From contig JAKATL010000002.1 in assembly GCA_021827985.1 (NCBI GenBank), forward strand, positions 1 to 64,000: a DNA stretch of 64,000 bases, in the 5' to 3' direction. This DNA is from a bacterium (lineage in GTDB: Bacteria > Chloroflexota > Dormibacteria > Aeolococcales > Bog-877). The position numbers and the translations under genes are program-made. This document shows positions 1 through 64,000 of the stretch, one piece after another; within the stretch, counting starts at the first letter, position 1, and each line of letters starts with the position of its first letter. The notes under the pieces were generated by a model. It saw only the letters and a list, made by a program, of their open reading frames with translations. It was not told the DNA's origin and did no database searches.

Positions 1-1
1 G

Positions 2-67
2 GTCACCACCCCCACCCCTCTCCAGCAACGCGCCTTCAGCCTCCTCGGCATTCCCATCACCGTGTAG
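2..67 (+). CDS. C-terminal end of an unidentified protein (partial)
   Basis: The window opens inside a reading frame that encodes 21 residues and stops with TAG. Its last residues are LQQRAFSLLGIPITV. The fragment is too short to assign to a family. It lies 20 bases upstream of the clpP-like start, so the two could be adjacent genes of one transcript. Confidence 0.35.
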   Translation, partial: VTTPTPLQQRAFSLLGIPITV

Positions 68-87
68 CCAGACGACACCACCACACG

Positions 88-701
88 GTGATCTCGACTG
101 ATCTCACCCCAACTCAGGAACTTCCGGTTAAGGAGCGCGTCCTCTTCCTGGGAGAGGAGGTGGACGACCGGGTCGCCAACCTGCTGGTGGCGGAGATGCT
201 GTACCTAGAGAGTCAGGATCCCGAGAGCGAGATCCAGCTCTACATCAACTCGCCCGGTGGTATGGCCTACGCCGGCTTCGCCATCTACGACGTGATGCGG
301 CAGGTGAGCTGCCCGGTGGCCACCACCGGTATCGGGATGGGGATGTCGGCCGCGGCGATGATCCTCTGCGGCGGGGCGGCTGGCAGGCGAGTGGCGCTCC
401 CGAGCAGCAAGATCATGATCCACCAGGGACCGCGGGAACTCGCGGTGCCCCCCGCGACATGGAGATCCATCTGCGCGAGGTGCTGGCCAACACCCGGCGG
501 ATGGCGGAGATCACCGCCCACCCCTCCGGCCGACCGCTGGAACAGGTCGAGCGGGACATCGACCGGGACTACTTCCTCACCGCGGCATTTCCGCTGCCCG
601 TGACAAGGGGGCCGTGGCAGCCGCCTCCCAGTAGGACGAGGAGGCGCGCCGGCCACCGGTTGGAGGCGTCCCACGGACCGCTCGCCATGGCGTCCCCTTG
701 A
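88..701 (+). pseudogene. clpP: ClpP-like protease, frameshifted and C-terminally degraded
   Basis: The N-terminal frame (GTG start at 88) is a clear ClpP: an INSPGG segment, then GMSAAAMIL, whose Ser aligns with the catalytic Ser of the family's GQAASMGA motif, then KIMIHQG with the catalytic His. Near 424-430 the homology jumps to another frame, which reads AGTRGAPRDMEIHLREVL and later VERDIDRDYFLTA, the segment with the catalytic Asp. One missing base explains the jump. After FLTA (about 580) the usual C-terminal tail (EAxEYGxID) is gone. ClpP is normally about 190-210 residues. This is a decayed paralogue or carries sequencing errors; the lost tail favours real decay. Nothing is recognised in 702-779. 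Confidence 0.75.
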
Positions 702-779
702 TGGCTCCCGAGCGCTCTGGTGGCCCGCCCGCTATGCGCCCCCCTTGCCGGCCGCTCCGGCCCGTGCCACCGCCAGCGA

Positions 780-1448
780 TCAGGAGGGGGGCCGCCCGTG
801 CCGGGCCAGATAGGCGGCGGCCTCGGCTCGCCGGGCCACCTCCAGCTTGTCCAGGATGGTGGACACGTAATTCTTGACGGTCTTCTCGGCCAGGTGCAGC
901 TCGGCGGCGATCTCCCGGTTGGTGCGCCCGGCCGCCACCCGGCTCAGGATGCGCTCCTCCTGGGCCGAGAGGCGGGCCAGCCGCTCGTCGCGAAGCCGGC
1001 TCCTGGCCTCCCGCCACTGGTCGAGGACCGTCCTCGTCAGGGCCGGGTCCAGCAGGCTTCCCCCCGCCCCGATGGCCCGGACGGCGGCCACAATCTCCCC
1101 ACCCCGGATCTGCTTCAGGAGATAACCGGTCGCGCCGGCCATGATCGAAGCGAACAGCGCCTCGTCGTCCGCGAAGGACGTGAGCATGAGGACCTTCGTC
1201 CCGGGCCTCCGGGCCCTGATCTCCCTGGTCGCCTCAATCCCGCTCCCCGATCCCAGGCGCACGTCCATGAGAACGACATCAGGGCTGGTGCGGTCGGCCT
1301 CCCGGATCGCTGCTGCCTCGTCCCCGGCCTCGGCGACGATTTCGAACTCCCCCGAAGCGCCCAGGACCGCGCGGAGGCCATCGCGGACCAGCTCGTGGTC
1401 GTCCACCAGCATCACGCGCAACCGACGGGGAAGCGGTTGGTCAGCCAT
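780..1448 (-). CDS. NarL/DosR-type response regulator
   Basis: 222 residues. The receiver domain (about 10-125) has the acidic pair D16/D17, phosphoacceptor D62 in LMDVRLG and a Lys in YLLKQ. A LuxR-type helix-turn-helix follows (about 145-205, LSAQEERILSRVAAGRTNREIA). The ATG at 1448 is chosen because it overlaps the kinase stop by 8 bases, giving translational coupling; the longer frame upstream lies within the kinase gene. It should be phosphorylated by the adjacent kinase and act as a transcription factor. The closest known pattern is mycobacterial DosR/DevR and related NarL regulators of redox or hypoxia responses. A candidate operator lies in the gap at 3128-3143. Confidence 0.9.
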   Translation of the reverse strand: MADQPLPRRLRVMLVDDHELVRDGLRAVLGASGEFEIVAEAGDEAAAIREADRTSPDVVLMDVRLGSGSGIEATREIRARRPGTKVLMLTSFADDEALFASIMAGATGYLLKQIRGGEIVAAVRAIGAGGSLLDPALTRTVLDQWREARSRLRDERLARLSAQEERILSRVAAGRTNREIAAELHLAEKTVKNYVSTILDKLEVARRAEAAAYLARHGRPPS

Positions 1449-3051
1449 GGGGCACCACCAGCCGTAGGCGGGCGCCCTGGCCGGGTACGGAGGTGATCGC
1501 CAGCCTGCCCCCAATCCCTCGAGCTCGATCCCGCATGTTCTGCAAGCCCTGGCCGCGTCCCCGCGCCTTGCGGACGGCGAAACCTCGGCCGTCGTCGGAG
1601 ATGGTGACCACCGTGGACCTCGCGCCAGCCCGGACCCGGACCCGGCAGCTGGTGGCCTGGGCATGACGGCCGACGTTGGACAGTGCCTCTCTCGCCAGCT
1701 GTAGCAGCTCGCCCGCCTGAGCGCCGAGCCGCTCCTCCACGTCTCCCTCCACCTCCACCACTGTGCGGACGCCGCACCGATCCTGGAAATCCGCCCCCAG
1801 ACGAAGCAGGGCCTCGGACAGGCGGCTGGAGCCCAAGATTCCGGGCCGGAGCCCGAAGATGTACTGGCGCAGGTCGCCGATCACCTGATCGAGCTCCAGC
1901 ACCGCTCTTTCGAGCCGCTGGCGGGTGACCTCGTCGGCGGCCGGAGCCACAGCCTGCAATCCCATGCCGACGGCGAAGAGGGACTGGATGACCCCATCGT
2001 GGAGCTCCCGGGCGATCCTCTCCCGCTCGTCCAGCAGGGCCAGCCGCTGCCGCTCCAGCTGGCTTTGCTGGAACTCCAGCGCCACGGCGCTCTGGGCTGC
2101 CAGCGCAGCGAGCATCTCGACCACTTCTGATTCCGGCGGCGGGGCCCCGGCTGGCCCCAGGGCCAGGAGTGATCCTCGGTTCGGGCCCCCTTCCCCGAAG
2201 GGCAGGACCGCCAGCGGCGCCGTCTCTGGACCTCTGCCGGGCCGGGCCGTGGTCGGGACCTGGATCACCAGCTGGCTCCCCCGGCGGATCGCGCTGACGA
2301 CCGGATCCCGGGGGCCGGCGCCGAGCCTCCGGGTGAGGGTCCGGGCATGAGGACCAGCGGCGGCCAGCACCTCGGGTACCGGGCGGCTCCCGCCGTCCGC
2401 GCGAACCAGCAGGGACGACCCACCACCGACCAGTTCCCGACTGTGCGCGGCCACCAGCCGCAGGACAGCGGACGGCTCGCTCCCGGCCAGTGCGGCCTGA
2501 GCCACCTCCTGTAGCGCTCCCAGCCAGAGCTGTCGGGCCACTGCCCGCTCGTAGAGGGTGGCATTGGCGATGGCGACTGCGGCCTGGCCCGCGAGCACCT
2601 CCAGTGCCAGCTGGTCCTCCGCAGTGAAGGGGAGCCCGCCGCGCTTCTCGGTGAGGTAGATGCTGCCGAAGACCGTGTGGCGGACCACCACGGGCGCTCC
2701 CAGGAAGGTCCTCATGGGCGGGTGATGGGGCGGGAATCCCACTGACCTGGGGTCCGAGCCGATGTCCTCCAGGCGCAGTGGCGGCCCGGGACGGAGCAGG
2801 GCCCCGAGGATCCCCCGCCCCTCTGGCGGGCTGCCGATCCGGCGTCGCTCGCCGGAGCTGACTCCGTGGGTGATGAATTGAGAGATCCCCCCACCCGGGC
2901 CGAGAACTCCAAGCGCCCCGTAGCGAGCCTCGGTGACCCGGCAGGCGAGCTTCACGATCCGCTGCAGCAGTGACGACAGGGAGAGCTCGGAGGTGAGCGC
3001 CAGGCCCGCCTCCAGCAGCAGGTCACGGCGATCGGGGCTGGCGCTGGCCAC
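1441..3051 (-). CDS. DosS-like GAF-GAF sensor histidine kinase
   Basis: 536 residues, no membrane segments. Two GAF domains (about 10-170 and 175-325) precede a HisKA_3 dimerisation segment with phosphoacceptor H351 in RELHDGVIQSL and an HATPase_c domain (REALSNVGRHA, SDDGRGF, GQGLQNMRDRA). GAF-A contains GFPPHHPPMRTFLG (about 105-118) and IYLTEKRGG, a stretch very like mycobacterial DosS/DosT, whose GAF-A carries the haem-ligating His. A haem-based sensor of O2, NO, CO or redox state is therefore plausible; haem binding itself cannot be seen from sequence. It forms an operon with the response regulator and is divergent from the polyferredoxin gene. Confidence 0.88.
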   Translation of the reverse strand: MASASPDRRDLLLEAGLALTSELSLSSLLQRIVKLACRVTEARYGALGVLGPGGGISQFITHGVSSGERRRIGSPPEGRGILGALLRPGPPLRLEDIGSDPRSVGFPPHHPPMRTFLGAPVVVRHTVFGSIYLTEKRGGLPFTAEDQLALEVLAGQAAVAIANATLYERAVARQLWLGALQEVAQAALAGSEPSAVLRLVAAHSRELVGGGSSLLVRADGGSRPVPEVLAAAGPHARTLTRRLGAGPRDPVVSAIRRGSQLVIQVPTTARPGRGPETAPLAVLPFGEGGPNRGSLLALGPAGAPPPESEVVEMLAALAAQSAVALEFQQSQLERQRLALLDERERIARELHDGVIQSLFAVGMGLQAVAPAADEVTRQRLERAVLELDQVIGDLRQYIFGLRPGILGSSRLSEALLRLGADFQDRCGVRTVVEVEGDVEERLGAQAGELLQLAREALSNVGRHAQATSCRVRVRAGARSTVVTISDDGRGFAVRKARGRGQGLQNMRDRARGIGGRLAITSVPGQGARLRLVVPHG

Positions 3052-3077
3052 TGGATAGAGCAGAACTGTAGCAGCGG

Positions 3078-3122
3078 GGCAGGGCCGAAGGTCCCGAAAT
3101 TGGCGGGACCTTCGGCCCTGCC
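3078..3122. repeat. Perfect 19-bp inverted repeat between divergent genes
   Basis: The arms 3078-3096 and 3104-3122 are exact reverse complements separated by AAATTGG. The core GGTCCCG / CGGGACC is extended outward by AAGG and CCTT. It lies 27 bases upstream of the kinase start and 69 bases before the polyferredoxin start, in the 139-bp divergent region, so it is more likely an operator or 5'-leader hairpin than a terminator. Confidence 0.7.
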
Positions 3123-3127
3123 GCTTC

Positions 3128-3143
3128 TAGGGGATATCCCCTA
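3128..3143. promoter_or_regulatory. 16-bp perfect palindrome, candidate operator
   Basis: TAGGGGATATCCCCTA reads the same on both strands. It lies 47 bases before the polyferredoxin ATG and 76 bases before the kinase ATG. Position and symmetry suit a dimeric NarL/DosR-type regulator, but it is not the mycobacterial DosR box (GGGACTWWAGTCCC), so the assignment to the adjacent regulator is an inference. Confidence 0.5.
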
Positions 3144-3190
3144 CCGTCACCGGTGGAATCCCTCGAGTGCCACAGGAGGTGCATCCCACA

Positions 3191-4741
3191 ATGGCCCTGC
3201 CGCTGAAGGAACTCCCGGTCCGCGACCTACCCAGCCGGGTGCGCCAGCCCTCCCGAGCGGGGCTGGAGGCCCATTTCGGGCCGACCGATCCACAGGTCGA
3301 CATCTCCCGCGATCCCAGGGTGCGGCGCCTGCTGCGCAGCCGCCCCTTCCAGTTCATGCTGATCCTGCCCAACCAGATCATCTTCTGGCTGGTGATCGTG
3401 ACTGGCCTGGTGGGCATCCTGGCGCCCACCCACAACTTCGCCACCGTGATCACCTGGTACATCTGGTTCTGCGCCGTGTTCCTGCTCATGGTGGGGATCG
3501 GCCGCGGCTGGTGCGTCATGTGTCCCTTCGGCGGCTTCGCTGAGTGGGTACAGCGCCACACGTTCTGGAAGCGTCACGCCATCTCCATCGGCCTTCACCT
3601 GCGCTGGCCAGAGCGGCTCACCAAGTGGGCGCTGCTGCCCTCGGTGGCCATGTTCCTCGGCCTCACCTGGTTCGAGGAGTACTTCAACATCGCCGGTCCC
3701 GGCGATCCTCGGTTCACCAGCTTCCTGGTCTTCTTCGTGATCGGCTCGGCGCTCATCACCTTCCTCCTCTTCGAGCGGCGCACCTTCTGCCGCTACCTCT
3801 GCCCGCTCACGGCCCTGATCGGGACCGTGGGCTCCACCGGAATGGTGGCCGGGATGCGCACCCGCGACCGGGAGCGCTGCCTGACCTGCCCCACCAAGGA
3901 CTGCATGCGGGGCAGCGAGCGTGGCTACCCCTGCCCCTGGTACGAGTGGCCGGGGAGCGCCACCTCCAACCTGATGTGCGGGCTGTGCACCGAATGCATC
4001 AAGAACTGCCCCTACGACAACGTTGGGGTCTACGTCCAGAAGCCGCTCACCTCGGTCGTGGCGCCGGTGCGCCGCCGGGTCGATGTGGCCTGGGCGGTGG
4101 CCATCCTGTTCGGGCTGGTGATCTTCCAGCAGGTGAACGCGCTGCCCTTCTACGCACCTCTGGACCGCTGGCTCAACCTGCACACCGGGTTCCCCGGCTA
4201 CCCCAACCCGGTCGACTACCTGGCGATCATCGGTTTGGTCGCCCTCCTGGTGGCCGCCTACGCCTTCGGGGTGCGGGAGCTCTTGGCCAAGCGCAGCGTC
4301 GCCCTGGTGAGGTCCCTGCGCCGCGTGCCGGGAAGGGCCGGCTCCTTCACCAGCTGGTTCGCTCCTCTCGCCTATGGGTTCATCCCCCTCATGGCTGCGG
4401 ACTACCTCGCCCGCCAGTTGCCGCGGTTCTGGTACCACGCGCCCCGGATCGTCCCCGCCATCTCGGATCCCTTCGGGTTCGGCTGGAACCTCTTCGGGAC
4501 GGCCCACTCCTCCCTCTACAACCTGCACCTCCTGACCCCGCAGGGGGTGGTCATCAGCCAGGTGGTGGTCACCGCCATCGGCACCCTGGGCGCCGCGTAC
4601 GCCACCTGGCGGATCTCGGGGCGCGACCTGGCGCCCCTCACCTCCCGGTTGGCCAGCCTGAGGCTGATCGGCACCTCCGCGGTGGTGGTTGCCGGCCTCG
4701 GTGTGGCGGCTCTCTACGTGGCCATGGGTGGGATCCAGTGA
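3191..4741 (+). CDS. NapH/NosR/CcoG-like membrane polyferredoxin
   Basis: 516 residues. Several hydrophobic helices surround cysteine motifs typical of the Fer4_5/NapH family: GWCVMCPFGG, CRYLCPLTALIG, CLTCPTKDC and CGLCTECIKNCP. More membrane segments follow towards the C-terminus. The ATG at 3191 is preceded by AGGAGGT (3173-3179). Such proteins carry [4Fe-4S] clusters and move electrons between the quinone pool and soluble partners. The next gene is a ferredoxin-flavoprotein fusion, which suggests an electron-transfer pair. The exact reaction is unknown. It lacks the N-terminal FMN-binding domain of true NosR. Confidence 0.82.
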   Translation: MALPLKELPVRDLPSRVRQPSRAGLEAHFGPTDPQVDISRDPRVRRLLRSRPFQFMLILPNQIIFWLVIVTGLVGILAPTHNFATVITWYIWFCAVFLLMVGIGRGWCVMCPFGGFAEWVQRHTFWKRHAISIGLHLRWPERLTKWALLPSVAMFLGLTWFEEYFNIAGPGDPRFTSFLVFFVIGSALITFLLFERRTFCRYLCPLTALIGTVGSTGMVAGMRTRDRERCLTCPTKDCMRGSERGYPCPWYEWPGSATSNLMCGLCTECIKNCPYDNVGVYVQKPLTSVVAPVRRRVDVAWAVAILFGLVIFQQVNALPFYAPLDRWLNLHTGFPGYPNPVDYLAIIGLVALLVAAYAFGVRELLAKRSVALVRSLRRVPGRAGSFTSWFAPLAYGFIPLMAADYLARQLPRFWYHAPRIVPAISDPFGFGWNLFGTAHSSLYNLHLLTPQGVVISQVVVTAIGTLGAAYATWRISGRDLAPLTSRLASLRLIGTSAVVVAGLGVAALYVAMGGIQ

Positions 4742-4772
4742 CGCCCGCGGGAGCAAGGTGGGGGAGCCTCAG

Positions 4773-6599
4773 ATGAGTGTCGATCTCCGGGAGGGAACCG
4801 GGTCCGCGCTGGCAGCTCCGGCCCGGCACGCTGAGGTGCGGGTGGACAGCGAGCGCTGCGTCGGCTGCCAGGAGTGTGTCGTGCGCTGCCCCACGGGGGC
4901 GCTGGATTTGGACCAGGAGCGGTGGATCGCCCGCGCCGACGACCGCCTCTGTGTCGGCTGCCGGCAGTGCCAGCGGGTATGCCCCTACTCCGCCATCTTT
5001 GTAAAGGGCCCCACGGTGGTCGGGCCGCGGCACGTGTCTCTCACCCTGTATCCCAGCCGCCTGCGCGGCAACACCACTGAGGTGAGGCGGGGGTTCAGCA
5101 CCTGGAAGGACGCCCTGCGCGAGGCCGATCGGTGCCTCGCCTGTCCGGATCCGACCTGCCTCGAGGGATGCCCGGCGCACAACGACATCCCCCGCTTCAT
5201 CGCCGCCATCCGGGAACGGGACCTGCAGGGAGCACACGCGGTCCTGCGCGAGACCTCGGTCCTGCCGGACATCTGCAGCCGGGTCTGTGACCAGAGCGTC
5301 CAGTGCGAAGGGGCCTGCACCTGGGCCCTGGCGGGCGGGGAGCCGGTGGCCATAGGGCTGCTGGAAAGGTTCGTCACGGAACGAGCGCCGGTGCCCCCTC
5401 CCCAGGTGGGAGTGCCCACCTCCAACCCGCTCAAGGTGGCGGTGGTGGGTTCAGGGCCTGCCGGCTGCGCCGCGGCCTGGGAGCTGCTGGAAGCGGGGGC
5501 CAGAGTGACCATGTACGAGAAGGACGCCGAGCCAGGCGGGGTCCCGAGATGGGGCGTCCCCGACTTCACCCTCCCCAACGATGTCGCGCGTCGGCCGGTG
5601 CTGGCCCTCCAGGAGGCGGGACTGGAGCTGAGGACCGGGTGCTCTGTAGGCGTCGACGTCACCCTGGCCCAGCTGCTGGAGGAGCACGACGCACTCCTCC
5701 TCGCCCACGGAGCGAGCATTCCACTGATCCCGCCGGTGCCGGGAAGGGAGCTCTCTGGAGTCGAGGACGCCACCACCTTTCTCTGGCGGGCGAAGCGGGC
5801 CCTGGAATCGGGGACCACGTTGCCCGAGCTGGGGCCGGGAGCGCGGGTTCTGGTGGTCGGTGGAGGCAACACGGCCATGGACGTGGCGCGCAGCGTCCGC
5901 CGCCTGGGAGCGGAGGTGACCGCTGTGGAGTGGATGGATGAGCGGTTCACCAGGGTGAGGCGGGATGAGCTGGCCGAGGCCAGGGAGGAGGGGGTCGAGG
6001 TCCGTTTCTCCACAACCCTCGAGCGGCTGGAGGGTGACGCCCTGGGGGTATCGGCGGCCTGGCTGCGCCCCACGGTGCAGCGCCGGGTCGGCGACCGCCC
6101 CAAGATCGCGGGTGGCAAGCCGGAACGCCTCAGCGTGAACCGGGTCGTCTTTGCCCTGGGCTATAGAGTGGACTCAGCGGTCGCGGCGTCCCTGGTCAAC
6201 CTACCGCTGCCGCCGGTCGACCTCAGAAAGGCGATTCCGCCCCGCCGATGGCTGGCGAGCGGGATCCTCGCCGGAGGTTCGGTGGGGCCCCTGGCCCTGG
6301 CCCGCGAGGTGACGCTGGCGGCGGCCGAGTCGCCTGCGCAGCGGAGTGGGTGGCTGAAAGCCCGCCGCGGTTCGGCGGGGAACGTCCCGGGAGGGAGGGC
6401 GGGGTGGTGGACCTGGCTCTGGAGGGAGCAAGGGGTGGTGGGACTGGATGCCGCCGGGGCCCCGAGGGGGGAGAGGGTGTGGGCCGTGGGGGACGCTCTG
6501 GTGGGGCCCTCCACCGTGGTCGGCGCCATGGCCCAGGGACGCGAGGCGGCGAAGGCTATCCTGGCCGGCTGCCGGCCCCGGGCGGAGTCCCCCATGTGA
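4773..6599 (+). CDS. Ferredoxin-GltD fusion oxidoreductase
   Basis: 608 residues. Two N-terminal [4Fe-4S] motifs (CVGCQECVVRCP, CVGCRQCQRVCP; about 28-75) are followed by a GltD-like module: the extra cysteine domain (CLACPDPTCLEGCP), an FAD-binding GxGxxG (VAVVGSGPAGCAAAWEL) and an NAD(P)H-binding VLVVGGGNTAMDVARSVRRL. This resembles the glutamate synthase small-subunit / NfnB superfamily. No glutamate synthase large subunit is nearby, so it is better described as an NAD(P)H:ferredoxin-type oxidoreductase serving the preceding polyferredoxin. The ATG at 4773 has an upstream purine-rich site (GGTGGGGGAG). The stop overlaps the next start. Confidence 0.85.
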   Translation: MSVDLREGTGSALAAPARHAEVRVDSERCVGCQECVVRCPTGALDLDQERWIARADDRLCVGCRQCQRVCPYSAIFVKGPTVVGPRHVSLTLYPSRLRGNTTEVRRGFSTWKDALREADRCLACPDPTCLEGCPAHNDIPRFIAAIRERDLQGAHAVLRETSVLPDICSRVCDQSVQCEGACTWALAGGEPVAIGLLERFVTERAPVPPPQVGVPTSNPLKVAVVGSGPAGCAAAWELLEAGARVTMYEKDAEPGGVPRWGVPDFTLPNDVARRPVLALQEAGLELRTGCSVGVDVTLAQLLEEHDALLLAHGASIPLIPPVPGRELSGVEDATTFLWRAKRALESGTTLPELGPGARVLVVGGGNTAMDVARSVRRLGAEVTAVEWMDERFTRVRRDELAEAREEGVEVRFSTTLERLEGDALGVSAAWLRPTVQRRVGDRPKIAGGKPERLSVNRVVFALGYRVDSAVAASLVNLPLPPVDLRKAIPPRRWLASGILAGGSVGPLALAREVTLAAAESPAQRSGWLKARRGSAGNVPGGRAGWWTWLWREQGVVGLDAAGAPRGERVWAVGDALVGPSTVVGAMAQGREAAKAILAGCRPRAESPM

Positions 6600-8140
6600 G
6601 CGCGGCCACCGAGCCGGGGTCCGGGGTGCCACCGGTACCGACCTTCCGGGAGATCCTGGGATCGGTGCTGAGACCGCCGCTCCGAGACCACCGGTTCTGG
6701 GTGATCCAGGCGCTCATCCTGGCCATCGTGTCCGGGCATCTGGCCCTGGACCTGCGCGGGGCCAGCCTCCCCGGTGGCATACCCGACTACCCGACAGTGG
6801 GGCTCTTCCTTCTGCCCGTGATCTATGCCGCGCTCCGTTTTGGCCTGGGCGGCGCCTGCGCCAGCGCCGCCTGGGGGACGGTCCTCATGCTGCCTGACCT
6901 GGTGGTCCTGGACTCGCGCTTCGACCTATGGGGTGATGGCACGCTGCTGGCCATATCCTGCGTTGTGGCCGTGGCCGTTGGTCAACGGGTGGAGCGGGAG
7001 GCTTCCGCCCGCCGGGGGATGGGTGCCGCCCTGGCCGCCCACCGGGCCGCTGAAGCACGCTTCCGGGCAATTTTCGAGGCCTCTTCAGTGCCGGCGCTGG
7101 TGGTGGACGCGAGCGGCCGGCTGCGCCAGAGCAACCCCGCCGCAGCAGAGCTGTTCGGGAGCCGGCTCGAGCAGGGCGGCCTGGCGGAGTTGATCGGAAG
7201 GGAGTCCAGCGCGAGCCTCCTCGGTGGCTCACCGCCCTCCGAGCTGGTGTTCACCTCAGCCTCCCAGGCGGAGCTGGTGTTGCACCCCCTGCTGACCAAG
7301 CTGCGCGATGAAGGAGCGGGTGACCTGTTCCAGGTCGCCTTCCAGGACGTCACCAAGGAGGCCGAGCGCCAGCGGTTGACGGCGGCGTACGCGGCCCAGG
7401 CCAGGCAGGCGCAGGAGGACGACCGGGAACGCCTCGCCCGGGACATCCACGATGAACCTCTGCAGACGCTGATCTACCTCGCCCGGCGCCTGGAGGCCGT
7501 GGGCCACCGGGAGGGTCAGCCCGAGTCGTCGCGTGATGAGCTGGAAGCCTTGCGGGTGGGGATCCTGGGCGTCGTGGCCGAGTTGCGCCGGTTGGCCGAC
7601 AGTCTCCGCCCTCCGGCGCTGGATGATCTGGGCCTGGAGACCTCCCTTCGCCAGCTGGCCAAGGCCTTCGCCGCCCGCACCGGACTGGGCACGACGGTGT
7701 CCACCAGGGGCACGGAACTTCCCCTGGACCGGGAGCGCAGGACCGATGTCTACCGAGTCGTCCAGGAAGCGCTCGGCAACGTGGAGCGCCATGCTGCATC
7801 GACGAGGGTGTTGGTGAGGATCATCTTCACCCGGACGGCCCTGCGGGTCCTGGTCGTCGACGATGGCCGGGGCTTTTCCCTGGACTCCCCGCCCCCCGGC
7901 CGGGGAATGGTGGCGATGCGAGAGCGTGCGGCGCTGGCGGGGGGTCGCGTCGACATAAGGTCGCGTCCCGGGCACGGTACAGCCGTCCGAGTCACGGTGC
8001 CGATCGGCGGCGCCCGCGAGTCTGTGAGCGGGCCAAGAAGGGAGCCACCGCTGGCACCTGCCGCTGCCCGCAGACCTCCGCTGCCCACTTCTCGCGACGC
8101 CATGGGCGGCACGGACTTTGCCATCGCGGCCCAGGCCTGA
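6596..8140 (+). CDS. Membrane PAS sensor histidine kinase
   Basis: 514 residues from a GTG that overlaps the preceding stop. The first 140 residues hold three or four hydrophobic helices. A PAS-like domain follows (about 155-255), then HisKA_3 with the phosphoacceptor His in ARDIHDEPLQTLIYL and an HATPase_c domain (VQEALGNVERHA, VDDGRGFSL, GRGMVAMRERAAL). No response regulator follows, so its partner may be the NarL-type regulator at 780-1448 or one outside the window. It shares the operon with the polyferredoxin and GltD fusion and may sense their redox output. The tail after residue 470 is low in complexity and probably disordered. Confidence 0.82.
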   Translation: MSAATEPGSGVPPVPTFREILGSVLRPPLRDHRFWVIQALILAIVSGHLALDLRGASLPGGIPDYPTVGLFLLPVIYAALRFGLGGACASAAWGTVLMLPDLVVLDSRFDLWGDGTLLAISCVVAVAVGQRVEREASARRGMGAALAAHRAAEARFRAIFEASSVPALVVDASGRLRQSNPAAAELFGSRLEQGGLAELIGRESSASLLGGSPPSELVFTSASQAELVLHPLLTKLRDEGAGDLFQVAFQDVTKEAERQRLTAAYAAQARQAQEDDRERLARDIHDEPLQTLIYLARRLEAVGHREGQPESSRDELEALRVGILGVVAELRRLADSLRPPALDDLGLETSLRQLAKAFAARTGLGTTVSTRGTELPLDRERRTDVYRVVQEALGNVERHAASTRVLVRIIFTRTALRVLVVDDGRGFSLDSPPPGRGMVAMRERAALAGGRVDIRSRPGHGTAVRVTVPIGGARESVSGPRREPPLAPAAARRPPLPTSRDAMGGTDFAIAAQA

Positions 8141-8141
8141 G

Positions 8142-8669
8142 ATGTTCCTGCGCTACTACTGTGAGCTGGCCCAGGGCTTCGAGGCCACTGCGGACCGCCT
8201 TCTCGAGGCGCCCGAGAGCTGGCTGCCGGTGCTTGCCAGCAGCGCCAGTGCCCGGGCCGAACTGCTGTTGGCAGAGGTCGGCTTCGGCCTGGTGGGTCGG
8301 CGGGTGGGAAAGCACGTGCGGGTCCGCTTGGGAACGGCGATGAGATCTCCTGGCCGGCTGGTGCTGCCGCTCACCTGGCTGGCCACAGGCCCCTCCTCCC
8401 TGTTCCCCGCGTTCGAAGGAGAGCTGGAGGTGGGAGCCATGGGAAGCGGGTGGAGCCAGCTGGTGATCAGCGTGAACTACAGGCCGCCCCTGGGCGCGGT
8501 GGGCAAGACCTTCGACCGCCTCGCCCTCCACCGGGTGGCGGAGGCCACCATCAAGGACTTTCTGGATCGGGCTGCCATCCGCCTGGCTGGTGAGGAGCGG
8601 GCCCTGCCCGACAAAGGTCCGCTTCCCTCACGGCGGCAACCGAGGCACCGGGCGGCGGCCTCTCCCTGA
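8142..8669 (+). CDS. Small SRPBCC-like protein of unknown function
   Basis: 175 residues; the ATG begins one base after the kinase stop. There is no signal peptide or membrane segment. Alternating strands in the middle (RLVLPLTWLATG, LEVGAMGSGWSQLVISVNY) and a long C-terminal helix (VAEATIKDFLDRAAIRLAG) resemble polyketide-cyclase/START-like SRPBCC proteins, a fold impression rather than a family match. The operon position suggests a link with the upstream kinase. Confidence 0.55.
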   Translation: MFLRYYCELAQGFEATADRLLEAPESWLPVLASSASARAELLLAEVGFGLVGRRVGKHVRVRLGTAMRSPGRLVLPLTWLATGPSSLFPAFEGELEVGAMGSGWSQLVISVNYRPPLGAVGKTFDRLALHRVAEATIKDFLDRAAIRLAGEERALPDKGPLPSRRQPRHRAAASP

Positions 8670-8691
8670 GGCGGTTGGGGAGGTGCCCAGG

Positions 8692-9120
8692 CTACTGGAA
8701 GAGTCGGATCGCCGCCGCGCCCCGGGTGGTGAACGGCCCCGCCACCAGCCAGTCGCCGGCGTTCCCCTCTTCAAGCATCTGCACCTGGACCACCCGTGGC
8801 GGGGCGCCCGGGTTGGTCACCTCCACCTGGCAGGTGACCTGATTCAGGTTGATCACCCGGCAGCTGCCCACCTTGTAGCTGGCGTGAGCCGCGTTCACGC
8901 CAGCGAAGAAGGGGAGGAAGGGGGTGGCCGCCTCGGCGGGGTTGGTGAGCAGCGTGTAGGCGTAGACCACCGAGTGGGCCCTAACGTCTGCCAGGAAGCC
9001 GCGCAGAGCCAGACGGGCAGCGGTGGCCGGGCTGGCGCAGGCGGCGAGAAGCAGGCCGGCGGTGACCACGAGCCCGGCGGCCGCCCCGGGGCGGCGCCAG
9101 CTAGCCGGTGACGACCACAC
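8692..9120 (-). CDS. Small secreted lipoprotein
   Basis: 142 residues. A signal peptide ends in a lipobox (LLLAAC, Cys at about 28). The mature part has a TNPGAPPRVVQVQM strand region and no recognised domain. Its start overlaps the end of the cupredoxin gene by 20 bases, so the two are co-transcribed and the product probably works beside the copper protein on the outer face of the membrane. Function unknown. Confidence 0.65.
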   Translation of the reverse strand: MWSSPASWRRPGAAAGLVVTAGLLLAACASPATAARLALRGFLADVRAHSVVYAYTLLTNPAEAATPFLPFFAGVNAAHASYKVGSCRVINLNQVTCQVEVTNPGAPPRVVQVQMLEEGNAGDWLVAGPFTTRGAAAIRLFQ

Positions 9121-9586
9121 GGCCCAGCATTCCCGGGTGGAGGGTGCAGTAATAGTCGTAGACGCCGGGGGAGAGGAACTGGACGGCCCACTTGAAGCCG
9201 GCCCCCTTGGTGGGAGAGTTGACCAGCTCCTGGTCGATCCACCAGACGTTGTGCTGGTCGTAGTGGTCGGTCCAGACCCACTCCACCACCGAGCCCACCT
9301 TCACGGTCAGCGACTCGGGCACGAACTCGCCCACGGTGTTGACGTTGTGGTAGATGATCACCGTGTATTCCGGGTTGGCCGGGGGCTTGGGCAGGACGCG
9401 CAGGGAGAGGGCGCTGTTGGGCTGGCTCACCTGGTTGCCGGGCGGGATCGCGAGGTGGGCGTCAGTTGGGTCGCCGACGTCCCCGAAGGCGGAGCAACTC
9501 GAGAGCAGGGCCGCCAGGAGCAGGGCGGCCAGAGGCGCGACTAGGCGCCCGCGGCCAAGGAGCCGTAGGGGATGGCGCAGCGGCAT
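9101..9586 (-). CDS. Cupredoxin (plastocyanin-like) lipoprotein
   Basis: 161 residues from the ATG at 9586 (a GTG at 9610 is also possible). The signal peptide ends in a lipobox (LLSSC). The C-terminal half is a cupredoxin with type-1 copper ligands: His in DQHNVWW, then Cys, His and Met in YCTLHPGMLGRVVV. Such proteins are exported one-electron carriers. Its natural redox partner is not evident; the cytochrome b operon about 1.7 kb away is a candidate. Confidence 0.85.
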   Translation of the reverse strand: MPLRHPLRLLGRGRLVAPLAALLLAALLSSCSAFGDVGDPTDAHLAIPPGNQVSQPNSALSLRVLPKPPANPEYTVIIYHNVNTVGEFVPESLTVKVGSVVEWVWTDHYDQHNVWWIDQELVNSPTKGAGFKWAVQFLSPGVYDYYCTLHPGMLGRVVVTG

Positions 9587-9649
9587 GGGCTCAGGATACC
9601 GGGCCGCCACCGTCTCACGGCGGGCTGCCGCGAGCCCTAGGCTGATCCG

Positions 9650-10354
9650 GTGCCCGGTATCCCGCCACCCTCGCCCCGAACCCCCCGCCAGCGGGCTCTG
9701 GCTGCGGTCTCCGCTCTAAAGGAGCTGTATCCGGCGGTCTGCGCACTATCCCACTCCAACCCCCTGGAGCTTCTGGTCGCCACCATCCTCTCCGCCCAGA
9801 CCACCGACGAGAGGGTCAACCAGGTGACTCCGGAGCTGTTCCGCCGGATGCGGACGGCGGCGGACTACGCGGGTGCCGACCTAGCGGAGCTCGAGGAGCT
9901 CATCCACCCCACGGGCTTCTTTCGCGCCAAGGCGCGCAACCTGGTGGGCATGGGCCAGGCGCTGCTGGAGCGCTTCGACGGTCAGGTGCCGGAAACCATG
10001 GAGGAGCTGGTGCAGCTTCCCGGCGTGGGCAGGAAGACCGCCAACGTGGTGCTGGGTGTCGGATTCGGCATCCCGGGGTTCCCGGTCGACACCCATGTGG
10101 CCCGGCTGGCCAACCTGCTCGGGCTGGTGCGAACGCGGGATCCGGTGAAGATCGAGGCCCTGGTCTGCCAGATGGTGCCGAAGGAGGAATGGTCCGGCTT
10201 CAGCCTCCGCCTCATCCAGCATGGGCGCCAGGTGTGCATCGCCCGCCGACCCCGGTGCGCGCTCTGCCCCATGTCCAGCTGGTGCCCCTCGGCGGTGGTG
10301 GACCCGCAGCGTCCCCTCAAAGGTCCCGGAACTGGGGAGCGCGCCGCTCCCTGA
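9650..10354 (+). CDS. nth: Endonuclease III
   Basis: 234 residues from a GTG. The helix-hairpin-helix LPGVGRKTANVVLG contains the catalytic Lys, VDTHV contains the catalytic Asp, and the C-terminal [4Fe-4S] loop is C-x6-C-x2-C-x5-C (CIARRPRCALCPMSSWC). It removes oxidised pyrimidines from DNA and cleaves the abasic site. Its 3' end overlaps the convergent enoyl-CoA hydratase gene by 38 bases. A TAGGCT hexamer just upstream may be its -10. Confidence 0.95.
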   Translation: MPGIPPPSPRTPRQRALAAVSALKELYPAVCALSHSNPLELLVATILSAQTTDERVNQVTPELFRRMRTAADYAGADLAELEELIHPTGFFRAKARNLVGMGQALLERFDGQVPETMEELVQLPGVGRKTANVVLGVGFGIPGFPVDTHVARLANLLGLVRTRDPVKIEALVCQMVPKEEWSGFSLRLIQHGRQVCIARRPRCALCPMSSWCPSAVVDPQRPLKGPGTGERAAP

Positions 10355-11123
10355 AGGCCGCCCATCCCTCGCGGGCGTCCTCGGTTCCCATCGACTCGGC
10401 CTGGGCCAGGCTCTCGATCGCCAGCAGAGAGTTGAAGCTCGCGCCATCCTCAGCCAGGGCCAGGGCGCTCTTCACGTCCCGTACCACGCGGCTGGGCAGG
10501 CTGGCGATTCGGGCCGCCACCTCGTTGGCCCGGGCCGCCAGCTCACGATCGGGCACAACTTGGGACGCCAGGCCCAGCTGCTGGGCGCGGTGGGAATCCA
10601 GCGGATCACCAAGAAGGATGATCTCCCGCGCCGCGGCCGAACCGCAGGCCCTGGTCAGCATCCAGGTGCATCCTCCGCCCGGGTGGATCCCCAACCGGAG
10701 GAAGGGCGCCGCCAGCCGGGCGCTCTCGGCGAGGATCCGTAGGTCGCAGACCAGCGCCAGGTTGAAGCCGGCCCCGATGGCTGGACCGTTGACCGCGGCG
10801 ATGGTGGGGATGGGAAGTTCGCGCAGGTCGAGGAAAGCACGGTAGTACCCGGCCAGGATCTGCCGGCGGTCGGCGGTGTTCCGGGCACCGGCGGTGAGGC
10901 CTCCCAGGTCCGCTCCCGCGCAGAAGGCGCTGCCGCTGCCCGTCACCACCACCGCCCTCGCGCCTTTGGGCCCAGCCTCGGCGATCCGCGCCCGAAGCTC
11001 TGTGGCCAGTTCGCCGGTGAGGGCGTTGCGCTGCTCCGGCCGGTTCAGGGTCAGCCGGAGGATCCCCGAGCCGTCCAGCTCGCTCAGCACCCCGGGGGCC
11101 GCCCCTTGCTCCTGTTCGCTCAT
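10317..11123 (-). CDS. Enoyl-CoA hydratase/isomerase family protein
   Basis: 268 residues from the ATG at 11123; the frame is open further upstream, but that part is composition-biased and unlike the family. The crotonase core is intact: oxyanion-hole segments AFCAGADLGG and NGPAIGAGFNLALVCDLR, then FLRLGIHPGGGCTW. The usual hydratase Glu pair is not obvious, with HPGGG in place of the first-Glu region, so isomerase or another crotonase activity is possible. It stands alone, with no fatty-acid oxidation genes nearby. Confidence 0.85.
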   Translation of the reverse strand: MSEQEQGAAPGVLSELDGSGILRLTLNRPEQRNALTGELATELRARIAEAGPKGARAVVVTGSGSAFCAGADLGGLTAGARNTADRRQILAGYYRAFLDLRELPIPTIAAVNGPAIGAGFNLALVCDLRILAESARLAAPFLRLGIHPGGGCTWMLTRACGSAAAREIILLGDPLDSHRAQQLGLASQVVPDRELAARANEVAARIASLPSRVVRDVKSALALAEDGASFNSLLAIESLAQAESMGTEDAREGWAAFRERRAPQFRDL

Positions 11124-11271
11124 GGGCAAGAGGATAACCACCCCGGCTGGGGCCACCGGGTTCCTTCGTTCTCCGGGCAGGTGTTTCCCCGGGTGTCCTG
11201 GGCTGGCGCAACCAGCTAGATTAGGCTCCGGCTCAGCCATCGTGTCCGCCGGTCGCCGGGGAGGAATTTCA

Positions 11272-11439
11272 GTGGACCAGCCGGCCCCCTATCTGCACTG
11301 GGGCTTCATCCTCATCTCGCTGCCCAACCTGGGGCTCGTCGTCTTCATGGTTGTCCTCTTCGTCCTGGCGCTCTTCCTGCCCTTCCCGGGCCGCGCCCGC
11401 CGCCGCCGGGCCTATCAGGAGAGCGACCGTGAGCGCTGA
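11272..11439 (+). CDS. Small single-span membrane protein of the cytochrome b operon
   Basis: 55 residues from a GTG preceded by GGGGAGG (about 11256-11262). It has one strong transmembrane helix (LGLVVFMVVLFVLALFLPF) and a basic C-terminus (RARRRR), giving a cytoplasmic C-terminus. The stop lies within the start of the cytochrome b gene. Small one-helix subunits are usual in cytochrome b6f and related quinol complexes; a structural role is inferred from position only. Confidence 0.65.
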   Translation: MDQPAPYLHWGFILISLPNLGLVVFMVVLFVLALFLPFPGRARRRRAYQESDRER

Positions 11440-12061
11440 GCCCAGGGATGACACGCCCGGCCCTCGGAGCTGGACCGGATCCCTCCGCCGGCTGATCGAG
11501 CGCGACCTTCCCATCGAGCACCTCCTGCCCGACCGGGAGCCGGCGTACGTCGGGTCCTGGGTCTACGTCTTCGGCGTGGTGACCATCGCCGCCTTGATCC
11601 TCACCATCGCCAGCGGGGTGGTGCTGGCGTTCTTCGGCCCCCAGTGGTGGCACGTCTCCCCCCAGGGCCACTTCTTCAACAGCCTGCACTTCTGGAGCGT
11701 GCAGATGTTCTTCGTCTTCATGGTCCTCCACCTCTGGGGACAGTATTTCGGCCAGGGTTGGCGCGACGGGCGCGCCACCACCTGGATGGTGGGGGTCGTG
11801 GTCTTCCTGGTGAGCATCGTCACCGCCTTCACCGGCTACCTCTCCCAGCAGAACTTCGACTCCCAGTGGATCGCGGTGAACGCCAAGGACGCGATCAACG
11901 CCACCGGGGCCGGCGCCTTCTTCAACGTTCTCAACTTCGGGCAGATGTATGGGCTCCACGTGATGCTGTTCCCCATCCTGATCGTCTTCCTGGTCGGGCT
12001 CCACGTCGTCCAGGTGCGGCTCCGCGGGGTGGTGAAGCCCCCCGCTGAGGAGCGGCCATGA
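11429..12061 (+). CDS. Cytochrome b6-like dihaem subunit
   Basis: 210 residues from a GTG overlapping the previous stop. Four transmembrane helices carry two haem-ligand pairs: LHFW...LHLW, 14 residues apart, and LHVM...LHVV, 15 residues apart, the b6-type spacing. It belongs to the cytochrome b N-terminal family and would bind two b haems across the membrane. The next gene overlaps it by four bases and is the apparent second subunit. No Rieske protein or cytochrome c is encoded nearby, so it may serve a non-canonical quinol oxidoreductase. Confidence 0.85.
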   Translation: MSAEPRDDTPGPRSWTGSLRRLIERDLPIEHLLPDREPAYVGSWVYVFGVVTIAALILTIASGVVLAFFGPQWWHVSPQGHFFNSLHFWSVQMFFVFMVLHLWGQYFGQGWRDGRATTWMVGVVVFLVSIVTAFTGYLSQQNFDSQWIAVNAKDAINATGAGAFFNVLNFGQMYGLHVMLFPILIVFLVGLHVVQVRLRGVVKPPAEERP

Positions 12062-13077
12062 AGCGGCGCCAGATCGACCAGGGGACCTACTACCGGGGGG
12101 TGCCCACCTCTCCCTACGATCTTGTAAAGGAGATCACCCTGGCACTCGGTGTGCTGCTGGTGGTGGTGCTGGTGCTTTCCGCGGTCCTCTCCTCCCCCGA
12201 CGTGCCTCCGGTCACCATTCAGAGCTGGGCCAAGTCGGCGCCACTGGACTTCCTGCAGACGGCCACAGCCGAGTTGCAGGGGACCACCATCAGCGCTGAC
12301 TACGGACCTCCCTACAACATCGACGCGGATGGGCTGGACCCCTCGGACACCGGCGCCTCGGTCCAGACCTGGGGCCCCTTGGCCCCTCAGCTGTGGGCTG
12401 GGGTCCACCAGCCGATAAATCCCCCTGAAACCGACGTCATCGCCCCCCTGCGGCTGGCCAGCGTCGGCCGCCCCGGGCTGGGCGCCGCGCTGGCCAGCTA
12501 CCAGGCGGCGGGCACCAGCCAGGAGCAGGCTTGGCTGACGGCCTACCAGAAGGCGCTCACCAAGGCCACGGCGACCGGGCCACTGGTGCGGGTGCCGACG
12601 GGTGCCTACGGGCCGGTGAACGTGATGATGCAGGCGCTGCTGGCGGACGGGCGAGCCGGGGCGCTGGACTCGCTCCTGCTCCACAGCGGCCGTTTCTACG
12701 TCACCGATTACACCAAGCCCCTGCTCTTCCTCGCAGATGGCGGCTATTTCCCGGGCCTGGCCCAGTCCCAGAAGCTGACCGGCAGCCAGTGGGGGATGAT
12801 GAACGAAACGGGGCGCTACCCCGGGCAGGCCTGGCTCTGGCTATACACCCTCTGGTACCAGATCCCGCCTTACAGCACGGCCCAGAACGCCGACCTCCTG
12901 GTGGTGCTCACCATGGGCCTGCTCACCACACTGCTGCTCTTGGTCCCCTTCATCCCCGGGCTTCGCGACCTGCCCCGCTGGCTGGGACTCCATCGGCTGG
13001 TCTGGCGGGAGCACTACCGCCTGGAGCGTGAGGCTCGGCGCCCCGGCGGTGAAGGAGGCGGCTCGGCGGGGCGTTGA
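12058..13077 (+). CDS. Cytochrome b partner subunit with large exoplasmic insert
   Basis: 339 residues. A transmembrane helix at about 25-45 (TLALGVLLVVVLVLSAVL) and another at about 277-305 flank a soluble segment of about 230 residues with no recognised domain. The part before the last helix (WLWLYTLWYQIPPYS) sits where subunit IV of cytochrome b carries PEWY, but the Qo-site Glu motif is absent. ATGA overlap with the b6 gene makes an obligate partnership likely. Whether it is a true subunit IV derivative or an unrelated anchor is uncertain. Confidence 0.6.
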   Translation: MKRRQIDQGTYYRGVPTSPYDLVKEITLALGVLLVVVLVLSAVLSSPDVPPVTIQSWAKSAPLDFLQTATAELQGTTISADYGPPYNIDADGLDPSDTGASVQTWGPLAPQLWAGVHQPINPPETDVIAPLRLASVGRPGLGAALASYQAAGTSQEQAWLTAYQKALTKATATGPLVRVPTGAYGPVNVMMQALLADGRAGALDSLLLHSGRFYVTDYTKPLLFLADGGYFPGLAQSQKLTGSQWGMMNETGRYPGQAWLWLYTLWYQIPPYSTAQNADLLVVLTMGLLTTLLLLVPFIPGLRDLPRWLGLHRLVWREHYRLEREARRPGGEGGGSAGR

Positions 13078-13127
13078 TATACTCGCCCCGAGCTGGGGCT
13101 TGAGACCGGTGGGCCACGAGGTGGGAA

Positions 13128-14531
13128 TTGTCGGATCGCTCTGGGCCGCGCGTCGTGATCCTGGCCGCCGGTCGCGGATCCCGGATGGTGTCTGCGCGGA
13201 CCAAGGCGTTGCACACCGTGGGCGGGCTGCCAATGGTCGAACACCTGCTGCGCGCCGCCGCGGGGCTCTCGCCCGCGTTGCCATTGGTGATCACGGCGCC
13301 GGACCAGGCGGAGTTGGATGAGTTCCTCAACGGCCGGGCCGAGGTGGCCCACCAACCGGAGCCCAGAGGCAGTGGAGACGCCCTGCTCGCCGCCCGAACG
13401 CAACTCGAGGGGGATGGCTCCTTCGTAGTCGTGCCGGTGGACATGCCCCTGCTCACCGCCGGGACCCTGCGCCGACTGTGGGAGGCGGGCTCGGCAACCC
13501 GGGAAAAGGGGGTGCTCCTGACCTGCTTCACCGAGACGCCGCAGGGCTATGGGCAGGTGCGGCGGGGGGCGGACGGCGAAGTGGCGGAGATCGTGGAGTG
13601 GGCGGATGGGCCGGCGGTGGCGGCGAGGGTGGAGGTCAGCTGCGGGGTGTACTTGTTCCCTCAGCCCGGGGTCTGGTCGGCGCTGGAGCGGGTCACCACG
13701 GACAACTCCCAGGGGGAGAGGTATCTGAGCTGGGCCCCCCAGCTCCTTCCCGGCGGGTGCCGGACGGTGGAGCTTGAGGACATCTCTGAGATGCTCCAGG
13801 TGAACGACCGGCTGCAATTGGCGGAAGCTGAGCGGGCGATGCGTCAGCGGACCCTGAGGCGGCTGATGGTGGGCGGGGTGACGGTCCGGGACCCCGGGTC
13901 CACCTGGGTCGACTGCGATGTGGAGGTGGGCCAGGACACGGTCCTGGAGCCCGCCACCGTCCTCCGCGGCCGGGTCCGGGTGGGGAGCGGTTGCCAGATC
14001 GGTCCCTTCGCCGAGCTGGTCGACTGCCAGCTGGGTGACGGCTGCCGTGTTGAGCGCTCCCAGCTCCGCCTCTGCAGTCTGCGGGAGGGCGTTCAGGTGG
14101 GGCCCTTCAACCGCGTCCGCCCCGGCACCGAGCTCAGGGAGGGGAGCCATCTCGGGACCTTCACCGAAGTCGTCAGGAGCTCCATCGGCCCGGGGAGCCA
14201 GGTGCCCCACCTCAGCTACGTGGGGGATGCGGAGCTGGATGCTGACGTCAACATCGGGGCCGGGAGCATCATCGCCAACTGGGACGGGCTGGCGAAGCAC
14301 CGCACCGTGGTGGGGGAGGGGGCAAGGATCGGCTCCGACACCGTCCTCGTGGCTCCCGTGTCCGTGGGCCGGCGAGCCTACACGGGGGCCGGGTCGGTGA
14401 TCACCAAGGACGTGCCAGCCGGGGCGCTGGCAGTGTCCCGAGGTACCCAGCGCAACCTGGAAGGCTGGGTGGAACGGCATCGTGCGGGGGCCCGGCCGGT
14501 GGCCGAGGTTCAGGCCGAGGAGGCCGAGTGA
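13128..14531 (+). CDS. glmU: GlmU, UDP-GlcNAc pyrophosphorylase / GlcN-1-P acetyltransferase
   Basis: 467 residues from a TTG with GAGGTG upstream. The N-terminal nucleotidyltransferase (1-235) has LAAGRGSRM and PRGSGDALL. The left-handed beta-helix acetyltransferase follows, with RPGTELREGSHLGTF, the catalytic-His segment HLSYVGDA and NIGAGSIIANWDG. NWDG replaces the usual NYDG, and the usual Lys after GNFVE is not conserved. It makes UDP-GlcNAc for peptidoglycan. A TATACT hexamer (13078-13083) is a plausible -10. The gene overlaps prs by four bases. Confidence 0.9.
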   Translation: MSDRSGPRVVILAAGRGSRMVSARTKALHTVGGLPMVEHLLRAAAGLSPALPLVITAPDQAELDEFLNGRAEVAHQPEPRGSGDALLAARTQLEGDGSFVVVPVDMPLLTAGTLRRLWEAGSATREKGVLLTCFTETPQGYGQVRRGADGEVAEIVEWADGPAVAARVEVSCGVYLFPQPGVWSALERVTTDNSQGERYLSWAPQLLPGGCRTVELEDISEMLQVNDRLQLAEAERAMRQRTLRRLMVGGVTVRDPGSTWVDCDVEVGQDTVLEPATVLRGRVRVGSGCQIGPFAELVDCQLGDGCRVERSQLRLCSLREGVQVGPFNRVRPGTELREGSHLGTFTEVVRSSIGPGSQVPHLSYVGDAELDADVNIGAGSIIANWDGLAKHRTVVGEGARIGSDTVLVAPVSVGRRAYTGAGSVITKDVPAGALAVSRGTQRNLEGWVERHRAGARPVAEVQAEEAE

Positions 14532-15481
14532 GGGGCGCCGACGGTCCGCTGATGCTGCTCTGCGGCACCGCCAATCCCGAGCTGGGCCGGAAGATCTCGG
14601 AGGACGTAGGGGTTCCGCTCGCTCCCATGGAGATCACCCGGTTCGCCGATGGGGAATACGACGTCAAGATCGGCGAGTCGGTCCGGGGCCATGACGTGTT
14701 CGTGATCCAGCCCACCTGTCCCCCGGTGAACGAGAACTACATGGAGCTGTTCGTCACCCTGGACGCTCTGCGCCGGGCCAGTGCCGCCCGCATCAACGCC
14801 GTCCTGCCCTACTACGGCTACCAGCGCAAGGAGAAGAAGACCAGGGCCCGGGACCCCATCTCGGCCAAGCTCATGGCCAACTTCCTACAGGTGGCTGGGG
14901 CCGAGCGCATGATCGTGCTGGACCTCCATGCGGAGGCCATCCAGGGCTTCTTCGACATCCCGGTCGACGCCCTGACCGCCAGCAAGATCCTGGCCGCCCA
15001 CATCCGCAGCCGGCACGGAAGACAACCCCTGGTGATCGTCTCCCCGGACGTTGGGGGGACGGCCCGGGCCCGGGCCATCGCCCGGCTGTTGGAGTGCCCG
15101 CTCGCCATCATCGACAAGCGGCGGCCCCGGGACGACGACATCGAGGTGCTGAACGTGATCGGGGATGTCCGGGACAGCCGCTGCGTTGTGGTGGACGACC
15201 TCATCTCCACCGCCTCCACCCTGGCTGGGGCCGCGACGGCCCTACGGGCCGGGGGAGCGGTGTCGGTGGACGTGCTGGCCACCCACGGAGTGCTGAGCAA
15301 CGGGGCGCTGCGCAAGATCGATGAGGCGGACGTCGATGAGGTGGTGGTCACCGACAGCATCCCGCTCAGCCCCGAAGGGCAGCGCAACCCCAAGGTGTCC
15401 CAGGTCTCGGTCGCGCCTCTGATCGCCGAGGCGATCGTGCGGATCCACGAGGGCCGGAGCGTTTCCGCCCTCTTCCGCTGA
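14528..15481 (+). CDS. prs: Ribose-phosphate pyrophosphokinase
   Basis: 317 residues from a GTG overlapping the glmU stop. Family motifs are intact: RFADGEYDVKIGESVRG, the ATP-binding region PYYGYQRKEKK, DLHAEAIQGFF and the PRPP loop VVVDDLISTASTL. It makes PRPP from ribose 5-phosphate and ATP for nucleotide, His and Trp synthesis. The glmU-prs pairing is common in Gram-positive bacteria. Confidence 0.95.
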   Translation: MRGADGPLMLLCGTANPELGRKISEDVGVPLAPMEITRFADGEYDVKIGESVRGHDVFVIQPTCPPVNENYMELFVTLDALRRASAARINAVLPYYGYQRKEKKTRARDPISAKLMANFLQVAGAERMIVLDLHAEAIQGFFDIPVDALTASKILAAHIRSRHGRQPLVIVSPDVGGTARARAIARLLECPLAIIDKRRPRDDDIEVLNVIGDVRDSRCVVVDDLISTASTLAGAATALRAGGAVSVDVLATHGVLSNGALRKIDEADVDEVVVTDSIPLSPEGQRNPKVSQVSVAPLIAEAIVRIHEGRSVSALFR

Positions 15482-15642
15482 GTCCGGCCCAGGGGCAGTC
15501 GGAGACGACTGCTAAACTGCGGCCAGATGGGCCCAGGCTCACCGTCGGACTTAGCACGAGGCAGCCGCCTGCCCGAGGCCCTCTCCCGCACGGGGTGGCT
15601 GCCAGGCCGGCGCGAGTCCGCTGAGGTGAAGGGGGCGCCGAG

Positions 15643-16962
15643 GTGAGCGCCTGGCTGCTGGTGGTGCTGGTGGTGGCGCTCATCGTGGCCTCCCTGGCCG
15701 CCACCGCCGAGACCGCCCTCACCTCGGTGAGCCGGGTCCGGCTGCGCGCAAGGCGGGAGCAGGGCGACCATCGGGCGGCTCTCATCGAGCGTCTGCATGC
15801 CAACCCCGGAGGCTACCTTTCCACGGTCCTGGTGCTCAACACCGTGGCCCTGGTGCTGGCCTCGTCGGCAGCCACCCTCCTGGCCCAGGACCACCTCGGA
15901 GCCAGCACCGCATTCTGGGCTTCCTTGGCTCTGGCGGTGGTGGTGCTACTGGTTTGTGAGATCGGCCCCAAGGCCTATGCCCTGCAGCACAACGAGGTGG
16001 TGGCCAACCTGCTCGCCCCTCCCGTGGCCGGGGTCACTAGGGTGCTCCACCCGCTGGTGGCTGTGCTCACCGCTGTGAGCACTCTGCTGACCAGGATCCT
16101 TCCGGGTGAGGGCGGCCGGCGCACCCCCTTCCTCACCGAGGAGGAGTTGAAGGCGGTGGTGGCGGCCAGCACCGACGAAGGGGTGGTCGAGGAGGAGGAG
16201 CGGGAGATGATCCAGGGGGTCCTGGAGATGACGGACAAGACGGCCCGCGAGGCGATGGTGCCCAGGGTCCAGGTGGTTGCCCTGGCCGCCGGAGCCACGC
16301 TCGAGGAGGCGGTCGAGCTGGTGCTGGATCGCGGCCACAGCCGCATCCCCGTGTACAACGAGACCATCGACAACGTGGTGGGCATCCTCTACGCCAAGGA
16401 CCTGCTCAAGGTCTGGCGGCAGGATCCCAACCTGGAGGTGGGCACCCTGGCCCGCCCGGCGACGTTCGTCCCCGAGGCCAAACGGCTGGGCGAGCTGCTC
16501 CAGGAGATGCAGAGGGCCAAGGTCCATATGGCGGTGGTGGTCGACGAGTACGGGGGGACGGCGGGGGTGGTGACCATTGAGGACCTGCTGGAGGAGATCG
16601 TGGGGCCAATTCGCGACGAGTACGATGTCCTCGAGCAAGAGGAGATCCAGTTGATCTCGCCCACCGAAGCCCTGCTCAGCGGCTCCACCAGCCTGGACGA
16701 CGTCAACGAGGTCCTCCATCTGAGCCTCAGCGGCGAGGACTTCGACTCCATTGGCGGGCTGGTGTACTCCCTCCTGGGGCGGATCCCCGTCGTGGGGGAC
16801 GAGGTGCGGGCCGACGGTGGAGTGGTGCTGCGGGTTGAGGAGGTGGAGCGCCAGTCCATCACCTCGGTGCGCCTCCTTATCGACCGTGGGGAGGAGGCCG
16901 CTCCGGGCGAAGCGGTTCCCGCCCATCCAGAGGGGCAGGTCACCGACGGGTCCGGCGGCTAG
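15643..16962 (+). CDS. CNNM/CorC family transporter (DUF21-CBS-CorC)
   Basis: 439 residues from a GTG. A DUF21 membrane domain (about 1-150, with SLAATAETALTSVSR), two CBS domains (about 205-325, RVQVVALAAGATLEEAV...; HMAVVVDEYGGTAGVVTIEDL) and a C-terminal CorC_HlyC domain. Relatives are Mg2+/Co2+ exporters, long annotated as hemolysin C. The 161 bases upstream hold no gene; TAAACT at 15513-15518 could be a -10. RecO follows two bases after the stop. Confidence 0.9.
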   Translation: MSAWLLVVLVVALIVASLAATAETALTSVSRVRLRARREQGDHRAALIERLHANPGGYLSTVLVLNTVALVLASSAATLLAQDHLGASTAFWASLALAVVVLLVCEIGPKAYALQHNEVVANLLAPPVAGVTRVLHPLVAVLTAVSTLLTRILPGEGGRRTPFLTEEELKAVVAASTDEGVVEEEEREMIQGVLEMTDKTAREAMVPRVQVVALAAGATLEEAVELVLDRGHSRIPVYNETIDNVVGILYAKDLLKVWRQDPNLEVGTLARPATFVPEAKRLGELLQEMQRAKVHMAVVVDEYGGTAGVVTIEDLLEEIVGPIRDEYDVLEQEEIQLISPTEALLSGSTSLDDVNEVLHLSLSGEDFDSIGGLVYSLLGRIPVVGDEVRADGGVVLRVEEVERQSITSVRLLIDRGEEAAPGEAVPAHPEGQVTDGSGG

Positions 16963-16964
16963 GG

Positions 16965-17720
16965 TTGCCAGCGTCCGTCGCGGACGAGGGCGTCGTACTC
17001 CGGCGCCGCAACTATCAGGAGGCCGACCGGATCCTGGTCATTCTGACCCGCGACCATGGCAAGGTGAGCTGCCTCGCCCGAGGAGTCAGGCGGCCCCGGG
17101 CGCGCAACGCCGCCGGTCTGGATCTTTTGGGGAGGGCCAAACTGCTGCTGATCCCCGGTCGCAGCCTGTACGTGCTCGCACAGGCAAGGCCGGTGGGGGC
17201 CGCCGGGCGCGGCGACGATCCCATTCGGCTGGCGTGCGCTGCCCTCTTCGCCGAGGCCGCGGATGGGCTTCTGGAGGAGGGCCATCCGGACCCGATCCTC
17301 TTCGAGCTGGTGGGAGAGCACGCCGAGCGGCTCCTCGACATTGGACGGCCTCCCCGGCCCGAGCTGGTGCTGGCTCTGTTCCGGCTGGCGGCGGAGGTCG
17401 GATATCTCCCCGCCCTCGAACGGTGCATGGGCTGCGGCCGGCCACTGGAGAACCGGCCGGGCAGCTTCATCCCTGAGCTGGGGGGCGTGGTCCAGCCTCC
17501 CTGCCCAGTTCCGGGCGGGGTGAGCTGTGAGGCGGCCACCATCCGGGTCCTCCGCGCCCTCGCCCGTGGCGACTTCGAGGTGGGCCGGCGGCTCCGCTGG
17601 GGTCCCCGGCTGCTTTCGGAGACTGAAGCGGTCCTGGTGGCCCACCTGCGCCACCGCCTCGACCGCCGACTCCTGGCGGCGGATGTGCTGGCGCAGCTGG
17701 TGGACGCCGGGGCGGACTAG
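16965..17720 (+). CDS. recO: DNA repair protein RecO
   Basis: 251 residues from a TTG. The N-terminal OB fold (DEGVVLRRRNYQEADRILVILTRDHGKVSCLARGVRR) is diagnostic. The C-terminal helical domain has the zinc-finger region (CMGCGRPLE and later PPCP); the last cysteines are less regular than in typical RecO. RecO loads RecA on SSB-coated single strands in RecFOR recombination. It appears to share a transcript with the CorC gene. Confidence 0.9.
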   Translation: MPASVADEGVVLRRRNYQEADRILVILTRDHGKVSCLARGVRRPRARNAAGLDLLGRAKLLLIPGRSLYVLAQARPVGAAGRGDDPIRLACAALFAEAADGLLEEGHPDPILFELVGEHAERLLDIGRPPRPELVLALFRLAAEVGYLPALERCMGCGRPLENRPGSFIPELGGVVQPPCPVPGGVSCEAATIRVLRALARGDFEVGRRLRWGPRLLSETEAVLVAHLRHRLDRRLLAADVLAQLVDAGAD

Positions 17721-17742
17721 CAGGGCCGCCGCCCCGCAGTGA

Positions 17743-19932
17743 TCAGCCGGAGGACCCAGTGGCGACCAGGAGGTCGGTTCGGTGGTGCCAGCGGTCGTAG
17801 AAGCGGCGGAAGTTGATCCGGCTGAGACGGTCCCGCTCGTCTGGGTCGGAGTCCTCCCACCCCCGGTGCTGGTGCATGACCACCGGTAGGTCGGGGATGC
17901 GTCGGAGGTGGAGGCCAGCGCCCCGCAGGGCGAGGCTGAGGTTGAAGTCCAGCATCCGGTAGAAGCGGAAGCGCTCGTCAAGGAAGCCGAGCTCCGAGAA
18001 CCGGCGCCTCAGGGTGGCGAGGCAGTAGCCATCGATGGCGTCCACCTCCACCTCCTCGGAGTCGTAGAACTCACGGAGGTCGCTGCTTCGAGCTCCCCAG
18101 CGGCCCACCGCCCCCACGCGAGGATCATCAAGGGCGTTCAGCAGAGGTCCGAAGCAGTCCCCGACCGCCTCCACCCCGGTGTCCAGCATGAGGATGGCCC
18201 GGCCCCGAGCGGCCCGCACGGTGAGGTTGCGCGCCGCCGCCTCCCCCAGCTGGTGGTCGGCGTGGAAGGAGCGCAGGCCCGGTTCCTCCTCCTGCAGACG
18301 GGAGAGCAGCCTGGACACCTCAGGACCGGCGTCGTTGTCCACCACGAGGTACTCGATCTCATGGCCGGTGCTGTACCGCCGCAGGCTATCGACGCACCGC
18401 TCCAGGTCCTCGGGGTAGGGGCCAGCCACGATGCTGACGGAGACCTCGAGGGCGTCCGGGGCCGATCTACCATCGGGGACCTCGTGCGGTGAGGAGATCA
18501 GCCCCCGGCGCAGGTCGAGGGCGGTGGCTTTCCGCAGCCGGCCTCCCCCGGGACGGTCCTCGGGGACGGCCCGAAGAGTGAGAAGCTGGTCGCGGGCCCG
18601 GTCCGCCTCGGCGAAGCTGGCCGCCTGCCGCAGTCTCGACCGGCTAGTTGCCAGCTCGGTCCAGGGCCCCTCGCCGAGGCGGACCTCGGGACTGCGCTCC
18701 AGGGCCAGGCCCAGCAGCCGGTCGGCTGCCAAGAGGCCGGAAGCTCTGGTGGCCGGGCTCATCTTCGGGTCGCTGGCGAAGGTGAAAGTGGCAGCGATCG
18801 CGGATGGCAGGTCGAGGTCGTCCTCCATCGCCAACCGCACCGCGAACTCCAGCTCCCGTGCCCGCACCGGGTCTACCTCGCCCTCTCTGGCGGCAGCGGC
18901 GCGGCGCAGCCGGCGCAGCCCGTGCTCGGCGGCGGCCAGGGCCGCGAGGGTGAAGTTCAGCCGGGTGCGGTAGCCAACCTGAGCGCAGAGCAGTCGGAAG
19001 GCCAGGGGGTCGAAGCCTCGGTCCTCGAGGTCGGCCACGGTGTACACGTTGCCCTGGGACTTGGCCATCTTGACCCCGTCGGCGAGAAGGTGCTGGCCGT
19101 GCACCCAGTGCCGGACGAACCGGCCCCCGGTGGCGCCCTCGCTCTGCGCCAACTCGTCCTCGTGGTGGGGGAAGATGTTGTCCACCCCGCCCGTGTGCAG
19201 GTCGATCTCCTCGCCCAGATAGGTCATCGACATGGCGGAGCACTCTATGTGCCAACCGGGGAACCCGGGGCCGTAGGGGCTGTCCCAGACCATCATCTGG
19301 CGGCCGGGATCGGCCGCCCGCCATATGGTGAAGTCGGCGGGGTGGCGCTTGACGGGGTCGGCCTCGGCCCCGACGCCGTTCAAGAGAAGATCGGGGGTGT
19401 TGCCCGAGAGGGCCCCATACCCCGGGTGCCTTGCGGTGTCGAAGTAGACCGTACCGTCCACCTGGTAGGCGAGGCCCCTTTCCAGAAGCCTGGCGATGAG
19501 CTCCAGCATTTGGGGCACGTGGTCGGTGGCCCGGGGAAAGACGTCCGCCGGCTCGATCGCCAGCTTGGCCTCGGCCTCGTGGAACTCCTGCTCGAAGTGG
19601 TCGGCGATCTCCCTTGGCGTCCTACCCGCCGCCAGGGCGGCCGCGATCACCTTGTCCCCGCCGCGCTCCGCCATCTCCTGGCGCATATGGCCGACGTCGG
19701 TGATGTTCTTGACGTGGAGGACATGCCAGCCCTGGGCCCGGGCCACGCGCTTGATCCAGTCGGCCAGCAGGTAGGTGCGCAGGTTGCCGATGTGCACCGA
19801 CCGGTAGACGGTGGGACCGCAGCTGTACATCCGCAGTGTCCCATCGCGGAGCGGGACCAACGGGCGCACCGCCCGTGTGCGGGTGTCGAAGAGGCGGAGC
19901 ACCAGGCGATCGTACCAGCCGCCTTCGGCCAC
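17743..19932 (-). CDS. cysS: Cysteinyl-tRNA synthetase fused to a family 2 glycosyltransferase
   Basis: 729 residues in one unbroken frame; a normal CysRS is about 460-480. Residues 1-480 are a complete CysRS: zinc ligand C38 in SCGPTVY, HIGN (47-50, the HIGH signature), GWHIECSAM with C231, FPHHEDE, and KMAKS (288-292). Residues 496-729 are a GT-A fold glycosyltransferase-like domain (VSVSIVAGPYPEDLERCVDSL, YLVVDNDAG, NLTVRAARGRAILMLDTG). The usual DxD is degenerate (LDTG). The synthetase half must charge tRNA-Cys; the fused domain's role is unknown. The GTG at 19932 is taken as start, but an internal GTG just downstream is possible. Divergent from glyS. Confidence 0.9.
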   Translation of the reverse strand: MAEGGWYDRLVLRLFDTRTRAVRPLVPLRDGTLRMYSCGPTVYRSVHIGNLRTYLLADWIKRVARAQGWHVLHVKNITDVGHMRQEMAERGGDKVIAAALAAGRTPREIADHFEQEFHEAEAKLAIEPADVFPRATDHVPQMLELIARLLERGLAYQVDGTVYFDTARHPGYGALSGNTPDLLLNGVGAEADPVKRHPADFTIWRAADPGRQMMVWDSPYGPGFPGWHIECSAMSMTYLGEEIDLHTGGVDNIFPHHEDELAQSEGATGGRFVRHWVHGQHLLADGVKMAKSQGNVYTVADLEDRGFDPLAFRLLCAQVGYRTRLNFTLAALAAAEHGLRRLRRAAAAREGEVDPVRARELEFAVRLAMEDDLDLPSAIAATFTFASDPKMSPATRASGLLAADRLLGLALERSPEVRLGEGPWTELATSRSRLRQAASFAEADRARDQLLTLRAVPEDRPGGGRLRKATALDLRRGLISSPHEVPDGRSAPDALEVSVSIVAGPYPEDLERCVDSLRRYSTGHEIEYLVVDNDAGPEVSRLLSRLQEEEPGLRSFHADHQLGEAAARNLTVRAARGRAILMLDTGVEAVGDCFGPLLNALDDPRVGAVGRWGARSSDLREFYDSEEVEVDAIDGYCLATLRRRFSELGFLDERFRFYRMLDFNLSLALRGAGLHLRRIPDLPVVMHQHRGWEDSDPDERDRLSRINFRRFYDRWHHRTDLLVATGSSG

Positions 19933-19967
19933 CCAAGGAGGGACCAGTTCAGCTCTCCCCCGTTCCG

Positions 19968-19973
19968 TAGAAT
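19968..19973 (+). promoter_or_regulatory. Candidate -10 of glyS
   Basis: TAGAAT lies 34 bases before the chosen glyS start in the short cysS-glyS divergent gap. The same hexamer occurs upstream of the TetR gene (47978). No clear -35 is visible. Confidence 0.35.
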
Positions 19974-20006
19974 GACCCCGTCTTCCTGGGGCGGGTGAGG
20001 AGTGGA

Positions 20007-21314
20007 GTGGCTGATTCGAACCGGCTTGACCTTCTGGTCTCGCTCTGCAAGCGGCGGGGCTTCGTCTTCCCCAGCAGCGAGATCTACGGCGGCCTGAACG
20101 CCGTCTACGACTTCGGGCCCCTGGGGGTCCGCCTCAGGCGCCGCATCCGGGACCTCTGGTGGAGAGAGGTGGTGGAACTCCGCGACGACGTGGAGGGGCT
20201 GGAGGCGGCGATCCTGATGAACCCCCGGGTCTGGGAGGCCTCCGGCCACCTGGCCAACTTCAGCGATCCCATGGTCGACTGCCTCGGGGAGTGCCACCAA
20301 CGCTGGCGGGCCGACCAGCTGTCGGGAGACCGATGCCCCAACTGTGGTGGTGAGCTCAGCGCCGCCCGCCAATTCAATCTGATGTTCAAGACCCACATGG
20401 GCGCGGTGGAGGACGCCGGAAGTGTCGTCTACCTCCGCCCGGAGACGGCTCAGGGCATATTCGTCAACTTCAAGAACGTTCTCACCAGCTCGCGCCAGCG
20501 GGTGCCCTTCGGCATCGCCCAGATCGGGCGCAGCTTCCGCAACGAGATCACCACCGGCAACTTCATCTTCCGCCTCCGTGAGCTGGAGATGATGGAGCTG
20601 GAGTGGTTCTGCGCGCCGGAGGACGACGCCACCTGGTTCGAGTACTGGTGCGAGCGCCGCATGGGGTGGCATCGCTCGATCGGGCTTCGCGCCGAGAGCC
20701 TGCGCTTGCGGCCTCATGGTGAGGACGAGAAGGCCCACTACGCCCTCGCCTCCACGGACATCGAATATCGATTCCCCTGGGGCTGGGGCGAGCTGGAGGG
20801 GATCGCTCGCCGAGGTGACTACGATCTCCGCCGCCACCAGGAGATGAGCGGCAAGGATCTTCAGTACACCGACCCCGCCTCCGGGGCTCGTTTTCTGCCC
20901 TATGTGGTGGAGCCGTCCCTGGGGGTGGACCGCACCTTCCTGGCGCTCCTGCTGGACGCCTACAGGGAGGAGGAGGTTCGAGGGGAGACGAGAGTCGTGC
21001 TGGGCCTCGATCCCCGAGTGGCACCATTCGAGGTGGCCGTCCTGCCGCTCTCCAAGCGGCCTGAGCTGATGGAGATGGCCAGGCGAGTGGAGGCTGATCT
21101 CCGCTCCAGCTTCGCCACCGAGTACGACGAGACCCAGGCCATCGGCCGGCGGTACCGGCGGCAGGACGAGATCGGCACCCCGCTGGCGATCACGATTGAC
21201 TTCGAGAGCCTTGAGGACCAGGCGGCGACCGTGCGCCGTAGGGACACCATGGAGCAGGTCCGGGTGTCGCTATCGCAGCTTAGGGAGGTCTGCGCCAGCG
21301 AGCTGGGGCGCTAG
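20007..21314 (+). CDS. glyS: Glycyl-tRNA synthetase (dimeric type)
   Basis: 435 residues from a GTG with GAGGAG at a suitable distance; an upstream in-frame GTG at 19995 is less likely. It is a class II synthetase of the eukaryote/archaea/Gram-positive homodimer type: CKRRGFVFPSSEIYGG, motif 2 region GRSFRNEITTGNFIFR, EMMELEWFC, motif 3 region EPSLGVDRTFLALL and a C-terminal anticodon-binding domain. A cysteine cluster (CLGECHQ...CPNCG) marks the zinc-binding insertion. Confidence 0.95.
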   Translation: MADSNRLDLLVSLCKRRGFVFPSSEIYGGLNAVYDFGPLGVRLRRRIRDLWWREVVELRDDVEGLEAAILMNPRVWEASGHLANFSDPMVDCLGECHQRWRADQLSGDRCPNCGGELSAARQFNLMFKTHMGAVEDAGSVVYLRPETAQGIFVNFKNVLTSSRQRVPFGIAQIGRSFRNEITTGNFIFRLRELEMMELEWFCAPEDDATWFEYWCERRMGWHRSIGLRAESLRLRPHGEDEKAHYALASTDIEYRFPWGWGELEGIARRGDYDLRRHQEMSGKDLQYTDPASGARFLPYVVEPSLGVDRTFLALLLDAYREEEVRGETRVVLGLDPRVAPFEVAVLPLSKRPELMEMARRVEADLRSSFATEYDETQAIGRRYRRQDEIGTPLAITIDFESLEDQAATVRRRDTMEQVRVSLSQLREVCASELGR

Positions 21315-21368
21315 TTCCGGTCCGCCCAGGGAGCCGCGTCCGAGGCGTTGATGCCTTAGCATTGCAGT

Positions 21369-21383
21369 TGCCACTAAGTGGCA
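21369..21383. promoter_or_regulatory. Dyad upstream of the nickel/cobalt permease, candidate metal-regulator site
   Basis: TGCCACTAAGTGGCA is a perfect dyad (7-bp arms, one-base centre) 45 bases before the permease ATG. A looser outer pair, TTAGCA (21356-21361) and TGCTAA (21388-21393), flanks it. Nickel and cobalt uptake genes are usually controlled by NikR, Nur or a riboswitch; the dyad suits a protein operator. Confidence 0.45.
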
Positions 21384-21427
21384 TGTGTGCTAACATCCCA
21401 CCACTTGAGCCTTGGAGGAGCCAGTTG

Positions 21428-22567
21428 ATGGCCAGCCCAGCCGTTGCCGTCCAGACATCTCGGCCCAGCCTCGTCGGCTGGATCCGAGGGTTCAGTCCCG
21501 AGCAGCGCCGGCAGGCCATTTTCATGGTGGTCGTCATCGTTGGCCTCCATGTGCTGGGATTCGGGCTGCTCCTGCTGGCGGTGGCCCATCACTACTCCGT
21601 GGGTCCCAAGGTCTTCGGGCTAGGACTCGGAATCCTCGCCTACTCCTTCGGACTCCGCCATGCCTTCGACGCGGATCACATCTCGGCGATCGACAACACC
21701 ACCCGGAAGCTCCAGGCCGAAGGACAGCGTCCTCTGAGCATCGGTACCTTCTTCTCTCTGGGTCACTCGACGATCGTCTTCGCCCTCGCCGTGGGCATCG
21801 GTTTCGCGGCGCGGGCGGTTTCCAGCGCGGTGAACAACAGCCATTCCACCCTGCAGTCCTTCGGGAACTTCTTCGGCACCTTGGTATCGGGCGGATTCCT
21901 CTACCTGATCGCCGGCTTGAACCTCATGGTGCTGATCGGCATCGTGCAGATCTTCCTGGAGATGAGACAGGGGAAGTACAACGATTCCGAGCTCGAGGCC
22001 CAGTTGAACAGCCGGGGCTTCATGTTCCGGTTCCTCGGCCCCTTGGCGCGGTCCATCACCAAGCCCTGGCAGATGTACCCGGTGGGGGTCCTGTTCGGGC
22101 TGGGGTTTGATACCGCCACCGAGGTCGCCCTGCTGGTTCTGGCGGGTACCGCGACCTCGGCTGGGCTTCCCCTCTACGCCATCATCTCCCTCCCGCTTCT
22201 CTTTGCGGCGGGGATGTCGATGATGGACTCCTTCGACGGGGCCTTCATGAACTACGCCTATGGTTGGGCCTTCTCAAGGCCCCTGCGCAAGGTCTACTAC
22301 AACATCGCCATCACCGGGATATCGGTGCTGGTGGCCCTCATCATCGGGACCATTGAGCTCATCCAGGTGCTGCGGTCGGAGCTACACCTCCACGGGGGCG
22401 TGTGGAACTTCGCCGCCGGCTTCTCGATCAACACCGCCGGCTTCGTGATCGTGGGCCTCTTCATCCTCACCTGGGCCTCCGCGCTGCTCATCTGGCGGTA
22501 CGGCAATGTGGAGGAGCGATGGGAGCGCGCCGCGGCGGAGGCCAGGGCCCGGGCGGGGCGCGGCTGA
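21428..22567 (+). CDS. NiCoT-family nickel/cobalt transporter
   Basis: 379 residues, about eight transmembrane helices. The family signatures RHAFDADHISAIDN (helix II), LGHSTIVF and GLGFDTATEV are present. The ATG at 21428 follows GGAGGA (about 21414-21419). It is a single-component secondary permease importing Ni2+ and/or Co2+. No hydrogenase, urease or cobalamin genes lie in the window, so the metal's use is not visible. Confidence 0.92.
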   Translation: MASPAVAVQTSRPSLVGWIRGFSPEQRRQAIFMVVVIVGLHVLGFGLLLLAVAHHYSVGPKVFGLGLGILAYSFGLRHAFDADHISAIDNTTRKLQAEGQRPLSIGTFFSLGHSTIVFALAVGIGFAARAVSSAVNNSHSTLQSFGNFFGTLVSGGFLYLIAGLNLMVLIGIVQIFLEMRQGKYNDSELEAQLNSRGFMFRFLGPLARSITKPWQMYPVGVLFGLGFDTATEVALLVLAGTATSAGLPLYAIISLPLLFAAGMSMMDSFDGAFMNYAYGWAFSRPLRKVYYNIAITGISVLVALIIGTIELIQVLRSELHLHGGVWNFAAGFSINTAGFVIVGLFILTWASALLIWRYGNVEERWERAAAEARARAGRG

Positions 22568-22621
22568 CCCAGGCCTGGGAGGACGGGCGCTCCGGTAAAC
22601 TCGGTCGGATGCGGCCTTCCC

Positions 22622-23395
22622 TTGCCGAAGCCTGAACATCCGGTGAGCCCGGGGCGTGCGGTTCTGGTCACGGGGGCTTCCCGCGGCATCGGCAGGGCTG
22701 CGGCCCTGGCCTTCGCCGCGGCCGGGGATCGGGTAGCGGTCCACCACCGCGACTCGCCCCACCTAGCCGAAGAGCTCCTCGGCGAACTCGTCGGGGCGGG
22801 TCATGGCGTGGTCTCCGGGGACCTCTCCGATCCGCAGGTAGCGGAGCGGGTGGTCGAGGAGGCCGACGCCCTTCTCGGAGGGCTGGACGTCCTGGTCAAC
22901 AATGCGGGGGTCAGCCTTCCCCATGACCTCCTGGAGATGGATTTCGACTCCTGGCGCCAGGCGCTGGAGCGAACGCTGGCGGTCAACCTGCTGGCCCCCG
23001 CCTATCTCATGTACTTCGCGGCGCGGAAGATGATGGGGAGGGGCGGGGCGATCGTCAACGTCTCCTCTCGGGGCGCCTTCCGGGGCGAGCCCGGGCAGCC
23101 CGGGTACGGTGCCAGCAAGGCAGGCCTCAACGCGCTGGGGCAATCGCTGGCGGTGGCACTGGCTCCCCACGGGATCAGCATCGCCACGGTGGCGCCCGGT
23201 TGGGTCGCCACCGACATGTACAACCAGGAGCTGAAGCGTCCGCGAGGCGAGGAGATCCAGCGCCAGAGTCCCTTCGGCCGGGTGGCCACCCCGGAGGAGG
23301 TGGCGGCCGCCATCTTCTACCTGGCCTCCCCCGAAGCCCGGTTCTCCAGCGGGGCGATCCTGGATGTGAACGGCGCCTCCTACCTCAGGACCTGA
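22622..23395 (+). CDS. Short-chain dehydrogenase/reductase (FabG-like)
   Basis: 257 residues from a TTG; a GTG at 22643 (VSPGRAVLVTG) is an equal candidate. Classical SDR motifs: TGASRGIG cofactor site, NNAG, catalytic Ser (VNVSSRG) and YGASK. Arg/His residues after the second strand (VAVHHRD) favour NADPH. Substrate unknown. TAAACT at 22596-22601 may be its -10. The 3' end overlaps convergent lysC by 16 bases. Confidence 0.88.
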   Translation: MPKPEHPVSPGRAVLVTGASRGIGRAAALAFAAAGDRVAVHHRDSPHLAEELLGELVGAGHGVVSGDLSDPQVAERVVEEADALLGGLDVLVNNAGVSLPHDLLEMDFDSWRQALERTLAVNLLAPAYLMYFAARKMMGRGGAIVNVSSRGAFRGEPGQPGYGASKAGLNALGQSLAVALAPHGISIATVAPGWVATDMYNQELKRPRGEEIQRQSPFGRVATPEEVAAAIFYLASPEARFSSGAILDVNGASYLRT

Positions 23396-24798
23396 GGCGG
23401 CGCGTCCCGACTCGTCTGCGGGTGGCCGAGCTCGAACACGCGGTGCAGCGCGCGGAGCGCGCCAGCCAGGTCCCGGCGCTGCACCACCGCGGCCACGGCC
23501 AGCTCCGAGGATCCCTGGGAGATGGCAACCACGTTGATGCCTTCCTCACCCAGGGCCCCGAACATCTTCCCGGCGATCCCGGCGGTGCCGCGCATCGCCT
23601 CGCCGACCACCACCACCACCGACACCTGGTCCTGAGCGTCCTGCGCCCGAAGGTAGCTCGCCTGCCGGAGAGCCTCCCGGGCGGCCGTCAACTCGCCCGC
23701 GGGGACGGCGACGCAGATCACGTCCTCGGCGGAGGACTGGGTCACCAGGAGGGTGGTGATCCGGGCGTCGGCGAAGCGGCCGAAGACCTCGCCGGCCAGA
23801 CGATTGAGCCCCGCCCCTGGGCTCGCCGTGAGGGTCAGGAGGCCGGCCTCCGCCACCCCGGTCACCGCCCTGGCCCCTCCTGGTCCTGGCGACCTGCGGT
23901 GGATCACCGTGCCCTGCTCCTGGGGCCGCATGGTGTTCTTGATCCGGATGGGGATGGCGGCCGAGGCCGCGGGTGGCACGGCGCTCCGGTGCAGCACCTT
24001 GGCTCCGAAGTAGGCAAGCTCCATCGCCTCGGCGTACGAGACCTCTGAGAGGAGCTGGGCATCTGGAACCAGGCGGGGGTCGGCGGTCAGCAGGCCATCG
24101 ACATCAGTCCAGATCCACACCTCGGCCGCGGGGAGGACCGCGGCCAGGAGGGTGGCGCTGTGGTCCGATCCGCCTCTACCAAGCGTCGTCACCTCCCCCC
24201 CGGCAGTCCGAGCCCGGAAACCGGTGACCACGGGAAGAGTCCCGGCCTGGAGAAGTGGTAGCAACCGCACTCTGGTCCGCTCCAGAGATTCCGGCATGAG
24301 GGGAGCAGCCGCCAGCGGGTGGCCGTCCGTGACCAGCAGTTGAGCGGAGTCCACAGCGGTGGCCGCCACTCCGCGTTGCCTGAGGACCGCCGCTAGAAGG
24401 CATGCCGATAGCAGCTCTCCGGCGCTGGCGGCTGCCTCCAGAGAACGGTTGGCCCCGCTCGGGGTTGGGGCCAGCTGACCGCTGCAGGCCCTGTAGGTTG
24501 CGGTCACCTCGTCCACTCGCGATACGAAGTCCGCCAGCTCTCTCCGCGCCAGCAACTCCTTGGCCACACCAACATAGGCGCTCCGGGTAGCTCCGGCGGC
24601 TGCTTCCAACCCCGGCCTGCCGGCCACCGCGGACTCGGCCCCTCGGAGCAGGAGGTCGGTGGTGCCAGCCATGGCCGACACTACGGCGACCACCCCCACC
24701 GGGCTGTCGGCCAGGATCGATGCCACCCGGTCCGTGCCCTGGGAGCCGAGGACCGAGGTACCGCCGAACTTCATCACCGCACGGCAAGGGACACCCAT
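23380..24798 (-). CDS. lysC: Aspartate kinase
   Basis: 472 residues. N-terminal kinase domain with VMKFGGTSV, the catalytic TTLGRGGSDHSA and WTDVDGLLTADPR; two C-terminal ACT domains (LLTLTASPGAG..., VSVVVVVGEAM...) for feedback control by lysine or threonine. It starts three bases after the thrC stop, so thrC-lysC is an operon, with asd divergent 0.3 kb upstream. Together these genes cover the aspartate branch; homoserine dehydrogenase and kinase are not in the window. Confidence 0.93.
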   Translation of the reverse strand: MGVPCRAVMKFGGTSVLGSQGTDRVASILADSPVGVVAVVSAMAGTTDLLLRGAESAVAGRPGLEAAAGATRSAYVGVAKELLARRELADFVSRVDEVTATYRACSGQLAPTPSGANRSLEAAASAGELLSACLLAAVLRQRGVAATAVDSAQLLVTDGHPLAAAPLMPESLERTRVRLLPLLQAGTLPVVTGFRARTAGGEVTTLGRGGSDHSATLLAAVLPAAEVWIWTDVDGLLTADPRLVPDAQLLSEVSYAEAMELAYFGAKVLHRSAVPPAASAAIPIRIKNTMRPQEQGTVIHRRSPGPGGARAVTGVAEAGLLTLTASPGAGLNRLAGEVFGRFADARITTLLVTQSSAEDVICVAVPAGELTAAREALRQASYLRAQDAQDQVSVVVVVGEAMRGTAGIAGKMFGALGEEGINVVAISQGSSELAVAAVVQRRDLAGALRALHRVFELGHPQTSRDAPPQVLR

Positions 24799-24801
24799 GC
24801 G

Positions 24802-26043
24802 CTATGCGGCTCCCGCAAGTCGGTCCCAATGGGCCTCGAAGGCATCCAGGCTGGGGGCCAGTGGAGCCCCAAGATCGATCTCGCGGTCGAGGCAGTCGAG
24901 TGTCTTCAGCCCATTGCCGGTGATGCACACGACGGTGGTCTCGCCGGGTGCGATTGCCCCGACTTCGAGAAGCTGTCCGGTCACCGCTACGGTGACGCCC
25001 GCCGCCGTCTCTCCCAGGATGCCCTCCGACTCCGCCAGCAGACGGATGCCGCGGACGATCTCCAAGTCGGTGGCCGAACCGGCGCCTCCGCCGGACCGGG
25101 CGATCGCCCGAAGGGCGGCGTGCCCGTCCGCAGGGTTGCCGATGGCCAGGGACTTGCAAATGGTGCTGGGCACCACCGGAACAACGCTCTTGCGCCCCAA
25201 CTGGTGGGCGGTCGCAATCGGGGAGCACCCCTTAGCTTGGGCACCGAACAGCCGGACCGGGTGGGCTGGCACCATCCCGAGTATCACCAGCTCCTGAAAT
25301 CCATTGGCGATCCGGGTAAGCTGGGCGCCTCCCGCCATGGGCACCACCACGTTGTCGGGCAGCCGCCACCCCAGCTGCTCGGCGATCTCGAAAGCGACCG
25401 TCTTGGAGCCCTCCGCGTAGAAGGGCCGGAGATTGACGTTGACGAATCCCCAGCGGTGGCGCTCAGCGATCTCCGCACAGAGGCGGTTGACCTGATCGTA
25501 GGCAGCCGTCACGCGAACCAGGTTGGCGCCGTACACCGCGGTGCCTAGGAGCTTGGCGGGCTCCAGGTCCGCGGGAACCAGCACCCACGCCTCCAGACCC
25601 GCGCGGGCAGCGTGGGCCGCCACGGCGTTGGCCAGATTGCCGGTGGAGGCGCAGCCTACCACCTGGAATCCGAGCGCCCTGGCCTCCGCCAGGGCCACCG
25701 CGACCACCCGGTCCTTGAACGACAGGGTGGGGAAGCAGGCGGCGTCGTCCTTTATGAACAGGGATCCCGATCCCAAACGCCGTCCGAGGCGGGGGGCCTC
25801 GATCAGCGGGGTCCAGCCCACCCCCGCCAGCCGGGGTGCGGAGTCCGGGACGGGAAGCAGCTCGCCATAGCGCCAGATGTCGCGGGGTCGGCGCTCCACG
25901 GCATCTTGACTCAGGCGCTCCCCGATGGCCTGGTAGTCGTAGACGATCTCGGTGGGGTAGAAGCAGTCGGGACATAGGGTCACCGCTTCGCGGATGAACT
26001 CTCGCTCACAGCTGGGGCAGAGGAGTCGGTAGAGGTTGGACAT
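24802..26043 (-). CDS. thrC: Threonine synthase
   Basis: 413 residues from the ATG at 26043 with AGGAGA upstream. A zinc-ribbon-like start (CPSCEREF...CPDC) precedes a fold-II PLP domain: PLP Lys in PTLSFKDR, CASTGNLANAVAAHAA and the phosphate-binding GGAQLTR. It converts O-phosphohomoserine to threonine. The N-terminal ribbon is typical of actinobacterial- and archaeal-type enzymes. Confidence 0.9.
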   Translation of the reverse strand: MSNLYRLLCPSCEREFIREAVTLCPDCFYPTEIVYDYQAIGERLSQDAVERRPRDIWRYGELLPVPDSAPRLAGVGWTPLIEAPRLGRRLGSGSLFIKDDAACFPTLSFKDRVVAVALAEARALGFQVVGCASTGNLANAVAAHAARAGLEAWVLVPADLEPAKLLGTAVYGANLVRVTAAYDQVNRLCAEIAERHRWGFVNVNLRPFYAEGSKTVAFEIAEQLGWRLPDNVVVPMAGGAQLTRIANGFQELVILGMVPAHPVRLFGAQAKGCSPIATAHQLGRKSVVPVVPSTICKSLAIGNPADGHAALRAIARSGGGAGSATDLEIVRGIRLLAESEGILGETAAGVTVAVTGQLLEVGAIAPGETTVVCITGNGLKTLDCLDREIDLGAPLAPSLDAFEAHWDRLAGAA

Positions 26044-26139
26044 CACAGGTCTCCTGGATCAGCGGATTGCATCAAGCCGCCCCACGGACGGCAGGCGCAC
26101 CGGCGCCGGGATGCGGGGCGGGGGAGCTAGCGCTGGGCG

Positions 26140-26274
26140 CTAGTTGAGGGTCGGCGTGTCCCCCGCGGCACGCTCGCGCATTCGTGCCGTGACCTGGGCG
26201 GCCGTCAGCCCATGTTCCGTCGAACTCCGGTGAGTACGGGAGAGACGGTCCTGGGCGAAACGCGCGATGGCCAC
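26140..26274 (-). CDS. Possible 44-residue ORF, perhaps a gene remnant
   Basis: In the 311-base gap between divergent thrC and asd, a GTG-started frame encodes 44 residues including EHGLTAAQVTARMRE. That segment resembles the N-terminal GLTxxEVxxR motif of P-type ATPases, which would make this a remnant, but it is too short to be sure. No ribosome site is evident. The rest of the gap shows nothing further. Confidence 0.2.
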   Translation of the reverse strand: MAIARFAQDRLSRTHRSSTEHGLTAAQVTARMRERAAGDTPTLN

Positions 26275-26354
26275 ATGGCAACAATAGCGGCTGAGGAGGT
26301 GTCGGCGCAGGTGGCGCTGGACGGTGCCGGTCGTCGGCTGCCAGACTCTAGGCT

Positions 26355-27425
26355 ATGACCGCGAAGATTCCGGTCGCCATCCTGGGGGCCACTGGAACGG
26401 TGGGGCAGCAGATGGTGGCCATGCTTGACGGTCACCCCTGGTTCGAACTCGCCGAGCTGGTGGCATCGGACCGGTCTGCGGGCCGGCCGTACGGGGAGGC
26501 GGTCGACTGGAGGCTGCCGGGCTCGCCGCCTGAGAGGGCTGGCCAACTCCGGGTCCAGCCCCTGGCAGAGCTCCCGAGGTCGCGGCTGCTGCTCTCGGCA
26601 CTTGACGCGGCGGTGGCGGCGGACGCCGAGGCCCACCTCGCCTGCCAGGGATATGCGGTGGTGACCAACAGCAGCTCTCACCGGATGGACCCGGAAGTGC
26701 CCCTGGTGATTCCCGAGGTCAACGCCTCCCACCTCGACGCGCTCCAGGGTGTCCGAAGCGGCAGTGGTGGCTTCATCGTCGCCAATCCCAACTGCTCAAC
26801 CATCGGGCTGGTGCTGGCCCTCAAGCCTCTCTGGGACCGCTTCGGCGTGAGCCAGGTCCAGGTGGCAACCATGCAGGCGATCTCGGGCGCAGGCTTGGAC
26901 GGGCTAAGCGCCGGAATGATTGCCGATAACGTTTTGCCCCACATCCCTGGGGAGGAGGAGAAGCTAGAGGCGGAGCCGCGCAAGATCCTCGGGCGATGGG
27001 ATGGCAGCTTCTTGCCCGCCGGTCTGGCGGTGAGCGCGGCCTGCCATCGGGTGGCCGTCCTGGATGGTCACCTGGAGGCGGTCAGCGTGAAGTTGAGGTC
27101 GGCGGCAACGGCCCAGGAGGTGGCAGACGCTTTTGCCTTCTTTCGAGCTGCTCCGGAGGTTGCCGCCCTCCCCAGCTCTCCAACATTCCCGGTCCAGCTT
27201 CACCGCCGGCCCGACCGTCCGCAGCCTCGGCTCGACCGAGGGGTTGGACGCGGGATGACGGTGTCTGTCGGAAGGGTCCGAGAGTGTCCAGTATTGGACT
27301 GGAAGTTCACCGTCCTCACCCACAACCTTGTGCGGGGCGCGGCCGGGGCGGCGCTGCTCAACGCCGAACTACTGGTTGCCCGCGGGCAGGTGGGGTCCGC
27401 ATTTGGGGTTAGCGCGGGCGATTAG
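26355..27425 (+). CDS. asd: Aspartate-semialdehyde dehydrogenase
   Basis: 356 residues. NADP-binding GATGTVGQQMV at the N-terminus, nucleophile Cys in VANPNCSTIGL, and the His of ACHRVAVLDGH. It reduces aspartyl phosphate to the semialdehyde for Lys, Thr, Met and diaminopimelate. No Shine-Dalgarno is visible before the ATG and a TAGGCT abuts it, so initiation may be leaderless. Divergent from thrC-lysC. Its 3' end overlaps convergent xth by four bases. Confidence 0.93.
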   Translation: MTAKIPVAILGATGTVGQQMVAMLDGHPWFELAELVASDRSAGRPYGEAVDWRLPGSPPERAGQLRVQPLAELPRSRLLLSALDAAVAADAEAHLACQGYAVVTNSSSHRMDPEVPLVIPEVNASHLDALQGVRSGSGGFIVANPNCSTIGLVLALKPLWDRFGVSQVQVATMQAISGAGLDGLSAGMIADNVLPHIPGEEEKLEAEPRKILGRWDGSFLPAGLAVSAACHRVAVLDGHLEAVSVKLRSAATAQEVADAFAFFRAAPEVAALPSSPTFPVQLHRRPDRPQPRLDRGVGRGMTVSVGRVRECPVLDWKFTVLTHNLVRGAAGAALLNAELLVARGQVGSAFGVSAGD

Positions 27426-28198
27426 AGCCCGGCCAGGCTGGCCATTAGCGGGGCGTGGTCGCTGGGGCGGGAAGCTTCCCGGGCGGACCGATCGACCTCA
27501 ACCAGGGTCGTTGCCCCGACAAGATCCCGCGACCCGAGCAGGAGGTCGATCCGCATCCCCAGCCCCCGGCGGAAGAATCCCTGGCGGTAGTCCCAGTAGG
27601 TATATGAGGGGGTCTGACCCGGAAGGTCAGCCAGATCGACTACCCCGGCTCCAATCACCGCTGTCAACGCTTCACGTTCCTCCTGGCTCACGTGGGTCTG
27701 CCCCACGAAGGCCGCCGGGTCGAAGACATCGCTGTCCTTGGGCGCGATGTTGAAATCTCCTCCGATGACGAACGCCCTCCCTCCCGCCAGCTCCATGGCC
27801 ACCCGCTCCCTCAGTTCCTCGAGGAAGGCCAGCTTGTAGGTGAAGTAGGGGTGTCCGAGTTCCCGGCCGTTCGGGACGTAGACACTGGCGACGCGCAGGG
27901 GGCCGCAATCGGCGGCGACATAGCGGGCCTCGACCCGGCCGTCGGGGGCCGCCAGTTCCAGCCCGGTGGCGACCTGGTCCAGGCCGACCCGCGACAGTAC
28001 CGCCACTCCGTTCCACCTCCCCTCGCCGTGGTCTGCAACCTGGTAACCGGCGGCCCCGACCTCGGCCCGAGGAAAGGCACCCGGCGGGCACTTGGTCTCC
28101 TGGACCAGGAGCACGTCGGGGCCGCGCCGGTCCAGCCACTCGATCACCAGGGGCAGCCGGGCCTGGATGGAGTTGACGTTCCAGGTGGCGATCAGCAA
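27422..28198 (-). CDS. xth: Exodeoxyribonuclease III
   Basis: 258 residues from a TTG. Exonuclease-endonuclease-phosphatase fold with WNVNSIQARL, QETKCP, YVPNGRE, GGDFNIAPKDSDV, GMRIDLLLGS and the catalytic SDHAPLM. It is an AP endonuclease and 3'-5' exonuclease acting downstream of glycosylases such as nth. Confidence 0.93.
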   Translation of the reverse strand: MLIATWNVNSIQARLPLVIEWLDRRGPDVLLVQETKCPPGAFPRAEVGAAGYQVADHGEGRWNGVAVLSRVGLDQVATGLELAAPDGRVEARYVAADCGPLRVASVYVPNGRELGHPYFTYKLAFLEELRERVAMELAGGRAFVIGGDFNIAPKDSDVFDPAAFVGQTHVSQEEREALTAVIGAGVVDLADLPGQTPSYTYWDYRQGFFRRGLGMRIDLLLGSRDLVGATTLVEVDRSAREASRPSDHAPLMASLAGL

Positions 28199-28220
28199 GA
28201 GAAGAGACCCGGCGGCCGCC

Positions 28221-30065
28221 TCATCCCACCCGCTCCAGGTCGGAGTTGGCGAACTGTTCGAAGTAGAGGCGGGAGTAGACCCCCTCCTGGGCCAGGAGCT
28301 CAGTGTGCGTGCCCTGCTCCACTATCTCACCGTGGTCCAGGACCAGGATCTGGTGCGCAGCCAGGATGGTGGAGAGGCGGTGGGCGATGGCGATGGTCGT
28401 CCGTCCCCCCATCAGCTTTTCCAGCGCCGACTGGATGGCCCGCTCGCTGTGGGTGTCCAGGGCGCTGGTGGCCTCGTCCAGGACCAGCACCCTCGGGTTC
28501 TTGAGAATGGCCCGTGCCAGCGCTACCCTCTGCTTCTCCCCACCGCTGAGGCGGTAGCCCCGCTCCCCGGTCATGGTGTCGTACCCGTCGGGGAGCTCCA
28601 TGATCCGATCGTGGATGGACGCCGCTCGGGCTGCCTGCTCCAGCTCCTCCTGGCCGGCGTCGGCCTTGCCGACCAGAAGGTTCTCCCGGATGGTGCCATG
28701 GAAGAGGAACGTCTCCTGGGTCACGACAGCGATGGCATCCCGGAGAGTCTCCTGGGTCAGGTCCCGAAGATCGTGGCCGTCCAGGGTGACCCGGCCCTCG
28801 TCTACGTCGTAGAGGCGTGCTGCCAGGTAGGTGAGAGTGCTCTTGCCGGCTCCGCTGTGTCCGACCAGCGCTATCAGCTGGCCCGGGCTGGCGTGGAAGG
28901 AGACGTCCCGCACCGCGGGCGGAGAGTCCGGCTCGTACTGGAAGGTGACGCCCTCGAACGCCAGCTCTCCCCGGATCGAGGCCGCCGGGATCGCCAGCGC
29001 TCCCTCACGGTCCTGGATCTCCACCCTCTCGTCCAGGTACTGGAAGATGCGCTCGAAGAGGGCCAGAGCGCCCTGCAGCTCGACCTGGATGTTGAGCAGC
29101 TGCCCGACGGGGAAGAAGAGCTGCGACTGGAAGGTGGTGAAGGCCACCAGCGTGCCCACCGACGCCCCCCCGGTCCGGCCGGCGCCGAGGAAGACCCCAG
29201 CCACCAGGTAAACGAGGGCGGGCAGGATGGAGAAGAAGGTGGAGATGAATCCGAAGAACCACCTCCCCACCATCTGCTGCCGGATCATGAGATCGGTGAG
29301 CCGGCCGGTCTCGGTGACGTACCTCTGCTGGGTGACCTTCTCCCGGCCGAAGACCTTGCTGAGAAGGATCCCACTCACCGAGAGCGTCTCCTCGGCGATC
29401 GCCGAGAGGTCGGCCAGGGTGGACTGGGTGTCCGCGCTGACCTTCCTGCGCACCTCACCTACCCGGGCCGTCACCAGCAGGAAGACGGGCATCAGAACCA
29501 CCGAAAGGAGGGTCAGCTGCCAGCTGAGAACCGCCATGCCAGTCAGGGTGGCGGCCGCCCTGGTCAGGTTGGAGACGATGCTGGTGGCGGTGTTGGTGAT
29601 CACCGAGTCCACCCCGCCGACGTCGTTGGTGAGCCGCGACTGGATCTCCCCGGTCCGGGTGGCGGTGAAGAACCTGAGCGGCAGGCTCTGGAGGTGGCTG
29701 TAGAGGGCGACCCTGAGGTCCTGCATCATCCGCTGGCCGACCACGGCGTTGAGATAGGTCTGCCAGACCCCGAGCCCGGTGCTCACCACCGGGGTTATCA
29801 CCATCACCCCTACGAAGATGAGGAGCAGATGGACGTTGCGCTTCAAGATGGCGTCGTCGATGATCAGCTTCAGCATCACCGGGTTGACGATCCCGAGGCC
29901 GGCCACCACCACCAGGATCAGAAGCACCCCGGTGACCTTCCACCGGTAGGGGCGGAAGAGGCGGAGCACCCTGAGGATAGTGCTGCGCTGGATCTTCCCG
30001 GGAGGGCGCTCCTGCTGGTATCCAGCCATCAGGCGGCGGGGCCCCCCTCCCATGCGCATCGCCAT
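28221..30065 (-). CDS. ABC exporter half-transporter (ABCB-like)
   Basis: 614 residues. Six-helix type I exporter domain (about 35-330) followed by an ATPase with Walker A GHSGAGKST, signature YRLSGGEKQR, Walker B RVLVLDEATSALD and H-loop IAHRLST. One gene, so probably a homodimer. Substrate unknown (lipid or drug). It lies 22 bases upstream of xth on the same strand. Confidence 0.92.
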   Translation of the reverse strand: MAMRMGGGPRRLMAGYQQERPPGKIQRSTILRVLRLFRPYRWKVTGVLLILVVVAGLGIVNPVMLKLIIDDAILKRNVHLLLIFVGVMVITPVVSTGLGVWQTYLNAVVGQRMMQDLRVALYSHLQSLPLRFFTATRTGEIQSRLTNDVGGVDSVITNTATSIVSNLTRAAATLTGMAVLSWQLTLLSVVLMPVFLLVTARVGEVRRKVSADTQSTLADLSAIAEETLSVSGILLSKVFGREKVTQQRYVTETGRLTDLMIRQQMVGRWFFGFISTFFSILPALVYLVAGVFLGAGRTGGASVGTLVAFTTFQSQLFFPVGQLLNIQVELQGALALFERIFQYLDERVEIQDREGALAIPAASIRGELAFEGVTFQYEPDSPPAVRDVSFHASPGQLIALVGHSGAGKSTLTYLAARLYDVDEGRVTLDGHDLRDLTQETLRDAIAVVTQETFLFHGTIRENLLVGKADAGQEELEQAARAASIHDRIMELPDGYDTMTGERGYRLSGGEKQRVALARAILKNPRVLVLDEATSALDTHSERAIQSALEKLMGGRTTIAIAHRLSTILAAHQILVLDHGEIVEQGTHTELLAQEGVYSRLYFEQFANSDLERVG

Positions 30066-30148
30066 CCGGTCTAGCCTTCCTCGCTCTTGCTCAACTCAGC
30101 CCCGGGCGATCTTATCGTTCGGCGCGGAGTCCGGGCAGTTGGCCGGTC

Positions 30149-30154
30149 TAAACT
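30149..30154 (+). promoter_or_regulatory. Candidate -10 of ppdK
   Basis: TAAACT lies 41 bases before the ppdK ATG. The same hexamer precedes the CorC and SDR genes. No matching -35 is evident, so this rests on recurrence only. Confidence 0.3.
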
Positions 30155-30194
30155 CACAGCAGGGAGGATTCAAGGGGAAAGGAGGCCAGCATCC

Positions 30195-32894
30195 ATGTCA
30201 CAGACCGTTGCCAGGACCCGTCCGCGGACCAAGGCCGCCGCCGCCCGCAAGTTCGTGTACGACTTCGAGGAGGGCAACGCGGAGATGCGGGGCCTGCTCG
30301 GGGGAAAGGGAGCGGGAGTGGCCGAGATGACCCGGGCGGGGCTGCCCGTGCCCCCGGGGTTCACCATCACCACCGAGGCGTGTCTGGCGTATCTGGAGAA
30401 GGGGACCTTCCCGGAAGGGATGATGGAGGAGGTCCGGACTCACCTTCAGAGGCTGGAGTCGACCGCCGGCCGGCGCTTCGGGGACCCCAAGGACCCGCTT
30501 TTGGTCTCGGTGCGCTCCGGTGCCGCCTTCTCGATGCCGGGGATGATGGACACGGTGCTCAACCTCGGCCTCAACGAGAGAACCCTGGAGGGGCTGGCCC
30601 AGGCCACCGGGGACCTGCGCTTCGCCCGGGATGCCTACCGGAGGTTCGTCCAGATGTATGGGCGGATCGTCCTCGGCATCGAGGGCGAGCTCTTCGATGA
30701 GGAGCTGGAGGCCGCCAAGCGCCGCCAGGGGGTGAAGACGGACGCCGAGCTCGACCCCGAGTCCCTGGAGAAGCTGGCGGCCACCTACCGTGTCACCGTC
30801 GAGCGCCGGACCGGCAATCCGTTCCCGGAGGAGCCCTGGGAGCAGCTGACCGGGGCGATAGCCGCGGTCTTCTCCTCCTGGAACGGCAAGCGGGCCGTCG
30901 CCTATCGTGAGTACAACCACATCCCGCACACCCTGGGGACCGCCGTCAACGTGCAGGCCATGGTCTTCGGGAACATGGGCCAGGACTCCGGCACCGGGGT
31001 GGCCTTCACCCGCGATCCCTCCACCGGTGAGCGTCGGCTCTACGGCGAGTACCTGCTCAACGCCCAGGGCGAGGACGTGGTGGCGGGGATCCGCACCCCC
31101 CAGCCGATCGCCAGCCTGGAGAGCAGCCTGCCGGAGGTGTACCGGCAGTTTCAGGAGATCGCCGAGAAGCTGGAGCGGCACTACCGCGACGTACAGGACA
31201 TGGAGTTCACCATCGAGCGGGGGAAGCTCTACATGCTGCAGACGCGCACCGGCAAGCGCACCGCGGCAGCGGCGGTCAAGATAGCCGTGGACATGGTGGA
31301 CGAGGGGTTGATCACCCGCGAGGAGGCTCTGTCCCGGGTAGAGCCGGAGCAGGTGGACCACCTTCTCCATCGAGCGATCGACCCGAGGGCGGAGGTCAAG
31401 GTACTGGCCCAGGGCCTGGCCGCCTCCCCGGGGGCGGCCACCGGGGCGGCAGTCTTCGATGCCGACCGGGCCGAGGAGATGGCCAAGAAGGGGCAGCGAT
31501 CCATCCTGGTGCGCATCGAGACCAACCCTGATGACGTGCACGGGATGATCGCCGCCGAGGGCGTGCTCACCTCCCGCGGCGGCCGGACCTCGCACGCCGC
31601 GGTGGTGGCCAGGGGGATGGGCAAGCCGTGCGTGGCCGGCTGTGACGGGATCCGGGTGGACCTGGAGAAGCGGCGCTTTGCCGCCGACGGGGTGACCATT
31701 AAAGAAGGAGACCTCATCACCATCGACGGGACCACCGGCCGGGTGATCCAGGGTTCAGTCCCCATGGTCGAGGCTGGGGTGTCAGGAGATCTCGAGAAGC
31801 TTCTCAAGACGGCCGACCAGGTGCGGCGCCTCAAGGTCTACGCCAACGCCGACACCCCTGAGGATGCCCGCCGGGCCCGGGAATTCGGGGCCCAGGGGAT
31901 CGGGCTCTGCCGGACCGAGCACATGTTCATGCAGCAGGAGCGGCTTCCCCATGTGCAGGCGATGATCCTGGCCCAGGACTCGACCGCCCGCAAGGAGGCC
32001 CTGGACCAGCTCCTGCCCTTCCAGCGGGGGGACTTCATCGGAATCCTTGAGGCCATGCAGGGGCTCCCGGTGATCATCCGGCTCATCGACCCACCCCTCC
32101 ATGAGTTCCTGCCCAGCCACGACGAGCTGCTCGAGGAGGTGACCCGGCTCCGGGCACTGAAGAAGAGCGGAAAGAAGCTGCAGCGGGCGGAGCGACTTCT
32201 GGCTGCGGTCGAGGAGCTGCGTGAGCAGAACCCCATGCTGGGACTCCGAGGATGCCGGCTCGGCCTGCTGTTCCCTGAGATCATCGAGATGCAGGTGCGG
32301 GCCATCGCTGAGGCGGCATCGCAGCTGCGCCAGCGGCGCGTCCGCGCCATCCCCGAGATCATGGTGCCGCTCGTCGGGCACGCCGAGGAGCTGCGCCGCT
32401 CCCGCCTGGTGATCGAGGCCACCCTCAAGCAGGTGGCCAAGGAGCAGGGAGTGCGCTTCGAGACCAAGATCGGGACCATGATCGAGGTCCCGCGTGCCGC
32501 GCTGACCGCTGGGTCCATCGCCGAGCACGCCCAGTTCTTCTCCTTCGGTACCAACGACTTGACCCAGATGACCTTTGGTGTGTCACGGGACGACGCCGAG
32601 GGCAAGTTCCTGCGCCGCTACGTCGAGGACGGCATCCTGCCCGCCAATCCCTTCGAGCACCTGGACCCGGACGGCGTCGGTCGCCTGATGGGTCTGGCGG
32701 TCCAGGAGGGGAGGGGGACGAGGCCGGCCCTGGAGGTGGGGATCTGCGGCGAGCACGGGGGCGACGCCCAGTCGATCGCGATCTGTGAGCGTCTCGGCCT
32801 GGACTACGTCTCCAGCTCGCCGTTCCGGGTCCCCGGGGCCCGGCTGGCTGCCGCCCAAGCCCGACTGGCTGAGGGGGGAGCCAGGGACGTCTGA
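30195..32894 (+). CDS. ppdK: Pyruvate phosphate dikinase
   Basis: 899 residues from an ATG with GGAAAGGAGG upstream. ATP-grasp N-terminal domain (LLGGKGAGVAEMTRAGLPVPPGF), phosphohistidine domain (GGRTSHAAVVARGMGKPCVAG, catalytic His) and PEP/pyruvate barrel (GLCRTEHMFM..., IGTMIEVPRAAL, FGTNDLTQMTFG, EVGICGEHGGD with the catalytic Cys). It interconverts ATP + pyruvate + Pi and AMP + PEP + PPi; full length. No regulatory-protein gene is adjacent. Confidence 0.96.
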   Translation: MSQTVARTRPRTKAAAARKFVYDFEEGNAEMRGLLGGKGAGVAEMTRAGLPVPPGFTITTEACLAYLEKGTFPEGMMEEVRTHLQRLESTAGRRFGDPKDPLLVSVRSGAAFSMPGMMDTVLNLGLNERTLEGLAQATGDLRFARDAYRRFVQMYGRIVLGIEGELFDEELEAAKRRQGVKTDAELDPESLEKLAATYRVTVERRTGNPFPEEPWEQLTGAIAAVFSSWNGKRAVAYREYNHIPHTLGTAVNVQAMVFGNMGQDSGTGVAFTRDPSTGERRLYGEYLLNAQGEDVVAGIRTPQPIASLESSLPEVYRQFQEIAEKLERHYRDVQDMEFTIERGKLYMLQTRTGKRTAAAAVKIAVDMVDEGLITREEALSRVEPEQVDHLLHRAIDPRAEVKVLAQGLAASPGAATGAAVFDADRAEEMAKKGQRSILVRIETNPDDVHGMIAAEGVLTSRGGRTSHAAVVARGMGKPCVAGCDGIRVDLEKRRFAADGVTIKEGDLITIDGTTGRVIQGSVPMVEAGVSGDLEKLLKTADQVRRLKVYANADTPEDARRAREFGAQGIGLCRTEHMFMQQERLPHVQAMILAQDSTARKEALDQLLPFQRGDFIGILEAMQGLPVIIRLIDPPLHEFLPSHDELLEEVTRLRALKKSGKKLQRAERLLAAVEELREQNPMLGLRGCRLGLLFPEIIEMQVRAIAEAASQLRQRRVRAIPEIMVPLVGHAEELRRSRLVIEATLKQVAKEQGVRFETKIGTMIEVPRAALTAGSIAEHAQFFSFGTNDLTQMTFGVSRDDAEGKFLRRYVEDGILPANPFEHLDPDGVGRLMGLAVQEGRGTRPALEVGICGEHGGDAQSIAICERLGLDYVSSSPFRVPGARLAAAQARLAEGGARDV

Positions 32895-32904
32895 CCGGCC
32901 TGGT

Positions 32905-32935
32905 GCCCCAGCCCGCCCTTCAGGCGGTCTGGGGC
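32905..32935. terminator. Bidirectional hairpin between convergent genes
   Basis: GCCCCAG (32905-32911) pairs with CTGGGGC (32929-32935); CCGCC and GGCGG pair inside around CTTCA. It begins 11 bases after the ppdK stop and covers the 3' end of the convergent gene. There is no T-run, as is usual in high-GC genomes. Confidence 0.6.
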
Positions 32936-33375
32936 CCCGGCTCAGGAACCGCCAGGACTGACTCCAGCAGAGGGCGCCACGGAACGGCCTCCCAGCCGCG
33001 CTCCCGAGCCACCTCGCGGGCCAGCCGGCACGCTTCATCCACCCAGGCGATCTCCGCGGCGAACTGTGCGGAGACCCGCCAGCCCGCCTCCGGGACGAGG
33101 CGCCCGGTCTCCGTGGCCACGGCGTCGCCGAAGAGCCGGACGGCCTCGTGCGAGGCGGACAGGATGTGGGCCAGGTGGCCGTGCTCTGGTTGCGAGGCTA
33201 CCTCAACCGCCCAGCGGGCACAGGCGAAGGCCCGGTGCCACTCCGACCGCTCGTCGGAACCGAGCTTCGCGGCACGTGCCCGGTAGTGGGCGAGTTCTTC
33301 GCTGGGGCCGGCAGTCATGGCGGTGCCGAGGCAATCCAGGAGATGTGCGGCCATGAAGCTGGGTTCAGTGTCCAC
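32920..33375 (-). CDS. Conserved-looking helical protein of unknown function
   Basis: 151 residues from a GTG (an ATG seven codons in is an alternative). Almost entirely alpha-helical and amphipathic, with His/Trp-rich stretches (EWHRAFACARWAVEVA; HGHLAHILSASHEAV). No membrane segment, signal or recognised family. It is convergent with ppdK and divergent from the sulfur island. Codon use looks like its neighbours, so it is probably real. Confidence 0.55.
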   Translation of the reverse strand: MDTEPSFMAAHLLDCLGTAMTAGPSEELAHYRARAAKLGSDERSEWHRAFACARWAVEVASQPEHGHLAHILSASHEAVRLFGDAVATETGRLVPEAGWRVSAQFAAEIAWVDEACRLAREVARERGWEAVPWRPLLESVLAVPEPGPQTA

Positions 33376-33551
33376 GCCAAGACTCTACCGCCCACCGCCT
33401 CTCCGGCGCCGCCCTCCTCCACCCTGAGGGCGGGCGCGCGTGAACCCCGGGGGGTACCGGGTGATTCCCTGCTGTAGGGCGTGCTGAGGCCGAACCTACG
33501 CTGGGATCACCCGATCAAGAGAGCGGCGCCGGAGCGCCGAGGAGGTGACCC
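33376..33551 (+). promoter_or_regulatory. Leader region of the sulfur island
   Basis: 176 bases without a gene, upstream of tusA. GTAGG (33475-33479) and CCTAC (33496-33500) form a spaced dyad, and a short GC hairpin (CGGCGC/GCGCCG) lies just before the AGGAGGTGACC ribosome site. No convincing -35/-10 pair is seen. Confidence 0.3.
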
Positions 33552-33809
33552 ATGATGGCTATCGAGCAGTTGACGGCCCTGGAGGCCCAGAAGACGGTCG
33601 ATGCGCGGGGAACCTCCTGCCCCGGTCCCATCCTGGCGGCCAAGAAGGGGATCGTCGAGGTCAAGGTCGGCGAGGTGATGGCGGTGCTCTCCACCGACTC
33701 CGGAACCAAGAAGGACCTTCCGGCCTGGGCGGCCAAGATGGGACACGAGTTCCTTGGGGTAGTGGACGAGCAGGGCTACTTCAAGTGCTTCGTGAGGAGG
33801 ATGAAGTAA
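33552..33809 (+). CDS. tusA: TusA/SirA-family sulfurtransferase
   Basis: 85 residues with a strong AGGAGGTGACC site. The family signature is VDARGTSCPGPILAAKK with the persulfide-carrying C23 in CPGP. TusA proteins accept sulfane sulfur from cysteine desulfurases or rhodaneses and pass it to DsrE/TusE-type partners; in dsr or shdr loci they feed sulfur oxidation. It is the first gene of the hdr-like operon, which favours the dissimilatory role. Confidence 0.9.
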   Translation: MMAIEQLTALEAQKTVDARGTSCPGPILAAKKGIVEVKVGEVMAVLSTDSGTKKDLPAWAAKMGHEFLGVVDEQGYFKCFVRRMK

Positions 33810-33815
33810 CCGGCC

Positions 33816-34259
33816 ATGGCAACCACCATGGCGCCGCCGGCCCCCACGGCGGGAACCACCTTCGGCCCCAAGATCCTGGTGTTCTCCACCAATAACATCT
33901 CGGATCCGGGGATCGACCTGGCGGGCAGCTCGCATCTGCACTACTCCCCCCGGGCGATGACGATCGCGGTTCCCTGCAGCAGCGGGATCGCCCCGGAGTG
34001 GATCGCCTACGCCTTCGACCAGGGGTTTGATGGGGTCTTCATCGCCTCCGACGGCGAGGAGTGCAGCTACCTCACCGACTGCTCGGAGCGGTCGGCCAAG
34101 TTGTTCGAGAGAGCGCAGGCGATGATGGCGGAGAAGGGGTACGCCCCGGAGCGCCTCAAGATGGCGGCCATCTGCTCGGTCTGCGCCGAGCCCTTCGTGA
34201 AGTACATGCACGAGTTCGAAGCCCAGCTGCGGGAGCTGGGCCCGGTCGGGGTGGCATAG
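33816..34259 (+). CDS. MvhD/FlpD-like hydrogenase iron-sulfur subunit homologue
   Basis: 147 residues. The fold-defining pattern of MvhD is visible: KILVFSTNN, DLAGSSHLHYSP, PCSSGIAPEWIAYAFDQGFDGVFIA and ECSYLTDC. Methanogen MvhD uses several cysteines to bind [2Fe-2S] and relays electrons to HdrA. Here the usual N-terminal CNWC is STNNIS, leaving C54, C83, C89, C120 and C123. The gene ends two bases before hdrA, so it likely docks on HdrA. No hydrogenase MvhAG genes are present. Confidence 0.75.
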   Translation: MATTMAPPAPTAGTTFGPKILVFSTNNISDPGIDLAGSSHLHYSPRAMTIAVPCSSGIAPEWIAYAFDQGFDGVFIASDGEECSYLTDCSERSAKLFERAQAMMAEKGYAPERLKMAAICSVCAEPFVKYMHEFEAQLRELGPVGVA

Positions 34260-34261
34260 CC

Positions 34262-36961
34262 ATGGACTACGACGTCCTGGTGATTGGAAGCGGCATCGGG
34301 GGGATGGAGTCCGCCCTCAAGCTCGGGGACATGGGCTATCGGGTCCTGGTGGTCGAGAAGGAGGCCTCGGTGGGGGGGAAGATGATCCTCCTCAGCAAGG
34401 TGTTCCCCACCCTGGACTGCGCCAGCTGCATCTCCACGCCCAAGATGGCGGCGACCATCCACCACCCCAACATCACCGTCCGCACCTATGCGGAGGTGGA
34501 GAGGATCCAGCGCCACCCGGATGGCACCTTCTCGGTGTCGATCCGCCAGAACCCACGCTTTGTCGATGAGGCCGCCTGCACCGGCTGCCAGCTCTGTGAG
34601 CAGGCCTGCACGGTGGCCGTCCCCGACCAGTTCAATGCCGACCTGGTGTCCAGGCGGGCCGCGTACATCCCCTTCCCTCAGGCCGTGCCCAAGAAGGCGG
34701 TGGTCGAAAGGCCGGGTACGTCGCCCTGCACCTTCGATTGCCCGGCCGGCATCAAGGCGCATGGGTACGTTTCCCTGGCGCGGAGTGGCGAATACGAGAA
34801 GGCCTTCAACCTGGTCCTGGAGAGCACTCCCCTGGTGGGTAGCCTTGGGCGGGCCTGCTTCGCACCCTGTGAGGATGGCTGCTCGCGCGGATCGCTCGAG
34901 GGCCCCGTGCCGATCCGCCGGATCAAGCGTTTCGTTGCCGACGCCCACTACCAGTCCGAGTTCCCGTTGGGAGTCGAGGCCGGCTCGACCACCGGGAAGC
35001 GGGTGGCGATAGTGGGCTCCGGACCGGCCGGCCTCACCGCGGCCTGGCAGCTGCGCCTGCTGGGACACGAGGTGAAGATCTACGAGGCGGGGCCGGTGGC
35101 GGGAGGAGCCCTCGGCCTCACCATCCCGAACTACCGGCTCCCGAGCGAGGTGGTGGCGGACGACGTGGGCAACGTCACCGCGATCGGAGTTGAGATCGAG
35201 CTCAATCACCGGGTGACCGATCTGGGTGAGCTCACGGACCAGGGCTTTGACGCCGTCCTCGTGGCGACCGGAACGCCGCGCTCGGGACGACTCGGAGTGG
35301 ACGGGGAGGCCCTGCCCCAGGTGGTTCCGTCCCTGGACTTCCTTGAGGCCAGCAAGCTGTGTCGGGGGATGGAGGTCCGGGGGCAGCGGGTGGTGGTCGT
35401 GGGTGGTGGCAACGTCGCCATCGACGCGGCCCGCTCGGCTCGTCGACTGGGGGCCCTGGCCGTGACCGAGGTGTGCCTAGAGACCCGCGCGGAGATGCCG
35501 GCCTTCGACTGGGAGGTCGATGAGGCTCTGGCCGAGGGGGTGCATCTGGAGGACGGCTGGGGAATCGCCAGGGTCCTAGGCCACGACCGGGTGGAGGGGA
35601 TCGAGCTCAAACGCTGCACCGCGGTATTCGACGCCCAGGGCCGCTTCCACCCCGCCTATGACGAGGGCGAGCGCCAGAGCATCGCCTGCGACCTGGTGGT
35701 GGTGGCGATCGGGATGGGGCCGGACACCGAATCCTTCGCCCCCCTGCTCGACCGCCGGGGAAACGGGACTCTGGCAGTTGATCCGGGCACCCTGCAGTCT
35801 CGGGTCCCCAAGATCTTCGCCTGCGGGGACGTGGTTGACGGCGCCACCATGATCACGACCGCGGTTGGCCAGGGACGCCGCGCCGCCCACATGATCGACC
35901 GCTTCCTCAACTCCCAGGAGTTTGACCCGGAGGAGTTCAATCTGCTCCTGCCCCGGGTCGAGGCCCAGGATGTGCTGCGGCGGCAGAAGACGCACAGCCG
36001 GAAGGATGCCCTGGGGTCGGGCAAGGAGCTGGTCCTGGATCCCCGCGACTTCCACGAGATCGAGGCTCCCCTGAGTGAGGCCGAGGTGCACTACAGCGCC
36101 GGTCGCTGCCTGGACTGTGGGGTGTGCTCCGAGTGCCACGAGTGCGTGAACGTCTGCCCGGCCGATGCCATCCATCTGGACATGCGACCGGAGAAGGTGG
36201 AGACGGAAGTGGCGGCGGTGGTGGTCTCCACCGGCTTCAAGCTGTTCCCGGCGGACCTCAAGCCCCAGTACGGGTTCGGTCGCTTCAAGAATGTCATCAC
36301 CGGGATGCAGATGGACCGGCTGCTGGCTCCGACCCGGCCCTTCAACACCGTGCTCAGGCCCGGTGATGGAAAGGTCCCGGAGCGGATCGCCTACGTGATG
36401 TGCACCGGCTCGCGGGACCAGACAGTGGGCAACCCACTCTGCTCCCGGATCTGCTGCATGTATTCCATCAAGCAGAACCAGCTCATCATGGGAGCCCTTC
36501 CCCTGGCTGACGTCACCGTGTTCACCATTGACGTGCGCACCGCCGGCAAGGGATATGACGAGTTCTACGTCCAGGCCGAGGCGATGGGAACCACCTTCAT
36601 CAAGGGCCGGATCGCCGAGATCCGGGAGCTGGACAACGGCGACCTGGTCCTCCGCTACGAGGACATCGAGCACGGTGGCGAGATCCGGGAGGCCGAGTTC
36701 GACCTGGTGGTCCTGGCGGTGGGCGTGCAGCCCAACCTGGACACCCGCCAGCTGTTCGGCGAGGGCGAGCTCCAGCACGACCCCTACTACTACGTGGAGG
36801 AGGTGGACGAGGACCTCAACCCCGGGCAGACCAGCATCGAGGGGGTGTTCGTCGCCGGCGCGGCGTCCGGGGCCAAGGACATACCCGAGTCGATCCTCCA
36901 CGCCGGGGCGGCCGTGGCCCAGGCCGCGGCCCACGTCGAGGCCCTGAGGGTGAGGTCATGA
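34262..36961 (+). CDS. hdrA: HdrA with an inserted GltD-type NAD(P)H module
   Basis: 899 residues from the ATG at 34262. HdrA N-half: FAD-binding VLVIGSGIGGMESALKLGDMG (about 5-25), CASC (53-56) and CTGCQLCEQAC (107-116). Then a GltD-like module: cysteine domain (156-207), FAD GxGxxG (250-256) and NAD(P)H GGGNVAIDAARSARRL (381-396), ending near 550. HdrA resumes with a [4Fe-4S] region (CLDCGVCSECHECVNVCP, 616-632) and the second half of its FAD domain (CTGSRD, LCSRICC). Ordinary HdrA of heterodisulfide reductase has no such insert. The fusion would let the Hdr complex exchange electrons directly with NAD(P)H. Overlaps the next gene by ATGA. Confidence 0.88.
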   Translation: MDYDVLVIGSGIGGMESALKLGDMGYRVLVVEKEASVGGKMILLSKVFPTLDCASCISTPKMAATIHHPNITVRTYAEVERIQRHPDGTFSVSIRQNPRFVDEAACTGCQLCEQACTVAVPDQFNADLVSRRAAYIPFPQAVPKKAVVERPGTSPCTFDCPAGIKAHGYVSLARSGEYEKAFNLVLESTPLVGSLGRACFAPCEDGCSRGSLEGPVPIRRIKRFVADAHYQSEFPLGVEAGSTTGKRVAIVGSGPAGLTAAWQLRLLGHEVKIYEAGPVAGGALGLTIPNYRLPSEVVADDVGNVTAIGVEIELNHRVTDLGELTDQGFDAVLVATGTPRSGRLGVDGEALPQVVPSLDFLEASKLCRGMEVRGQRVVVVGGGNVAIDAARSARRLGALAVTEVCLETRAEMPAFDWEVDEALAEGVHLEDGWGIARVLGHDRVEGIELKRCTAVFDAQGRFHPAYDEGERQSIACDLVVVAIGMGPDTESFAPLLDRRGNGTLAVDPGTLQSRVPKIFACGDVVDGATMITTAVGQGRRAAHMIDRFLNSQEFDPEEFNLLLPRVEAQDVLRRQKTHSRKDALGSGKELVLDPRDFHEIEAPLSEAEVHYSAGRCLDCGVCSECHECVNVCPADAIHLDMRPEKVETEVAAVVVSTGFKLFPADLKPQYGFGRFKNVITGMQMDRLLAPTRPFNTVLRPGDGKVPERIAYVMCTGSRDQTVGNPLCSRICCMYSIKQNQLIMGALPLADVTVFTIDVRTAGKGYDEFYVQAEAMGTTFIKGRIAEIRELDNGDLVLRYEDIEHGGEIREAEFDLVVLAVGVQPNLDTRQLFGEGELQHDPYYYVEEVDEDLNPGQTSIEGVFVAGAASGAKDIPESILHAGAAVAQAAAHVEALRVRS

Positions 36962-38688
36962 GCGAGCGCAAGATCGGCGTCTACGTCTGCCAGTGCGGCG
37001 GCAACATCTCCGACTACGTGGACGTGGAGCGGGTCCGCCAGGCCGTGGCCGAAGACCCCGACGTGGTGGTGGCCCGAACCGCGATGTTCACCTGCTCAGA
37101 CGCCACCCAGGACGAGATCGCCGACGACATCAAGCTCGATGACCTGGACGGACTGGTGGTCGCCTCCTGCTCCCCCAAGCTCCACACCTTCACCTTCCGC
37201 GGAGTGGCCCGCCGCGCCGGCCTCAACCCCTACCGCTACACGCAGGTGAACCTGCGCGAGCAGGACTCCTGGGCCCACACCGACGATCGCCTAGGCGCGA
37301 CCGAGAAGGCGATTCGCCTGGTGCGAGCCGGGATCGCCCGCACCCGTCTGCTCGAGCCGCTCGACCCGACCGTGGTGGAGACCGTTCCCCGGGCGCTGGT
37401 CATCGGTGCCGGGATCGCGGGGCTGCGAGCCGCGATCGGGCTGGCGGACATAGGCCTTGGGGTGGTCCTCATCGAGCGCGAGGCGGAGGTGGGGGGGCAT
37501 GTGCGGGAGCTGGGGACCATGTATCCGCACGACCGCCAGGGGCAGGAGTTGATCTCGGAGCTCCTGGGTGAGGTCCGGCGCCGGGAGGGCATCGCGCTCT
37601 TCACCAACGCCGAACTGGTGCGCAAGGGCGGCACCTTCGGGAATTACGAGGTGGACATCCGGACCCGCGGCGACTCCAACATGACCCGCCGCTTCGAGGT
37701 GGGCTCGATCATCGTCGCCACGGGATTCGACAGCTATCTCCCGGAAGAGGGGGAGTACGGCTACGGCATCCCCGGTGTCCTGACCCTCCCGGAGTTCAAG
37801 AAGCTGGTGGATGCCAGCGAAGGCCCGCTGGTCTACGGGGACCGTCCGGTCCGCTCGGTCGCCTACATCTACTGCGTCGGGAGCCGCCAGGGCGAGAGCG
37901 GACCGCACCAGTACTGCTCGCGCTTCTGCTGCACCTCGGCGGTGCACACCGACCTGGAGCTCCGGGCCAAGGCCCCCAAGGTCCACCAGTACCACCTCTA
38001 CCGGGACATGCGCACCTATGGACGCTACGAGCTCCTCTACAACGATTCCCGGGAGAAGGGCTCCGCCTACCTTAAGTTCGCACCCGACACCCCTCCTGAG
38101 GTTCAGCGCCGTGGGGACGGCCAGCTGGAGGTAAGGGTCCATGACCAGCTCGCCAGCCAGGAGGAGGTCAACCTGGACGTGGACCTGGTGGTCCTGGTGA
38201 CCGGGATGGTGCCCCGCTCGAACCAGGAGCTGATCCAAAGGCTCAAGCTGCCCGTGGGCCGAGACGGTTTCTTCAACGAGATCCACCCCAAGCTCCGACC
38301 GGTGGAGACAGTGGTGGACGGGGTGGCCATCTGCGGCGCGTGCCAGTTCCCCAAGACGGCGGGGGAGAGCGTGGCCTCCGGGCTGGCGGCGGTCTCCTGG
38401 AGCGCCGCCATGCTCAAGCAGGGGAGGGCCGAGCTGGATCCCCAGGTGGCGACCGTGGATCCGGACCTCTGCACCTTCTGCGGGGTCTGCATGGAGGCCT
38501 GCCCGTACGGCGCCATCGGGCAGCAGGAGCTGGGCGGGAGCCGCCAGGTGGCGGTCATCGACCCGGCCACCTGCAAGGGCTGCGGCGGCTGCGCCCCGCT
38601 CTGTCCGGAGCACGCCATCAACGTACTCGGATACACCGGTAGGGAGGTGGAGGCGATGATCGAGAGCCTGGCCGCGGGGGTCGCCTGA
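36958..38688 (+). CDS. Second HdrA-like flavoprotein
   Basis: 576 residues. N-terminal HdrA domain with the CQCGGNISDYVD motif and CSPKLH (about 1-135), FAD-binding RALVIGAGIAGLRAAIGL (about 142-160) with GGHVRELGTMYPH, CVGSRQGE and the paired-cysteine YCSRFCC, and two C-terminal [4Fe-4S] motifs (CTFCGVCMEACP, CKGCGGCAPLCP). This is canonical HdrA architecture. Two adjacent HdrA subunits suggest a heteromeric core in which this one faces HdrC/HdrB and the GltD-fused one faces NAD(P)H. Confidence 0.88.
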   Translation: MSERKIGVYVCQCGGNISDYVDVERVRQAVAEDPDVVVARTAMFTCSDATQDEIADDIKLDDLDGLVVASCSPKLHTFTFRGVARRAGLNPYRYTQVNLREQDSWAHTDDRLGATEKAIRLVRAGIARTRLLEPLDPTVVETVPRALVIGAGIAGLRAAIGLADIGLGVVLIEREAEVGGHVRELGTMYPHDRQGQELISELLGEVRRREGIALFTNAELVRKGGTFGNYEVDIRTRGDSNMTRRFEVGSIIVATGFDSYLPEEGEYGYGIPGVLTLPEFKKLVDASEGPLVYGDRPVRSVAYIYCVGSRQGESGPHQYCSRFCCTSAVHTDLELRAKAPKVHQYHLYRDMRTYGRYELLYNDSREKGSAYLKFAPDTPPEVQRRGDGQLEVRVHDQLASQEEVNLDVDLVVLVTGMVPRSNQELIQRLKLPVGRDGFFNEIHPKLRPVETVVDGVAICGACQFPKTAGESVASGLAAVSWSAAMLKQGRAELDPQVATVDPDLCTFCGVCMEACPYGAIGQQELGGSRQVAVIDPATCKGCGGCAPLCPEHAINVLGYTGREVEAMIESLAAGVA

Positions 38689-38689
38689 G

Positions 38690-38938
38690 ATGGTCGTTGA
38701 GAGCCGCGACCTGCGCGAGGTGATCCGAGAGGAGCCGCTTCGGCGCCGCGAGATCCTGAGGGCGGTGGCCGACGGTCCACGCACCGTGCCGGAGATCGCC
38801 GGAATGATCGGCTGCCCCACCCACGAGGTCATGTACTGGGTGATGGGGATGCGCAAGTACGGGTACCTCGCCGAGAGCTCCGAGGCCGATGATGATGGGC
38901 TCTTCCACTACCGGGCGCTGGAGCGGCTTGCGCCATGA
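38690..38938 (+). CDS. Small winged-helix protein within the hdr operon
   Basis: 82 residues. Helix-turn-helix pattern EEPLRRREILRAVADGPRTVPEIAGMIGCPTHEVMYWVMGMRKYG fits a winged-helix (MarR/ArsR-like) domain and little else. The ATG starts one base after the hdrA stop and its end overlaps hdrC by four bases, so it is made in step with the enzyme. It may be a local regulator or a DNA-binding fold reused as an assembly factor. Confidence 0.7.
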   Translation: MVVESRDLREVIREEPLRRREILRAVADGPRTVPEIAGMIGCPTHEVMYWVMGMRKYGYLAESSEADDDGLFHYRALERLAP

Positions 38939-39249
38939 CCGCCACGCTCCAGCCCGACCTGGCGGAGAGGGTGGGGATGGACCCCGCCTTCAATCCCTCG
39001 GCCTGCATGAACTGCGGCATCTGCACCGCCATCTGCCCCCTTGGGCTGCGCCATCTTCCCCGCGAGGTGTTCGCCTACGTGGTCCTGGGGATGGAGGAGG
39101 AGGTGCTCCAGCATCAGGAGGAGGTGTTCTCCTGCCTGCTCTGCAAGCTCTGTGAGGTGAGCTGCCCGGCGGGCGTGCACATCACCGAGAACGTGCGGGC
39201 GCTCCGGCACTACTTCGACCGCAACGTTTTCCGCCTACAGGGGAGGTGA
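38935..39249 (+). CDS. hdrC: HdrC-like ferredoxin subunit
   Basis: 104 residues with two CxxCxxCxxxCP motifs (CMNCGICTAICP and CLLCKLCEVSCP), the hallmark of HdrC. It wires electrons between HdrA and HdrB. Length is shorter than methanogen HdrC, as in sulfur-oxidiser Hdr-like subunits. Overlaps the winged-helix gene by four bases and precedes hdrB by three. Confidence 0.88.
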   Translation: MTATLQPDLAERVGMDPAFNPSACMNCGICTAICPLGLRHLPREVFAYVVLGMEEEVLQHQEEVFSCLLCKLCEVSCPAGVHITENVRALRHYFDRNVFRLQGR

Positions 39250-39252
39250 GGG

Positions 39253-40239
39253 ATGCCCCTGGCCACCTCCGACACCATCGCGATCCTGGCCGACAACCTG
39301 CGGCTGCGCAAGTCGGTGCTTCCCATCCCCGCCGCCAATGCCATCCGCTGGACGGAGGGGCTGCACCTGCGTCGGGGCGGGGACACCGTCCTCTACACCG
39401 GGCAGATGTACCAGCTGATCCCCTACATCGAGCAGCTGGTGGCCGCGGAGGAGCGGCTGGGGGACTCCTTCCTGGCCGGCTTCACCGGATTTGGTCGCCA
39501 GGTGAACCGGGTCCTGAACCTCGCCGGGTTCATGGCCCACCCCAGCTCTGCGGAGCGGTCGGTGTACGACCGGATCCCCCACAACGTGGCCCTGCTCTTG
39601 CGTCGAGCCGGGGTCGACTTCGGGTCCCTGTTCGAGGATGACCTCTACTCGGGGGCGCTCATCTACGACCTCGGGGTGGACGAGGTCCTGGCCGCCCACG
39701 CCCGCACCGTGTACGAGGTCTTCCAGAAGTACGAGGTGAAGGAGGTCATCACCATCGACCCCCACACCACCAACATGCTGCGCTCGGTCTACCCCACGTT
39801 CATTCCCGGTTATGAGCTCAAGGTGCGCAGCTACCTGGAGGTGCTGGCGGAGCGCGGCTTCGGACCCACGCGCAGGCTGGCCGGAGAGGTGGCCATCCAC
39901 GACTCGTGCGTCTTCGCCCGCTACGAGGGGGTGGTGGACGCCCCCCGCCAGCTCCTGGACCAAGCCGGGCTCACGGTGCGCGAGCCGGCCCACAGCGGCA
40001 TCATGACCTGGTGCTGCGGCGGACCGGCCGAGTCCCTCTTCCCCAGGCGGGCGGCTGAGCAGGCGGCCCGGCGGGTCGGCGAGCTGCGGGCGGTGGCGGG
40101 CCGGGCGGTCACCATGTGCCCGCTTTGCTTCGTCAATCTGGAGAAGGCAGCCGAAGACGTGATCGCCATCGAGGACATCTCCGACTACCTGTTGCGGGCC
40201 TGCGAGGGCCCGGAAGGAGAGTCAGATGGACAGCTCTAA
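39253..40239 (+). CDS. hdrB: HdrB-like CCG-domain subunit with a degenerate first motif
   Basis: 328 residues. The C-terminal cysteine-rich CCG module is intact: IHDSCVFARYEG, then WCCGGPAESLFP, then CPLC, ligands for the non-cubane cluster that does disulfide chemistry in HdrB. The N-terminal module has lost its cysteines: YTGQMYQLIPY stands where a YxGC motif is expected and TGFGRQ where a CCG is expected. One non-cubane cluster site is therefore predicted, not two. It overlaps the dsrE gene by 14 bases. Confidence 0.85.
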   Translation: MPLATSDTIAILADNLRLRKSVLPIPAANAIRWTEGLHLRRGGDTVLYTGQMYQLIPYIEQLVAAEERLGDSFLAGFTGFGRQVNRVLNLAGFMAHPSSAERSVYDRIPHNVALLLRRAGVDFGSLFEDDLYSGALIYDLGVDEVLAAHARTVYEVFQKYEVKEVITIDPHTTNMLRSVYPTFIPGYELKVRSYLEVLAERGFGPTRRLAGEVAIHDSCVFARYEGVVDAPRQLLDQAGLTVREPAHSGIMTWCCGGPAESLFPRRAAEQAARRVGELRAVAGRAVTMCPLCFVNLEKAAEDVIAIEDISDYLLRACEGPEGESDGQL

Positions 40240-40702
40240 GAAGACCCTCATCGTGTTCAGCGGAGATCTGGACCGGGCCATCGCCGCCTTCATCATCGCC
40301 ACCGGAGCCGCTGCCATGGGCGATGAGGTGACCATGTTCTTCACCTTCTGGGGGCTCAACATTCTGCGCAAGAGCTCGGCACCGCACCACCACAAGGCCC
40401 TGCTCCAGGCGATGTTCGGGGCCATGATGCCCCGGGGCACCGCCCGGCTCCGGCTCTCGCAGATGAACTTCCTGGGTCTGGGTCCGCGCCTGATGCGCCG
40501 GGTGATGCGCCAGCAGAACGTCATGTCCCTGGAGGAGCTGATGGCCAGCGCGCGCGAGCAGGGCGTGAAGATGATCGCCTGCAAGATGTCCATGGACGTG
40601 CTCGGCCTGTCCGAGGATGAGCTCGTCGACGGTCTGGACTACGTCGGGGTGGCCAGCTACCTGGCCGAGGCTGACCAAGCCTCGGTGAACCTTTTCGTCT
40701 GA
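40226..40702 (+). CDS. DsrE-family sulfurtransferase
   Basis: 158 residues, GGAAGGAGAG ribosome site. DsrE fold: KTLIVFSGDLDRAIAAFIIATGAAAMGDEVTMFFTFWGL, and one conserved Cys (C119 in MIACKMSMDVLG). The HHH stretch and long central insert are typical of DsrE2/DsrE3-type peripheral proteins. Such proteins pass persulfide sulfur with TusA in Hdr-like sulfur oxidation. Related to the protein at 45726-46235. Confidence 0.85.
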   Translation: MDSSKKTLIVFSGDLDRAIAAFIIATGAAAMGDEVTMFFTFWGLNILRKSSAPHHHKALLQAMFGAMMPRGTARLRLSQMNFLGLGPRLMRRVMRQQNVMSLEELMASAREQGVKMIACKMSMDVLGLSEDELVDGLDYVGVASYLAEADQASVNLFV

Positions 40703-40715
40703 TGGAGTTGGGGGG

Positions 40716-41135
40716 ATGAAGATGGCCAAGATGGTTGTCGGGCTGGCGAGCGGCAGCGAGGAGACGCTGCTGGTGGCCTCCACCGTGATCGGAGGAGCGG
40801 TGGCTCTGGACCAGCGGGTTGACCTGTACCTTCTCCTGGGCGGGGCCCGAGCCTTCCGCCGGGACGTGGCCACTAGTGAAAGCCCCACCTACGACCACCC
40901 GGAACTCCGGGCCGAGATGGAAGCGGGGATTGCCAAGCACAAGATCCCGCTCCCCATGGCTCAGCTGCGCAACCTGAAGGCGCAGGGCGACCTGCACATC
41001 CACGCCTGCGCCACCGCCGGCAAGATCTGGGGCGCGGAGCAGCTCTCCGACTTCAGCGACCTCGTTGACGACATCGTGGGCGTCGGCGAGTACGTGATCG
41101 CCTGCGCGGAAGCCGACGCGGTCCAGACGCTCTGA
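40716..41135 (+). CDS. DsrE/F-like sulfur-relay protein
   Basis: 139 residues. VVGLASGSEETLLVASTVIGGAVALDQRVDLYLLLGG fits the first half of the DsrE/F fold; candidate sulfur-carrying cysteines are C98 (HIHACATAGKIWG) and C130 (YVIACAEAD). A second ATG two codons in is possible. Fourteen bases after the preceding dsrE-like gene, it closes the first half of the island. Confidence 0.72.
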   Translation: MKMAKMVVGLASGSEETLLVASTVIGGAVALDQRVDLYLLLGGARAFRRDVATSESPTYDHPELRAEMEAGIAKHKIPLPMAQLRNLKAQGDLHIHACATAGKIWGAEQLSDFSDLVDDIVGVGEYVIACAEADAVQTL

Positions 41136-41174
41136 CGAAACCGGGCGGCGGGACCATCTCGGTGCCGCGCCTCG

Positions 41175-41217
41175 GCTCGCCGTAAGGGTGGCGAGCAGGG
41201 CACGCCAGCGGCTGGCG
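41175..41217 (+). terminator. Two tandem hairpins after the first sulfur operon
   Basis: GCTCGCC (41175-41181) pairs with GGCGAGC (41190-41196), and CGCCAGC (41203-41209) with GCTGGCG (41211-41217). They lie 40 bases after the last gene of the operon and just before the aldehyde dehydrogenase remnant on the other strand. No T-run is present. Confidence 0.5.
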
Positions 41218-41229
41218 CCCGAACCGGGA

Positions 41230-41523
41230 TCAGAGCTGGAGCGACTTCGCGGCCAAAAACTCCTCGATCCCGTACCGGCCGAATTCCCGACCATACCCCG
41301 ACTGGCGGACGCCTCCGAAGGGAGCCTCGGTGCTGAATGCCCCGCCGTTCACCTCAACGGTCCCCGCCCGCAGGCGTTGGGCCACGGCCAGAGCTCGCTG
41401 CTGGTCCGCTGACCAGACCGCCGCGGCCAGCCCGTAGGGCGTCCCGTTGGCGATCTCCACAGCATGGTCGTCGCCATCATCACCGATGACGCACAGCACC
41501 GGGCCGAAGATCTCCTCCTGGGC
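41230..41523 (-). pseudogene. 3' remnant of a duplicated aldehyde dehydrogenase gene
   Basis: The last 97 codons (from [10 protein letters not shown] to KSLQL) match the C-terminus of the intact dehydrogenase at 46404-47840 almost residue for residue ([37 protein letters not shown]). The rest of the gene, including the catalytic Cys and Glu, is missing; homology stops near 41523, where the TnpB-related fragment begins on the other strand. It is a truncated duplicate. Confidence 0.85.
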
Positions 41524-42495
41524 GTAGGGGGACTCACCCGGTACCGCTTCCAGGCTGAAGTTCGCTCCTCGTACCGCCAGGCAGAGTGGCTGGCCCAGGT
41601 CGGGGCTCACCGGGCGGTCGCCTACACCATCTCCTGCAACCCTGCCCATGACCGGTTCTACCTCGATGCCAGTTTCACCCCGGCATCCCCTCTTAGGGTC
41701 GCGGCTTACCAGGATCTGCTCTCCGACCCGGCCGCGCGCACCCTGGCGGTGGACCACAACCGTGGCTTCCTCGCCCCCGCCCTGCTCGACCGCTTCGGCA
41801 ACCCGGTGGGCTGGCTGCCCCACATCGCACTGGTGACCGAGGACCGGTCCGCCTGGACCAGGGACGGGCACCTGCGCCAGGCGATCACCGACCTTCTGGA
41901 CCTGGCCGAGGCGGGAGGCGCCAGGTCCATCACCATTGAGGACCTCGGCTTCTCGGAGATGCGCTCGACCGGCCGGGAGCAACACGGCTCCCGGCGCTGG
42001 GTCCGCAAGGTGGTCTCGGGGATGCCGACCGGCGAGTTCTCGGATCGATTGGTGGCGATGGCCTCCAGGCGGGGCATCGCGGTGGTTGGAGTCCCCGCCG
42101 CTCACTCCTCGATCTGGGGCAGGCAGCACTGGCTGGCTCCCCTCTGGGCACAGCATCAGCAGGTATCCGGGCACACGGCCACGGCCGTGGTGCTCGGCAG
42201 AAGGGCACTCGGGCACTCGGCCCGGCGCCGACCACCGGCAAGTCCAGGTGTGACCACATCCGACCGGAGGATCGAAGCGGCGGGGCAACCCGTTGCTGTG
42301 GAGAGCTACCACGTGGGAAGCGTCGGCCCGGCGGGTACCGGGTGCCAGGGCCAGTCCAAGCTCCGAAGGCGCCAGGGCCACCACCCACGTGGCGCAAGAC
42401 CCGAAACGGCGACGGCTTGCTTGGCAGAGTCCAGGTCGGGAAGGACCGCTCGTCCCGACCGGGTGTCGCTTATGGACACTCAGCAGGGACGGTAG
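41524..42495 (+). mobile_element. Truncated, probably inactive TnpB-related fragment
   Basis: The frame runs unbroken to 42495, but the N-terminal half of a TnpB is missing and its apparent start at 41464 lies in antisense aldehyde dehydrogenase sequence. Homology begins near [21 protein letters not shown]. RuvC-like motifs: first Asp in LAVDHNRG and Glu in SITIEDLGF are kept. The third block, usually VDPAYTSxWG, reads [11 protein letters not shown], so the last acidic residue is lost. No CxxC zinc finger. The C-terminal [20 protein letters not shown] resembles Streptomyces TnpB-related proteins. A decayed IS605/IS607-type element. Confidence 0.72.
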
Positions 42496-42527
42496 GGAAG
42501 AGCTTGCCCCCAGCTCCTCTCGCTCGC

Positions 42528-42554
42528 GGTCGCAGCCGGGACGCCGCTGCGACC
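42528..42554. repeat. 9-bp hairpin downstream of the TnpB fragment
   Basis: GGTCGCAGC (42528-42536) and GCTGCGACC (42546-42554) are perfect complements with a nine-base loop. It lies 33 bases after the stop, where the right end and guide-RNA-encoding part of IS605-type elements is expected. It may be a remnant of that end. The rest of 42496-42731 shows nothing else. Confidence 0.4.
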
Positions 42555-42731
42555 GTAGCCCCAGCCCGGTCCCACTCCCGGCGGCAGCCGCCGCTGCGGG
42601 CGGCGCATCCCACCTGGAGTTGCTGCGGCTGGCGGCCGCTGTCGCCGCCCACTGACGGTCATGGCCCGCGTGGTTCCTTCCATGCCCGGTGGGGGAAATC
42701 GCCCTGTGCCGCGGCCGGTCCCAGCTCCAGT

Positions 42732-43442
42732 ATGCAAGACATGCAGATGCAAGCCTTGCCGATGCATGGTAGGCACGACGGCGGGGAGATGCTGCGGGCG
42801 GCGCAGGTTGGGCAGCTGCTCTCCATCGACCGCTCGACGGTCTATCGGATGGCGGAGCGCGGGGGCTTGCCGGCGCTCAAGATCGGCCGCCAGTGGAGGT
42901 TCCCCTCTCGCGAAATCGGCCTCCTGCTGAGCGCCCGCACCGGGCGCGGTTCCGAGGTGGTTGCCTCGGGGCGAGCGGCTATGACCGCGGCCACCCGGGC
43001 GGCGCTGCCGATGATCGAGCTGGCCGCGCAGCTGCTGGGCGTCATGGTCGTTGCCACGGACATGGACGGCGAGCCGGTAGCAGAGGTCCTCAACCCCTGC
43101 CCCTGGTTCAGCGAGCATTCTGATGACCCCGAGCTGCTGGACAGCTGCCTCGCCGACTGGAAGCAGCTGGCCGACGACCCCTGCCTCGACGTCAGCTTCC
43201 GCACCGGGCCGCTGGGGCTGGACTGCGCCAGGTCGTTCGTCCGCCAGGGCAGCCTCCTGGTGGGCATGCTGCTGGCGGGCGGCGTCGCCGCCGCGGAAAC
43301 CGAGGACCGTGCCGTCTACCGGCTCACGTCGGAGGGCCGGGGACGGGTGCTCACCTCTCTTCCACTCATCGCGGGCAGGGTGTCCAGCCTGGTGGCGCCA
43401 GCACCCGCAGCGGATTCCAACACGAGGTATATGACCAAATGA
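42732..43442 (+). CDS. HTH + PocR-domain regulator
   Basis: 236 residues from the ATG at 42732; in-frame ATGs at 42741, 42762 and 42789 are alternatives. An excisionase/MerR-type helix-turn-helix ([38 protein letters not shown]) precedes a PocR-type sensory domain ([27 protein letters not shown]... [22 protein letters not shown]). Cysteines in PCPWF, SCLADW, PCLDVSF and LDCARSF could bind a cluster or sense persulfide. Its stop overlaps the SQR start (ATGA), so it probably controls the sulfur genes. Confidence 0.8.
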
Positions 43443-44680
43443 AGCGACTTGTGATCCTCGGCGGTGGCACCGCCGGGACCATGGCGGCCAACCGCCTGCG
43501 GCGGCGCCTGGACCCGGGCGACTGGAAGATCAGCGTGGTGGATAAGAGCGAGATCCACTACTACCAGCCCGGGCACCTGTTCGTTCCTTTCGGCATCTAC
43601 CGGCCCCAGGACGTGGTCAAGCCGCGCCGGCGCTTCATCCCTGACGGCGTCGACCTGATCTTCGGGGAGATCGCCCAGGTGGTCCCCGCGGAGAATCGCG
43701 TCCTACTCACGGACGGCCAGGAGCTGCCCTACGACTACCTGATCATCGCCACCGGCACCTCCCCGCGCCCGGACCAGACTCCCGGGATGGCGGAGACCGA
43801 GTGGCGCAAGAGCGTGCACGAGTTCTACACCCTGGAGGGTGCCACGGCGCTGGGGGAGCGGCTGGCGGACTGGGACGGCGGCCGCATGCTGGTGCAGATC
43901 GTCGACATGCCTATCAAGTGCCCCGTGGCTCCCCTGGAATTCACCTTCCTCGCCGACGCCTTCTTCGCGGAGCGGGGTATCCGCGACCGGGTGGACCTGA
44001 CCCTGGTGACGCCGCTGGAGGGAGCCTTCACCAAGCCCATCGCCTCCAAGCATCTCGGGTCCATCCTCGGCGAACGTGGGGTCAGGATCGAGGGGGACTT
44101 TGTGGTCGAGCGCATCGACCCGGACCGCAAGACGGTGGTCTCCTACGACGGGCGAGAGATCCCCTTCGACCTGCTGGTGACGGTACCCCTCCACATGGGT
44201 GCCGACTACCTGGCGGCGTCTGGCCTGGGCGACGAACTCAACTACGTCCCGGTGGACAAGTGCACCCTGCTGTCCAAGGCCTATGCCAACATCTTCGCCA
44301 TCGGCGACGCTTCGGACATCCCGACCTCCAAGGCTGGGTCTGTGGCCCACTTCTCCCTGGAGCTGTTCGAGGACAACTTCGTGAGCCATGTGCGCGGCCG
44401 GGCCATGACCCGCCCCTTCGACGGGCACGCCAACTGCTTCATCGAGTCCGGGCACGGCAAGGGGCTGTTGATCGATTTCAACTACGACACAGAGCCGCTG
44501 CCCGGAAAGTACCCCCTGCCCGGCATTGGCCCCTTCTCCCTGCTTCGGGAGACCGAAGCCAACCACTGGGGAAAGATGATGTTTCGCTGGGTCTACTGGA
44601 ACCTCCTGCTACCCGGCAAGCCGATGCCCCTCGAGCCGCTGATGTCGATGGCCGGAAAAGAGGTCGAGGTGCTGCCGTGA
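43439..44680 (+). CDS. Sulfide:quinone oxidoreductase-like flavoprotein
   Basis: 413 residues. FAD-binding LVILGGGTAGTMAANRLRRRL, YYQPGHLFVPFGIY and YDYLIIATGTSPRPDQTPG are typical of SQR. C161 (IKCPVAPLEF) and C333 (ANCFIESGHGKG) are the likely redox pair; C275 is a third. A C-terminal hydrophobic/aromatic segment (MFRWVYWNLLLPGKPMP) suits monotopic membrane attachment. It would oxidise sulfide to persulfide or polysulfide and reduce quinone. The following DUF1641 gene is a known companion of such enzymes. Confidence 0.85.
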   Translation: MKRLVILGGGTAGTMAANRLRRRLDPGDWKISVVDKSEIHYYQPGHLFVPFGIYRPQDVVKPRRRFIPDGVDLIFGEIAQVVPAENRVLLTDGQELPYDYLIIATGTSPRPDQTPGMAETEWRKSVHEFYTLEGATALGERLADWDGGRMLVQIVDMPIKCPVAPLEFTFLADAFFAERGIRDRVDLTLVTPLEGAFTKPIASKHLGSILGERGVRIEGDFVVERIDPDRKTVVSYDGREIPFDLLVTVPLHMGADYLAASGLGDELNYVPVDKCTLLSKAYANIFAIGDASDIPTSKAGSVAHFSLELFEDNFVSHVRGRAMTRPFDGHANCFIESGHGKGLLIDFNYDTEPLPGKYPLPGIGPFSLLRETEANHWGKMMFRWVYWNLLLPGKPMPLEPLMSMAGKEVEVLP

Positions 44681-45366
44681 CTGCCCTCACAGAGGCCCCG
44701 GCCGAAGAGCGGCTGGCCAGGATCGAGGCGCTTCTGGCGGAGGTCCGGGAGGAGTTGCAGAGTCGGGCGGTGGCCCGCGAGCGCTGGAGCGAGTTCGCTG
44801 ATGACCTCGCTCCCCTGGCGGGGGAGGCGGTCTCCCTGCTGACTCGCCATCTCGACGCCGACGCGCGCGACTTCCCGGCGGCGGCGAGCCTCGCGCACAG
44901 CCTGGTCAGGGATGCGGACACTCTCGCGGCCGGGATCGATGCGCTTCCCACGCTCATCGGCTTCACCGAAGAAGTAGGCCCCCTGGGGACCGCCGCCATG
45001 CAGAGCGTCAATCGCCGGCTCCAGCAACTGGACGATCGGGGGTATTTCGCCTTCATTCGGCAGACCGCGGCGATCGTGGACAACGTGGTCACCTCGTTCA
45101 GCGAGGAGGACGTCAAGCTGCTGGGCGAGAACATCGTGCTCATCCTGGCCACGGTCAAGGAGATGACCCAGCCAGAGATCATGACCCTGCTGGGGCGGGC
45201 GGCGCGTTCCCTGCAGGACGGGGACTCGGTCACGGCGCCGGAAACGCCCTCCTCCCTGGCTCTGCTGCGACAGCTTCGAGACCCCATGGTCCGCCGGGGG
45301 CTGGCCCGGGTCCTGGCCACCCTGCGCGCCGTGGGGGCGGAGTCCCCACCCGCTGACCGCCGATGA
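44677..45366 (+). CDS. DUF1641 protein, SQR companion
   Basis: 229 residues from a GTG overlapping the SQR stop. The C-terminal half matches the DUF1641 pattern (YFAFIRQTAAIVDNVVTSFSEEDVKLLGENIVLILATVKEMTQPEIM). All-helical, no cysteines, no membrane span. The N-terminal part (LARIEALLAEVREEL) is coiled-coil-like. DUF1641 proteins are often encoded beside SQR-like flavoproteins and Hdr-like genes; the role is unknown, perhaps a docking subunit. Confidence 0.82.
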   Translation: MTALTEAPAEERLARIEALLAEVREELQSRAVARERWSEFADDLAPLAGEAVSLLTRHLDADARDFPAAASLAHSLVRDADTLAAGIDALPTLIGFTEEVGPLGTAAMQSVNRRLQQLDDRGYFAFIRQTAAIVDNVVTSFSEEDVKLLGENIVLILATVKEMTQPEIMTLLGRAARSLQDGDSVTAPETPSSLALLRQLRDPMVRRGLARVLATLRAVGAESPPADRR

Positions 45367-45387
45367 CACAGATTGGAGGTAGTTGAC

Positions 45388-45702
45388 ATGGCCCTGGCCA
45401 CTATCGCGGGCACCCAGGTCCACGTGGACGACGAGGGGTTCCTGACCGAGTACGACGAATGGACCGAGGGGCTGGCCCAGGTGCTGGCCGCCCAAATCGC
45501 GATCGAGCTGACAGAGCCGCACTGGAAGGCCATTCACTTCCTGCGCGAGGACTTCAAGCAGCACGGCGAGACGGCGACCATCCGCCGCATCACCACCGTC
45601 GGAGGAATTCCCACTAAGGACCTCTTCACCCTGTTCCCGAAGCAACCGGCCAAGAAGATGGCGTACATCGCGGGTCTGCCCAAGCCGCGCGGTTGCGTGT
45701 GA
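45388..45702 (+). CDS. tusE: TusE/DsrC-family sulfur carrier with a single cysteine
   Basis: 104 residues from an ATG with GGAGGT seven bases upstream. DsrC/TusE family: EGFLTEYDEWTEGLAQVLAA, HWKAIHFLREDF and the C-terminal arm AGLPKPRGCV with the penultimate C103. The second Cys of true DsrC, eleven residues earlier, is Ala92, so it should act as a TusE-like carrier, not form the DsrC trisulfide. There is no DsrAB, which fits that reading. Confidence 0.9.
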   Translation: MALATIAGTQVHVDDEGFLTEYDEWTEGLAQVLAAQIAIELTEPHWKAIHFLREDFKQHGETATIRRITTVGGIPTKDLFTLFPKQPAKKMAYIAGLPKPRGCV

Positions 45703-45725
45703 CCGCAGACCAGGAGGGATCAATC

Positions 45726-46235
45726 GTGACGACCGAAGTCGCTCCGGCCCCCGTTCCCAAGTTCGACCAAGGTGACGTCGGGCGCAGGCTGGCCATCATC
45801 TGCTCCAAGGGCAACTTGGACATGGCCTATCCCGGGCTGGTGCTTGCCAATGCTGCACTCGGCGAGGGTGTAGAGGTGCACCTGTTCTTTACCTTCTGGG
45901 GCTTCGACATGATCACTAAGAAGACCATGGCCCACCTCAAGTTCACTCCTCTCGGGAACACCGCCACCCACATGCCCCAGGGCTTGGGAGGGATCCCGGG
46001 CATGACGGCCATGGCGACCAACATGCTGAGAAAGCAGATCGCCAGCATCGGAGTGCCGGATGTGCCGGAATTCCTGGACCAGATCAGTGCGTCCGGTGGG
46101 CACCTGTGGGCATGCCGGATGTCCGCCGACATGATGCATGTCGGCAAGGAGGACCTGCGTGACGACGTCGAAGCCATCATCAACGCCTCAGACTTCATCG
46201 AGATGACCGCGGGGGCGCAGCTACTGTTCATCTGA
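45726..46235 (+). CDS. DsrE-family protein (second type)
   Basis: 169 residues from a GTG with AGGAGGG. RRLAIICSKGNLDMAYPGLVLANAALGEGVEVHLFFTFWGFDM and HLWACRMSADMMHVGKEDL define a DsrE2-like fold; C130 aligns with C119 of the protein at 40226 and C26 is additional. The Met/Gly-rich loop (GLGGIPGMTAMATNML) replaces the His-rich insert of the other paralogue. Last gene of the second sulfur operon; 168 bases without a gene separate it from the convergent dehydrogenase. Confidence 0.85.
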   Translation: MTTEVAPAPVPKFDQGDVGRRLAIICSKGNLDMAYPGLVLANAALGEGVEVHLFFTFWGFDMITKKTMAHLKFTPLGNTATHMPQGLGGIPGMTAMATNMLRKQIASIGVPDVPEFLDQISASGGHLWACRMSADMMHVGKEDLRDDVEAIINASDFIEMTAGAQLLFI

Positions 46236-46403
46236 CCTGAAAGAGTGGATGGAGGGGGAGCAGGCTGGAGGGAGGGGTGGGGGCCGGTGAGCGCGGCCGA
46301 GGGCTCGGACACGGGCCACTGATGAGGTTCTGGGGCTTGCGGTCCCCGAACAGGATGTGGGGGGCCTACCGATGCCTGTCGGTCGGAGTCGCCCGACCGG
46401 GAA

Positions 46404-47840
46404 TCAGAGCTGAAGCGACTTCGGGGCCAGGAACTCCTCGATGCCGTACCTGCCGAACTCCCGTCCATACCCGGACTGGCGGACCCCACCGAACGGGGCT
46501 TCCGTGCTGAAGGCGCCGCCGTTGACCTCCACGGTCCCCGCCCGCAGCCGCCGGGCCACGGCCAGAGCTCGCTGCTGGTCGGCCGACCAGACCGCAGCGG
46601 CCAGCCCGTAGGGAGTCCCATTGGCGATCTCTAGCGCGTGGTCGTCCCCATCGTGGCCGATTATGCAGAGAACCGGGCCGAAGATCTCCTCCTGAGCGAT
46701 CGTCATGCCCGGGTCCACCTCGCTGAAGATGGTGGGCTGGACGAAGTAACCGCGCTCCCGGCCCGCGGGCGGCTCCGCTCCCCCGCAGACCAGCCGGGCT
46801 CCCTCCTCAAGGCCGAGGCGAATGTAGCCGCGAACTCGCTCAAGCTGGACCTGTGAGGCCAGCGGGCCGAGCCGGGTAGCCTCGTCCAGCGGATCGCCGG
46901 GCACCAACTTGGCAGCCGTGGCGGCGGCCACCTCCTCCGCCTCCCTGATCCGGGCACGGGGCACCACCAGCCGGGTGAGGGCGGTGCAAGTCTGCCCCGA
47001 GTTCAGAAAGGCGTTGTACACCGCGAACTTGGCCGCCGTGGCCAGGTCTGCATCGTCCAGGACCACACTGGCGGACTTGCCCCCCAGCTCGAGGGTCACC
47101 GGGCGAACCAGAGAACCGGCGAGTTCGGCGATCCTGCGACCCGCCCGGGTGGAGCCAGTGAAGGACAGCTTGTCCACCAGGGGGTGGGTGACCAGCGCTT
47201 CCCCGGTGACCTCGCCTCGCCCGATGAGCACGTTGAGTACACCTGCAGGGAGTCCCGAGGCCCCGGCTGTCTCCGCCAGGATGAAGGCTGTGAGCGGTGC
47301 CACCTCGCTGGCCTTGAGGACCACCGCGCACCCTGCGGCCAGCGCAGGCGCCACCTTGGCCACCACCTGCTGGAGCGGGTAGTTCCAAGGGGTGATGGCC
47401 CCCACCACGCCCACCGGTTCGCGGACCACAAGGCAGTTGCCCAGGTGTTCGCTTAAGGTCATCGAGGTGAGCGCGTCCGCGGTGTGGGCCAGGATCCCCA
47501 AGGGGTTGCCTACCTGGATGGAGCGCGAGTGGCGGATCGGAGTACCCACCTCCCTGCTAATAGAGGTGGCGAATTCCTCCGCGCGCTCCTCCATGACCTG
47601 GCGCCAGCTCCGGAGCGCCGCGGCCCGCTCATCCGCTGGCACCGCCGCCCAGTCTGGCAGCGCCCCTTGCGCGGCCCGGACCGCGCGATCGACGTCGCTC
47701 GGGGACGCCTCCGTCACCTCGGCTAATACCTCGCCGGTGGAGGCTTCAAGGACCGGGATCCGCTCCTGCCCCTCAAGCTCGACGAACTCGCCGCCTATGT
47801 AGCCGCGCCGAAATCGCTGGTCGCCCACGGGTGCTGCCAT
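46404..47840 (-). CDS. NAD(P)-dependent aldehyde dehydrogenase
   Basis: 478 residues. PWNYPLQQVVAKVAPALAAG, the SFTGSTRAGRRIAELAG cofactor segment, catalytic Glu in LELGGKS, nucleophile Cys in NSGQTCTALTRL and EEIFGPVL. It oxidises an unidentified aldehyde. It is convergent with the second sulfur operon, while its truncated copy is convergent with the first, so the gene has been duplicated along with its neighbourhood. The TetR gene is divergent and may regulate it. Confidence 0.93.
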   Translation of the reverse strand: MAAPVGDQRFRRGYIGGEFVELEGQERIPVLEASTGEVLAEVTEASPSDVDRAVRAAQGALPDWAAVPADERAAALRSWRQVMEERAEEFATSISREVGTPIRHSRSIQVGNPLGILAHTADALTSMTLSEHLGNCLVVREPVGVVGAITPWNYPLQQVVAKVAPALAAGCAVVLKASEVAPLTAFILAETAGASGLPAGVLNVLIGRGEVTGEALVTHPLVDKLSFTGSTRAGRRIAELAGSLVRPVTLELGGKSASVVLDDADLATAAKFAVYNAFLNSGQTCTALTRLVVPRARIREAEEVAAATAAKLVPGDPLDEATRLGPLASQVQLERVRGYIRLGLEEGARLVCGGAEPPAGRERGYFVQPTIFSEVDPGMTIAQEEIFGPVLCIIGHDGDDHALEIANGTPYGLAAAVWSADQQRALAVARRLRAGTVEVNGGAFSTEAPFGGVRQSGYGREFGRYGIEEFLAPKSLQL

Positions 47841-47977
47841 AACCAGAATCCCTCCTCTCCCGGGCGGCGGCCCGAACGTGGGGTCCCCGTGGGCCCGGAA
47901 GCCCGGGAGATGGCCGCACTGAGCTGGTTCGAGCCGCCGGCAAGTGTAGCAATCCCCATTTCGCAGTCAGCTCACCG

Positions 47978-47983
47978 TAGAAT
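47978..47983 (+). promoter_or_regulatory. Candidate -10 upstream of the TetR gene
   Basis: TAGAAT lies in the 163-base gap between the divergent dehydrogenase and TetR genes, 32 bases before the small leader ORF. No clear -35 or operator dyad was found in the gap. Confidence 0.35.
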
Positions 47984-48009
47984 GGCCGCAAGCGAGGAGG
48001 CAGAATGCG

Positions 48010-48102
48010 ATGCCGAGGCTCCTGGGATCCGACCCGGACGGCGCCGAGCTCGCCAGGGCGCGTGCATTAGCCCCGGCGCCTGCGTTCGGGGAGCACTGCT
48101 GA
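48010..48102 (+). CDS. 30-residue ORF coupled to the TetR gene
   Basis: An ATG nine bases after GAGGAGG starts a 30-codon frame (MPRLLGSDPDGAELARARAL...HC) that stops two bases before the TetR GTG. The ribosome site is stronger than that of TetR, so it may be a leader peptide whose translation opens the TetR start. No homology is recognised. Confidence 0.4.
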   Translation: MPRLLGSDPDGAELARARALAPAPAFGEHC

Positions 48103-48103
48103 G

Positions 48104-48829
48104 GTGAGAGTCCCGCGCCAGCTCGCACCCTGGCTGGGCAACCCCGCGATCGAGACCGTCGGGCAGGTGACCGAGCGCAAGCCGCCGGAGCCACGCAAAC
48201 GGCCCCGGCTTACCTTCGGTGGGCGGCGCCGCCAGCTGCTCGATGCCAGTCTGGCGGCGTTCGTCTCGCATGGTCTCGACCTCACCACCATGGACACGAT
48301 CGCGGCCCAGGCCGGGGTGAGCAAGCCGTTGGTATATCGCCACTTTCCCAACCGCTTCGAGGCTCTCCTAGCGGTGGTCAACGATCAGGCGGACAGGTTG
48401 CTGGAGACGCTGGACCTCGAATCCGGCCCCAGCCTGGCCCAGCTGATCGAGTCATACCTCAGCTATGCCGAGGCCTCGCCGGCGGGCTTTCGCTTCCTCT
48501 TCCAGGTGGTCAATGGCAGCCCGGGAGCGGCCCGACGGCGGGTCCAGTCCCTGAGGTTGCTTTTGGAGGAGGCGGTGCTGGGGGCCGTGCTGCGCGAGGC
48601 CGGAGCCTGCGCCGATGTCGGTGACGCCGCTCGGGCTTCCGGAGTGGGGACCCTTCTGCTGTCGATCCTGGAAGGGGTCGGGGGATCCCTGCACGACGGC
48701 GACGACGCCGCCGGTCGGGCGCTGGCCCTGAGCAAGCTACTCGATCCGACCTGGATACTGGGAGCGATGTCCGACACGCCTGCGAAGGTCCCGGAGTTTA
48801 CCGACACCCTCTTCCCACCGGGAGTTTGA
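48104..48829 (+). CDS. TetR-family transcriptional regulator
   Basis: 241 residues from a GTG; a later GTG at 48167 (VTERKPPEP) is possible. The DNA-binding domain is clear: RRRQLLDASLAAFVSHGLDLTTMDTIAAQAGVSKPLVYRHFPNRFEALLAVV. The ligand domain is not recognised. It is divergent from the aldehyde dehydrogenase and overlaps the helicase-nuclease gene by four bases, so it may control either; the dehydrogenase is the usual sort of target. Confidence 0.88.
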   Translation: MRVPRQLAPWLGNPAIETVGQVTERKPPEPRKRPRLTFGGRRRQLLDASLAAFVSHGLDLTTMDTIAAQAGVSKPLVYRHFPNRFEALLAVVNDQADRLLETLDLESGPSLAQLIESYLSYAEASPAGFRFLFQVVNGSPGAARRRVQSLRLLLEEAVLGAVLREAGACADVGDAARASGVGTLLLSILEGVGGSLHDGDDAAGRALALSKLLDPTWILGAMSDTPAKVPEFTDTLFPPGV

Positions 48830-51800
48830 CCGCCTTTCCGAGTGGTCCGGGGCTCTTGGAGCCGGTCGGGCCGACACGTCTCACCGGAGGGCCGGGCTCC
48901 GGGAAGACAAGGGCACTGGTCGAGCTGGTGTCCCGGGATCTGGAGAGAGGGGCGGACCCATCGCGAGTGATCGTGGTGCTCCCGAGCCGGGCGGCCGTGC
49001 GGGATTTCGGCCGACAGCTGGACGGTGGGCGTCGTGGGGCGAGCCGTCCGCCGTTGGTGATGACCCACGAGCGGTTGGCCCGCTGGGTCATGGAACGCTC
49101 GGTCGCCGAGCCGCGCCAGGTCCTCGGACCGGTGGCGGAGTGGATCGCCATGCGTGCGGCGGTGGAGCATTCCCGCCCCGTCCTGGGGGAGCTCGGACAG
49201 CTGGCCGACGTCCCGGGGTTCGTAGATGGCCTCCTGGACCTCTGTGGCAGCTTCAGCCAGGCCCTGGTGTCCCCGGCGCTTCTCGCCTCGCGGGTCCGCA
49301 GCAGCGACGGCATTCTCGCCCAGGTAACCGTGTTGGCCGCCAACTACCAGCTGGCGCTTGACCAAATGGAGGCGATGGACACCAAGCAGCTGGCCGGAGC
49401 TGCCCTCGCCTGCCTGCAAGCACACCCCCATGAGTGGGCGGGGTGGGCCGACCTCCTGGTGGTTGATCAGGCCGAGCAGCTCAGCCCGGCCCAGTGGTAC
49501 CTGCTCCGGGAACTGGCTGACCTGCTCACCCCACCGCGTCGCTTCGTGGTGGCGGGTGACGGCACGGTGGCTGGCGGCGAGCGTCATGGGCCCTCGGTGC
49601 GCTGCTTTGAGGAGCTCTTCCCCCGAGAGATGCACCCTCAAGAACTCTTGCTGCCGGGGAACGGCCCCGTGGTCGAACTGGCGATGAGGTGGGGCGTCAC
49701 TGCGGACAATCTGGTCACCCCGGCGAGGGCCGCCTCCAGCACGGCCGCATCGCTCCGGATCTGGCGGGCCGCGGACGAGACCGAGGAGGCGTACGCCGTT
49801 TCCCGAGAGGTCCGCCGGCTGCGGCTCGAGGAGGGAGTGCCATATGACCAGGTCGCCGTGGTCTCGGCTGGCGGAGCGGTTCTGCTCCCTTCGCTGGTGC
49901 AGTCGCTCCGCTCCATTGGGGTCCCGGTGCGGCTGGAGATGAGCCCATGGTCCGGCAGTCCCGTTCTCAGCCAGCTCTCGGCCTGGCTCGAGGCCCTCTG
50001 CCATCCCGCCGACGACCGGCGGGTTGTGTTGGCGCTGCAGGCTGATCCGGGAGGGGTGGGTGAGGCTGAGATCCTGCGCCTTCGGCGGTGGGCGGCGAGG
50101 AGGCGCACCAGCGTGGCGGGTGCGCTCCGGAGCGCCGAAGTTGGGTCGACCGAGGGCGCCCTGGGGCTGCGCCGAGCGCTGTGGCTTCGGCTCGGTGGCG
50201 GCGACCCCGGGCTCGCCGACAAACGATTCACTCCGCCGGAGTTCCTGGGCTTGCTCGGCACCCTAGAGGTGGAGCTGGGAGTCTCCGAACTCGCGCTCCG
50301 TGAGTTCTCCTCCGCCTCCGCGCTGGCCCGCGTCAACCTCTCGGTCCAGGATGCCGGGAATGCTCGCGAGCTTTTGGTGCTGGGGCCGGCTCAACTGCGA
50401 GAGTGGGCGCACATCCTGCAGCTGGCGGCCCGGCGGTCGGGGTGGGAGGTGGATCGGGTCCCCAGGCCAGACCGACCCGAGGTGACGGTGGTGACGCTGG
50501 GCCAGGCCAAGGGGCGCCGCTGGCAACGGGTGTTCCTGGTTGGGGTCGCTGATCGGTACCTGCCTGGTCCCGGACCTACCCGCGAGCTGCTGACCGGGGA
50601 GGACAGGCAGCGCCTCGCGGAGTTCGTGCCCGAGATGGAGGAGGTGCTGGCACCCGGGGACTGGGGAGCCCAGGAGCGCCGAAGGTTCCTGATGGGGATC
50701 TCCCGTGCTGACGTCCAGCTGACCGTCACCTGGGCTGCTCGGTACGGCGAGGACGAGGTGGGCGGTTCTCGGTTCGCCGCCGCCCTGGAGGGCCTGGGGG
50801 TGACCGCCGGCCCGGCGCCATCCGCTAGGAATGTGACCCGGGCAGACTGCCTGGCCCAGCTGGCGGCCATCGCGCAGGGAGCCGGGGGCGAGGCGGGGCA
50901 AGCCCTACCGGAGGAGGCCCGTGATCTGGCCGGACTTCTGCGGCCGTGGGACCCGACGGCGCCCGATCCGGCTCCAGACCCGGTCCGGCTCAGCGCCACC
51001 AGCCTGAAGAGCTGGCTCGCCTGCCCCCGGCAGTATCACTATCACCGACTTCACCTCTTCGAGCAGGGCACCGCCCAGTCGGTCCTGGGTAGCATGGCGC
51101 ACCGACTTCTGCAGCTCCTCTACGAGGAACAAGCCGTGTGGGCGGGGGACCCTGATCAGTTCCGGATCCAGGGCCAGAAGCTGATCAGGGAGCAGCTGAT
51201 GCCGGATGTCCGCGATTACCTCTGCGACCCCCTGGCCGAGACCTCCGTGGACCTCTCTCTGCGCGCCATCTTGTCCCGTTGGGCGGAGCGCATGGTGGAC
51301 CCGGGCCCAGATCAGGTGGGTAGCCCGGTAGCGGTGGAGGTCCCTTTCAGCCTTCAGCGCCAGGGGTACCACCTCACCGGTCGGGTGGATGCGCTTTGGC
51401 GGCGTCCCTCCGGTGACCTGGAGCTGGTTGACTACAAGACCTCCCCGCAAGCACCGAGCAGGGATGTCCTGGCCAGCTCCGTCTCCGGCGCCGATGGCAA
51501 GCCGGCGGTCGACTGGCAGCTCCCCATCTACGAGCTGGCAGCCAGCTCGGGGGCTCTGGACCCGGCCACCCAGGGTGTCCGCCCTCGCTTCGTCCGCAAC
51601 TGGTACCTAGCCATCGAACCGAGCTCCAGGTTCAAGACTGGGCTGGCCGTGCGCGGATTCGCCGTGGGCGAGGAATCGGAGAGTGTTGCCTGGACGGATG
51701 CGCTGCTCACGCCTGAAGTCCGCCGCCAATTTGACCTGCGGTTGGATCACGAGGCACGAGCGATCCAGAGGGGTGTATTCCCTGCCGCTCCGCGCCACGA

Positions 51801-51894
51801 TGCGGGGACCTGTCTCGGCGAGCGCGGATGCCCCTTTTCGACCTGCTGCGATGGCGAGGGAAGCGTCGGCTCGGGACCCGGGGTCCCCGAGTGA
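48826..51894 (+). CDS. AdnA/AddB-like helicase-nuclease subunit
   Basis: 1022 residues from a TTG overlapping the TetR stop. Walker A GGPGSGKTRALVELV near residue 21, a degenerate Walker B (VVDQAEQ), and a C-terminal PD-(D/E)XK nuclease with GRVDALWR and LELVDYKT. LACPRQYHYHRL with the final CLGERGCPFSTCC supplies four or five cysteines for the iron-sulfur staple of AddB/AdnA-type nucleases. With the next gene it forms a two-motor enzyme that resects double-strand breaks for RecA. The GTGA overlap supports equimolar synthesis. Confidence 0.82.
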   Translation: MTAFPSGPGLLEPVGPTRLTGGPGSGKTRALVELVSRDLERGADPSRVIVVLPSRAAVRDFGRQLDGGRRGASRPPLVMTHERLARWVMERSVAEPRQVLGPVAEWIAMRAAVEHSRPVLGELGQLADVPGFVDGLLDLCGSFSQALVSPALLASRVRSSDGILAQVTVLAANYQLALDQMEAMDTKQLAGAALACLQAHPHEWAGWADLLVVDQAEQLSPAQWYLLRELADLLTPPRRFVVAGDGTVAGGERHGPSVRCFEELFPREMHPQELLLPGNGPVVELAMRWGVTADNLVTPARAASSTAASLRIWRAADETEEAYAVSREVRRLRLEEGVPYDQVAVVSAGGAVLLPSLVQSLRSIGVPVRLEMSPWSGSPVLSQLSAWLEALCHPADDRRVVLALQADPGGVGEAEILRLRRWAARRRTSVAGALRSAEVGSTEGALGLRRALWLRLGGGDPGLADKRFTPPEFLGLLGTLEVELGVSELALREFSSASALARVNLSVQDAGNARELLVLGPAQLREWAHILQLAARRSGWEVDRVPRPDRPEVTVVTLGQAKGRRWQRVFLVGVADRYLPGPGPTRELLTGEDRQRLAEFVPEMEEVLAPGDWGAQERRRFLMGISRADVQLTVTWAARYGEDEVGGSRFAAALEGLGVTAGPAPSARNVTRADCLAQLAAIAQGAGGEAGQALPEEARDLAGLLRPWDPTAPDPAPDPVRLSATSLKSWLACPRQYHYHRLHLFEQGTAQSVLGSMAHRLLQLLYEEQAVWAGDPDQFRIQGQKLIREQLMPDVRDYLCDPLAETSVDLSLRAILSRWAERMVDPGPDQVGSPVAVEVPFSLQRQGYHLTGRVDALWRRPSGDLELVDYKTSPQAPSRDVLASSVSGADGKPAVDWQLPIYELAASSGALDPATQGVRPRFVRNWYLAIEPSSRFKTGLAVRGFAVGEESESVAWTDALLTPEVRRQFDLRLDHEARAIQRGVFPAAPRHDAGTCLGERGCPFSTCCDGEGSVGSGPGVPE

Positions 51895-54800
51895 GCCTGG
51901 AGATCTTGGAGGGCATCCTGCGGGACCTGAGTCCGGCGCAGCGCGAGGTTGTGTCCCAGCTCCATCACGGACCGGTGAAGGTGGTCGCCGCCGCTGGTAG
52001 CGGCAAGACCCGGACCATGGCGGCCTTGTACGCGGCCGGCCTGTTGGACGGGATGACCCCGGGCCAGATCCTGGCCGTGACCTTCACCAAGAAGGGCGCC
52101 GCTGAGTTGCGGGAGAGGGTGGCCCGGACGGTTGCCACCTTCCCCTCGCCGCCCGACCTCGACTCAGCCTGGATCGGCACCTTCCACCAGCTGATGCATC
52201 GCCTGCTGGCTGAGCACTGGTATGACGCCCGGGTTGGCCCGGAGCTCGAGCAGCTGGACGAGATCGAGGCCCATCAGCTGCTGCAGGAGGCCGGCCAGGC
52301 GGTGCGCAGGAGGTTGGCCAATGGTGAACTCGGCCACCTGCCCCCCCGGGTGAATGGCCGAGACCTCGTCCCCATCGCCAGATCCGCCGAGGAGGCGGTC
52401 GTGCGGCTCCGCTCGACGCCGCTCAGCCCGGACGATTGCCTGCGGCTCTCCACCTCGGCGTACGGCGCGCCGCCGTTTGCTACCGATCCGGAGTCCGAGG
52501 TGGCCGTCCACCGGCTTGGTCTTCGACTCACCCTGGAGGTCTGGCTCGAGTACGAGAAGCATCTCGAGGCCCTCAATGCCACGGACTTCGACGGCCTTCT
52601 TAGAACTGCCCTCCAGGCGCTGCGATCGGCACCGTCCCTCAGGGCCTGGACGCAGCAGAACTTTCGTCTGGTGATCGTGGATGAGTATCAGGACACCAGC
52701 CCTCTCCAGGTGGGGCTGCTGGCTGAGCTGTGGGGCCGCAACCAGGAGCGCAGCTACGTTGTGGGCGACCCGAGACAGTCGATCTACGCGTTCCGGGATG
52801 CCCAGCCGGGGGTCATGGAGGAGCATCCCGGCCGCCTGTATCCCCTCGCCTGCAACTACCGCTCCCTGGCCTCCATCCTGTCGGCCGCCGAAGCGGTGCT
52901 GCGCACCGAGCCGCAGTTCGCGGACGACCGCCCGATGGAGGTGGGGAGGACAACGCCCGACGGCCACCCGGTCCTCCTCGGGATGGCCACCCATCCCGAA
53001 TTGGAGGCAGAGGGGATCGCCGACCTGATCAGGAAGCTCCACGACGAGGGGCTCGTCCACCCCGACGGGAGCCAGCAGGAGGTGCGTTATCAGGACGTCG
53101 CCATCCTCGCCCGTACCCTCAGCCGAATTGGACCTCACCTGGAGGAGGCCCTGAGGGCACGAGGCATCCCCTTCGCCGCCGCCGCCGGTGGGCTGCTGGA
53201 CCGACCGGCGGTGAAGGACGCCGTGGCGCTGCTGCGCGCTGCGGTCAATCCCCTCGACGGTCAGGCCTGGGTGCGCGTCCTCCAGGGACCGCTGTTCCGC
53301 GTCCCCGACCAGGAGCTGACCCTGATCATGGCCCGTCCGCAGGCGGAGGGTGAGCCGGTGCCCAATCTGGTCCGCCGCGGCCTGGCCACGGCGTCCCTGA
53401 GCCGTCTGGTACGGCGTCGCGCGCATTCGGCCCTTGAATTGCTGGCTGCGGGGGCGGCCGCGGCGGAGCTCCGCTCAGGCAGCGAGGTCTTGTCCCTGCT
53501 AGTGGAACGGTCCGGCTTGAGGCCTTATCATGACGCCCGTCGCCGCCTTGGGGAACCGGACGGTTCACGCGCCCTCGCCTCTCTGGAAGCACTCAACCGC
53601 GTGGCCCTGGAGGCCGAACGCGGGGGGCGGTTCGTGCCTGCCCGCGAGCTGGTGGCCAGGATCGCCGCTCTGGGGGAGCGTGGGGGGCGCCGGGAGCCCG
53701 CGCCCGCGGAGGGCGACCAGGTGACGATCAGCACCATCCACGGGGCCAAGGGGTTGGAGTGGCCAGTGGTGGTGCTGGCTGACTGCCGCCCGTTCCATTC
53801 CCAGAGCCGCTCCGGACCGGTGCTCTGGGATGAGGAGGCGAGGGCCGTGGTGGTCACCAGCGCCGGGGGTGTCGACACGGCTGCCAAGGCGCGTTGGGCG
53901 GCGACGAGGGCGGCGCGGGTGGACCGGGAGGAGCGTACCCGGCTGATCTACGTGGGGATGACGAGGGCCAGAGACCTGCTGGTGGTGACTACGACCCGGG
54001 CCTGGCGGGGGAGCAAGGGAGCCACCCTGGACGAGCTGGTCGAAGAGGTCTGGAATGGGGCGAGAGGCGGAGGAGAATTCGGCGAGTTGGTCGCCGCAAT
54101 GGCCGCGCGCGCTCCTTGGGTGGGGCCTCTGCCGGGCTTCCCCGAGGATGTGACCCTGCCCTGGCTGTCTTCCCCGAGCATCGCCCGCGCACCGGCCCGT
54201 GGGCGACAGCCCGCGAACCTGCAATCGGCGCTGGCGAGGTGGCGGCAGGTGGAGCAGCTGAAGGAGGAGGGTTGGGATCACGGGCAGCGCCCGCGGCCCG
54301 AGATCAGCTTCAGCGCACTGGAGACTCTGGAACGCTGCCCCAGGTGGTACTGGTTTGAGCAGGTGGCCCAGTTGAGGGTCGGAGGGCCGGACGAGATGGA
54401 CGGGAGTGCGGCCCGGGAGATGGGAAGTGCCGCCCACCGCGTCCTGGAGAGCTTCCACCGGCGCAATCCGGCTCGCGGACCCCGGCCCGGGGAGTTGGTC
54501 GAGATCGCGAGAAGCTCTGGGGTCAGCTCGGAGGAGCTGGAGGCGATGCTGGAGGCCTACGCCACTCTTCCGATCGCCGCCCTGCCCACCCTGGGGGTGG
54601 AGGTGAAGTTCAAATGGAGTGGTTGGGGCCCGGTGGGGCTTCCCGACCTGGTCGGGGCGATCGACCGGGTGGCGCTGACGGACCGGGGAGAGGCCCTGGT
54701 GGTGGACTACAAGACGGACCGCACGCTGACCACCGCCTCCCTGGAGCGGCACAGCCGCCAGCTTCTCCTCTACTCCATGGCAGTGGGAGGGGGCCTCCTC

Positions 54801-55055
54801 GGAAGCCATCGGGTGGCTCCGCCGACCCTGGTCCTCTTGCGCACGGGTGAGATGGTGGAGGTGGACTCGTCTGCGGCGGCCCGCGACGACGCGCTCAGCT
54901 GGGCGGTTGCCCTGGCGCGCAGGGCGGCAGAGCCGGAGACCCTCTCAGCGGTGGGGCACTCACCGCTGCCCTGCGGCGAGTGCCCCTACCAGTGGTTCTG
55001 CCCTGAGCGCAGCGGAGTGGCCTGTCGCCGCCCGCTTCCCGTCAGCGAAGGTTGA
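51891..55055 (+). CDS. AdnB/AddA-like UvrD-type helicase-nuclease subunit
   Basis: 1054 residues from the GTG at 51891. Complete superfamily 1A motor: VVAAAGSGKTRTM, VTFTKKGAAELRERV, WIGTFHQLMHRLL, VIVDEYQDTSPLQ, VVGDPRQSIYAFRDA, TIHGAKGLEWPVVVLAD and YVGMTRARDLL. The C-terminal nuclease has ALVVDYKTD and a cysteine set (LERCPRWYWFE...CGECPYQWFC) for its own Fe-S cluster. Both subunits carrying a motor and a nuclease is the AdnAB pattern. Its 3' end overlaps convergent SCP2 by 14 bases. Confidence 0.9.
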   Translation: MSLEILEGILRDLSPAQREVVSQLHHGPVKVVAAAGSGKTRTMAALYAAGLLDGMTPGQILAVTFTKKGAAELRERVARTVATFPSPPDLDSAWIGTFHQLMHRLLAEHWYDARVGPELEQLDEIEAHQLLQEAGQAVRRRLANGELGHLPPRVNGRDLVPIARSAEEAVVRLRSTPLSPDDCLRLSTSAYGAPPFATDPESEVAVHRLGLRLTLEVWLEYEKHLEALNATDFDGLLRTALQALRSAPSLRAWTQQNFRLVIVDEYQDTSPLQVGLLAELWGRNQERSYVVGDPRQSIYAFRDAQPGVMEEHPGRLYPLACNYRSLASILSAAEAVLRTEPQFADDRPMEVGRTTPDGHPVLLGMATHPELEAEGIADLIRKLHDEGLVHPDGSQQEVRYQDVAILARTLSRIGPHLEEALRARGIPFAAAAGGLLDRPAVKDAVALLRAAVNPLDGQAWVRVLQGPLFRVPDQELTLIMARPQAEGEPVPNLVRRGLATASLSRLVRRRAHSALELLAAGAAAAELRSGSEVLSLLVERSGLRPYHDARRRLGEPDGSRALASLEALNRVALEAERGGRFVPARELVARIAALGERGGRREPAPAEGDQVTISTIHGAKGLEWPVVVLADCRPFHSQSRSGPVLWDEEARAVVVTSAGGVDTAAKARWAATRAARVDREERTRLIYVGMTRARDLLVVTTTRAWRGSKGATLDELVEEVWNGARGGGEFGELVAAMAARAPWVGPLPGFPEDVTLPWLSSPSIARAPARGRQPANLQSALARWRQVEQLKEEGWDHGQRPRPEISFSALETLERCPRWYWFEQVAQLRVGGPDEMDGSAAREMGSAAHRVLESFHRRNPARGPRPGELVEIARSSGVSSEELEAMLEAYATLPIAALPTLGVEVKFKWSGWGPVGLPDLVGAIDRVALTDRGEALVVDYKTDRTLTTASLERHSRQLLLYSMAVGGGLLGSHRVAPPTLVLLRTGEMVEVDSSAAARDDALSWAVALARRAAEPETLSAVGHSPLPCGECPYQWFCPERSGVACRRPLPVSEG

Positions 55056-55377
55056 ATAGCTGGGGCAGCCTCATGGCCAGCCCCATGTCGCCCTTGACCT
55101 TGAGCTTCCCGGTCATGAAGGCCACCGTCCCGTCCAGCTTGCCGGTGAGGAGTTTCACGAAGTTTTCGTCGGCGATGGTGAGGGTGATGTTGGGGGCCTC
55201 GGCCTGGCCCTCGGCCACGTGGCAGGCTGAGTCCTTGACGGTCACGAACCAGTGCCCCCCTTGTTCGCCGCCCACCTCCCATTGGAAAACGGCGGTCACC
55301 CCCGCGGCCTTTTCCGGCTTGAACGCAGAGGGAATGCGCTCCATGATCTCCTTGGGGGTGGGGTTCTCGTCGCTCAT
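55042..55377 (-). CDS. SCP2 sterol-transfer family protein
   Basis: 111 residues from the ATG at 55377, preceded by GGAGGAA. SCP2 pattern: VTAVFQWEVGGEQGGHWFVTVKD, ITLTIADENFVKLLTGKLDGTVAFMTGKLKVKGDMGLAMRL. It binds a hydrophobic ligand, probably a lipid or acyl-CoA; the actual ligand is unknown. It lies downstream of the epimerase gene on the same strand. Confidence 0.88.
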   Translation of the reverse strand: MSDENPTPKEIMERIPSAFKPEKAAGVTAVFQWEVGGEQGGHWFVTVKDSACHVAEGQAEAPNITLTIADENFVKLLTGKLDGTVAFMTGKLKVKGDMGLAMRLPQLFNLR

Positions 55378-55402
55378 AACAGATTCCTCCTGGGGGCGCC
55401 GG

Positions 55403-56407
55403 TCAGCCGCCACCCCCCGTCTCGCGACCCTGGCCTGCGGCCGAGGGTCCATGGTTCTCAAGCCTAGCGCTGCCCTGGTCCAACAGCCGCATTGGCCAGC
55501 GGCGCTGCCGCCGCAGGTAGCCCAGGTTGGGCTCCAGAGGGCGGGGGTCAAAGCCGAAGTTGCTGCGCACGGCATCCACCTGGGCCACGTTGGGCTTGAC
55601 CAGCATGTCCAGCTGATCGGGAGTGACCAGGGGGTTGGGGAGCAGCTTATCCATTAGCACAGCTCCCGGACGGATCAGCCGCGGGTCCAGGTGGAGAAGC
55701 CGCCGCCGAGTTATCCCAAGCCACTCGCGCCCGGTAACCCGCGCCACCACCTCGGTGATCTGATCCAGGGTCAGCTGTTCCGGGCCGCCCAACTCGTACA
55801 GGTGGCCGGCCCGGCCGTCGTCCTCGACCGCCGCGACCAGGCAGCGGGCCAAGTCCTCGGCGTGGATGGGCTGGAAGGTCGCGGAGCCGTTGCCCGGGAC
55901 CACCAAGAACGGGGAGGGGAGGGCGATCGCCCGAGCCAGGAGGGTGAAGAAGCCGTCGCCCTTGCCGAAGACGACCGAGGAGCGGAGGATGACCGTCTCC
56001 AGCCCGCTCCCCCTGACCGCCTGCTCGCCCTGCCACTTGGAGTACAGGTAGGGGAAGCGGGGGTCGGGGTCGGCACCGATGGCCGAGAGCTGCACCACCC
56101 GACGGGCGCCTGCCGCTCGGGCCGCGCGGGCGACCCGGGCGCTGCCCCCGGCGTTGACCGACTCGAAGGTCTGCACCCCGCGGCTGCGGATCACCGCTGC
56201 CAGGTTGACCACCACCTCAGCCCCCTCGAACGCCTCCTCCAAGCCCCGGCCGGACACCACATCTCCGAAGGTGGGCAGGAGCCCCGCGGGCAGGTCGGCA
56301 TGGGCACTGCCCCGTGCCACCACCCTCAGCTCGTGGCCGGCGCTGAGCAGCTGGGTAACCAGATACGAGCCGACGAATCCGGTTCCGCCGGTGATGGCGA
56401 CTCGCAC
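55403..56407 (-). CDS. NDUFA9-like NAD(P)-binding epimerase/dehydratase
   Basis: 334 residues. Rossmann start VAITGGTGFVGSYLVTQLL, then VVNLAAVI, LSAIGADPDPRFPYLYSKWQGE (YxxxK) and FQPIHAEDLARCLVAAVED. The atypical SDR group with this layout includes complex I NDUFA9 and bacterial relatives of unknown function. No complex I genes are near. It ends 25 bases before the SCP2 start, so the two may share a lipid-related role. Confidence 0.85.
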   Translation of the reverse strand: MRVAITGGTGFVGSYLVTQLLSAGHELRVVARGSAHADLPAGLLPTFGDVVSGRGLEEAFEGAEVVVNLAAVIRSRGVQTFESVNAGGSARVARAARAAGARRVVQLSAIGADPDPRFPYLYSKWQGEQAVRGSGLETVILRSSVVFGKGDGFFTLLARAIALPSPFLVVPGNGSATFQPIHAEDLARCLVAAVEDDGRAGHLYELGGPEQLTLDQITEVVARVTGREWLGITRRRLLHLDPRLIRPGAVLMDKLLPNPLVTPDQLDMLVKPNVAQVDAVRSNFGFDPRPLEPNLGYLRRQRRWPMRLLDQGSARLENHGPSAAGQGRETGGGG

Positions 56408-56425
56408 CTCAGTCCTCCCTCGGCT

Positions 56426-56767
56426 CTATGAGCGCCGGGCGTTACGCCTGGAGGCGGTGGGCTTGCCCGCTACCTGGGCCTTCAGTGAGCTGGCCGGGTA
56501 GAAGCGCACCTTGGTGGTCGGGGCGACCCGGACCATGGCTTGGGTCTGGGGGTTGCGGCGCATCCCACCCGGGCTCTGGCGCAACTTCCAGTGGCCGAAG
56601 CCGGCGATGCTCACCTCCTCGCCGTTCGCCAGCTTCTGGCCGATGAGGCCGAAGATCAACTGGAGGGTCTCATCGGCGAAGCGGAAGTTGGGAAAGACGG
56701 GATCGCTGGGGTCGTTGTCGTAGAGCAGCTGGGCCTGCAGAGTCTTCGCCAGCTCGCGCCGATTCAT
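56426..56767 (-). CDS. HU/IHF-family DNA-binding protein
   Basis: 113 residues; HU is normally about 90. The HU core is clear: GEEVSIAGFGHWKLRQSPGGMRRNPQT and VRVAPTTKVRFYPASSLKAQV. The N-terminal helix pair contains an unusual insert (YDNDPSDPVFPNFRF), and a short basic tail (RRNARRS) is added. It is a nucleoid protein. It is divergent from the SOS-controlled mutasome. Confidence 0.88.
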   Translation of the reverse strand: MNRRELAKTLQAQLLYDNDPSDPVFPNFRFADETLQLIFGLIGQKLANGEEVSIAGFGHWKLRQSPGGMRRNPQTQAMVRVAPTTKVRFYPASSLKAQVAGKPTASRRNARRS

Positions 56768-56868
56768 GGGCTTGCCTCCCGAGAGCGACCTTGAGCTAGG
56801 GTCGCGTGACTACTTTCTTCAGGGATTCTAGGCAATTTATGGGGAGGCACGCAGTCTGCGGAGGCCGC

Positions 56869-56898
56869 TTGCCTTCCGGGAACAAATGTTCGTATCAT
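56869..56898 (+). promoter_or_regulatory. Promoter of the mutasome operon
   Basis: TTGCCT (56869-56874) and TATCAT (56893-56898) are spaced by 18 bases. The predicted transcript starts near 56905, at or next to a GTG in the imuA frame. The SOS box fills the spacer, so LexA would block polymerase. Confidence 0.65.
56879..56892. promoter_or_regulatory. LexA (SOS) box
   Basis: GGAACAAATGTTCG contains the dyad GAAC-N4-GTTC and matches 13 of 14 positions of the Gram-positive box CGAACNNNNGTTCG. It lies between the -35 and -10 of the mutasome promoter. SOS control of imuA-imuB is well established in many bacteria, which supports the call. Confidence 0.85.
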
Positions 56899-56937
56899 GG
56901 CCCTGTGTCCGCTGGACCTTGTCGAGGAGCTGGGACA

Positions 56938-57714
56938 TTGCTGGGCGACGACCTCCGTAACCGGGCTTCCCCCGCTCTGGGGGAGGCTCTGGCCACCCTC
57001 CGGGAGCGCTACGGCTCCCGTGCGGTCCTGGCGGGGACGGGGCTGAGCGTGGCCGGGTTGCCCACGGGGATAGGGGGGGTTGATGGCCTGACCGGGTGCG
57101 ACGGGCTGCCCCGAGGGCGCCTCACATGGGTGTCAGGAGAGTTGGGGCAGGGGTGGTTCGACCTGAGCCTGGCGATCCTGGCTCGCCTCTCCACCTCTCT
57201 CCCGGCGGTGCTGGTGGACTTCTCCGGACGGGTCGACCCCAATGACATAGAGGCCTATGGGGGTGATCTGCGCAACCTATGGCTGGTTCATCCCCGCCAC
57301 CCTGAACAGGGGTGGGCCGCCGCCCGAGCCCTCGTCGAGGCGGGAGCGGGCATCACCCTGATGGTGGCCGATAGGTGGGAGCCGGTCAGGAGGGCGGCTC
57401 CGGCGACCCTGCTCGGGGCGCTGGAGTCCAGCGGAGGGGCGGCGCTCATCTGTGGGGGCCAGTCTCTCCCCGGAGAGGTCGCCCTCCGGGTGGCGATGGA
57501 GGTCGAGTGTCAGCGGCTGGCCTGGACCAGAGTCCATCGTGACATCTCTGGAATCTGGGTGCGCCTGCAGGTGGGACGCAGCCGGATAGGGGTGAGCGGC
57601 CGGAGCTGTCGGCTGCGGATCGCACTTCCTCGCCCCTACTTCTCCGGGGCGGGAGTGGCGGAGGCGGAGCTGGAGGCAGAGGATCTCACGCTCCTCCGGG
57701 AGGCCAGTGGGTGA
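56938..57714 (+). CDS. ImuA'-like RecA-fold mutasome protein
   Basis: 258 residues from a TTG with GAGGAG eight bases upstream; a GTG at 56905 near the predicted transcription start gives 269 residues. It resembles a RecA-type core: GIGGVDGLTGCDGLPRGRLTWVSGELGQGW (the Walker A is degenerate, lacking the usual GKT), then LPAVLVDFSGRVDP. It overlaps imuB by four bases. ImuA/ImuA' recruits or activates the error-prone polymerase DnaE2 with ImuB; identification rests largely on context and the degenerate RecA core. Confidence 0.75.
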   Translation: MLGDDLRNRASPALGEALATLRERYGSRAVLAGTGLSVAGLPTGIGGVDGLTGCDGLPRGRLTWVSGELGQGWFDLSLAILARLSTSLPAVLVDFSGRVDPNDIEAYGGDLRNLWLVHPRHPEQGWAAARALVEAGAGITLMVADRWEPVRRAAPATLLGALESSGGAALICGGQSLPGEVALRVAMEVECQRLAWTRVHRDISGIWVRLQVGRSRIGVSGRSCRLRIALPRPYFSGAGVAEAELEAEDLTLLREASG

Positions 57715-58922
57715 GCGGCCGGGGCTCCTCCCCCCGCCTGGCTTGCGCGATCTTTCCCCATCTCGCACTCAGCCTGGTCTGGCGTGCCCATCCTGAGCTG
57801 AGGGAAGAGGCGGTTTTGGTGGGCCCGGGACGGAGACCGGGCAGCGGGGAGGTGCTTCTGGCCGCCTCGGGGGCTGCGGTGGCCGCCGGGGCTGTCCCCG
57901 GAGGTGAGTGGCGCCAGGCGGTGATCTCCTGCCCGGACGCGGCCCGTCTCAGCGTGGAGGAGACGGCGATCTCGGAGCTGCGCTGGGAGCTGCGCCTGGC
58001 CCTGCAGGACATCAGCCCCATGGTGGAGTGGGTGGACGACACCCTCGCCTACCTGGATGCCGGGGCCCGCGACCTGCGCTGGCCCACGGAGGCGGCTCTG
58101 GCCTCCCGGCTGGGAAGGGAGTTGCAGCGGCTGCTTCTGGTCCCGCCCCGGGTGGGGGTGGGGCAGTCGCGCTTTACCGCTTGGGCGGCCGCCCTGGCCA
58201 CAGATCCCGGGCGTGCCCGGTTGGTGCCTCCAGGCCGGGCACCGCACTTTCTGGCCGAGCTTCCGGTGGAGGCCCTGCCGCTGCCCGGGGCCGTCAAGGA
58301 GCGGTTGCGGGAGTTTGGCCTGACGACCTGTGGTGACTGTGCCTCGATCCCGCTCCCTCTGTTGCAACGACAGTTCGGACCGGAGGGCCTGCTTCTCAAC
58401 CGTCTCTGTCTGGGAAGAGACGGGGCCACCGTCAATCCCTGGGTGGTTCCGCCTCCTTGTGGTGTTCGGCGGGTGTTGGCAGGGCCGGTCGAAGACACGG
58501 AAGCGTTGCGCTTCGGCGCTCCAGAGCTGGCGGCGGAGCTGGCCGTGGAACTGGCCCAGCGGAACCTGGCCGCGGGCCGCCTGCGGCTGCTGGTGGGTGG
58601 GGAGGGAGGGGAGTCCTGGGAGCTGATCACGCCTCCCTCTCCCGCCATGACCAAGGAGGAACTGCTGCCTCTGGTGCTCAGCCTCATGGCCCGGGTGCGG
58701 CGTCCGGTCGAGGTGGTCGAACTCCAAGCGTTGGAGCTGGTCGCGCCTCCGGTGCGCCAGCGACAGCTCTTTCCCAGCGGAGGGGATCGGCGGGAGGAGA
58801 TCGAACGCGCCGCCGCTCGGCTCAGTGAGCGGTTCGGCGGCGGCCTGATCTGGCGGGTTGCGGTGCGTCCGGAGCACCCCGGGGATGTGCCCGAGGAGCG
58901 GCTGGCGTGGCGTCGGGCATGA
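57711..58922 (+). CDS. imuB: ImuB, catalytically inactive Y-family polymerase homologue
   Basis: 403 residues. The N-terminus LACAIFPHLALSLVWRAHPEL matches the ImuB start and lacks the catalytic Asp of active Y-family polymerases. VEWVDDTLAYLDAG, the thumb/little-finger-like SRFTAWAAALATDPGRARLVPPG and the HhH-like LREFGLTTCGDCASIPLPLLQRQFG follow. ImuB scaffolds DnaE2 on the beta clamp during SOS mutagenesis. A possible clamp-binding motif is RQRQLFPS near residue 345. No dnaE2 lies downstream here. Confidence 0.85.
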   Translation: MSGRGSSPRLACAIFPHLALSLVWRAHPELREEAVLVGPGRRPGSGEVLLAASGAAVAAGAVPGGEWRQAVISCPDAARLSVEETAISELRWELRLALQDISPMVEWVDDTLAYLDAGARDLRWPTEAALASRLGRELQRLLLVPPRVGVGQSRFTAWAAALATDPGRARLVPPGRAPHFLAELPVEALPLPGAVKERLREFGLTTCGDCASIPLPLLQRQFGPEGLLLNRLCLGRDGATVNPWVVPPPCGVRRVLAGPVEDTEALRFGAPELAAELAVELAQRNLAAGRLRLLVGGEGGESWELITPPSPAMTKEELLPLVLSLMARVRRPVEVVELQALELVAPPVRQRQLFPSGGDRREEIERAAARLSERFGGGLIWRVAVRPEHPGDVPEERLAWRRA

Positions 58923-59161
58923 CTCCGGTGGAGGTGGAGTGCGGCGGGAAGGATGCGGAGCCGCGCGCCGTTCTAAGGGAGAGTGGCTGGGTGGAGGTGG
59001 CCGAGGTCGTTGAGCGGTCAGTGGTGGAGGTGGGCTGGTGGCGCACCGCCCCAGCCCGGCCCCGGAGGCTGCGATGTTGGCGGGTGCTGCTGGCATCAGG
59101 AGAGTGTCTGGATCTGCGTCGCGAGCCCAGGGTGGGCTGGACGGTCCGAGTGTGGGGATGA
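58919..59161 (+). CDS. DUF6504-like small protein of the mutasome operon
   Basis: 80 residues; the ATGA overlaps the imuB stop. It is rich in Trp/Val strands (VEVAEVVERSVVEVGWWRTAP; WRVLLASGECLDLRREPRVGWTVRVWG), resembling the small DUF6504 protein often encoded after imuB in Actinomycetota. It probably joins or modulates the mutasome; its function is unknown. Confidence 0.7.
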   Translation: MTPVEVECGGKDAEPRAVLRESGWVEVAEVVERSVVEVGWWRTAPARPRRLRCWRVLLASGECLDLRREPRVGWTVRVWG

Positions 59162-59204
59162 GGGCAAGGCAAATCTCCCCCGCGAACCGCCGCTCCGCCA
59201 TCTG

Positions 59205-59210
59205 CTAGCT
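59205..59210 (+). promoter_or_regulatory. Candidate -10 for leaderless ftsH transcription
   Basis: TAGCTT ends seven bases before the ftsH ATG, and no Shine-Dalgarno sequence precedes the ATG. That arrangement fits a transcript starting at the A of the start codon. Confidence 0.4.
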
Positions 59211-59217
59211 TTCGCTC

Positions 59218-61191
59218 ATGGCCCAATCTCCGCAGGGCGGCTCCCCGCCGCCCCGGCGGTCCCCCCAGTGGCGTTCGCTCCAATTCCTGCTGCCGGTGGC
59301 CATCTTCCTAGCTCTGAACATCCTGGTGGCCAACGTCTTCTTTCCACCGGCCAGCCCCAAGACCATAACTGTCCCCTACAACCGCTTCGTGACCGAGGTC
59401 CAGGCCAACGACGTCACCAGCATCACCGCGACCGGGGACAGCATCGAGGGCACCTTCAAGAGGCCGACCGGGGCGAGCGACTCCAGCAAGAACAAGGCCC
59501 TTCACTTCACAACGCAGGTCCCCGCCTTCGCCGGCGGCCAGCTGGAGTCGCTGCTGACCGCCCACAACGTCACCATCAATGCCCAGAACCCCAATCCGCC
59601 GACCTCGGCGCTGGTGGAGATCCTCTACAGCTTCGGGCCGACCCTGCTCTTCCTGGTGTTCTTCGTCTGGCTGATGCGTCGCACCACGGCCTCGGCGGGG
59701 GGCGGACTCTTCAGCCTGGGCCGGTCCCAGGCCCGGCTCTACGACCCGGAGAAGCCGGCCACCACCTTCGCGGATGTCGCGGGGATCGAGGAGGCGAAGG
59801 AGGAGCTGGAGGAGATAGTGGATTTCCTGCGCCAGCCGGGGAAGTACCAGCGCCTCGGAGGCAGCATTCCCAAGGGTGTGCTGCTGGTGGGCCTTCCCGG
59901 GACCGGCAAGACCCTGCTGGCCCGGGCGGTGGCGGGGGAGGCGGGGGTCCCGTTCTTCAGCATCTCGGCGTCGGAATTCATTGAGATGGTCGTCGGGGTG
60001 GGCGCCTCCCGCGTTCGCGACCTGTTCAACAAGGCCAAGGCGGCCGCCCCGGCCATCATCTTCATCGACGAGCTGGACGCGGTGGGGCGGAGCCGCAGCG
60101 TCGGGCCGAGCTTCGGGGGACACGACGAGCGGGAGCAGACCCTGAACCAGATTCTCACCGAGATGGACGGCTTCGACTCCCGCGAGGGGGTCATCGTCCT
60201 GGCGGCCACGAACCGCGCCGACGTGCTCGACTCGGCCCTGCTGCGTCCGGGGCGCTTCGACCGGCGGGTGATGGTCCAACCACCGGATCGCGTCGGTCGG
60301 GCCGCGATCTTGAGGATCCACACCAAGGGGGTACCGCTGGCCGCAGACGTCGACCTGGACTCCCTCGCCTCCCGGACTCCGGGCCTGGTAGGCGCAGAGC
60401 TGCGCAACCTCGTCAACGAGGCGGCGCTCACCGCCGCCCGCCGCAACCGCGCCGCCGTCACCATGGACGACTTCACCGAGTCGCTGGAGAAGGTCCTTCT
60501 GGGCGCAGCTCGGCGCATCGTCATGAGCGCCGAGGACCGGGAGCGCACCGCTTACCACGAGTCCGGTCACGCGCTCCTTGGCCTCCTGGTGCCGGAGGCC
60601 GACCCGGTCCGCCGGGTCTCGATCATCCCCCGGGGACGGGCCTTGGGCGTGACCGTCCAGGCGCCGGTGGACGACCGCCAGAACTACCCGGAGACGTACC
60701 TGCGGGCGCGCATCGTCGGGGCCCTGGGCGGGCGTGCCGCCGAGCAGCTGGTCTACGGAGTGGTGACCACCGGGGCGGAGAGCGACCTGCAGCAGGTCAC
60801 CAACATCGCGAGGCAGATGGTGGTCCGCTGGGGGATGAGCCCCAAGGTCGGTCCCCTCAACCTGGCGGATGACCCCGAGCAGCAGACGATGATGATGGCT
60901 CAGCGCCCCTACAGCGAGGCCACCGCCCAGGTGATCGATTCGGAGGTGCGGCGGATCGTTGACGAATGTTTCGACGAGGCGGTGAGCCTGCTCGAGCAGA
61001 ACCGGGACAAGCTCCGGGCCCTGAGCACCGCCCTGCTCCGGGAGGAGTCGCTGGAGGAGGCCGAGATCCTGCGGGTGACCGGCCTTCCGCCCAAGCCGGT
61101 GGCCTCTGAACCGGTGCCCCAGCCGGAGAAGGCGGCGGTGGCGACGGCACACGATGCTGTCGCCGAGGGAGGACTTCCCTCCCAACTCTGA
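59218..61191 (+). CDS. ftsH: ATP-dependent zinc metalloprotease FtsH
   Basis: 657 residues. Two N-terminal transmembrane helices (about 21-42 and 139-156) flank the extracytoplasmic domain. AAA domain: [19 protein letters not shown] (GL in place of the usual GP), [32 protein letters not shown]. Protease domain: zinc motif [10 protein letters not shown] and [16 protein letters not shown]. The Asn/Pro/Ala-rich tail is variable. It degrades misfolded and regulatory membrane and soluble proteins. Confidence 0.95.
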
Positions 61192-61196
61192 CTCCG

Positions 61197-62429
61197 TCAG
61201 CCGTCGTCCGCGAGCCGGCGATCGCTGAGTCTGGCCCGGGGTACGCCGGCCAGCATGGTGGCCCCGGCGGCTGCTCCCACAGCCGCCGCATAGGCGTACG
61301 CCAGCTGCGGGGCGACACCGTAAAGCAGCCCCATAAGCAGGTTCCCGAGGAACACCCCCCAGCTGCGGGCGGCGGCGAGGGCGCCAAAGCCACGGCCTGC
61401 AGCCGACCCCGGGCGCAGGACCGACATCAGACTGGGCTCGAGGGTCTCGACGACCCCGAGCCCACAGCCCAGCACGGCGACCCCCGGAAGAAGCGCCGCC
61501 AGGCCGAGGTGGAGGCCGTACCCCGCCGCGAGCAGCACCGCTCCCAGCGCCCCTCCCCCATACCCCAGCCACGCCAGTTCACGAAAGCCTCTGGCCAAGG
61601 TGCTTCCGAGAAAGCGGGGCAGGAGGTACCCGGTGGCGGCGGAGACAGCCTGGAAGAGGAGGAAGGCCCCGATGCCCGCCACTGGGCCCCCACCACCCTG
61701 GGCGACGGTGAGGATGGGAAAGCCCACGGCGTAGAAGGTGAACCCATAGAGGGCGGCGGCCAGGAGCAGTGCCCGGGCGCCAGGAAGTGGGGAGCGCTTC
61801 GGGCCGGCAACTAGAGACCCGGACGGGCTAGGCCCCCGCACCCCGGTGCGCGCCTGGGAGAGGGCGACGGTGGACGCCAGCAGTGGAGCGGCCGTGGCCA
61901 GGAAGATCCATCGATAGGGGACGTGGGCGGAGACGGCGGCCAGCACCCACACGGCGGCCAGGGCACCGCCCCCGACATCGAGGGCATGGAGGAACCCGAA
62001 GGCGGCATTGCGGGCGGAGGGATCGGGAACCGCCTCGGTCAGCATCACCCGCCGAGATGGGCTTCGCAGGTTGCGGAACCACCAACCCCCGGTGAGCAGT
62101 CCGATGGAGACGGAGGGGCTGGTGGACAGGGCACTCAGGGAGAGCAGGGGGATCAAGGAGTTGCCCAGGATGGCGACGCGGCGGTGGCCCCAGCGATCTC
62201 CCAGCCTTCCCCCCAGCAGCGAGAAGAATGTGCCTCCCCCATAGCTGAGCGCACTGGCCACTCCGAACAGCGCGACGGGCTGGTGAAGGTCCAGCACCAG
62301 ATACAGGGGGAAGCCGGCCAGTACTGCCTGGTAGCCGAGGTCGGCGCAGAAGGCCGAAAGTGAGATGGCCCACACGTCCCCGGTGCGCCAGTGGGGCGGC
62401 ACCGGTTCGGGTCTGCCTTTTGGGGTCAC
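61197..62429 (-). CDS. Major facilitator superfamily transporter
   Basis: 410 residues with about twelve hydrophobic helices. The MFS loop 2-3 motif is GGRLGDRWGHRRVAI. Substrate unknown; the overall pattern is that of a drug/metabolite exporter. The start lies 7 bases after the stop of the ParA-like gene, so the two may be co-transcribed. Convergent with ftsH. Confidence 0.85.
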   Translation of the reverse strand: MTPKGRPEPVPPHWRTGDVWAISLSAFCADLGYQAVLAGFPLYLVLDLHQPVALFGVASALSYGGGTFFSLLGGRLGDRWGHRRVAILGNSLIPLLSLSALSTSPSVSIGLLTGGWWFRNLRSPSRRVMLTEAVPDPSARNAAFGFLHALDVGGGALAAVWVLAAVSAHVPYRWIFLATAAPLLASTVALSQARTGVRGPSPSGSLVAGPKRSPLPGARALLLAAALYGFTFYAVGFPILTVAQGGGGPVAGIGAFLLFQAVSAATGYLLPRFLGSTLARGFRELAWLGYGGGALGAVLLAAGYGLHLGLAALLPGVAVLGCGLGVVETLEPSLMSVLRPGSAAGRGFGALAAARSWGVFLGNLLMGLLYGVAPQLAYAYAAAVGAAAGATMLAGVPRARLSDRRLADDG

Positions 62430-62436
62430 CTGGCAG

Positions 62437-63258
62437 TCAAACCTCTTCGCGCTCCACGTGCGCCGTGGCGGCTGCCGACTTCGGCACAGCTGACGAGGAT
62501 GTGCCGCCGTGACCGGGGGAGGTCAGCCCCCGCACCTCGGCCCACAGGTCCTGATAGGCGAGCGCCGCCCGGGTGCTCGCAGCGAAGGTGTGCACCGGTG
62601 CCCGCCTGGGACCCATCTGTTCCACCGCGGAGGAGATGGGTATGGCGGCGCGGGCGAGGGACGGGAGTCCGGCCCGGAGCTCCTCGGCCACCTCCCGATG
62701 CAAGCGGCGGCGGCGGTCGACCAGGGAGAGAAACGGAAGCATGGCCGGGCGCGGCGCCTTGAGCTCCTTGACCAGCCCGGTCACCTGGTTGAGGGTTCTA
62801 AAGGAGAGGGTCGCCGGGATGACGGGGATCAGCACCAGCCGGGCGGCGCGCAGCGCGGCTTGGGAAACGAGGGATGCACTCGGCGGGCAGTCGAGGAGCA
62901 CCAGGTCGTACCGCCTCGCCAGCGGCCGGAGCTGGTCCCCGAGGCGGCGGGTGGAATGGGATGTCCGGTCCAGGACCAGGTCCATGGCCCGGTAGGAGCG
63001 ATCGGCAGGCAGAAGATCAAGGTTGTCGAACTCGGTACCTCGTATGCGTTGCTCCAGCTGGCCGGGCTTGTTGATCAGGGACCGGGCTCCGCCCTTCACC
63101 TTGGGGCGGCCGCGCAGCAGGTACGTCGCCCCAGCTTGGGGATCGAGGTCCCACAGAATGGTCCGGTACCCATCACGAGCCGCCAGGAAGGCGAGGTTGA
63201 CGGCGGCCGAGGTCTTGCCCACGCCGCCCTTGAGGTTGTACACGGCAACGGTCAGCAT
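62437..63258 (-). CDS. ParA/Soj-like ATPase
   Basis: 273 residues from the ATG at 63258. Deviant Walker A YNLKGGVGKTSAAVNLAF, ILWDLDPQAGAT and the Walker B VLLDCPPSAS. No parB or parS-like sites are next to it, so it is probably an orphan ParA used for positioning something other than the chromosome, not the segregation Soj. It overlaps the CHAD gene by seven bases. Confidence 0.88.
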   Translation of the reverse strand: MLTVAVYNLKGGVGKTSAAVNLAFLAARDGYRTILWDLDPQAGATYLLRGRPKVKGGARSLINKPGQLEQRIRGTEFDNLDLLPADRSYRAMDLVLDRTSHSTRRLGDQLRPLARRYDLVLLDCPPSASLVSQAALRAARLVLIPVIPATLSFRTLNQVTGLVKELKAPRPAMLPFLSLVDRRRRLHREVAEELRAGLPSLARAAIPISSAVEQMGPRRAPVHTFAASTRAALAYQDLWAEVRGLTSPGHGGTSSSAVPKSAAATAHVEREEV

Positions 63259-64000
63259 CGGGATCCTCTCCGCCCGGTGGCAGCCCGCGCCCACCGCCTC
63301 AACCTGGGCTGGGTGAACGCCGCAAGCCTGGGGATGATGGCTTGCCGGGCCCGCTCGCGGCGCTCCCGCAACTGGTGATCCAGCCGGCCCAGGGCGAGGA
63401 CCGCCTCGGGCCCCGAGGTAGCTGCCAAAGGGGCCAGTTGCATCAGCTCGGTCTCCTGCACCTGCGTGTCCTGGAATTCGCCTAGGCAGTCCTGAAGGGA
63501 GCGCAGCACGGTCAGGAGTTCACGGTACTCCACGCCGTCCAGGGCGGGAGCGAAGAACTCCAGCAGGTAGCGAAGCTCCTTGCAGCGTTTGCGCAGGCTG
63601 TGGAATACCTCGGGGGGCGAGGTCGGACCTAGGGCCAGGGCGATGCGGAGGGCCCGACGGTACGCCTTTCCCGCCCGTTCATGCGCCAGCGCCTCGACCG
63701 GGCGGTCACCCGGGACGGCGGCAGAGCTGCCCCGGGTGACCGCAGCCCAGCGGCGGAGCGCGGTCCTCCATCGGGGGCTCCTGATCTGGGCTGCGAGCTG
63801 GGACCACTCCTCGGCACGGCGCTCCGCGAGGTGCCGCAGCAGCGGCTCGGCCGCCGCGTCCCCGCTTGAGGAGAGCGCCTGGAGCAGGACATCCATGTCC
63901 CTGGTCGGGGTGGTCGAGTCCCCCATCCACCGGAGGTCGGAACCCAGCCGGGCCACTCCTGCCCCGGGTAGACAGTCACCCACCAGCTTGACGGCAGAGC
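63252..64000 (-). CDS. CHAD-domain protein (5' end beyond the window)
   Basis: The frame stays open to the right end. Visible CHAD elements: KLVGDCLPGAGVARLGSDLRWMGDSTTPTRDMDVLL and VFHSLRKRCKELRYLLEFFAPAL, with conserved His and basic residues. CHAD domains bind polyphosphate. At least 243 residues are present; the N-terminal part of the CHAD bundle, and perhaps a CYTH domain, would lie past 64000. It precedes parA, hinting at polyphosphate-granule positioning. Confidence 0.82.
   Translation of the reverse strand, partial: SAVKLVGDCLPGAGVARLGSDLRWMGDSTTPTRDMDVLLQALSSSGDAAAEPLLRHLAERRAEEWSQLAAQIRSPRWRTALRRWAAVTRGSSAAVPGDRPVEALAHERAGKAYRRALRIALALGPTSPPEVFHSLRKRCKELRYLLEFFAPALDGVEYRELLTVLRSLQDCLGEFQDTQVQETELMQLAPLAATSGPEAVLALGRLDHQLRERRERARQAIIPRLAAFTQPRLRRWARAATGRRGSRC

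Follow-up and report, generated by a model that had tools for sequence, protein, structure and literature searches.

An HdrA polypeptide interrupted by a complete GltD module is encoded in the window (the whole stretch of 64,000 nucleotides analyzed here), within a tight operon in the order TusA, MvhD, HdrA-GltD, HdrA2, wHTH-like, HdrC, HdrB, DsrE2, and DsrE-like. The cassette TusA-MvhD-HdrA(GltD)-HdrA2-wHTH-HdrC-HdrB, usually with DsrE2, is conserved in every testable locus of the 80 compared. Judging from sequence features, we lean slightly towards the view that HdrA-GltD serves a soluble Hdr complex for protein-bound sulfur as its bifurcation-type flavin subunit, at which NAD(H) docks. The features concerned are as follows.

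33552..33809, + strand: TusA sulfur-carrier protein, 85 aa, with a CPGP motif (Pfam TusA, 78.9 bits)
33816..34259, + strand: MvhD/FlpD [2Fe-2S] electron-transfer subunit, 147 aa (Pfam FlpD, 101.6 bits)
34262..36961, + strand: HdrA with inserted GltD, 899 aa (ORF, Pfam/NCBIfam, 5ODC alignment, 78-protein alignment, AlphaFold2/Foldseek)
34262..34705, + strand: HdrA part 1, with the FAD Rossmann half, C53/C56, and inserted-Fd cluster 1, C106-C116 (5ODC alignment; Cys in 78/78)
34709..36112, + strand: inserted GltD/NfnB-type module, with Fe-S Cys 156, 160, 199, 203, and 207, FAD motif 252-257, and NAD(P) motif 381-386 (profile matches, structure alignments)
35474..35482, + strand: coenzyme loop C405-L406-E407, putatively of NADH type (aligned with YRR of NfnB/StnABC/NfnABC)
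36107..36157, + strand: six-Cys stretch C616/619/622/625/628/632 (profiles, 5ODC alignment, 78-protein alignment)
36113..36958, + strand: HdrA part 2, with the second flavin-domain half, Cys 714/727/731/732, and D685 + K737, and no C-terminal Fd (5ODC alignment; 78/78)
36958..38688, + strand: HdrA2, 576 aa, with an N-terminal Fe-S domain, FAD domain, and C-terminal 2x[4Fe-4S] (alignments)
38690..38938, + strand: small winged-helix/HTH-like protein, 82 aa (weak HTH_5 match)
38935..39249, + strand: HdrC-like protein with two [4Fe-4S] motifs, 104 aa (profile matches)
39253..40239, + strand: HdrB-like protein with a single C-terminal CCG domain (Pfam CCG)
40226..40702, + strand: DsrE2 sulfur-carrier family protein (Pfam DrsE_2, 206 bits)
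40716..41135, + strand: DsrE-like-sized protein (96%, 74%, and similar in the near relatives G004/G001)
43439..44680, + strand: type III sulfide:quinone oxidoreductase, SQR (NCBIfam NF049943, 624.8 bits against a cut-off of 525; PDB SQR, 2e-43)

The HdrA-GltD gene starts with ATG and runs without interruption through 899 codons to a stop. The first-pass annotation had described it as one unbroken 899-residue frame with HdrA sequence at both ends, which is borne out by profiles and by alignment with Methanothermococcus HdrA (5ODC). According to Pfam and NCBIfam, the domain order is HdrA, GltD (Fer4_20, Pyr_redox_2, PRK12771), and HdrA again. Residues 2-150 and 617-890 are homologous to HdrA and residues ~150-550 to GltD, the GltD match extending to ~637-650 in PRK12771-type models; the motif positions given by the annotation stand, but the end of the insert, placed by it at about 550, has to be moved to ~617. 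In the 5ODC alignment, residues 5-150 of the query correspond to HdrA 146-290 and residues 618-890 to HdrA 289-563. The GltD module, about 467 residues long, appears to have been inserted without visible loss of HdrA sequence, because the junction residues 150 and 618 pair with 5ODC residues 290 and 289, respectively. The insertion point separates the two [4Fe-4S] motifs of the so-called inserted ferredoxin domain, the ferredoxin dock of ordinary HdrA, and the six-Cys stretch 616-632 belongs both to the Fe-S region that closes the GltD module at its C terminus and to cluster 2 of that domain.

The insert aligns over its full length with the structures of NfnB and StnABC/NfnABC (PDB 4ylf, 5jca, 8oh5, and 9n5u) and of GltD. 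An AlphaFold2 model of HdrA-GltD, built from a 54-sequence alignment, reached a pLDDT of 85.3 and a pTM of 0.79, with low-confidence stretches at residues 37-56, 121-145, 690-694, and 760-762. Foldseek searches with this model retrieved NfnABC/Stn/NfnB (4ylf, TMt 0.80) and GltD as well as an HdrA match spanning the insert (8rvu_a, TMt 0.82). The annotation had named a middle segment lacking the FAD or NAD(P) pocket as the outcome that would speak against it; this outcome was not obtained, as the folds found there are those of NfnB/GltD, and FAD and NAD(P) pockets are predicted in the module from fold and motif.

Homologues sharing this domain order, for which the annotation had proposed a search, were found as the same continuous frame in independent contigs of many species. 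The uninterrupted order is kept at 63-97% identity within the same genus, family, and order, and at 54-97% identity across the 80 loci from GTDB genomes; these are the best-scoring relatives and, therefore, describe conservation among near kin in this clade, not every GltD-bearing HdrA. Residue counts refer to 78 aligned HdrA-GltD proteins. All 21 tested Fe-S-type cysteines (53, 56, 106, 109, 112, 116, 156, 160, 199, 203, 207, 616, 619, 622, 625, 628, 632, 714, 727, 731, and 732) are invariant in 78/78, and so is every glycine tested in the two FAD motifs. Within the NAD(P) motif, no variation was seen at G381 and A386, and 75 proteins have G383. A chance ORF or a chimeric contig is ruled out by the occurrence of the same fused frame in dozens of independent contigs. 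Long opposite-strand ORFs over HdrA-GltD were rejected as a side effect of high GC content, and the recurrent opposite-strand neighbor families in the relatives' loci as high-GC antisense artefacts.

According to record titles, which may be imprecise for MAGs, the 80 loci come from Actinomycetota, Bacillota (Desulfofundulus, Desulfotruncus, and Desulfallas), Chloroflexota, Acidobacteriota, Armatimonadota, Myxococcota-labelled bins, Dormiibacterota, LCP-89, Aminicenantes, and Thermoplasmatota. Nine or more phyla are thereby represented among the carriers of the cassette, with Thermoplasmata archaea among them.

The two HdrA proteins of the cassette are complementary. Compared with 5ODC, HdrA-GltD lacks the N-terminal Fe-S domain and the C-terminal ferredoxin, both of which are present in HdrA2, and so does not have the layout of methanogenic HdrABC, in which both occur in one chain. 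HdrA2, in turn, lacks the inserted ferredoxin, a Cys197 equivalent, and the Glu/Lys pair; any cysteine within its residues 151-230 was seen in only 2 of 75 proteins, and the positions of the pair are mostly occupied by Lys281/His330. In HdrA-GltD, C56 aligns with Cys197 of 5ODC, and D685/K737 align with E356/K409, the bifurcation pair. Lys737 is present in 78/78, and position 685 is Asp in 69 and Glu in nine; the Asp of the window is a conservative, not identical, counterpart of the Glu in characterized bifurcating HdrA. In methanogen HdrA, Cys197 of one chain completes the N-terminal cluster of the other chain, and complementary loss has been read as a sign of a heterodimer (PMC9012536). HdrA-GltD and HdrA2 probably form an asymmetric dimer, because the N-terminal domain is found in one HdrA and the Cys197 equivalent in the other. 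With the pair kept in HdrA-GltD and replaced in HdrA2, each dimer would seem by sequence to have a single flavin capable of bifurcation. Bifurcation by HdrA-GltD is thus permitted by its residues, and the earlier suggestion that it might bifurcate electrons or couple directly to NAD(P) is supported, as candidate status, by the folds, the conserved dinucleotide-binding motifs, and the acid 685/Lys 737 pair in 78/78.

TusA was found directly upstream in 77/77 testable relatives, with CPGP in 77/77, and MvhD lies upstream of HdrA-GltD in 77/77. HdrA2 was scored in 71/77 by script, and the six apparently missing cases are merged frames. The wHTH-like protein, present in 75/75 testable cassettes, is a candidate regulator or structural subunit. 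HdrC was found in 73/73 testable loci, and HdrB or a fused HdrCB in 60/60, the fusion being seen in roughly half of the relatives. The C-terminal CCG cysteines are the only CCG cysteines conserved in HdrB (35/35 separate HdrB proteins), so that the two-CCG HdrB of methanogenic HdrABC is not matched. A single CCG site is as in DsrK-like enzymes, and CoM-S-S-CoB reductases use two. DsrE2 is located within 8 kb in 40/47 testable loci, and the DsrE-like-sized protein at 40716..41135, which keeps its place beside DsrE2 in near relatives, had no Pfam match.

The type III SQR gene, 2.3 kb downstream and outside the conserved cassette, is a possible feeder for it. The NCBIfam model that it matches above cut-off is a "selenoprotein subtype", and its frame as read here contains no in-frame TGA. 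A CsoR/CstR-type (Trns_repr_metal) repressor gene recurs by the cassette among loci L056, L064, L066, L068, and L079, and TauE, OsmC, and SQR-like genes recur near it in other loci; such neighbors are in keeping with persulfide handling. Two further loci from the same taxonomic order (L025, 10110-13445, - strand; L026, 8720-12058, + strand) encode a 1112-aa HdrA with both the N-terminal domain and the GltD insert, adjoining a Vhu-type [NiFe] hydrogenase and a hydrogenase protease, and the GltD module therefore seems to be reused with different partners. Elsewhere in the genome of the window, locus L016 (G000:C47:162000-180000) carries sat, aprA, QmoA-like and QmoB-like HdrAs, an HdrCB-like gene, a second HdrA-like gene (367 aa), and EtfBA.

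In the proposed mechanism, HdrA-GltD and HdrA2 would form the asymmetric HdrA dimer, with Cys56 of HdrA-GltD completing the N-terminal cluster of HdrA2. As the GltD module sits at the ferredoxin dock of ordinary HdrA, NAD(P)H would replace ferredoxin at that port, and electrons may pass from NAD(P)H through the FAD and Fe-S clusters of GltD to the HdrA flavin. Moorella HdrA, which also carries the GltD module, has NADH:benzyl viologen activity (PMC9430772), in agreement with such a port. A second port would be HdrC-HdrB, whose one non-cubane CCG site may act on a persulfide or disulfide of TusA/DsrE2; the gene neighborhood suggests these carriers as substrates. MvhD and the C-terminal clusters of HdrA2 could provide a third port for a further putative partner. 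The likelier direction here, given the NADH-type loop and the nearby type III SQR, would be sulfane sulfur oxidation with NAD+ as acceptor, while the reverse direction is plausible in YRR-type sulfate reducers. On the best reading, the complex would be an analogue of DsrL without DsrAB, acting on TusA/DsrE2-carried sulfur.

The choice of coenzyme bears on this direction. Residues 405-407 align with the YRR of NADPH-using relatives, which is found in all five aligned NfnB/StnABC/NfnABC-type subunits. Among the 78 proteins, the loop is YRR in 51, CLE/SLE in 25 (the window included), and neither in two; the latter, AEA/AAA in L086 and L096 (Propionibacteriales), are possible intermediates or cases of altered specificity. 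At least four YRR/LE changes are needed on a tree built without the coenzyme-loop columns. YRR occurs in every Desulfo-type sulfate reducer sampled, and LE in the lineage of the window and in Thermoplasmata. For DsrL, a sulfur enzyme resembling GltD, experiments linked YRR to the use of NADP(H) and the lack of YRR to that of NAD(H) (PMC7596348). By analogy, the distribution hints at reductive use in the YRR sulfate reducers and oxidative use in the LE lineages, and the position of the type III SQR would accord with oxidation. A GXGXXG at the GltD NAD site of nine archaeal type III HdrA sequences was taken as NAD-type (PMC12054007). The site here is GGGNVA (GxGxxA), with Ala386 in 78/78, and that rule would point opposite to the NADH assignment from the LE loop; GXGXXG is an attribute of the nine archaeal sequences, not a definition of the type. 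GltD as the small subunit of glutamate synthase does not fit the window, which has CLE, not YRR, and no GltB gene in the operon.

Insertion of GltD into HdrA is already published, as HdrA9-11 (PMC9012536), type III HdrA (PMC12054007), and Moorella HdrA (PMC9430772). This published architecture, the second complementary HdrA downstream, and the TusA/DsrE sulfur carriers in the operon were missed by the first-pass annotation. Type III HdrA, or HdrA9-11 (HdrA-NfnB), of ANME-1 and Bathyarchaeota likewise has GltD/NfnB in the inserted Fd domain of HdrA, and an NAD(P)H port was proposed for it (PMC12054007; PMC9012536). By sequence, HdrA-GltD belongs to this type, as its insert lies within the inserted-Fd domain and the tested FAD-domain residues and Fe-S cysteines are kept in 78/78. 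The nine type III sequences come from archaea that metabolize methane or alkanes, and their genes lie close to mvhADG or to another hdrA. In the present cassette, by contrast, TusA, DsrE2, and a single-CCG HdrB are encoded along with a complementary HdrA2 as a chain of its own, and the cassette is found in Thermoplasmata and numerous bacterial phyla. The insert shares fold and cofactor motifs with NfnB, StnABC, and NfnABC, which are stand-alone proteins or other fusions. DsrL likewise connects sulfur chemistry in the cytoplasm with NAD(P) through a GltD-like module and shows the split into YRR and non-YRR forms (PMC7596348), but its partner is DsrAB/DsrC, whereas the partners here are Hdr-type. 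The sulfur-oxidizing sHdr system also has Hdr subunits encoded with TusA/DsrE carriers (PMC6067878), but it needs lipoate-binding proteins and hdrC1B1AhypC2B2, a gene set not seen in the cassette. By gene order, hdrC1B1A-hyp-C2B2 was absent at the loci compared, and a crude lipoyl-motif search for linked LbpA among the ORFs of the 80 loci gave one unlikely candidate. The sHdr system is not known to carry a GltD insert. No description of the TusA-MvhD-HdrA(GltD)-HdrA2-wHTH-HdrCB cassette was found in the open-access literature, within which it is apparently undescribed.

Three other explanations were weighed. The complex could simply be an NAD(P)H:persulfide/disulfide oxidoreductase that does not bifurcate, in which the HdrA flavins only relay electrons between GltD and HdrB, as a soluble thioredoxin-reductase-like detoxifier or a sulfur reductase. 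The loss of the bifurcation pair from HdrA2, a conserved cassette without any ferredoxin-linked enzyme, and the presence of the cassette in Actinomycetota (Cellulomonas/Actinotalea) besides sulfate reducers agree with this; no low-potential acceptor for bifurcation is evident, and electrons may instead take a simple two-electron NADH:disulfide route. However, D/E685-K737 is kept in 78/78 across phyla, and the cassette retains MvhD and, in HdrA2, the C-terminal Fd, which a two-port enzyme could do without, so we regard this explanation as rather unlikely.

Much less can be said for a Moorella-type methylene-THF reductase (MetVF-HdrABC-MvhD) with HdrA-GltD as the NADH-oxidizing subunit, which we consider highly improbable. 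The HdrA of Moorella thermoacetica does have the same GltD-interrupted N-terminal half and an HdrA2-like half without inserted Fd, together with MvhD, and it oxidizes NADH (PMC9430772). It differs in being a fused 163-kDa chain with metVF as partner and without TusA/DsrE2, and it has the bifurcation pair in both halves, whereas only one HdrA has it here. No metVF was found near the cassette, and this assignment was disfavored; in the window, as in its two closest relatives, the flanking genes encode PPDK, an ABC transporter, and an aldehyde dehydrogenase, and the recurrent neighbors elsewhere are of TusA/DsrE2/SQR/CsoR type. A role in dissimilatory sulfate/sulfite metabolism, as electron donor to DsrC/DsrAB or AprBA, would suit the occurrence in Desulfofundulus, Desulfotruncus, and Desulfallas and the sat-aprA-qmo-like genes, aprA included, of this genome. 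As for INDEPENDENCE from known sulfur systems, however, dsrA exceeded the curated cut-off in 0/51 lineage genomes, this genome (93% complete) included, and aprA was not found in six other cassette carriers (G001, G003, G004, G014, G030, and G046; drafts, 75-90% complete), which makes such a role improbable.

Beyond the NAD(H)-docking Hdr complex, which is the preferred reading, we put forward, as less likely than not, a widespread and so far undescribed pathway independent of DsrAB and lipoate. In it, an asymmetric, bifurcating Hdr complex with an NAD(P) dock would oxidize or reduce the sulfane sulfur on TusA/DsrE2, its choice of NADH or NADPH having switched repeatedly with metabolic direction. 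If true, one operon would connect protein persulfides straight to the NAD(P) pool in sulfate-reducing Bacillota, actinobacteria, Chloroflexota, and acid-mine Thermoplasmata, and would account for sulfane sulfur handling in organisms without Dsr or lipoate-dependent sHdr. The short signatures YRR and LE would then give testable predictions of the direction of metabolism, for which DsrL is a precedent.

Follow-up and report, generated by a model that had tools for sequence, protein, structure and literature searches.

The window, a 64,000-nucleotide stretch of DNA, contains a regulator gene that opens a sulfide:quinone reductase (SQR) operon and carries TGCA repeats at 9-bp steps at its 5′ end, a feature that is new here. 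From sequence comparisons, we put at roughly two in three the probability that the encoded protein is a dedicated one-component autoregulator of the regulator–SQR (type III)–DUF1641–DsrC–DsrE2 operon, which would bind the TGCA repeats and alter its assembly in response to a signal. The HTH_17 domain is predicted to bind the repeats around its own gene start, probably as a head-to-tail assembly in the manner of BldC, and the PocR-type, GAF/PAS-like domain would bind or react with the signal and so change the DNA-bound assembly. The protein may thus control both its own gene and the adjoining SQR operon. Repression would be the likelier sign, given that the start codon is overlapped by the repeats or lies downstream of them.

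To our knowledge, little is known about how sulfur oxidation is controlled outside Pseudomonadota. The family described here offers a testable alternative regulator of this process with a predicted operator, and places PocR, a predicted sensor domain for hydrocarbon derivatives, in a recurrent sulfur context.

Table 1 Features of the window that bear on the regulator and its operon
Feature	Position	Strand	Basis
Regulator ORF	42732..43442	+	236 aa then stop, on translation; HTH_17 winged HTH and divergent PocR/GAF-like sensor
Excisionase/BldC-type winged HTH	42789..42917	+	Residues 20–62; HTH_17 E 2.3e-11; TIGR01764 above cut-off
PocR-type sensor core	43020..43298	+	Residues 97–189; GAF/PAS-like in the model
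Predicted operator	42733..42766	+	TGCA at 42733, 42742, 42748 and 42763; one 9-bp pair and further copies
ATGA stop/start overlap, regulator/SQR	43439..43442	+	4 bases, read in the sequence
Type III SQR	43439..44680	+	NF049943, 624.8 bits against 525; Cys form, PIKCPVAP
DUF1641 protein	44677..45366	+	Start overlaps SQR stop; Pfam match
DsrC-like protein	45373..45702	+	Pfam match
DsrE2-type protein	45693..46235	+	Pfam match
Second sulfur gene group	33552..41135	+	TusA, FlpD-like, two HdrA-like, small winged HTH, HdrC/B-like, DsrE2 and one unmatched ORF; TusA, FlpD, winged HTH and DsrE2 by Pfam match, Hdr names by reading translations

Domain architecture of the regulator

An earlier note on this DNA had described a PocR-domain regulator with an excisionase-type helix–turn–helix (HTH). 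The open reading frame and the HTH are confirmed: in Pfam profile searches HTH_17 reaches 44.2 bits against a cut-off of 27, and the excisionase-family profile TIGR01764 (‘excise’) scores 38.7 against 28.8. PocR (PF10114) scores 19.3 bits, below the Pfam gathering cut-off of 23.9, and the PocR assignment therefore rests on relatives. In alignment A1 (19 rows, including the window protein), PocR is matched by 17 rows at E ≤ 0.01 (best, 4.6e-22) and HTH_17 by all 19. Two SQR-linked relatives (G234 and G262) score 76.6 and 72.9 bits for PocR, both above the cut-off, and were aligned with the window regulator and placed in one tree with it. By homology through these passing relatives, the window regulator is a divergent PocR protein.

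Other HTH assignments fared less well. The BldC profile NF033787 gives 17.2 bits against a cut-off of 77, and neither the ArsR HTH (HTH_5) nor an IclR-type HTH is among the eight matches of the window regulator up to E 1; HTH_IclR is matched by 5 of the 19 rows of A1 at E ≤ 0.01. Searching PDB sequences with the single protein returned nothing significant (best E, 0.15; BldC chain 6ama_A, 0.58). The genome itself has one further match to the regulator, confined to residues 20–76, and one PocR place. The start codon is uncertain: no obvious Shine–Dalgarno sequence is seen by eye at the ATG at 42,732, and another ATG in the same frame is found at 42,789. A phage or ICE excisionase (RDF) would be a small stand-alone HTH protein, which does not fit a protein of 236 amino acids that has a sensor domain and is encoded by the first gene of an SQR operon.

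The architecture had been singled out as unusual, and it is not a one-off. PF10114 is found at 43 places in 301 genomes of the window’s phylum, 14 of which coincide with HTH_17–PocR genes that A1 also finds; some others look histidine kinase-like, AraC-like or GGDEF-like by eye. The coincidence of 14 of the 43 places makes HTH_17–PocR a recurring arrangement.

Linkage to sulfur-trafficking genes

The proposed coupling of an HTH and a PocR-type sensor to SQR is borne out, and sulfur-trafficking neighbours are usual among relatives. The ATGA overlap that the earlier note had reported is present, and the overlapping gene is a type III SQR by NF049943 (Table 1). We compared 17 loci from named genomes (L009–L026, without the cut L016). 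SQR lies directly downstream in ten (L013, L014, L015, L018, L019, L020, L021, L022, L024 and L026), nine of which share the 4-base overlap (the exception is L024), and DsrE2, TusA, FlpD or Hdr genes lie downstream in two (L009 and L017). No partner is seen next door in the remaining five (L010, L011, L012, L023 and L025): the contigs of L012 and L023 stop within 70 bp of the regulator gene, a TusA gene lies on the opposite strand of L010 at a distance of 3.5 kb, and L025 has an OsmC protein nearby.

Eighteen regions from the window’s phylum (L108–L125) give a similar picture, with SQR next door in eight (L108–L114 and L119) and TusA or DsrE2 in six (L115, L117, L118, L121 and L123, and L116 at 3 kb upstream). 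Two have a DsrE protein and, after it, a GCV_H-like protein (L124, and L125 by eye), and two a large FAD/Fe–S oxidase (L120 by family search; L122 from its appearance and a match to HdrB). Across both sets, neither SQR nor a DsrE2 or TusA gene is in view beside the regulator in L011, L025, L120 and L122. A DsrE2-type (PF13686) gene occurs within 8 kb of 17 of the 20 regulator genes in the phylum sample, against 0.12 expected under uniform gene placement; the misses are G110:C543, G247 and G366, of which G366 is where a contig ends. The full order regulator–SQR–DUF1641–DsrC–DsrE2 is found in L013, L014, L015, L020 and L024 and again in L109–L114, L119 and L126, and so recurs in Actinomycetota and in the window’s phylum; L021 and L022 have no DUF1641 match. 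In one phylum genome (L112, G384; about 7,705–8,402) the regulator is in two frames with SQR adjoining, which may reflect a pseudogene or an assembly error.

SQR regions that lack the regulator are informative about the position it occupies. Among 400 genomes of the phylum, 19 have an SQR above the NF049943 cut-off, nine of them with the regulator upstream; in G366, the regulator is upstream of an SQR that is itself cut. In the other ten SQR regions (L129–L138), the regulator profile finds nothing up to E 1. Three of them (L131, L132 and L133) have an ArsR-type gene of 110–116 amino acids directly upstream of SQR (HTH_5 confirmed for L131 and L133, L132 assigned by likeness), and the remaining seven have neither type. 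The ArsR-type genes suggest that this slot belongs to the regulator of the operon and that the two types are interchangeable.

A predicted operator of TGCA repeats

In the window, the TGCA repeats begin inside the assigned start codon. We scanned the 5′ regions of 25 loci, comprising 24 members of clade A and L119, which belongs to clade B by the tree; L113, L114 and L116 are outside the scan because the script’s motif missed their HTH. TGCA occurs 94 times, compared with 39.8 in dinucleotide shuffles. Pairs spaced 9 or 10 bp apart number 37, compared with 0.82 in shuffles (maximum, 5), where the word was chosen by eye in the same sequences before testing, so that the shuffles cover the choice of spacing and not that of the word. 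The pairs are concentrated near the regulator, with 38 in 6,750 bp there versus 10 in the other 272,903 bp of these loci, and TGCA repeats are found upstream of SQR in none of the ten regulator-less regions. Five of the 25 loci (L019, L022, L023, L026 and L119) have no 9-bp pair within 250 bp before the HTH. L017 has an extra triple repeat in the gap of roughly 490 bp that precedes its TusA–FlpD–DsrE2–Hdr genes.

It is very unlikely that the repeats arise only from a repetitive Met-Gln peptide at the N terminus. They do fall in frame, as ATG-CAN or GTG-CAN codons, in the window and close relatives, where they are translated as well (the MQDMQ tail), so that a protein-level cause is possible there; the spacings are mostly multiples of three. 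Since many copies double as ATG-CAN codons, we tested separately the DNA that is unreadable in the frame of the regulator (18 loci, 3,274 bp). This DNA contains nine TGCA pairs at 9 bp, which argue against the peptide, compared with 0.114 expected (0 of 2,000 shuffles), and no shuffle had more than three pairs at any one spacing; the out-of-frame pairs are in L017, L020, L021, L024, L025, L109 and L111. Furthermore, changes in the tail are mostly non-synonymous, whereas the TGCA cores are mostly kept: one synonymous and five non-synonymous changes between L010 and L012, with 32 of 32 core positions kept, and none and nine between the window and L127, with 13 of 16 kept. L013 and L014 are an exception (six synonymous, three non-synonymous), and for L010 and L011 the core (30/32) hardly differs from the rest (53/58).

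Clade B shows a different period. In 10 of its 11 members (L116 was not located), GCA recurs at 10 bp, with 11 pairs versus 0.85 (0/500), a period that was first spotted by eye and for which three word forms were tried. Pairs of [AT]GCA at 10 bp are absent from L115, L119, L122, L123 and L125, and clade B shows no enrichment of TGCA itself (14 versus 14.7).

Searching the window’s own genome with RTGCANNNNRTGCA gave 22 places versus 13 for the reversed control, and the triple-TGCA pattern gave 4 versus 4; hence no regulon is readable there. Given that the triple pattern is not rare genome-wide, the argument for an operator rests on place and conservation rather than on the sequence by itself. 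The earlier note had also proposed that the regulator governs the whole island. The repeats stand at 42.73 kb and there is no TGCA in 33,291–33,560, upstream of the 33.5-kb TusA/Hdr group, which leaves control of the whole island unsupported.

As a separate observation, the three loci from bog Acidimicrobiaceae (L010–L012) have kept the regulator, with six to eight TGCA steps near it; downstream, L010 and L011 show no SQR, and the contig of L012 stops there.

The sensor domain and its signal

An AlphaFold2 model built from A1 has a mean pLDDT of 81.6 and a pTM of 0.63. The best Foldseek matches are IclR-family proteins and CodY, with whole-chain TM-scores of at most 0.37 among the first 27 matches listed. 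VIA-align superposes the model on the ligand domain of Escherichia coli IclR (Z 11.1, rmsd 2.8 over 122 residues); further folds, GAF-like and roadblock-like, score within Z 1–2 of this match, and its rows include no PocR structure. As modelled, the sensor is a GAF/PAS-like domain, a fold that does not imply function.

The several cysteines to which the earlier note drew attention are indeed present (C123, C139, C151 and C165), but relatives do not retain them as a set: of 19 SQR-linked members, 15 have C123, 17 have C139, 13 have C165 and one has C151, and C123, C139 and C165 occur together in ten. One reading is that these three residues act as a thiol switch and form (poly)sulfide bridges, so that the protein would be a persulfide or polysulfide sensor like the ArsR-type SqrR, BigR and sHdrR. 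The near-constant C139 and the ten complete triads are consistent with this, as are the frequent linkage to SQR, DsrC, DsrE and TusA and the ArsR-type genes in the same slot upstream of SQR; tetrasulfide switching is described for the ArsR group in PMC12423496. We nevertheless consider a thiol switch unlikely, given that C165 is absent in six and C123 in four of the 19, and that L026, L113 and L114 keep only one of the three cysteines.

Alternatively, the PocR pocket could sense a small organic ligand, such as a hydrocarbon derivative, an organic sulfur compound or a redox cofactor, with the sulfur operon a mere target. A prediction cited in PMC9768040 and PMC11507031 has PocR and MEDS domains sensing simple hydrocarbon derivatives, the fold resembles the ligand-binding domains of IclR and CodY, and the cysteines vary. 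This reading is doubtful, however, as the neighbours are mostly sulfur carriers and not catabolic genes (16 of the 18 phylum regions and 12 of the 17 named loci).

An Fe–S cluster or metal sensor, which the earlier note had offered as one alternative, is highly improbable and we reject it on the cysteine pattern: members of clade B carry the classical C-x2-C, C and CH (C126, C139 and C159 in 11/11, C123 in 9/11), whereas the window protein keeps C123 and C139 and has lost positions 126 and 159, its C165 lies elsewhere (a non-cysteine in 10 of the 11 clade-B members), and only L119, itself of clade B, has the classical set among the 19 SQR-linked members. Cysteines that are not conserved as a set make a protein-ligated cluster unlikely.

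For the autoregulator that we prefer, the gene linkage and the ArsR-type genes in the slot point to reduced or sulfane sulfur from the controlled pathway as the likeliest signal; sulfide or persulfide is plausible in this role.

Distribution and origin

A scan of 84,980 species genomes with the regulator gave 48 loci. Matches in L009–L026 span the HTH and the sensor (L016, from the same genus, is cut by a contig end), and those in L027–L056 cover only the HTH region, or nearly so; all 28 of these 30 that were examined (L051 and L054 were left out) are short open frames of 66–134 codons. In the 400-genome sample of the window’s phylum, the family is found at E ≤ 1e-20 in 19 genomes and 20 places, and the copy in G007 is split over two contigs.

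In a tree of 36 rows, the window protein falls inside Actinomycetota, in a clade of eight (support, 100/99), and groups with L013 and L014 (89/85), away from members of its own phylum. Two loci from named Chloroflexota fall next to a locus of the window’s phylum in this tree, which suggests that the phylum is Chloroflexota. Within the genus, only G000 and G007 of eight genomes (G000–G007; drafts, 84–93% complete) carry the regulator. Judging from these sequences, the regulator was likely to have been acquired horizontally, with sharing probably involving Actinomycetota. Across 18 loci, regulator identity tracks SQR identity (Mantel r = 0.76; 0 of 2,000 permutations).

We tentatively extend the proposal to the family, at somewhat less than even odds: HTH_17–PocR proteins may form a sulfur-responsive class in Actinomycetota and the window’s phylum that reads a sulfur signal through the PocR-type domain, polymerises on tandem repeats of 9 bp (clade A) or 10 bp (clade B), sometimes over its own start codon, and stands where other SQR operons have ArsR-type genes.

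Relation to known regulators

Among the titles and abstract openings listed in our searches, none joins PocR or HTH_17 to SQR, DsrE, DsrC or DUF1641 sulfur genes, with most subscription papers outside our reach. The sensor links the window regulator to PocR regulators (PF10114; PocR/AraC type and PocR histidine kinases) through its relatives and its GAF/PAS-like model; it differs from them in its HTH_17 output, its sulfur-trafficking neighbours, its score below the cut-off and the loss of two of the four classical cysteines.

On the DNA-binding side, the closest parallel is the MerR-like BldC, which shares the HTH_17 group and, with the in silico operator, 9-bp direct repeats. According to PMC5859096 and PMC11963761, the BldC sites are direct repeats in which each subunit takes 9 bp, and RdfS belongs with BldC to the HTH 17 proteins. 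BldC has no effector domain and recognises AATTXXXX(C), whereas the window regulator has a sensor domain and TGCA repeats.

The ArsR-type sulfane-sulfur repressors SqrR, BigR, SoxR and sHdrR have a similar kind of target gene (sqr and shdr), and ArsR-type genes hold its slot in L131–L133, but they differ in HTH family, and their two-cysteine switch is not conserved in the family of the window regulator. The characterised sulfane-sulfur sensors grouped in PMC12423496 are of the ArsR type; the same paper describes many shdr-linked ArsR-type regulators without the two cysteines, for which other modes are possible. The DcmR-type HTH–MEDS protein of a Methylohalobius gene, likened here by its description in PMC11507031, similarly combines a stand-alone HTH with a small-molecule domain; it has MEDS and hydrocarbon genes where the window regulator has PocR and sulfur genes. 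IclR-family proteins also place a winged HTH before a GAF-like ligand domain, as in the predicted model, but the HTH family differs and identity is about 10%, so that only the fold is shared.

Other features of the loci

Inside the Hdr group, an 82-amino-acid winged-HTH protein (38,690–38,938, + strand) with a weak ArsR-type match below the cut-off is another candidate regulator of the 33.5-kb group. The regulator–SQR operon is bracketed by a 300-bp direct repeat (41,216–41,515 and 46,390–46,689; 86% identical), which is the 3′ end of an aldehyde dehydrogenase gene and of which the left copy is merely a fragment; this arrangement suggests an insertion or duplication. Beside the regulator, a 343-amino-acid ORF (41,464–42,495, + strand) has no Pfam match and, by eye, resembles what we take to be a transposase remnant. 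Finally, an inverted GGG..CC[CT] box, GGGnCnTnnGnCC[CT], lies upstream of the regulators of L020, L021, L022, L023 and L026 (5 of 25 loci, versus 0.09 in shuffles); we presume that it resembles the DosR/DevR box, which would hint at a hypoxia input.
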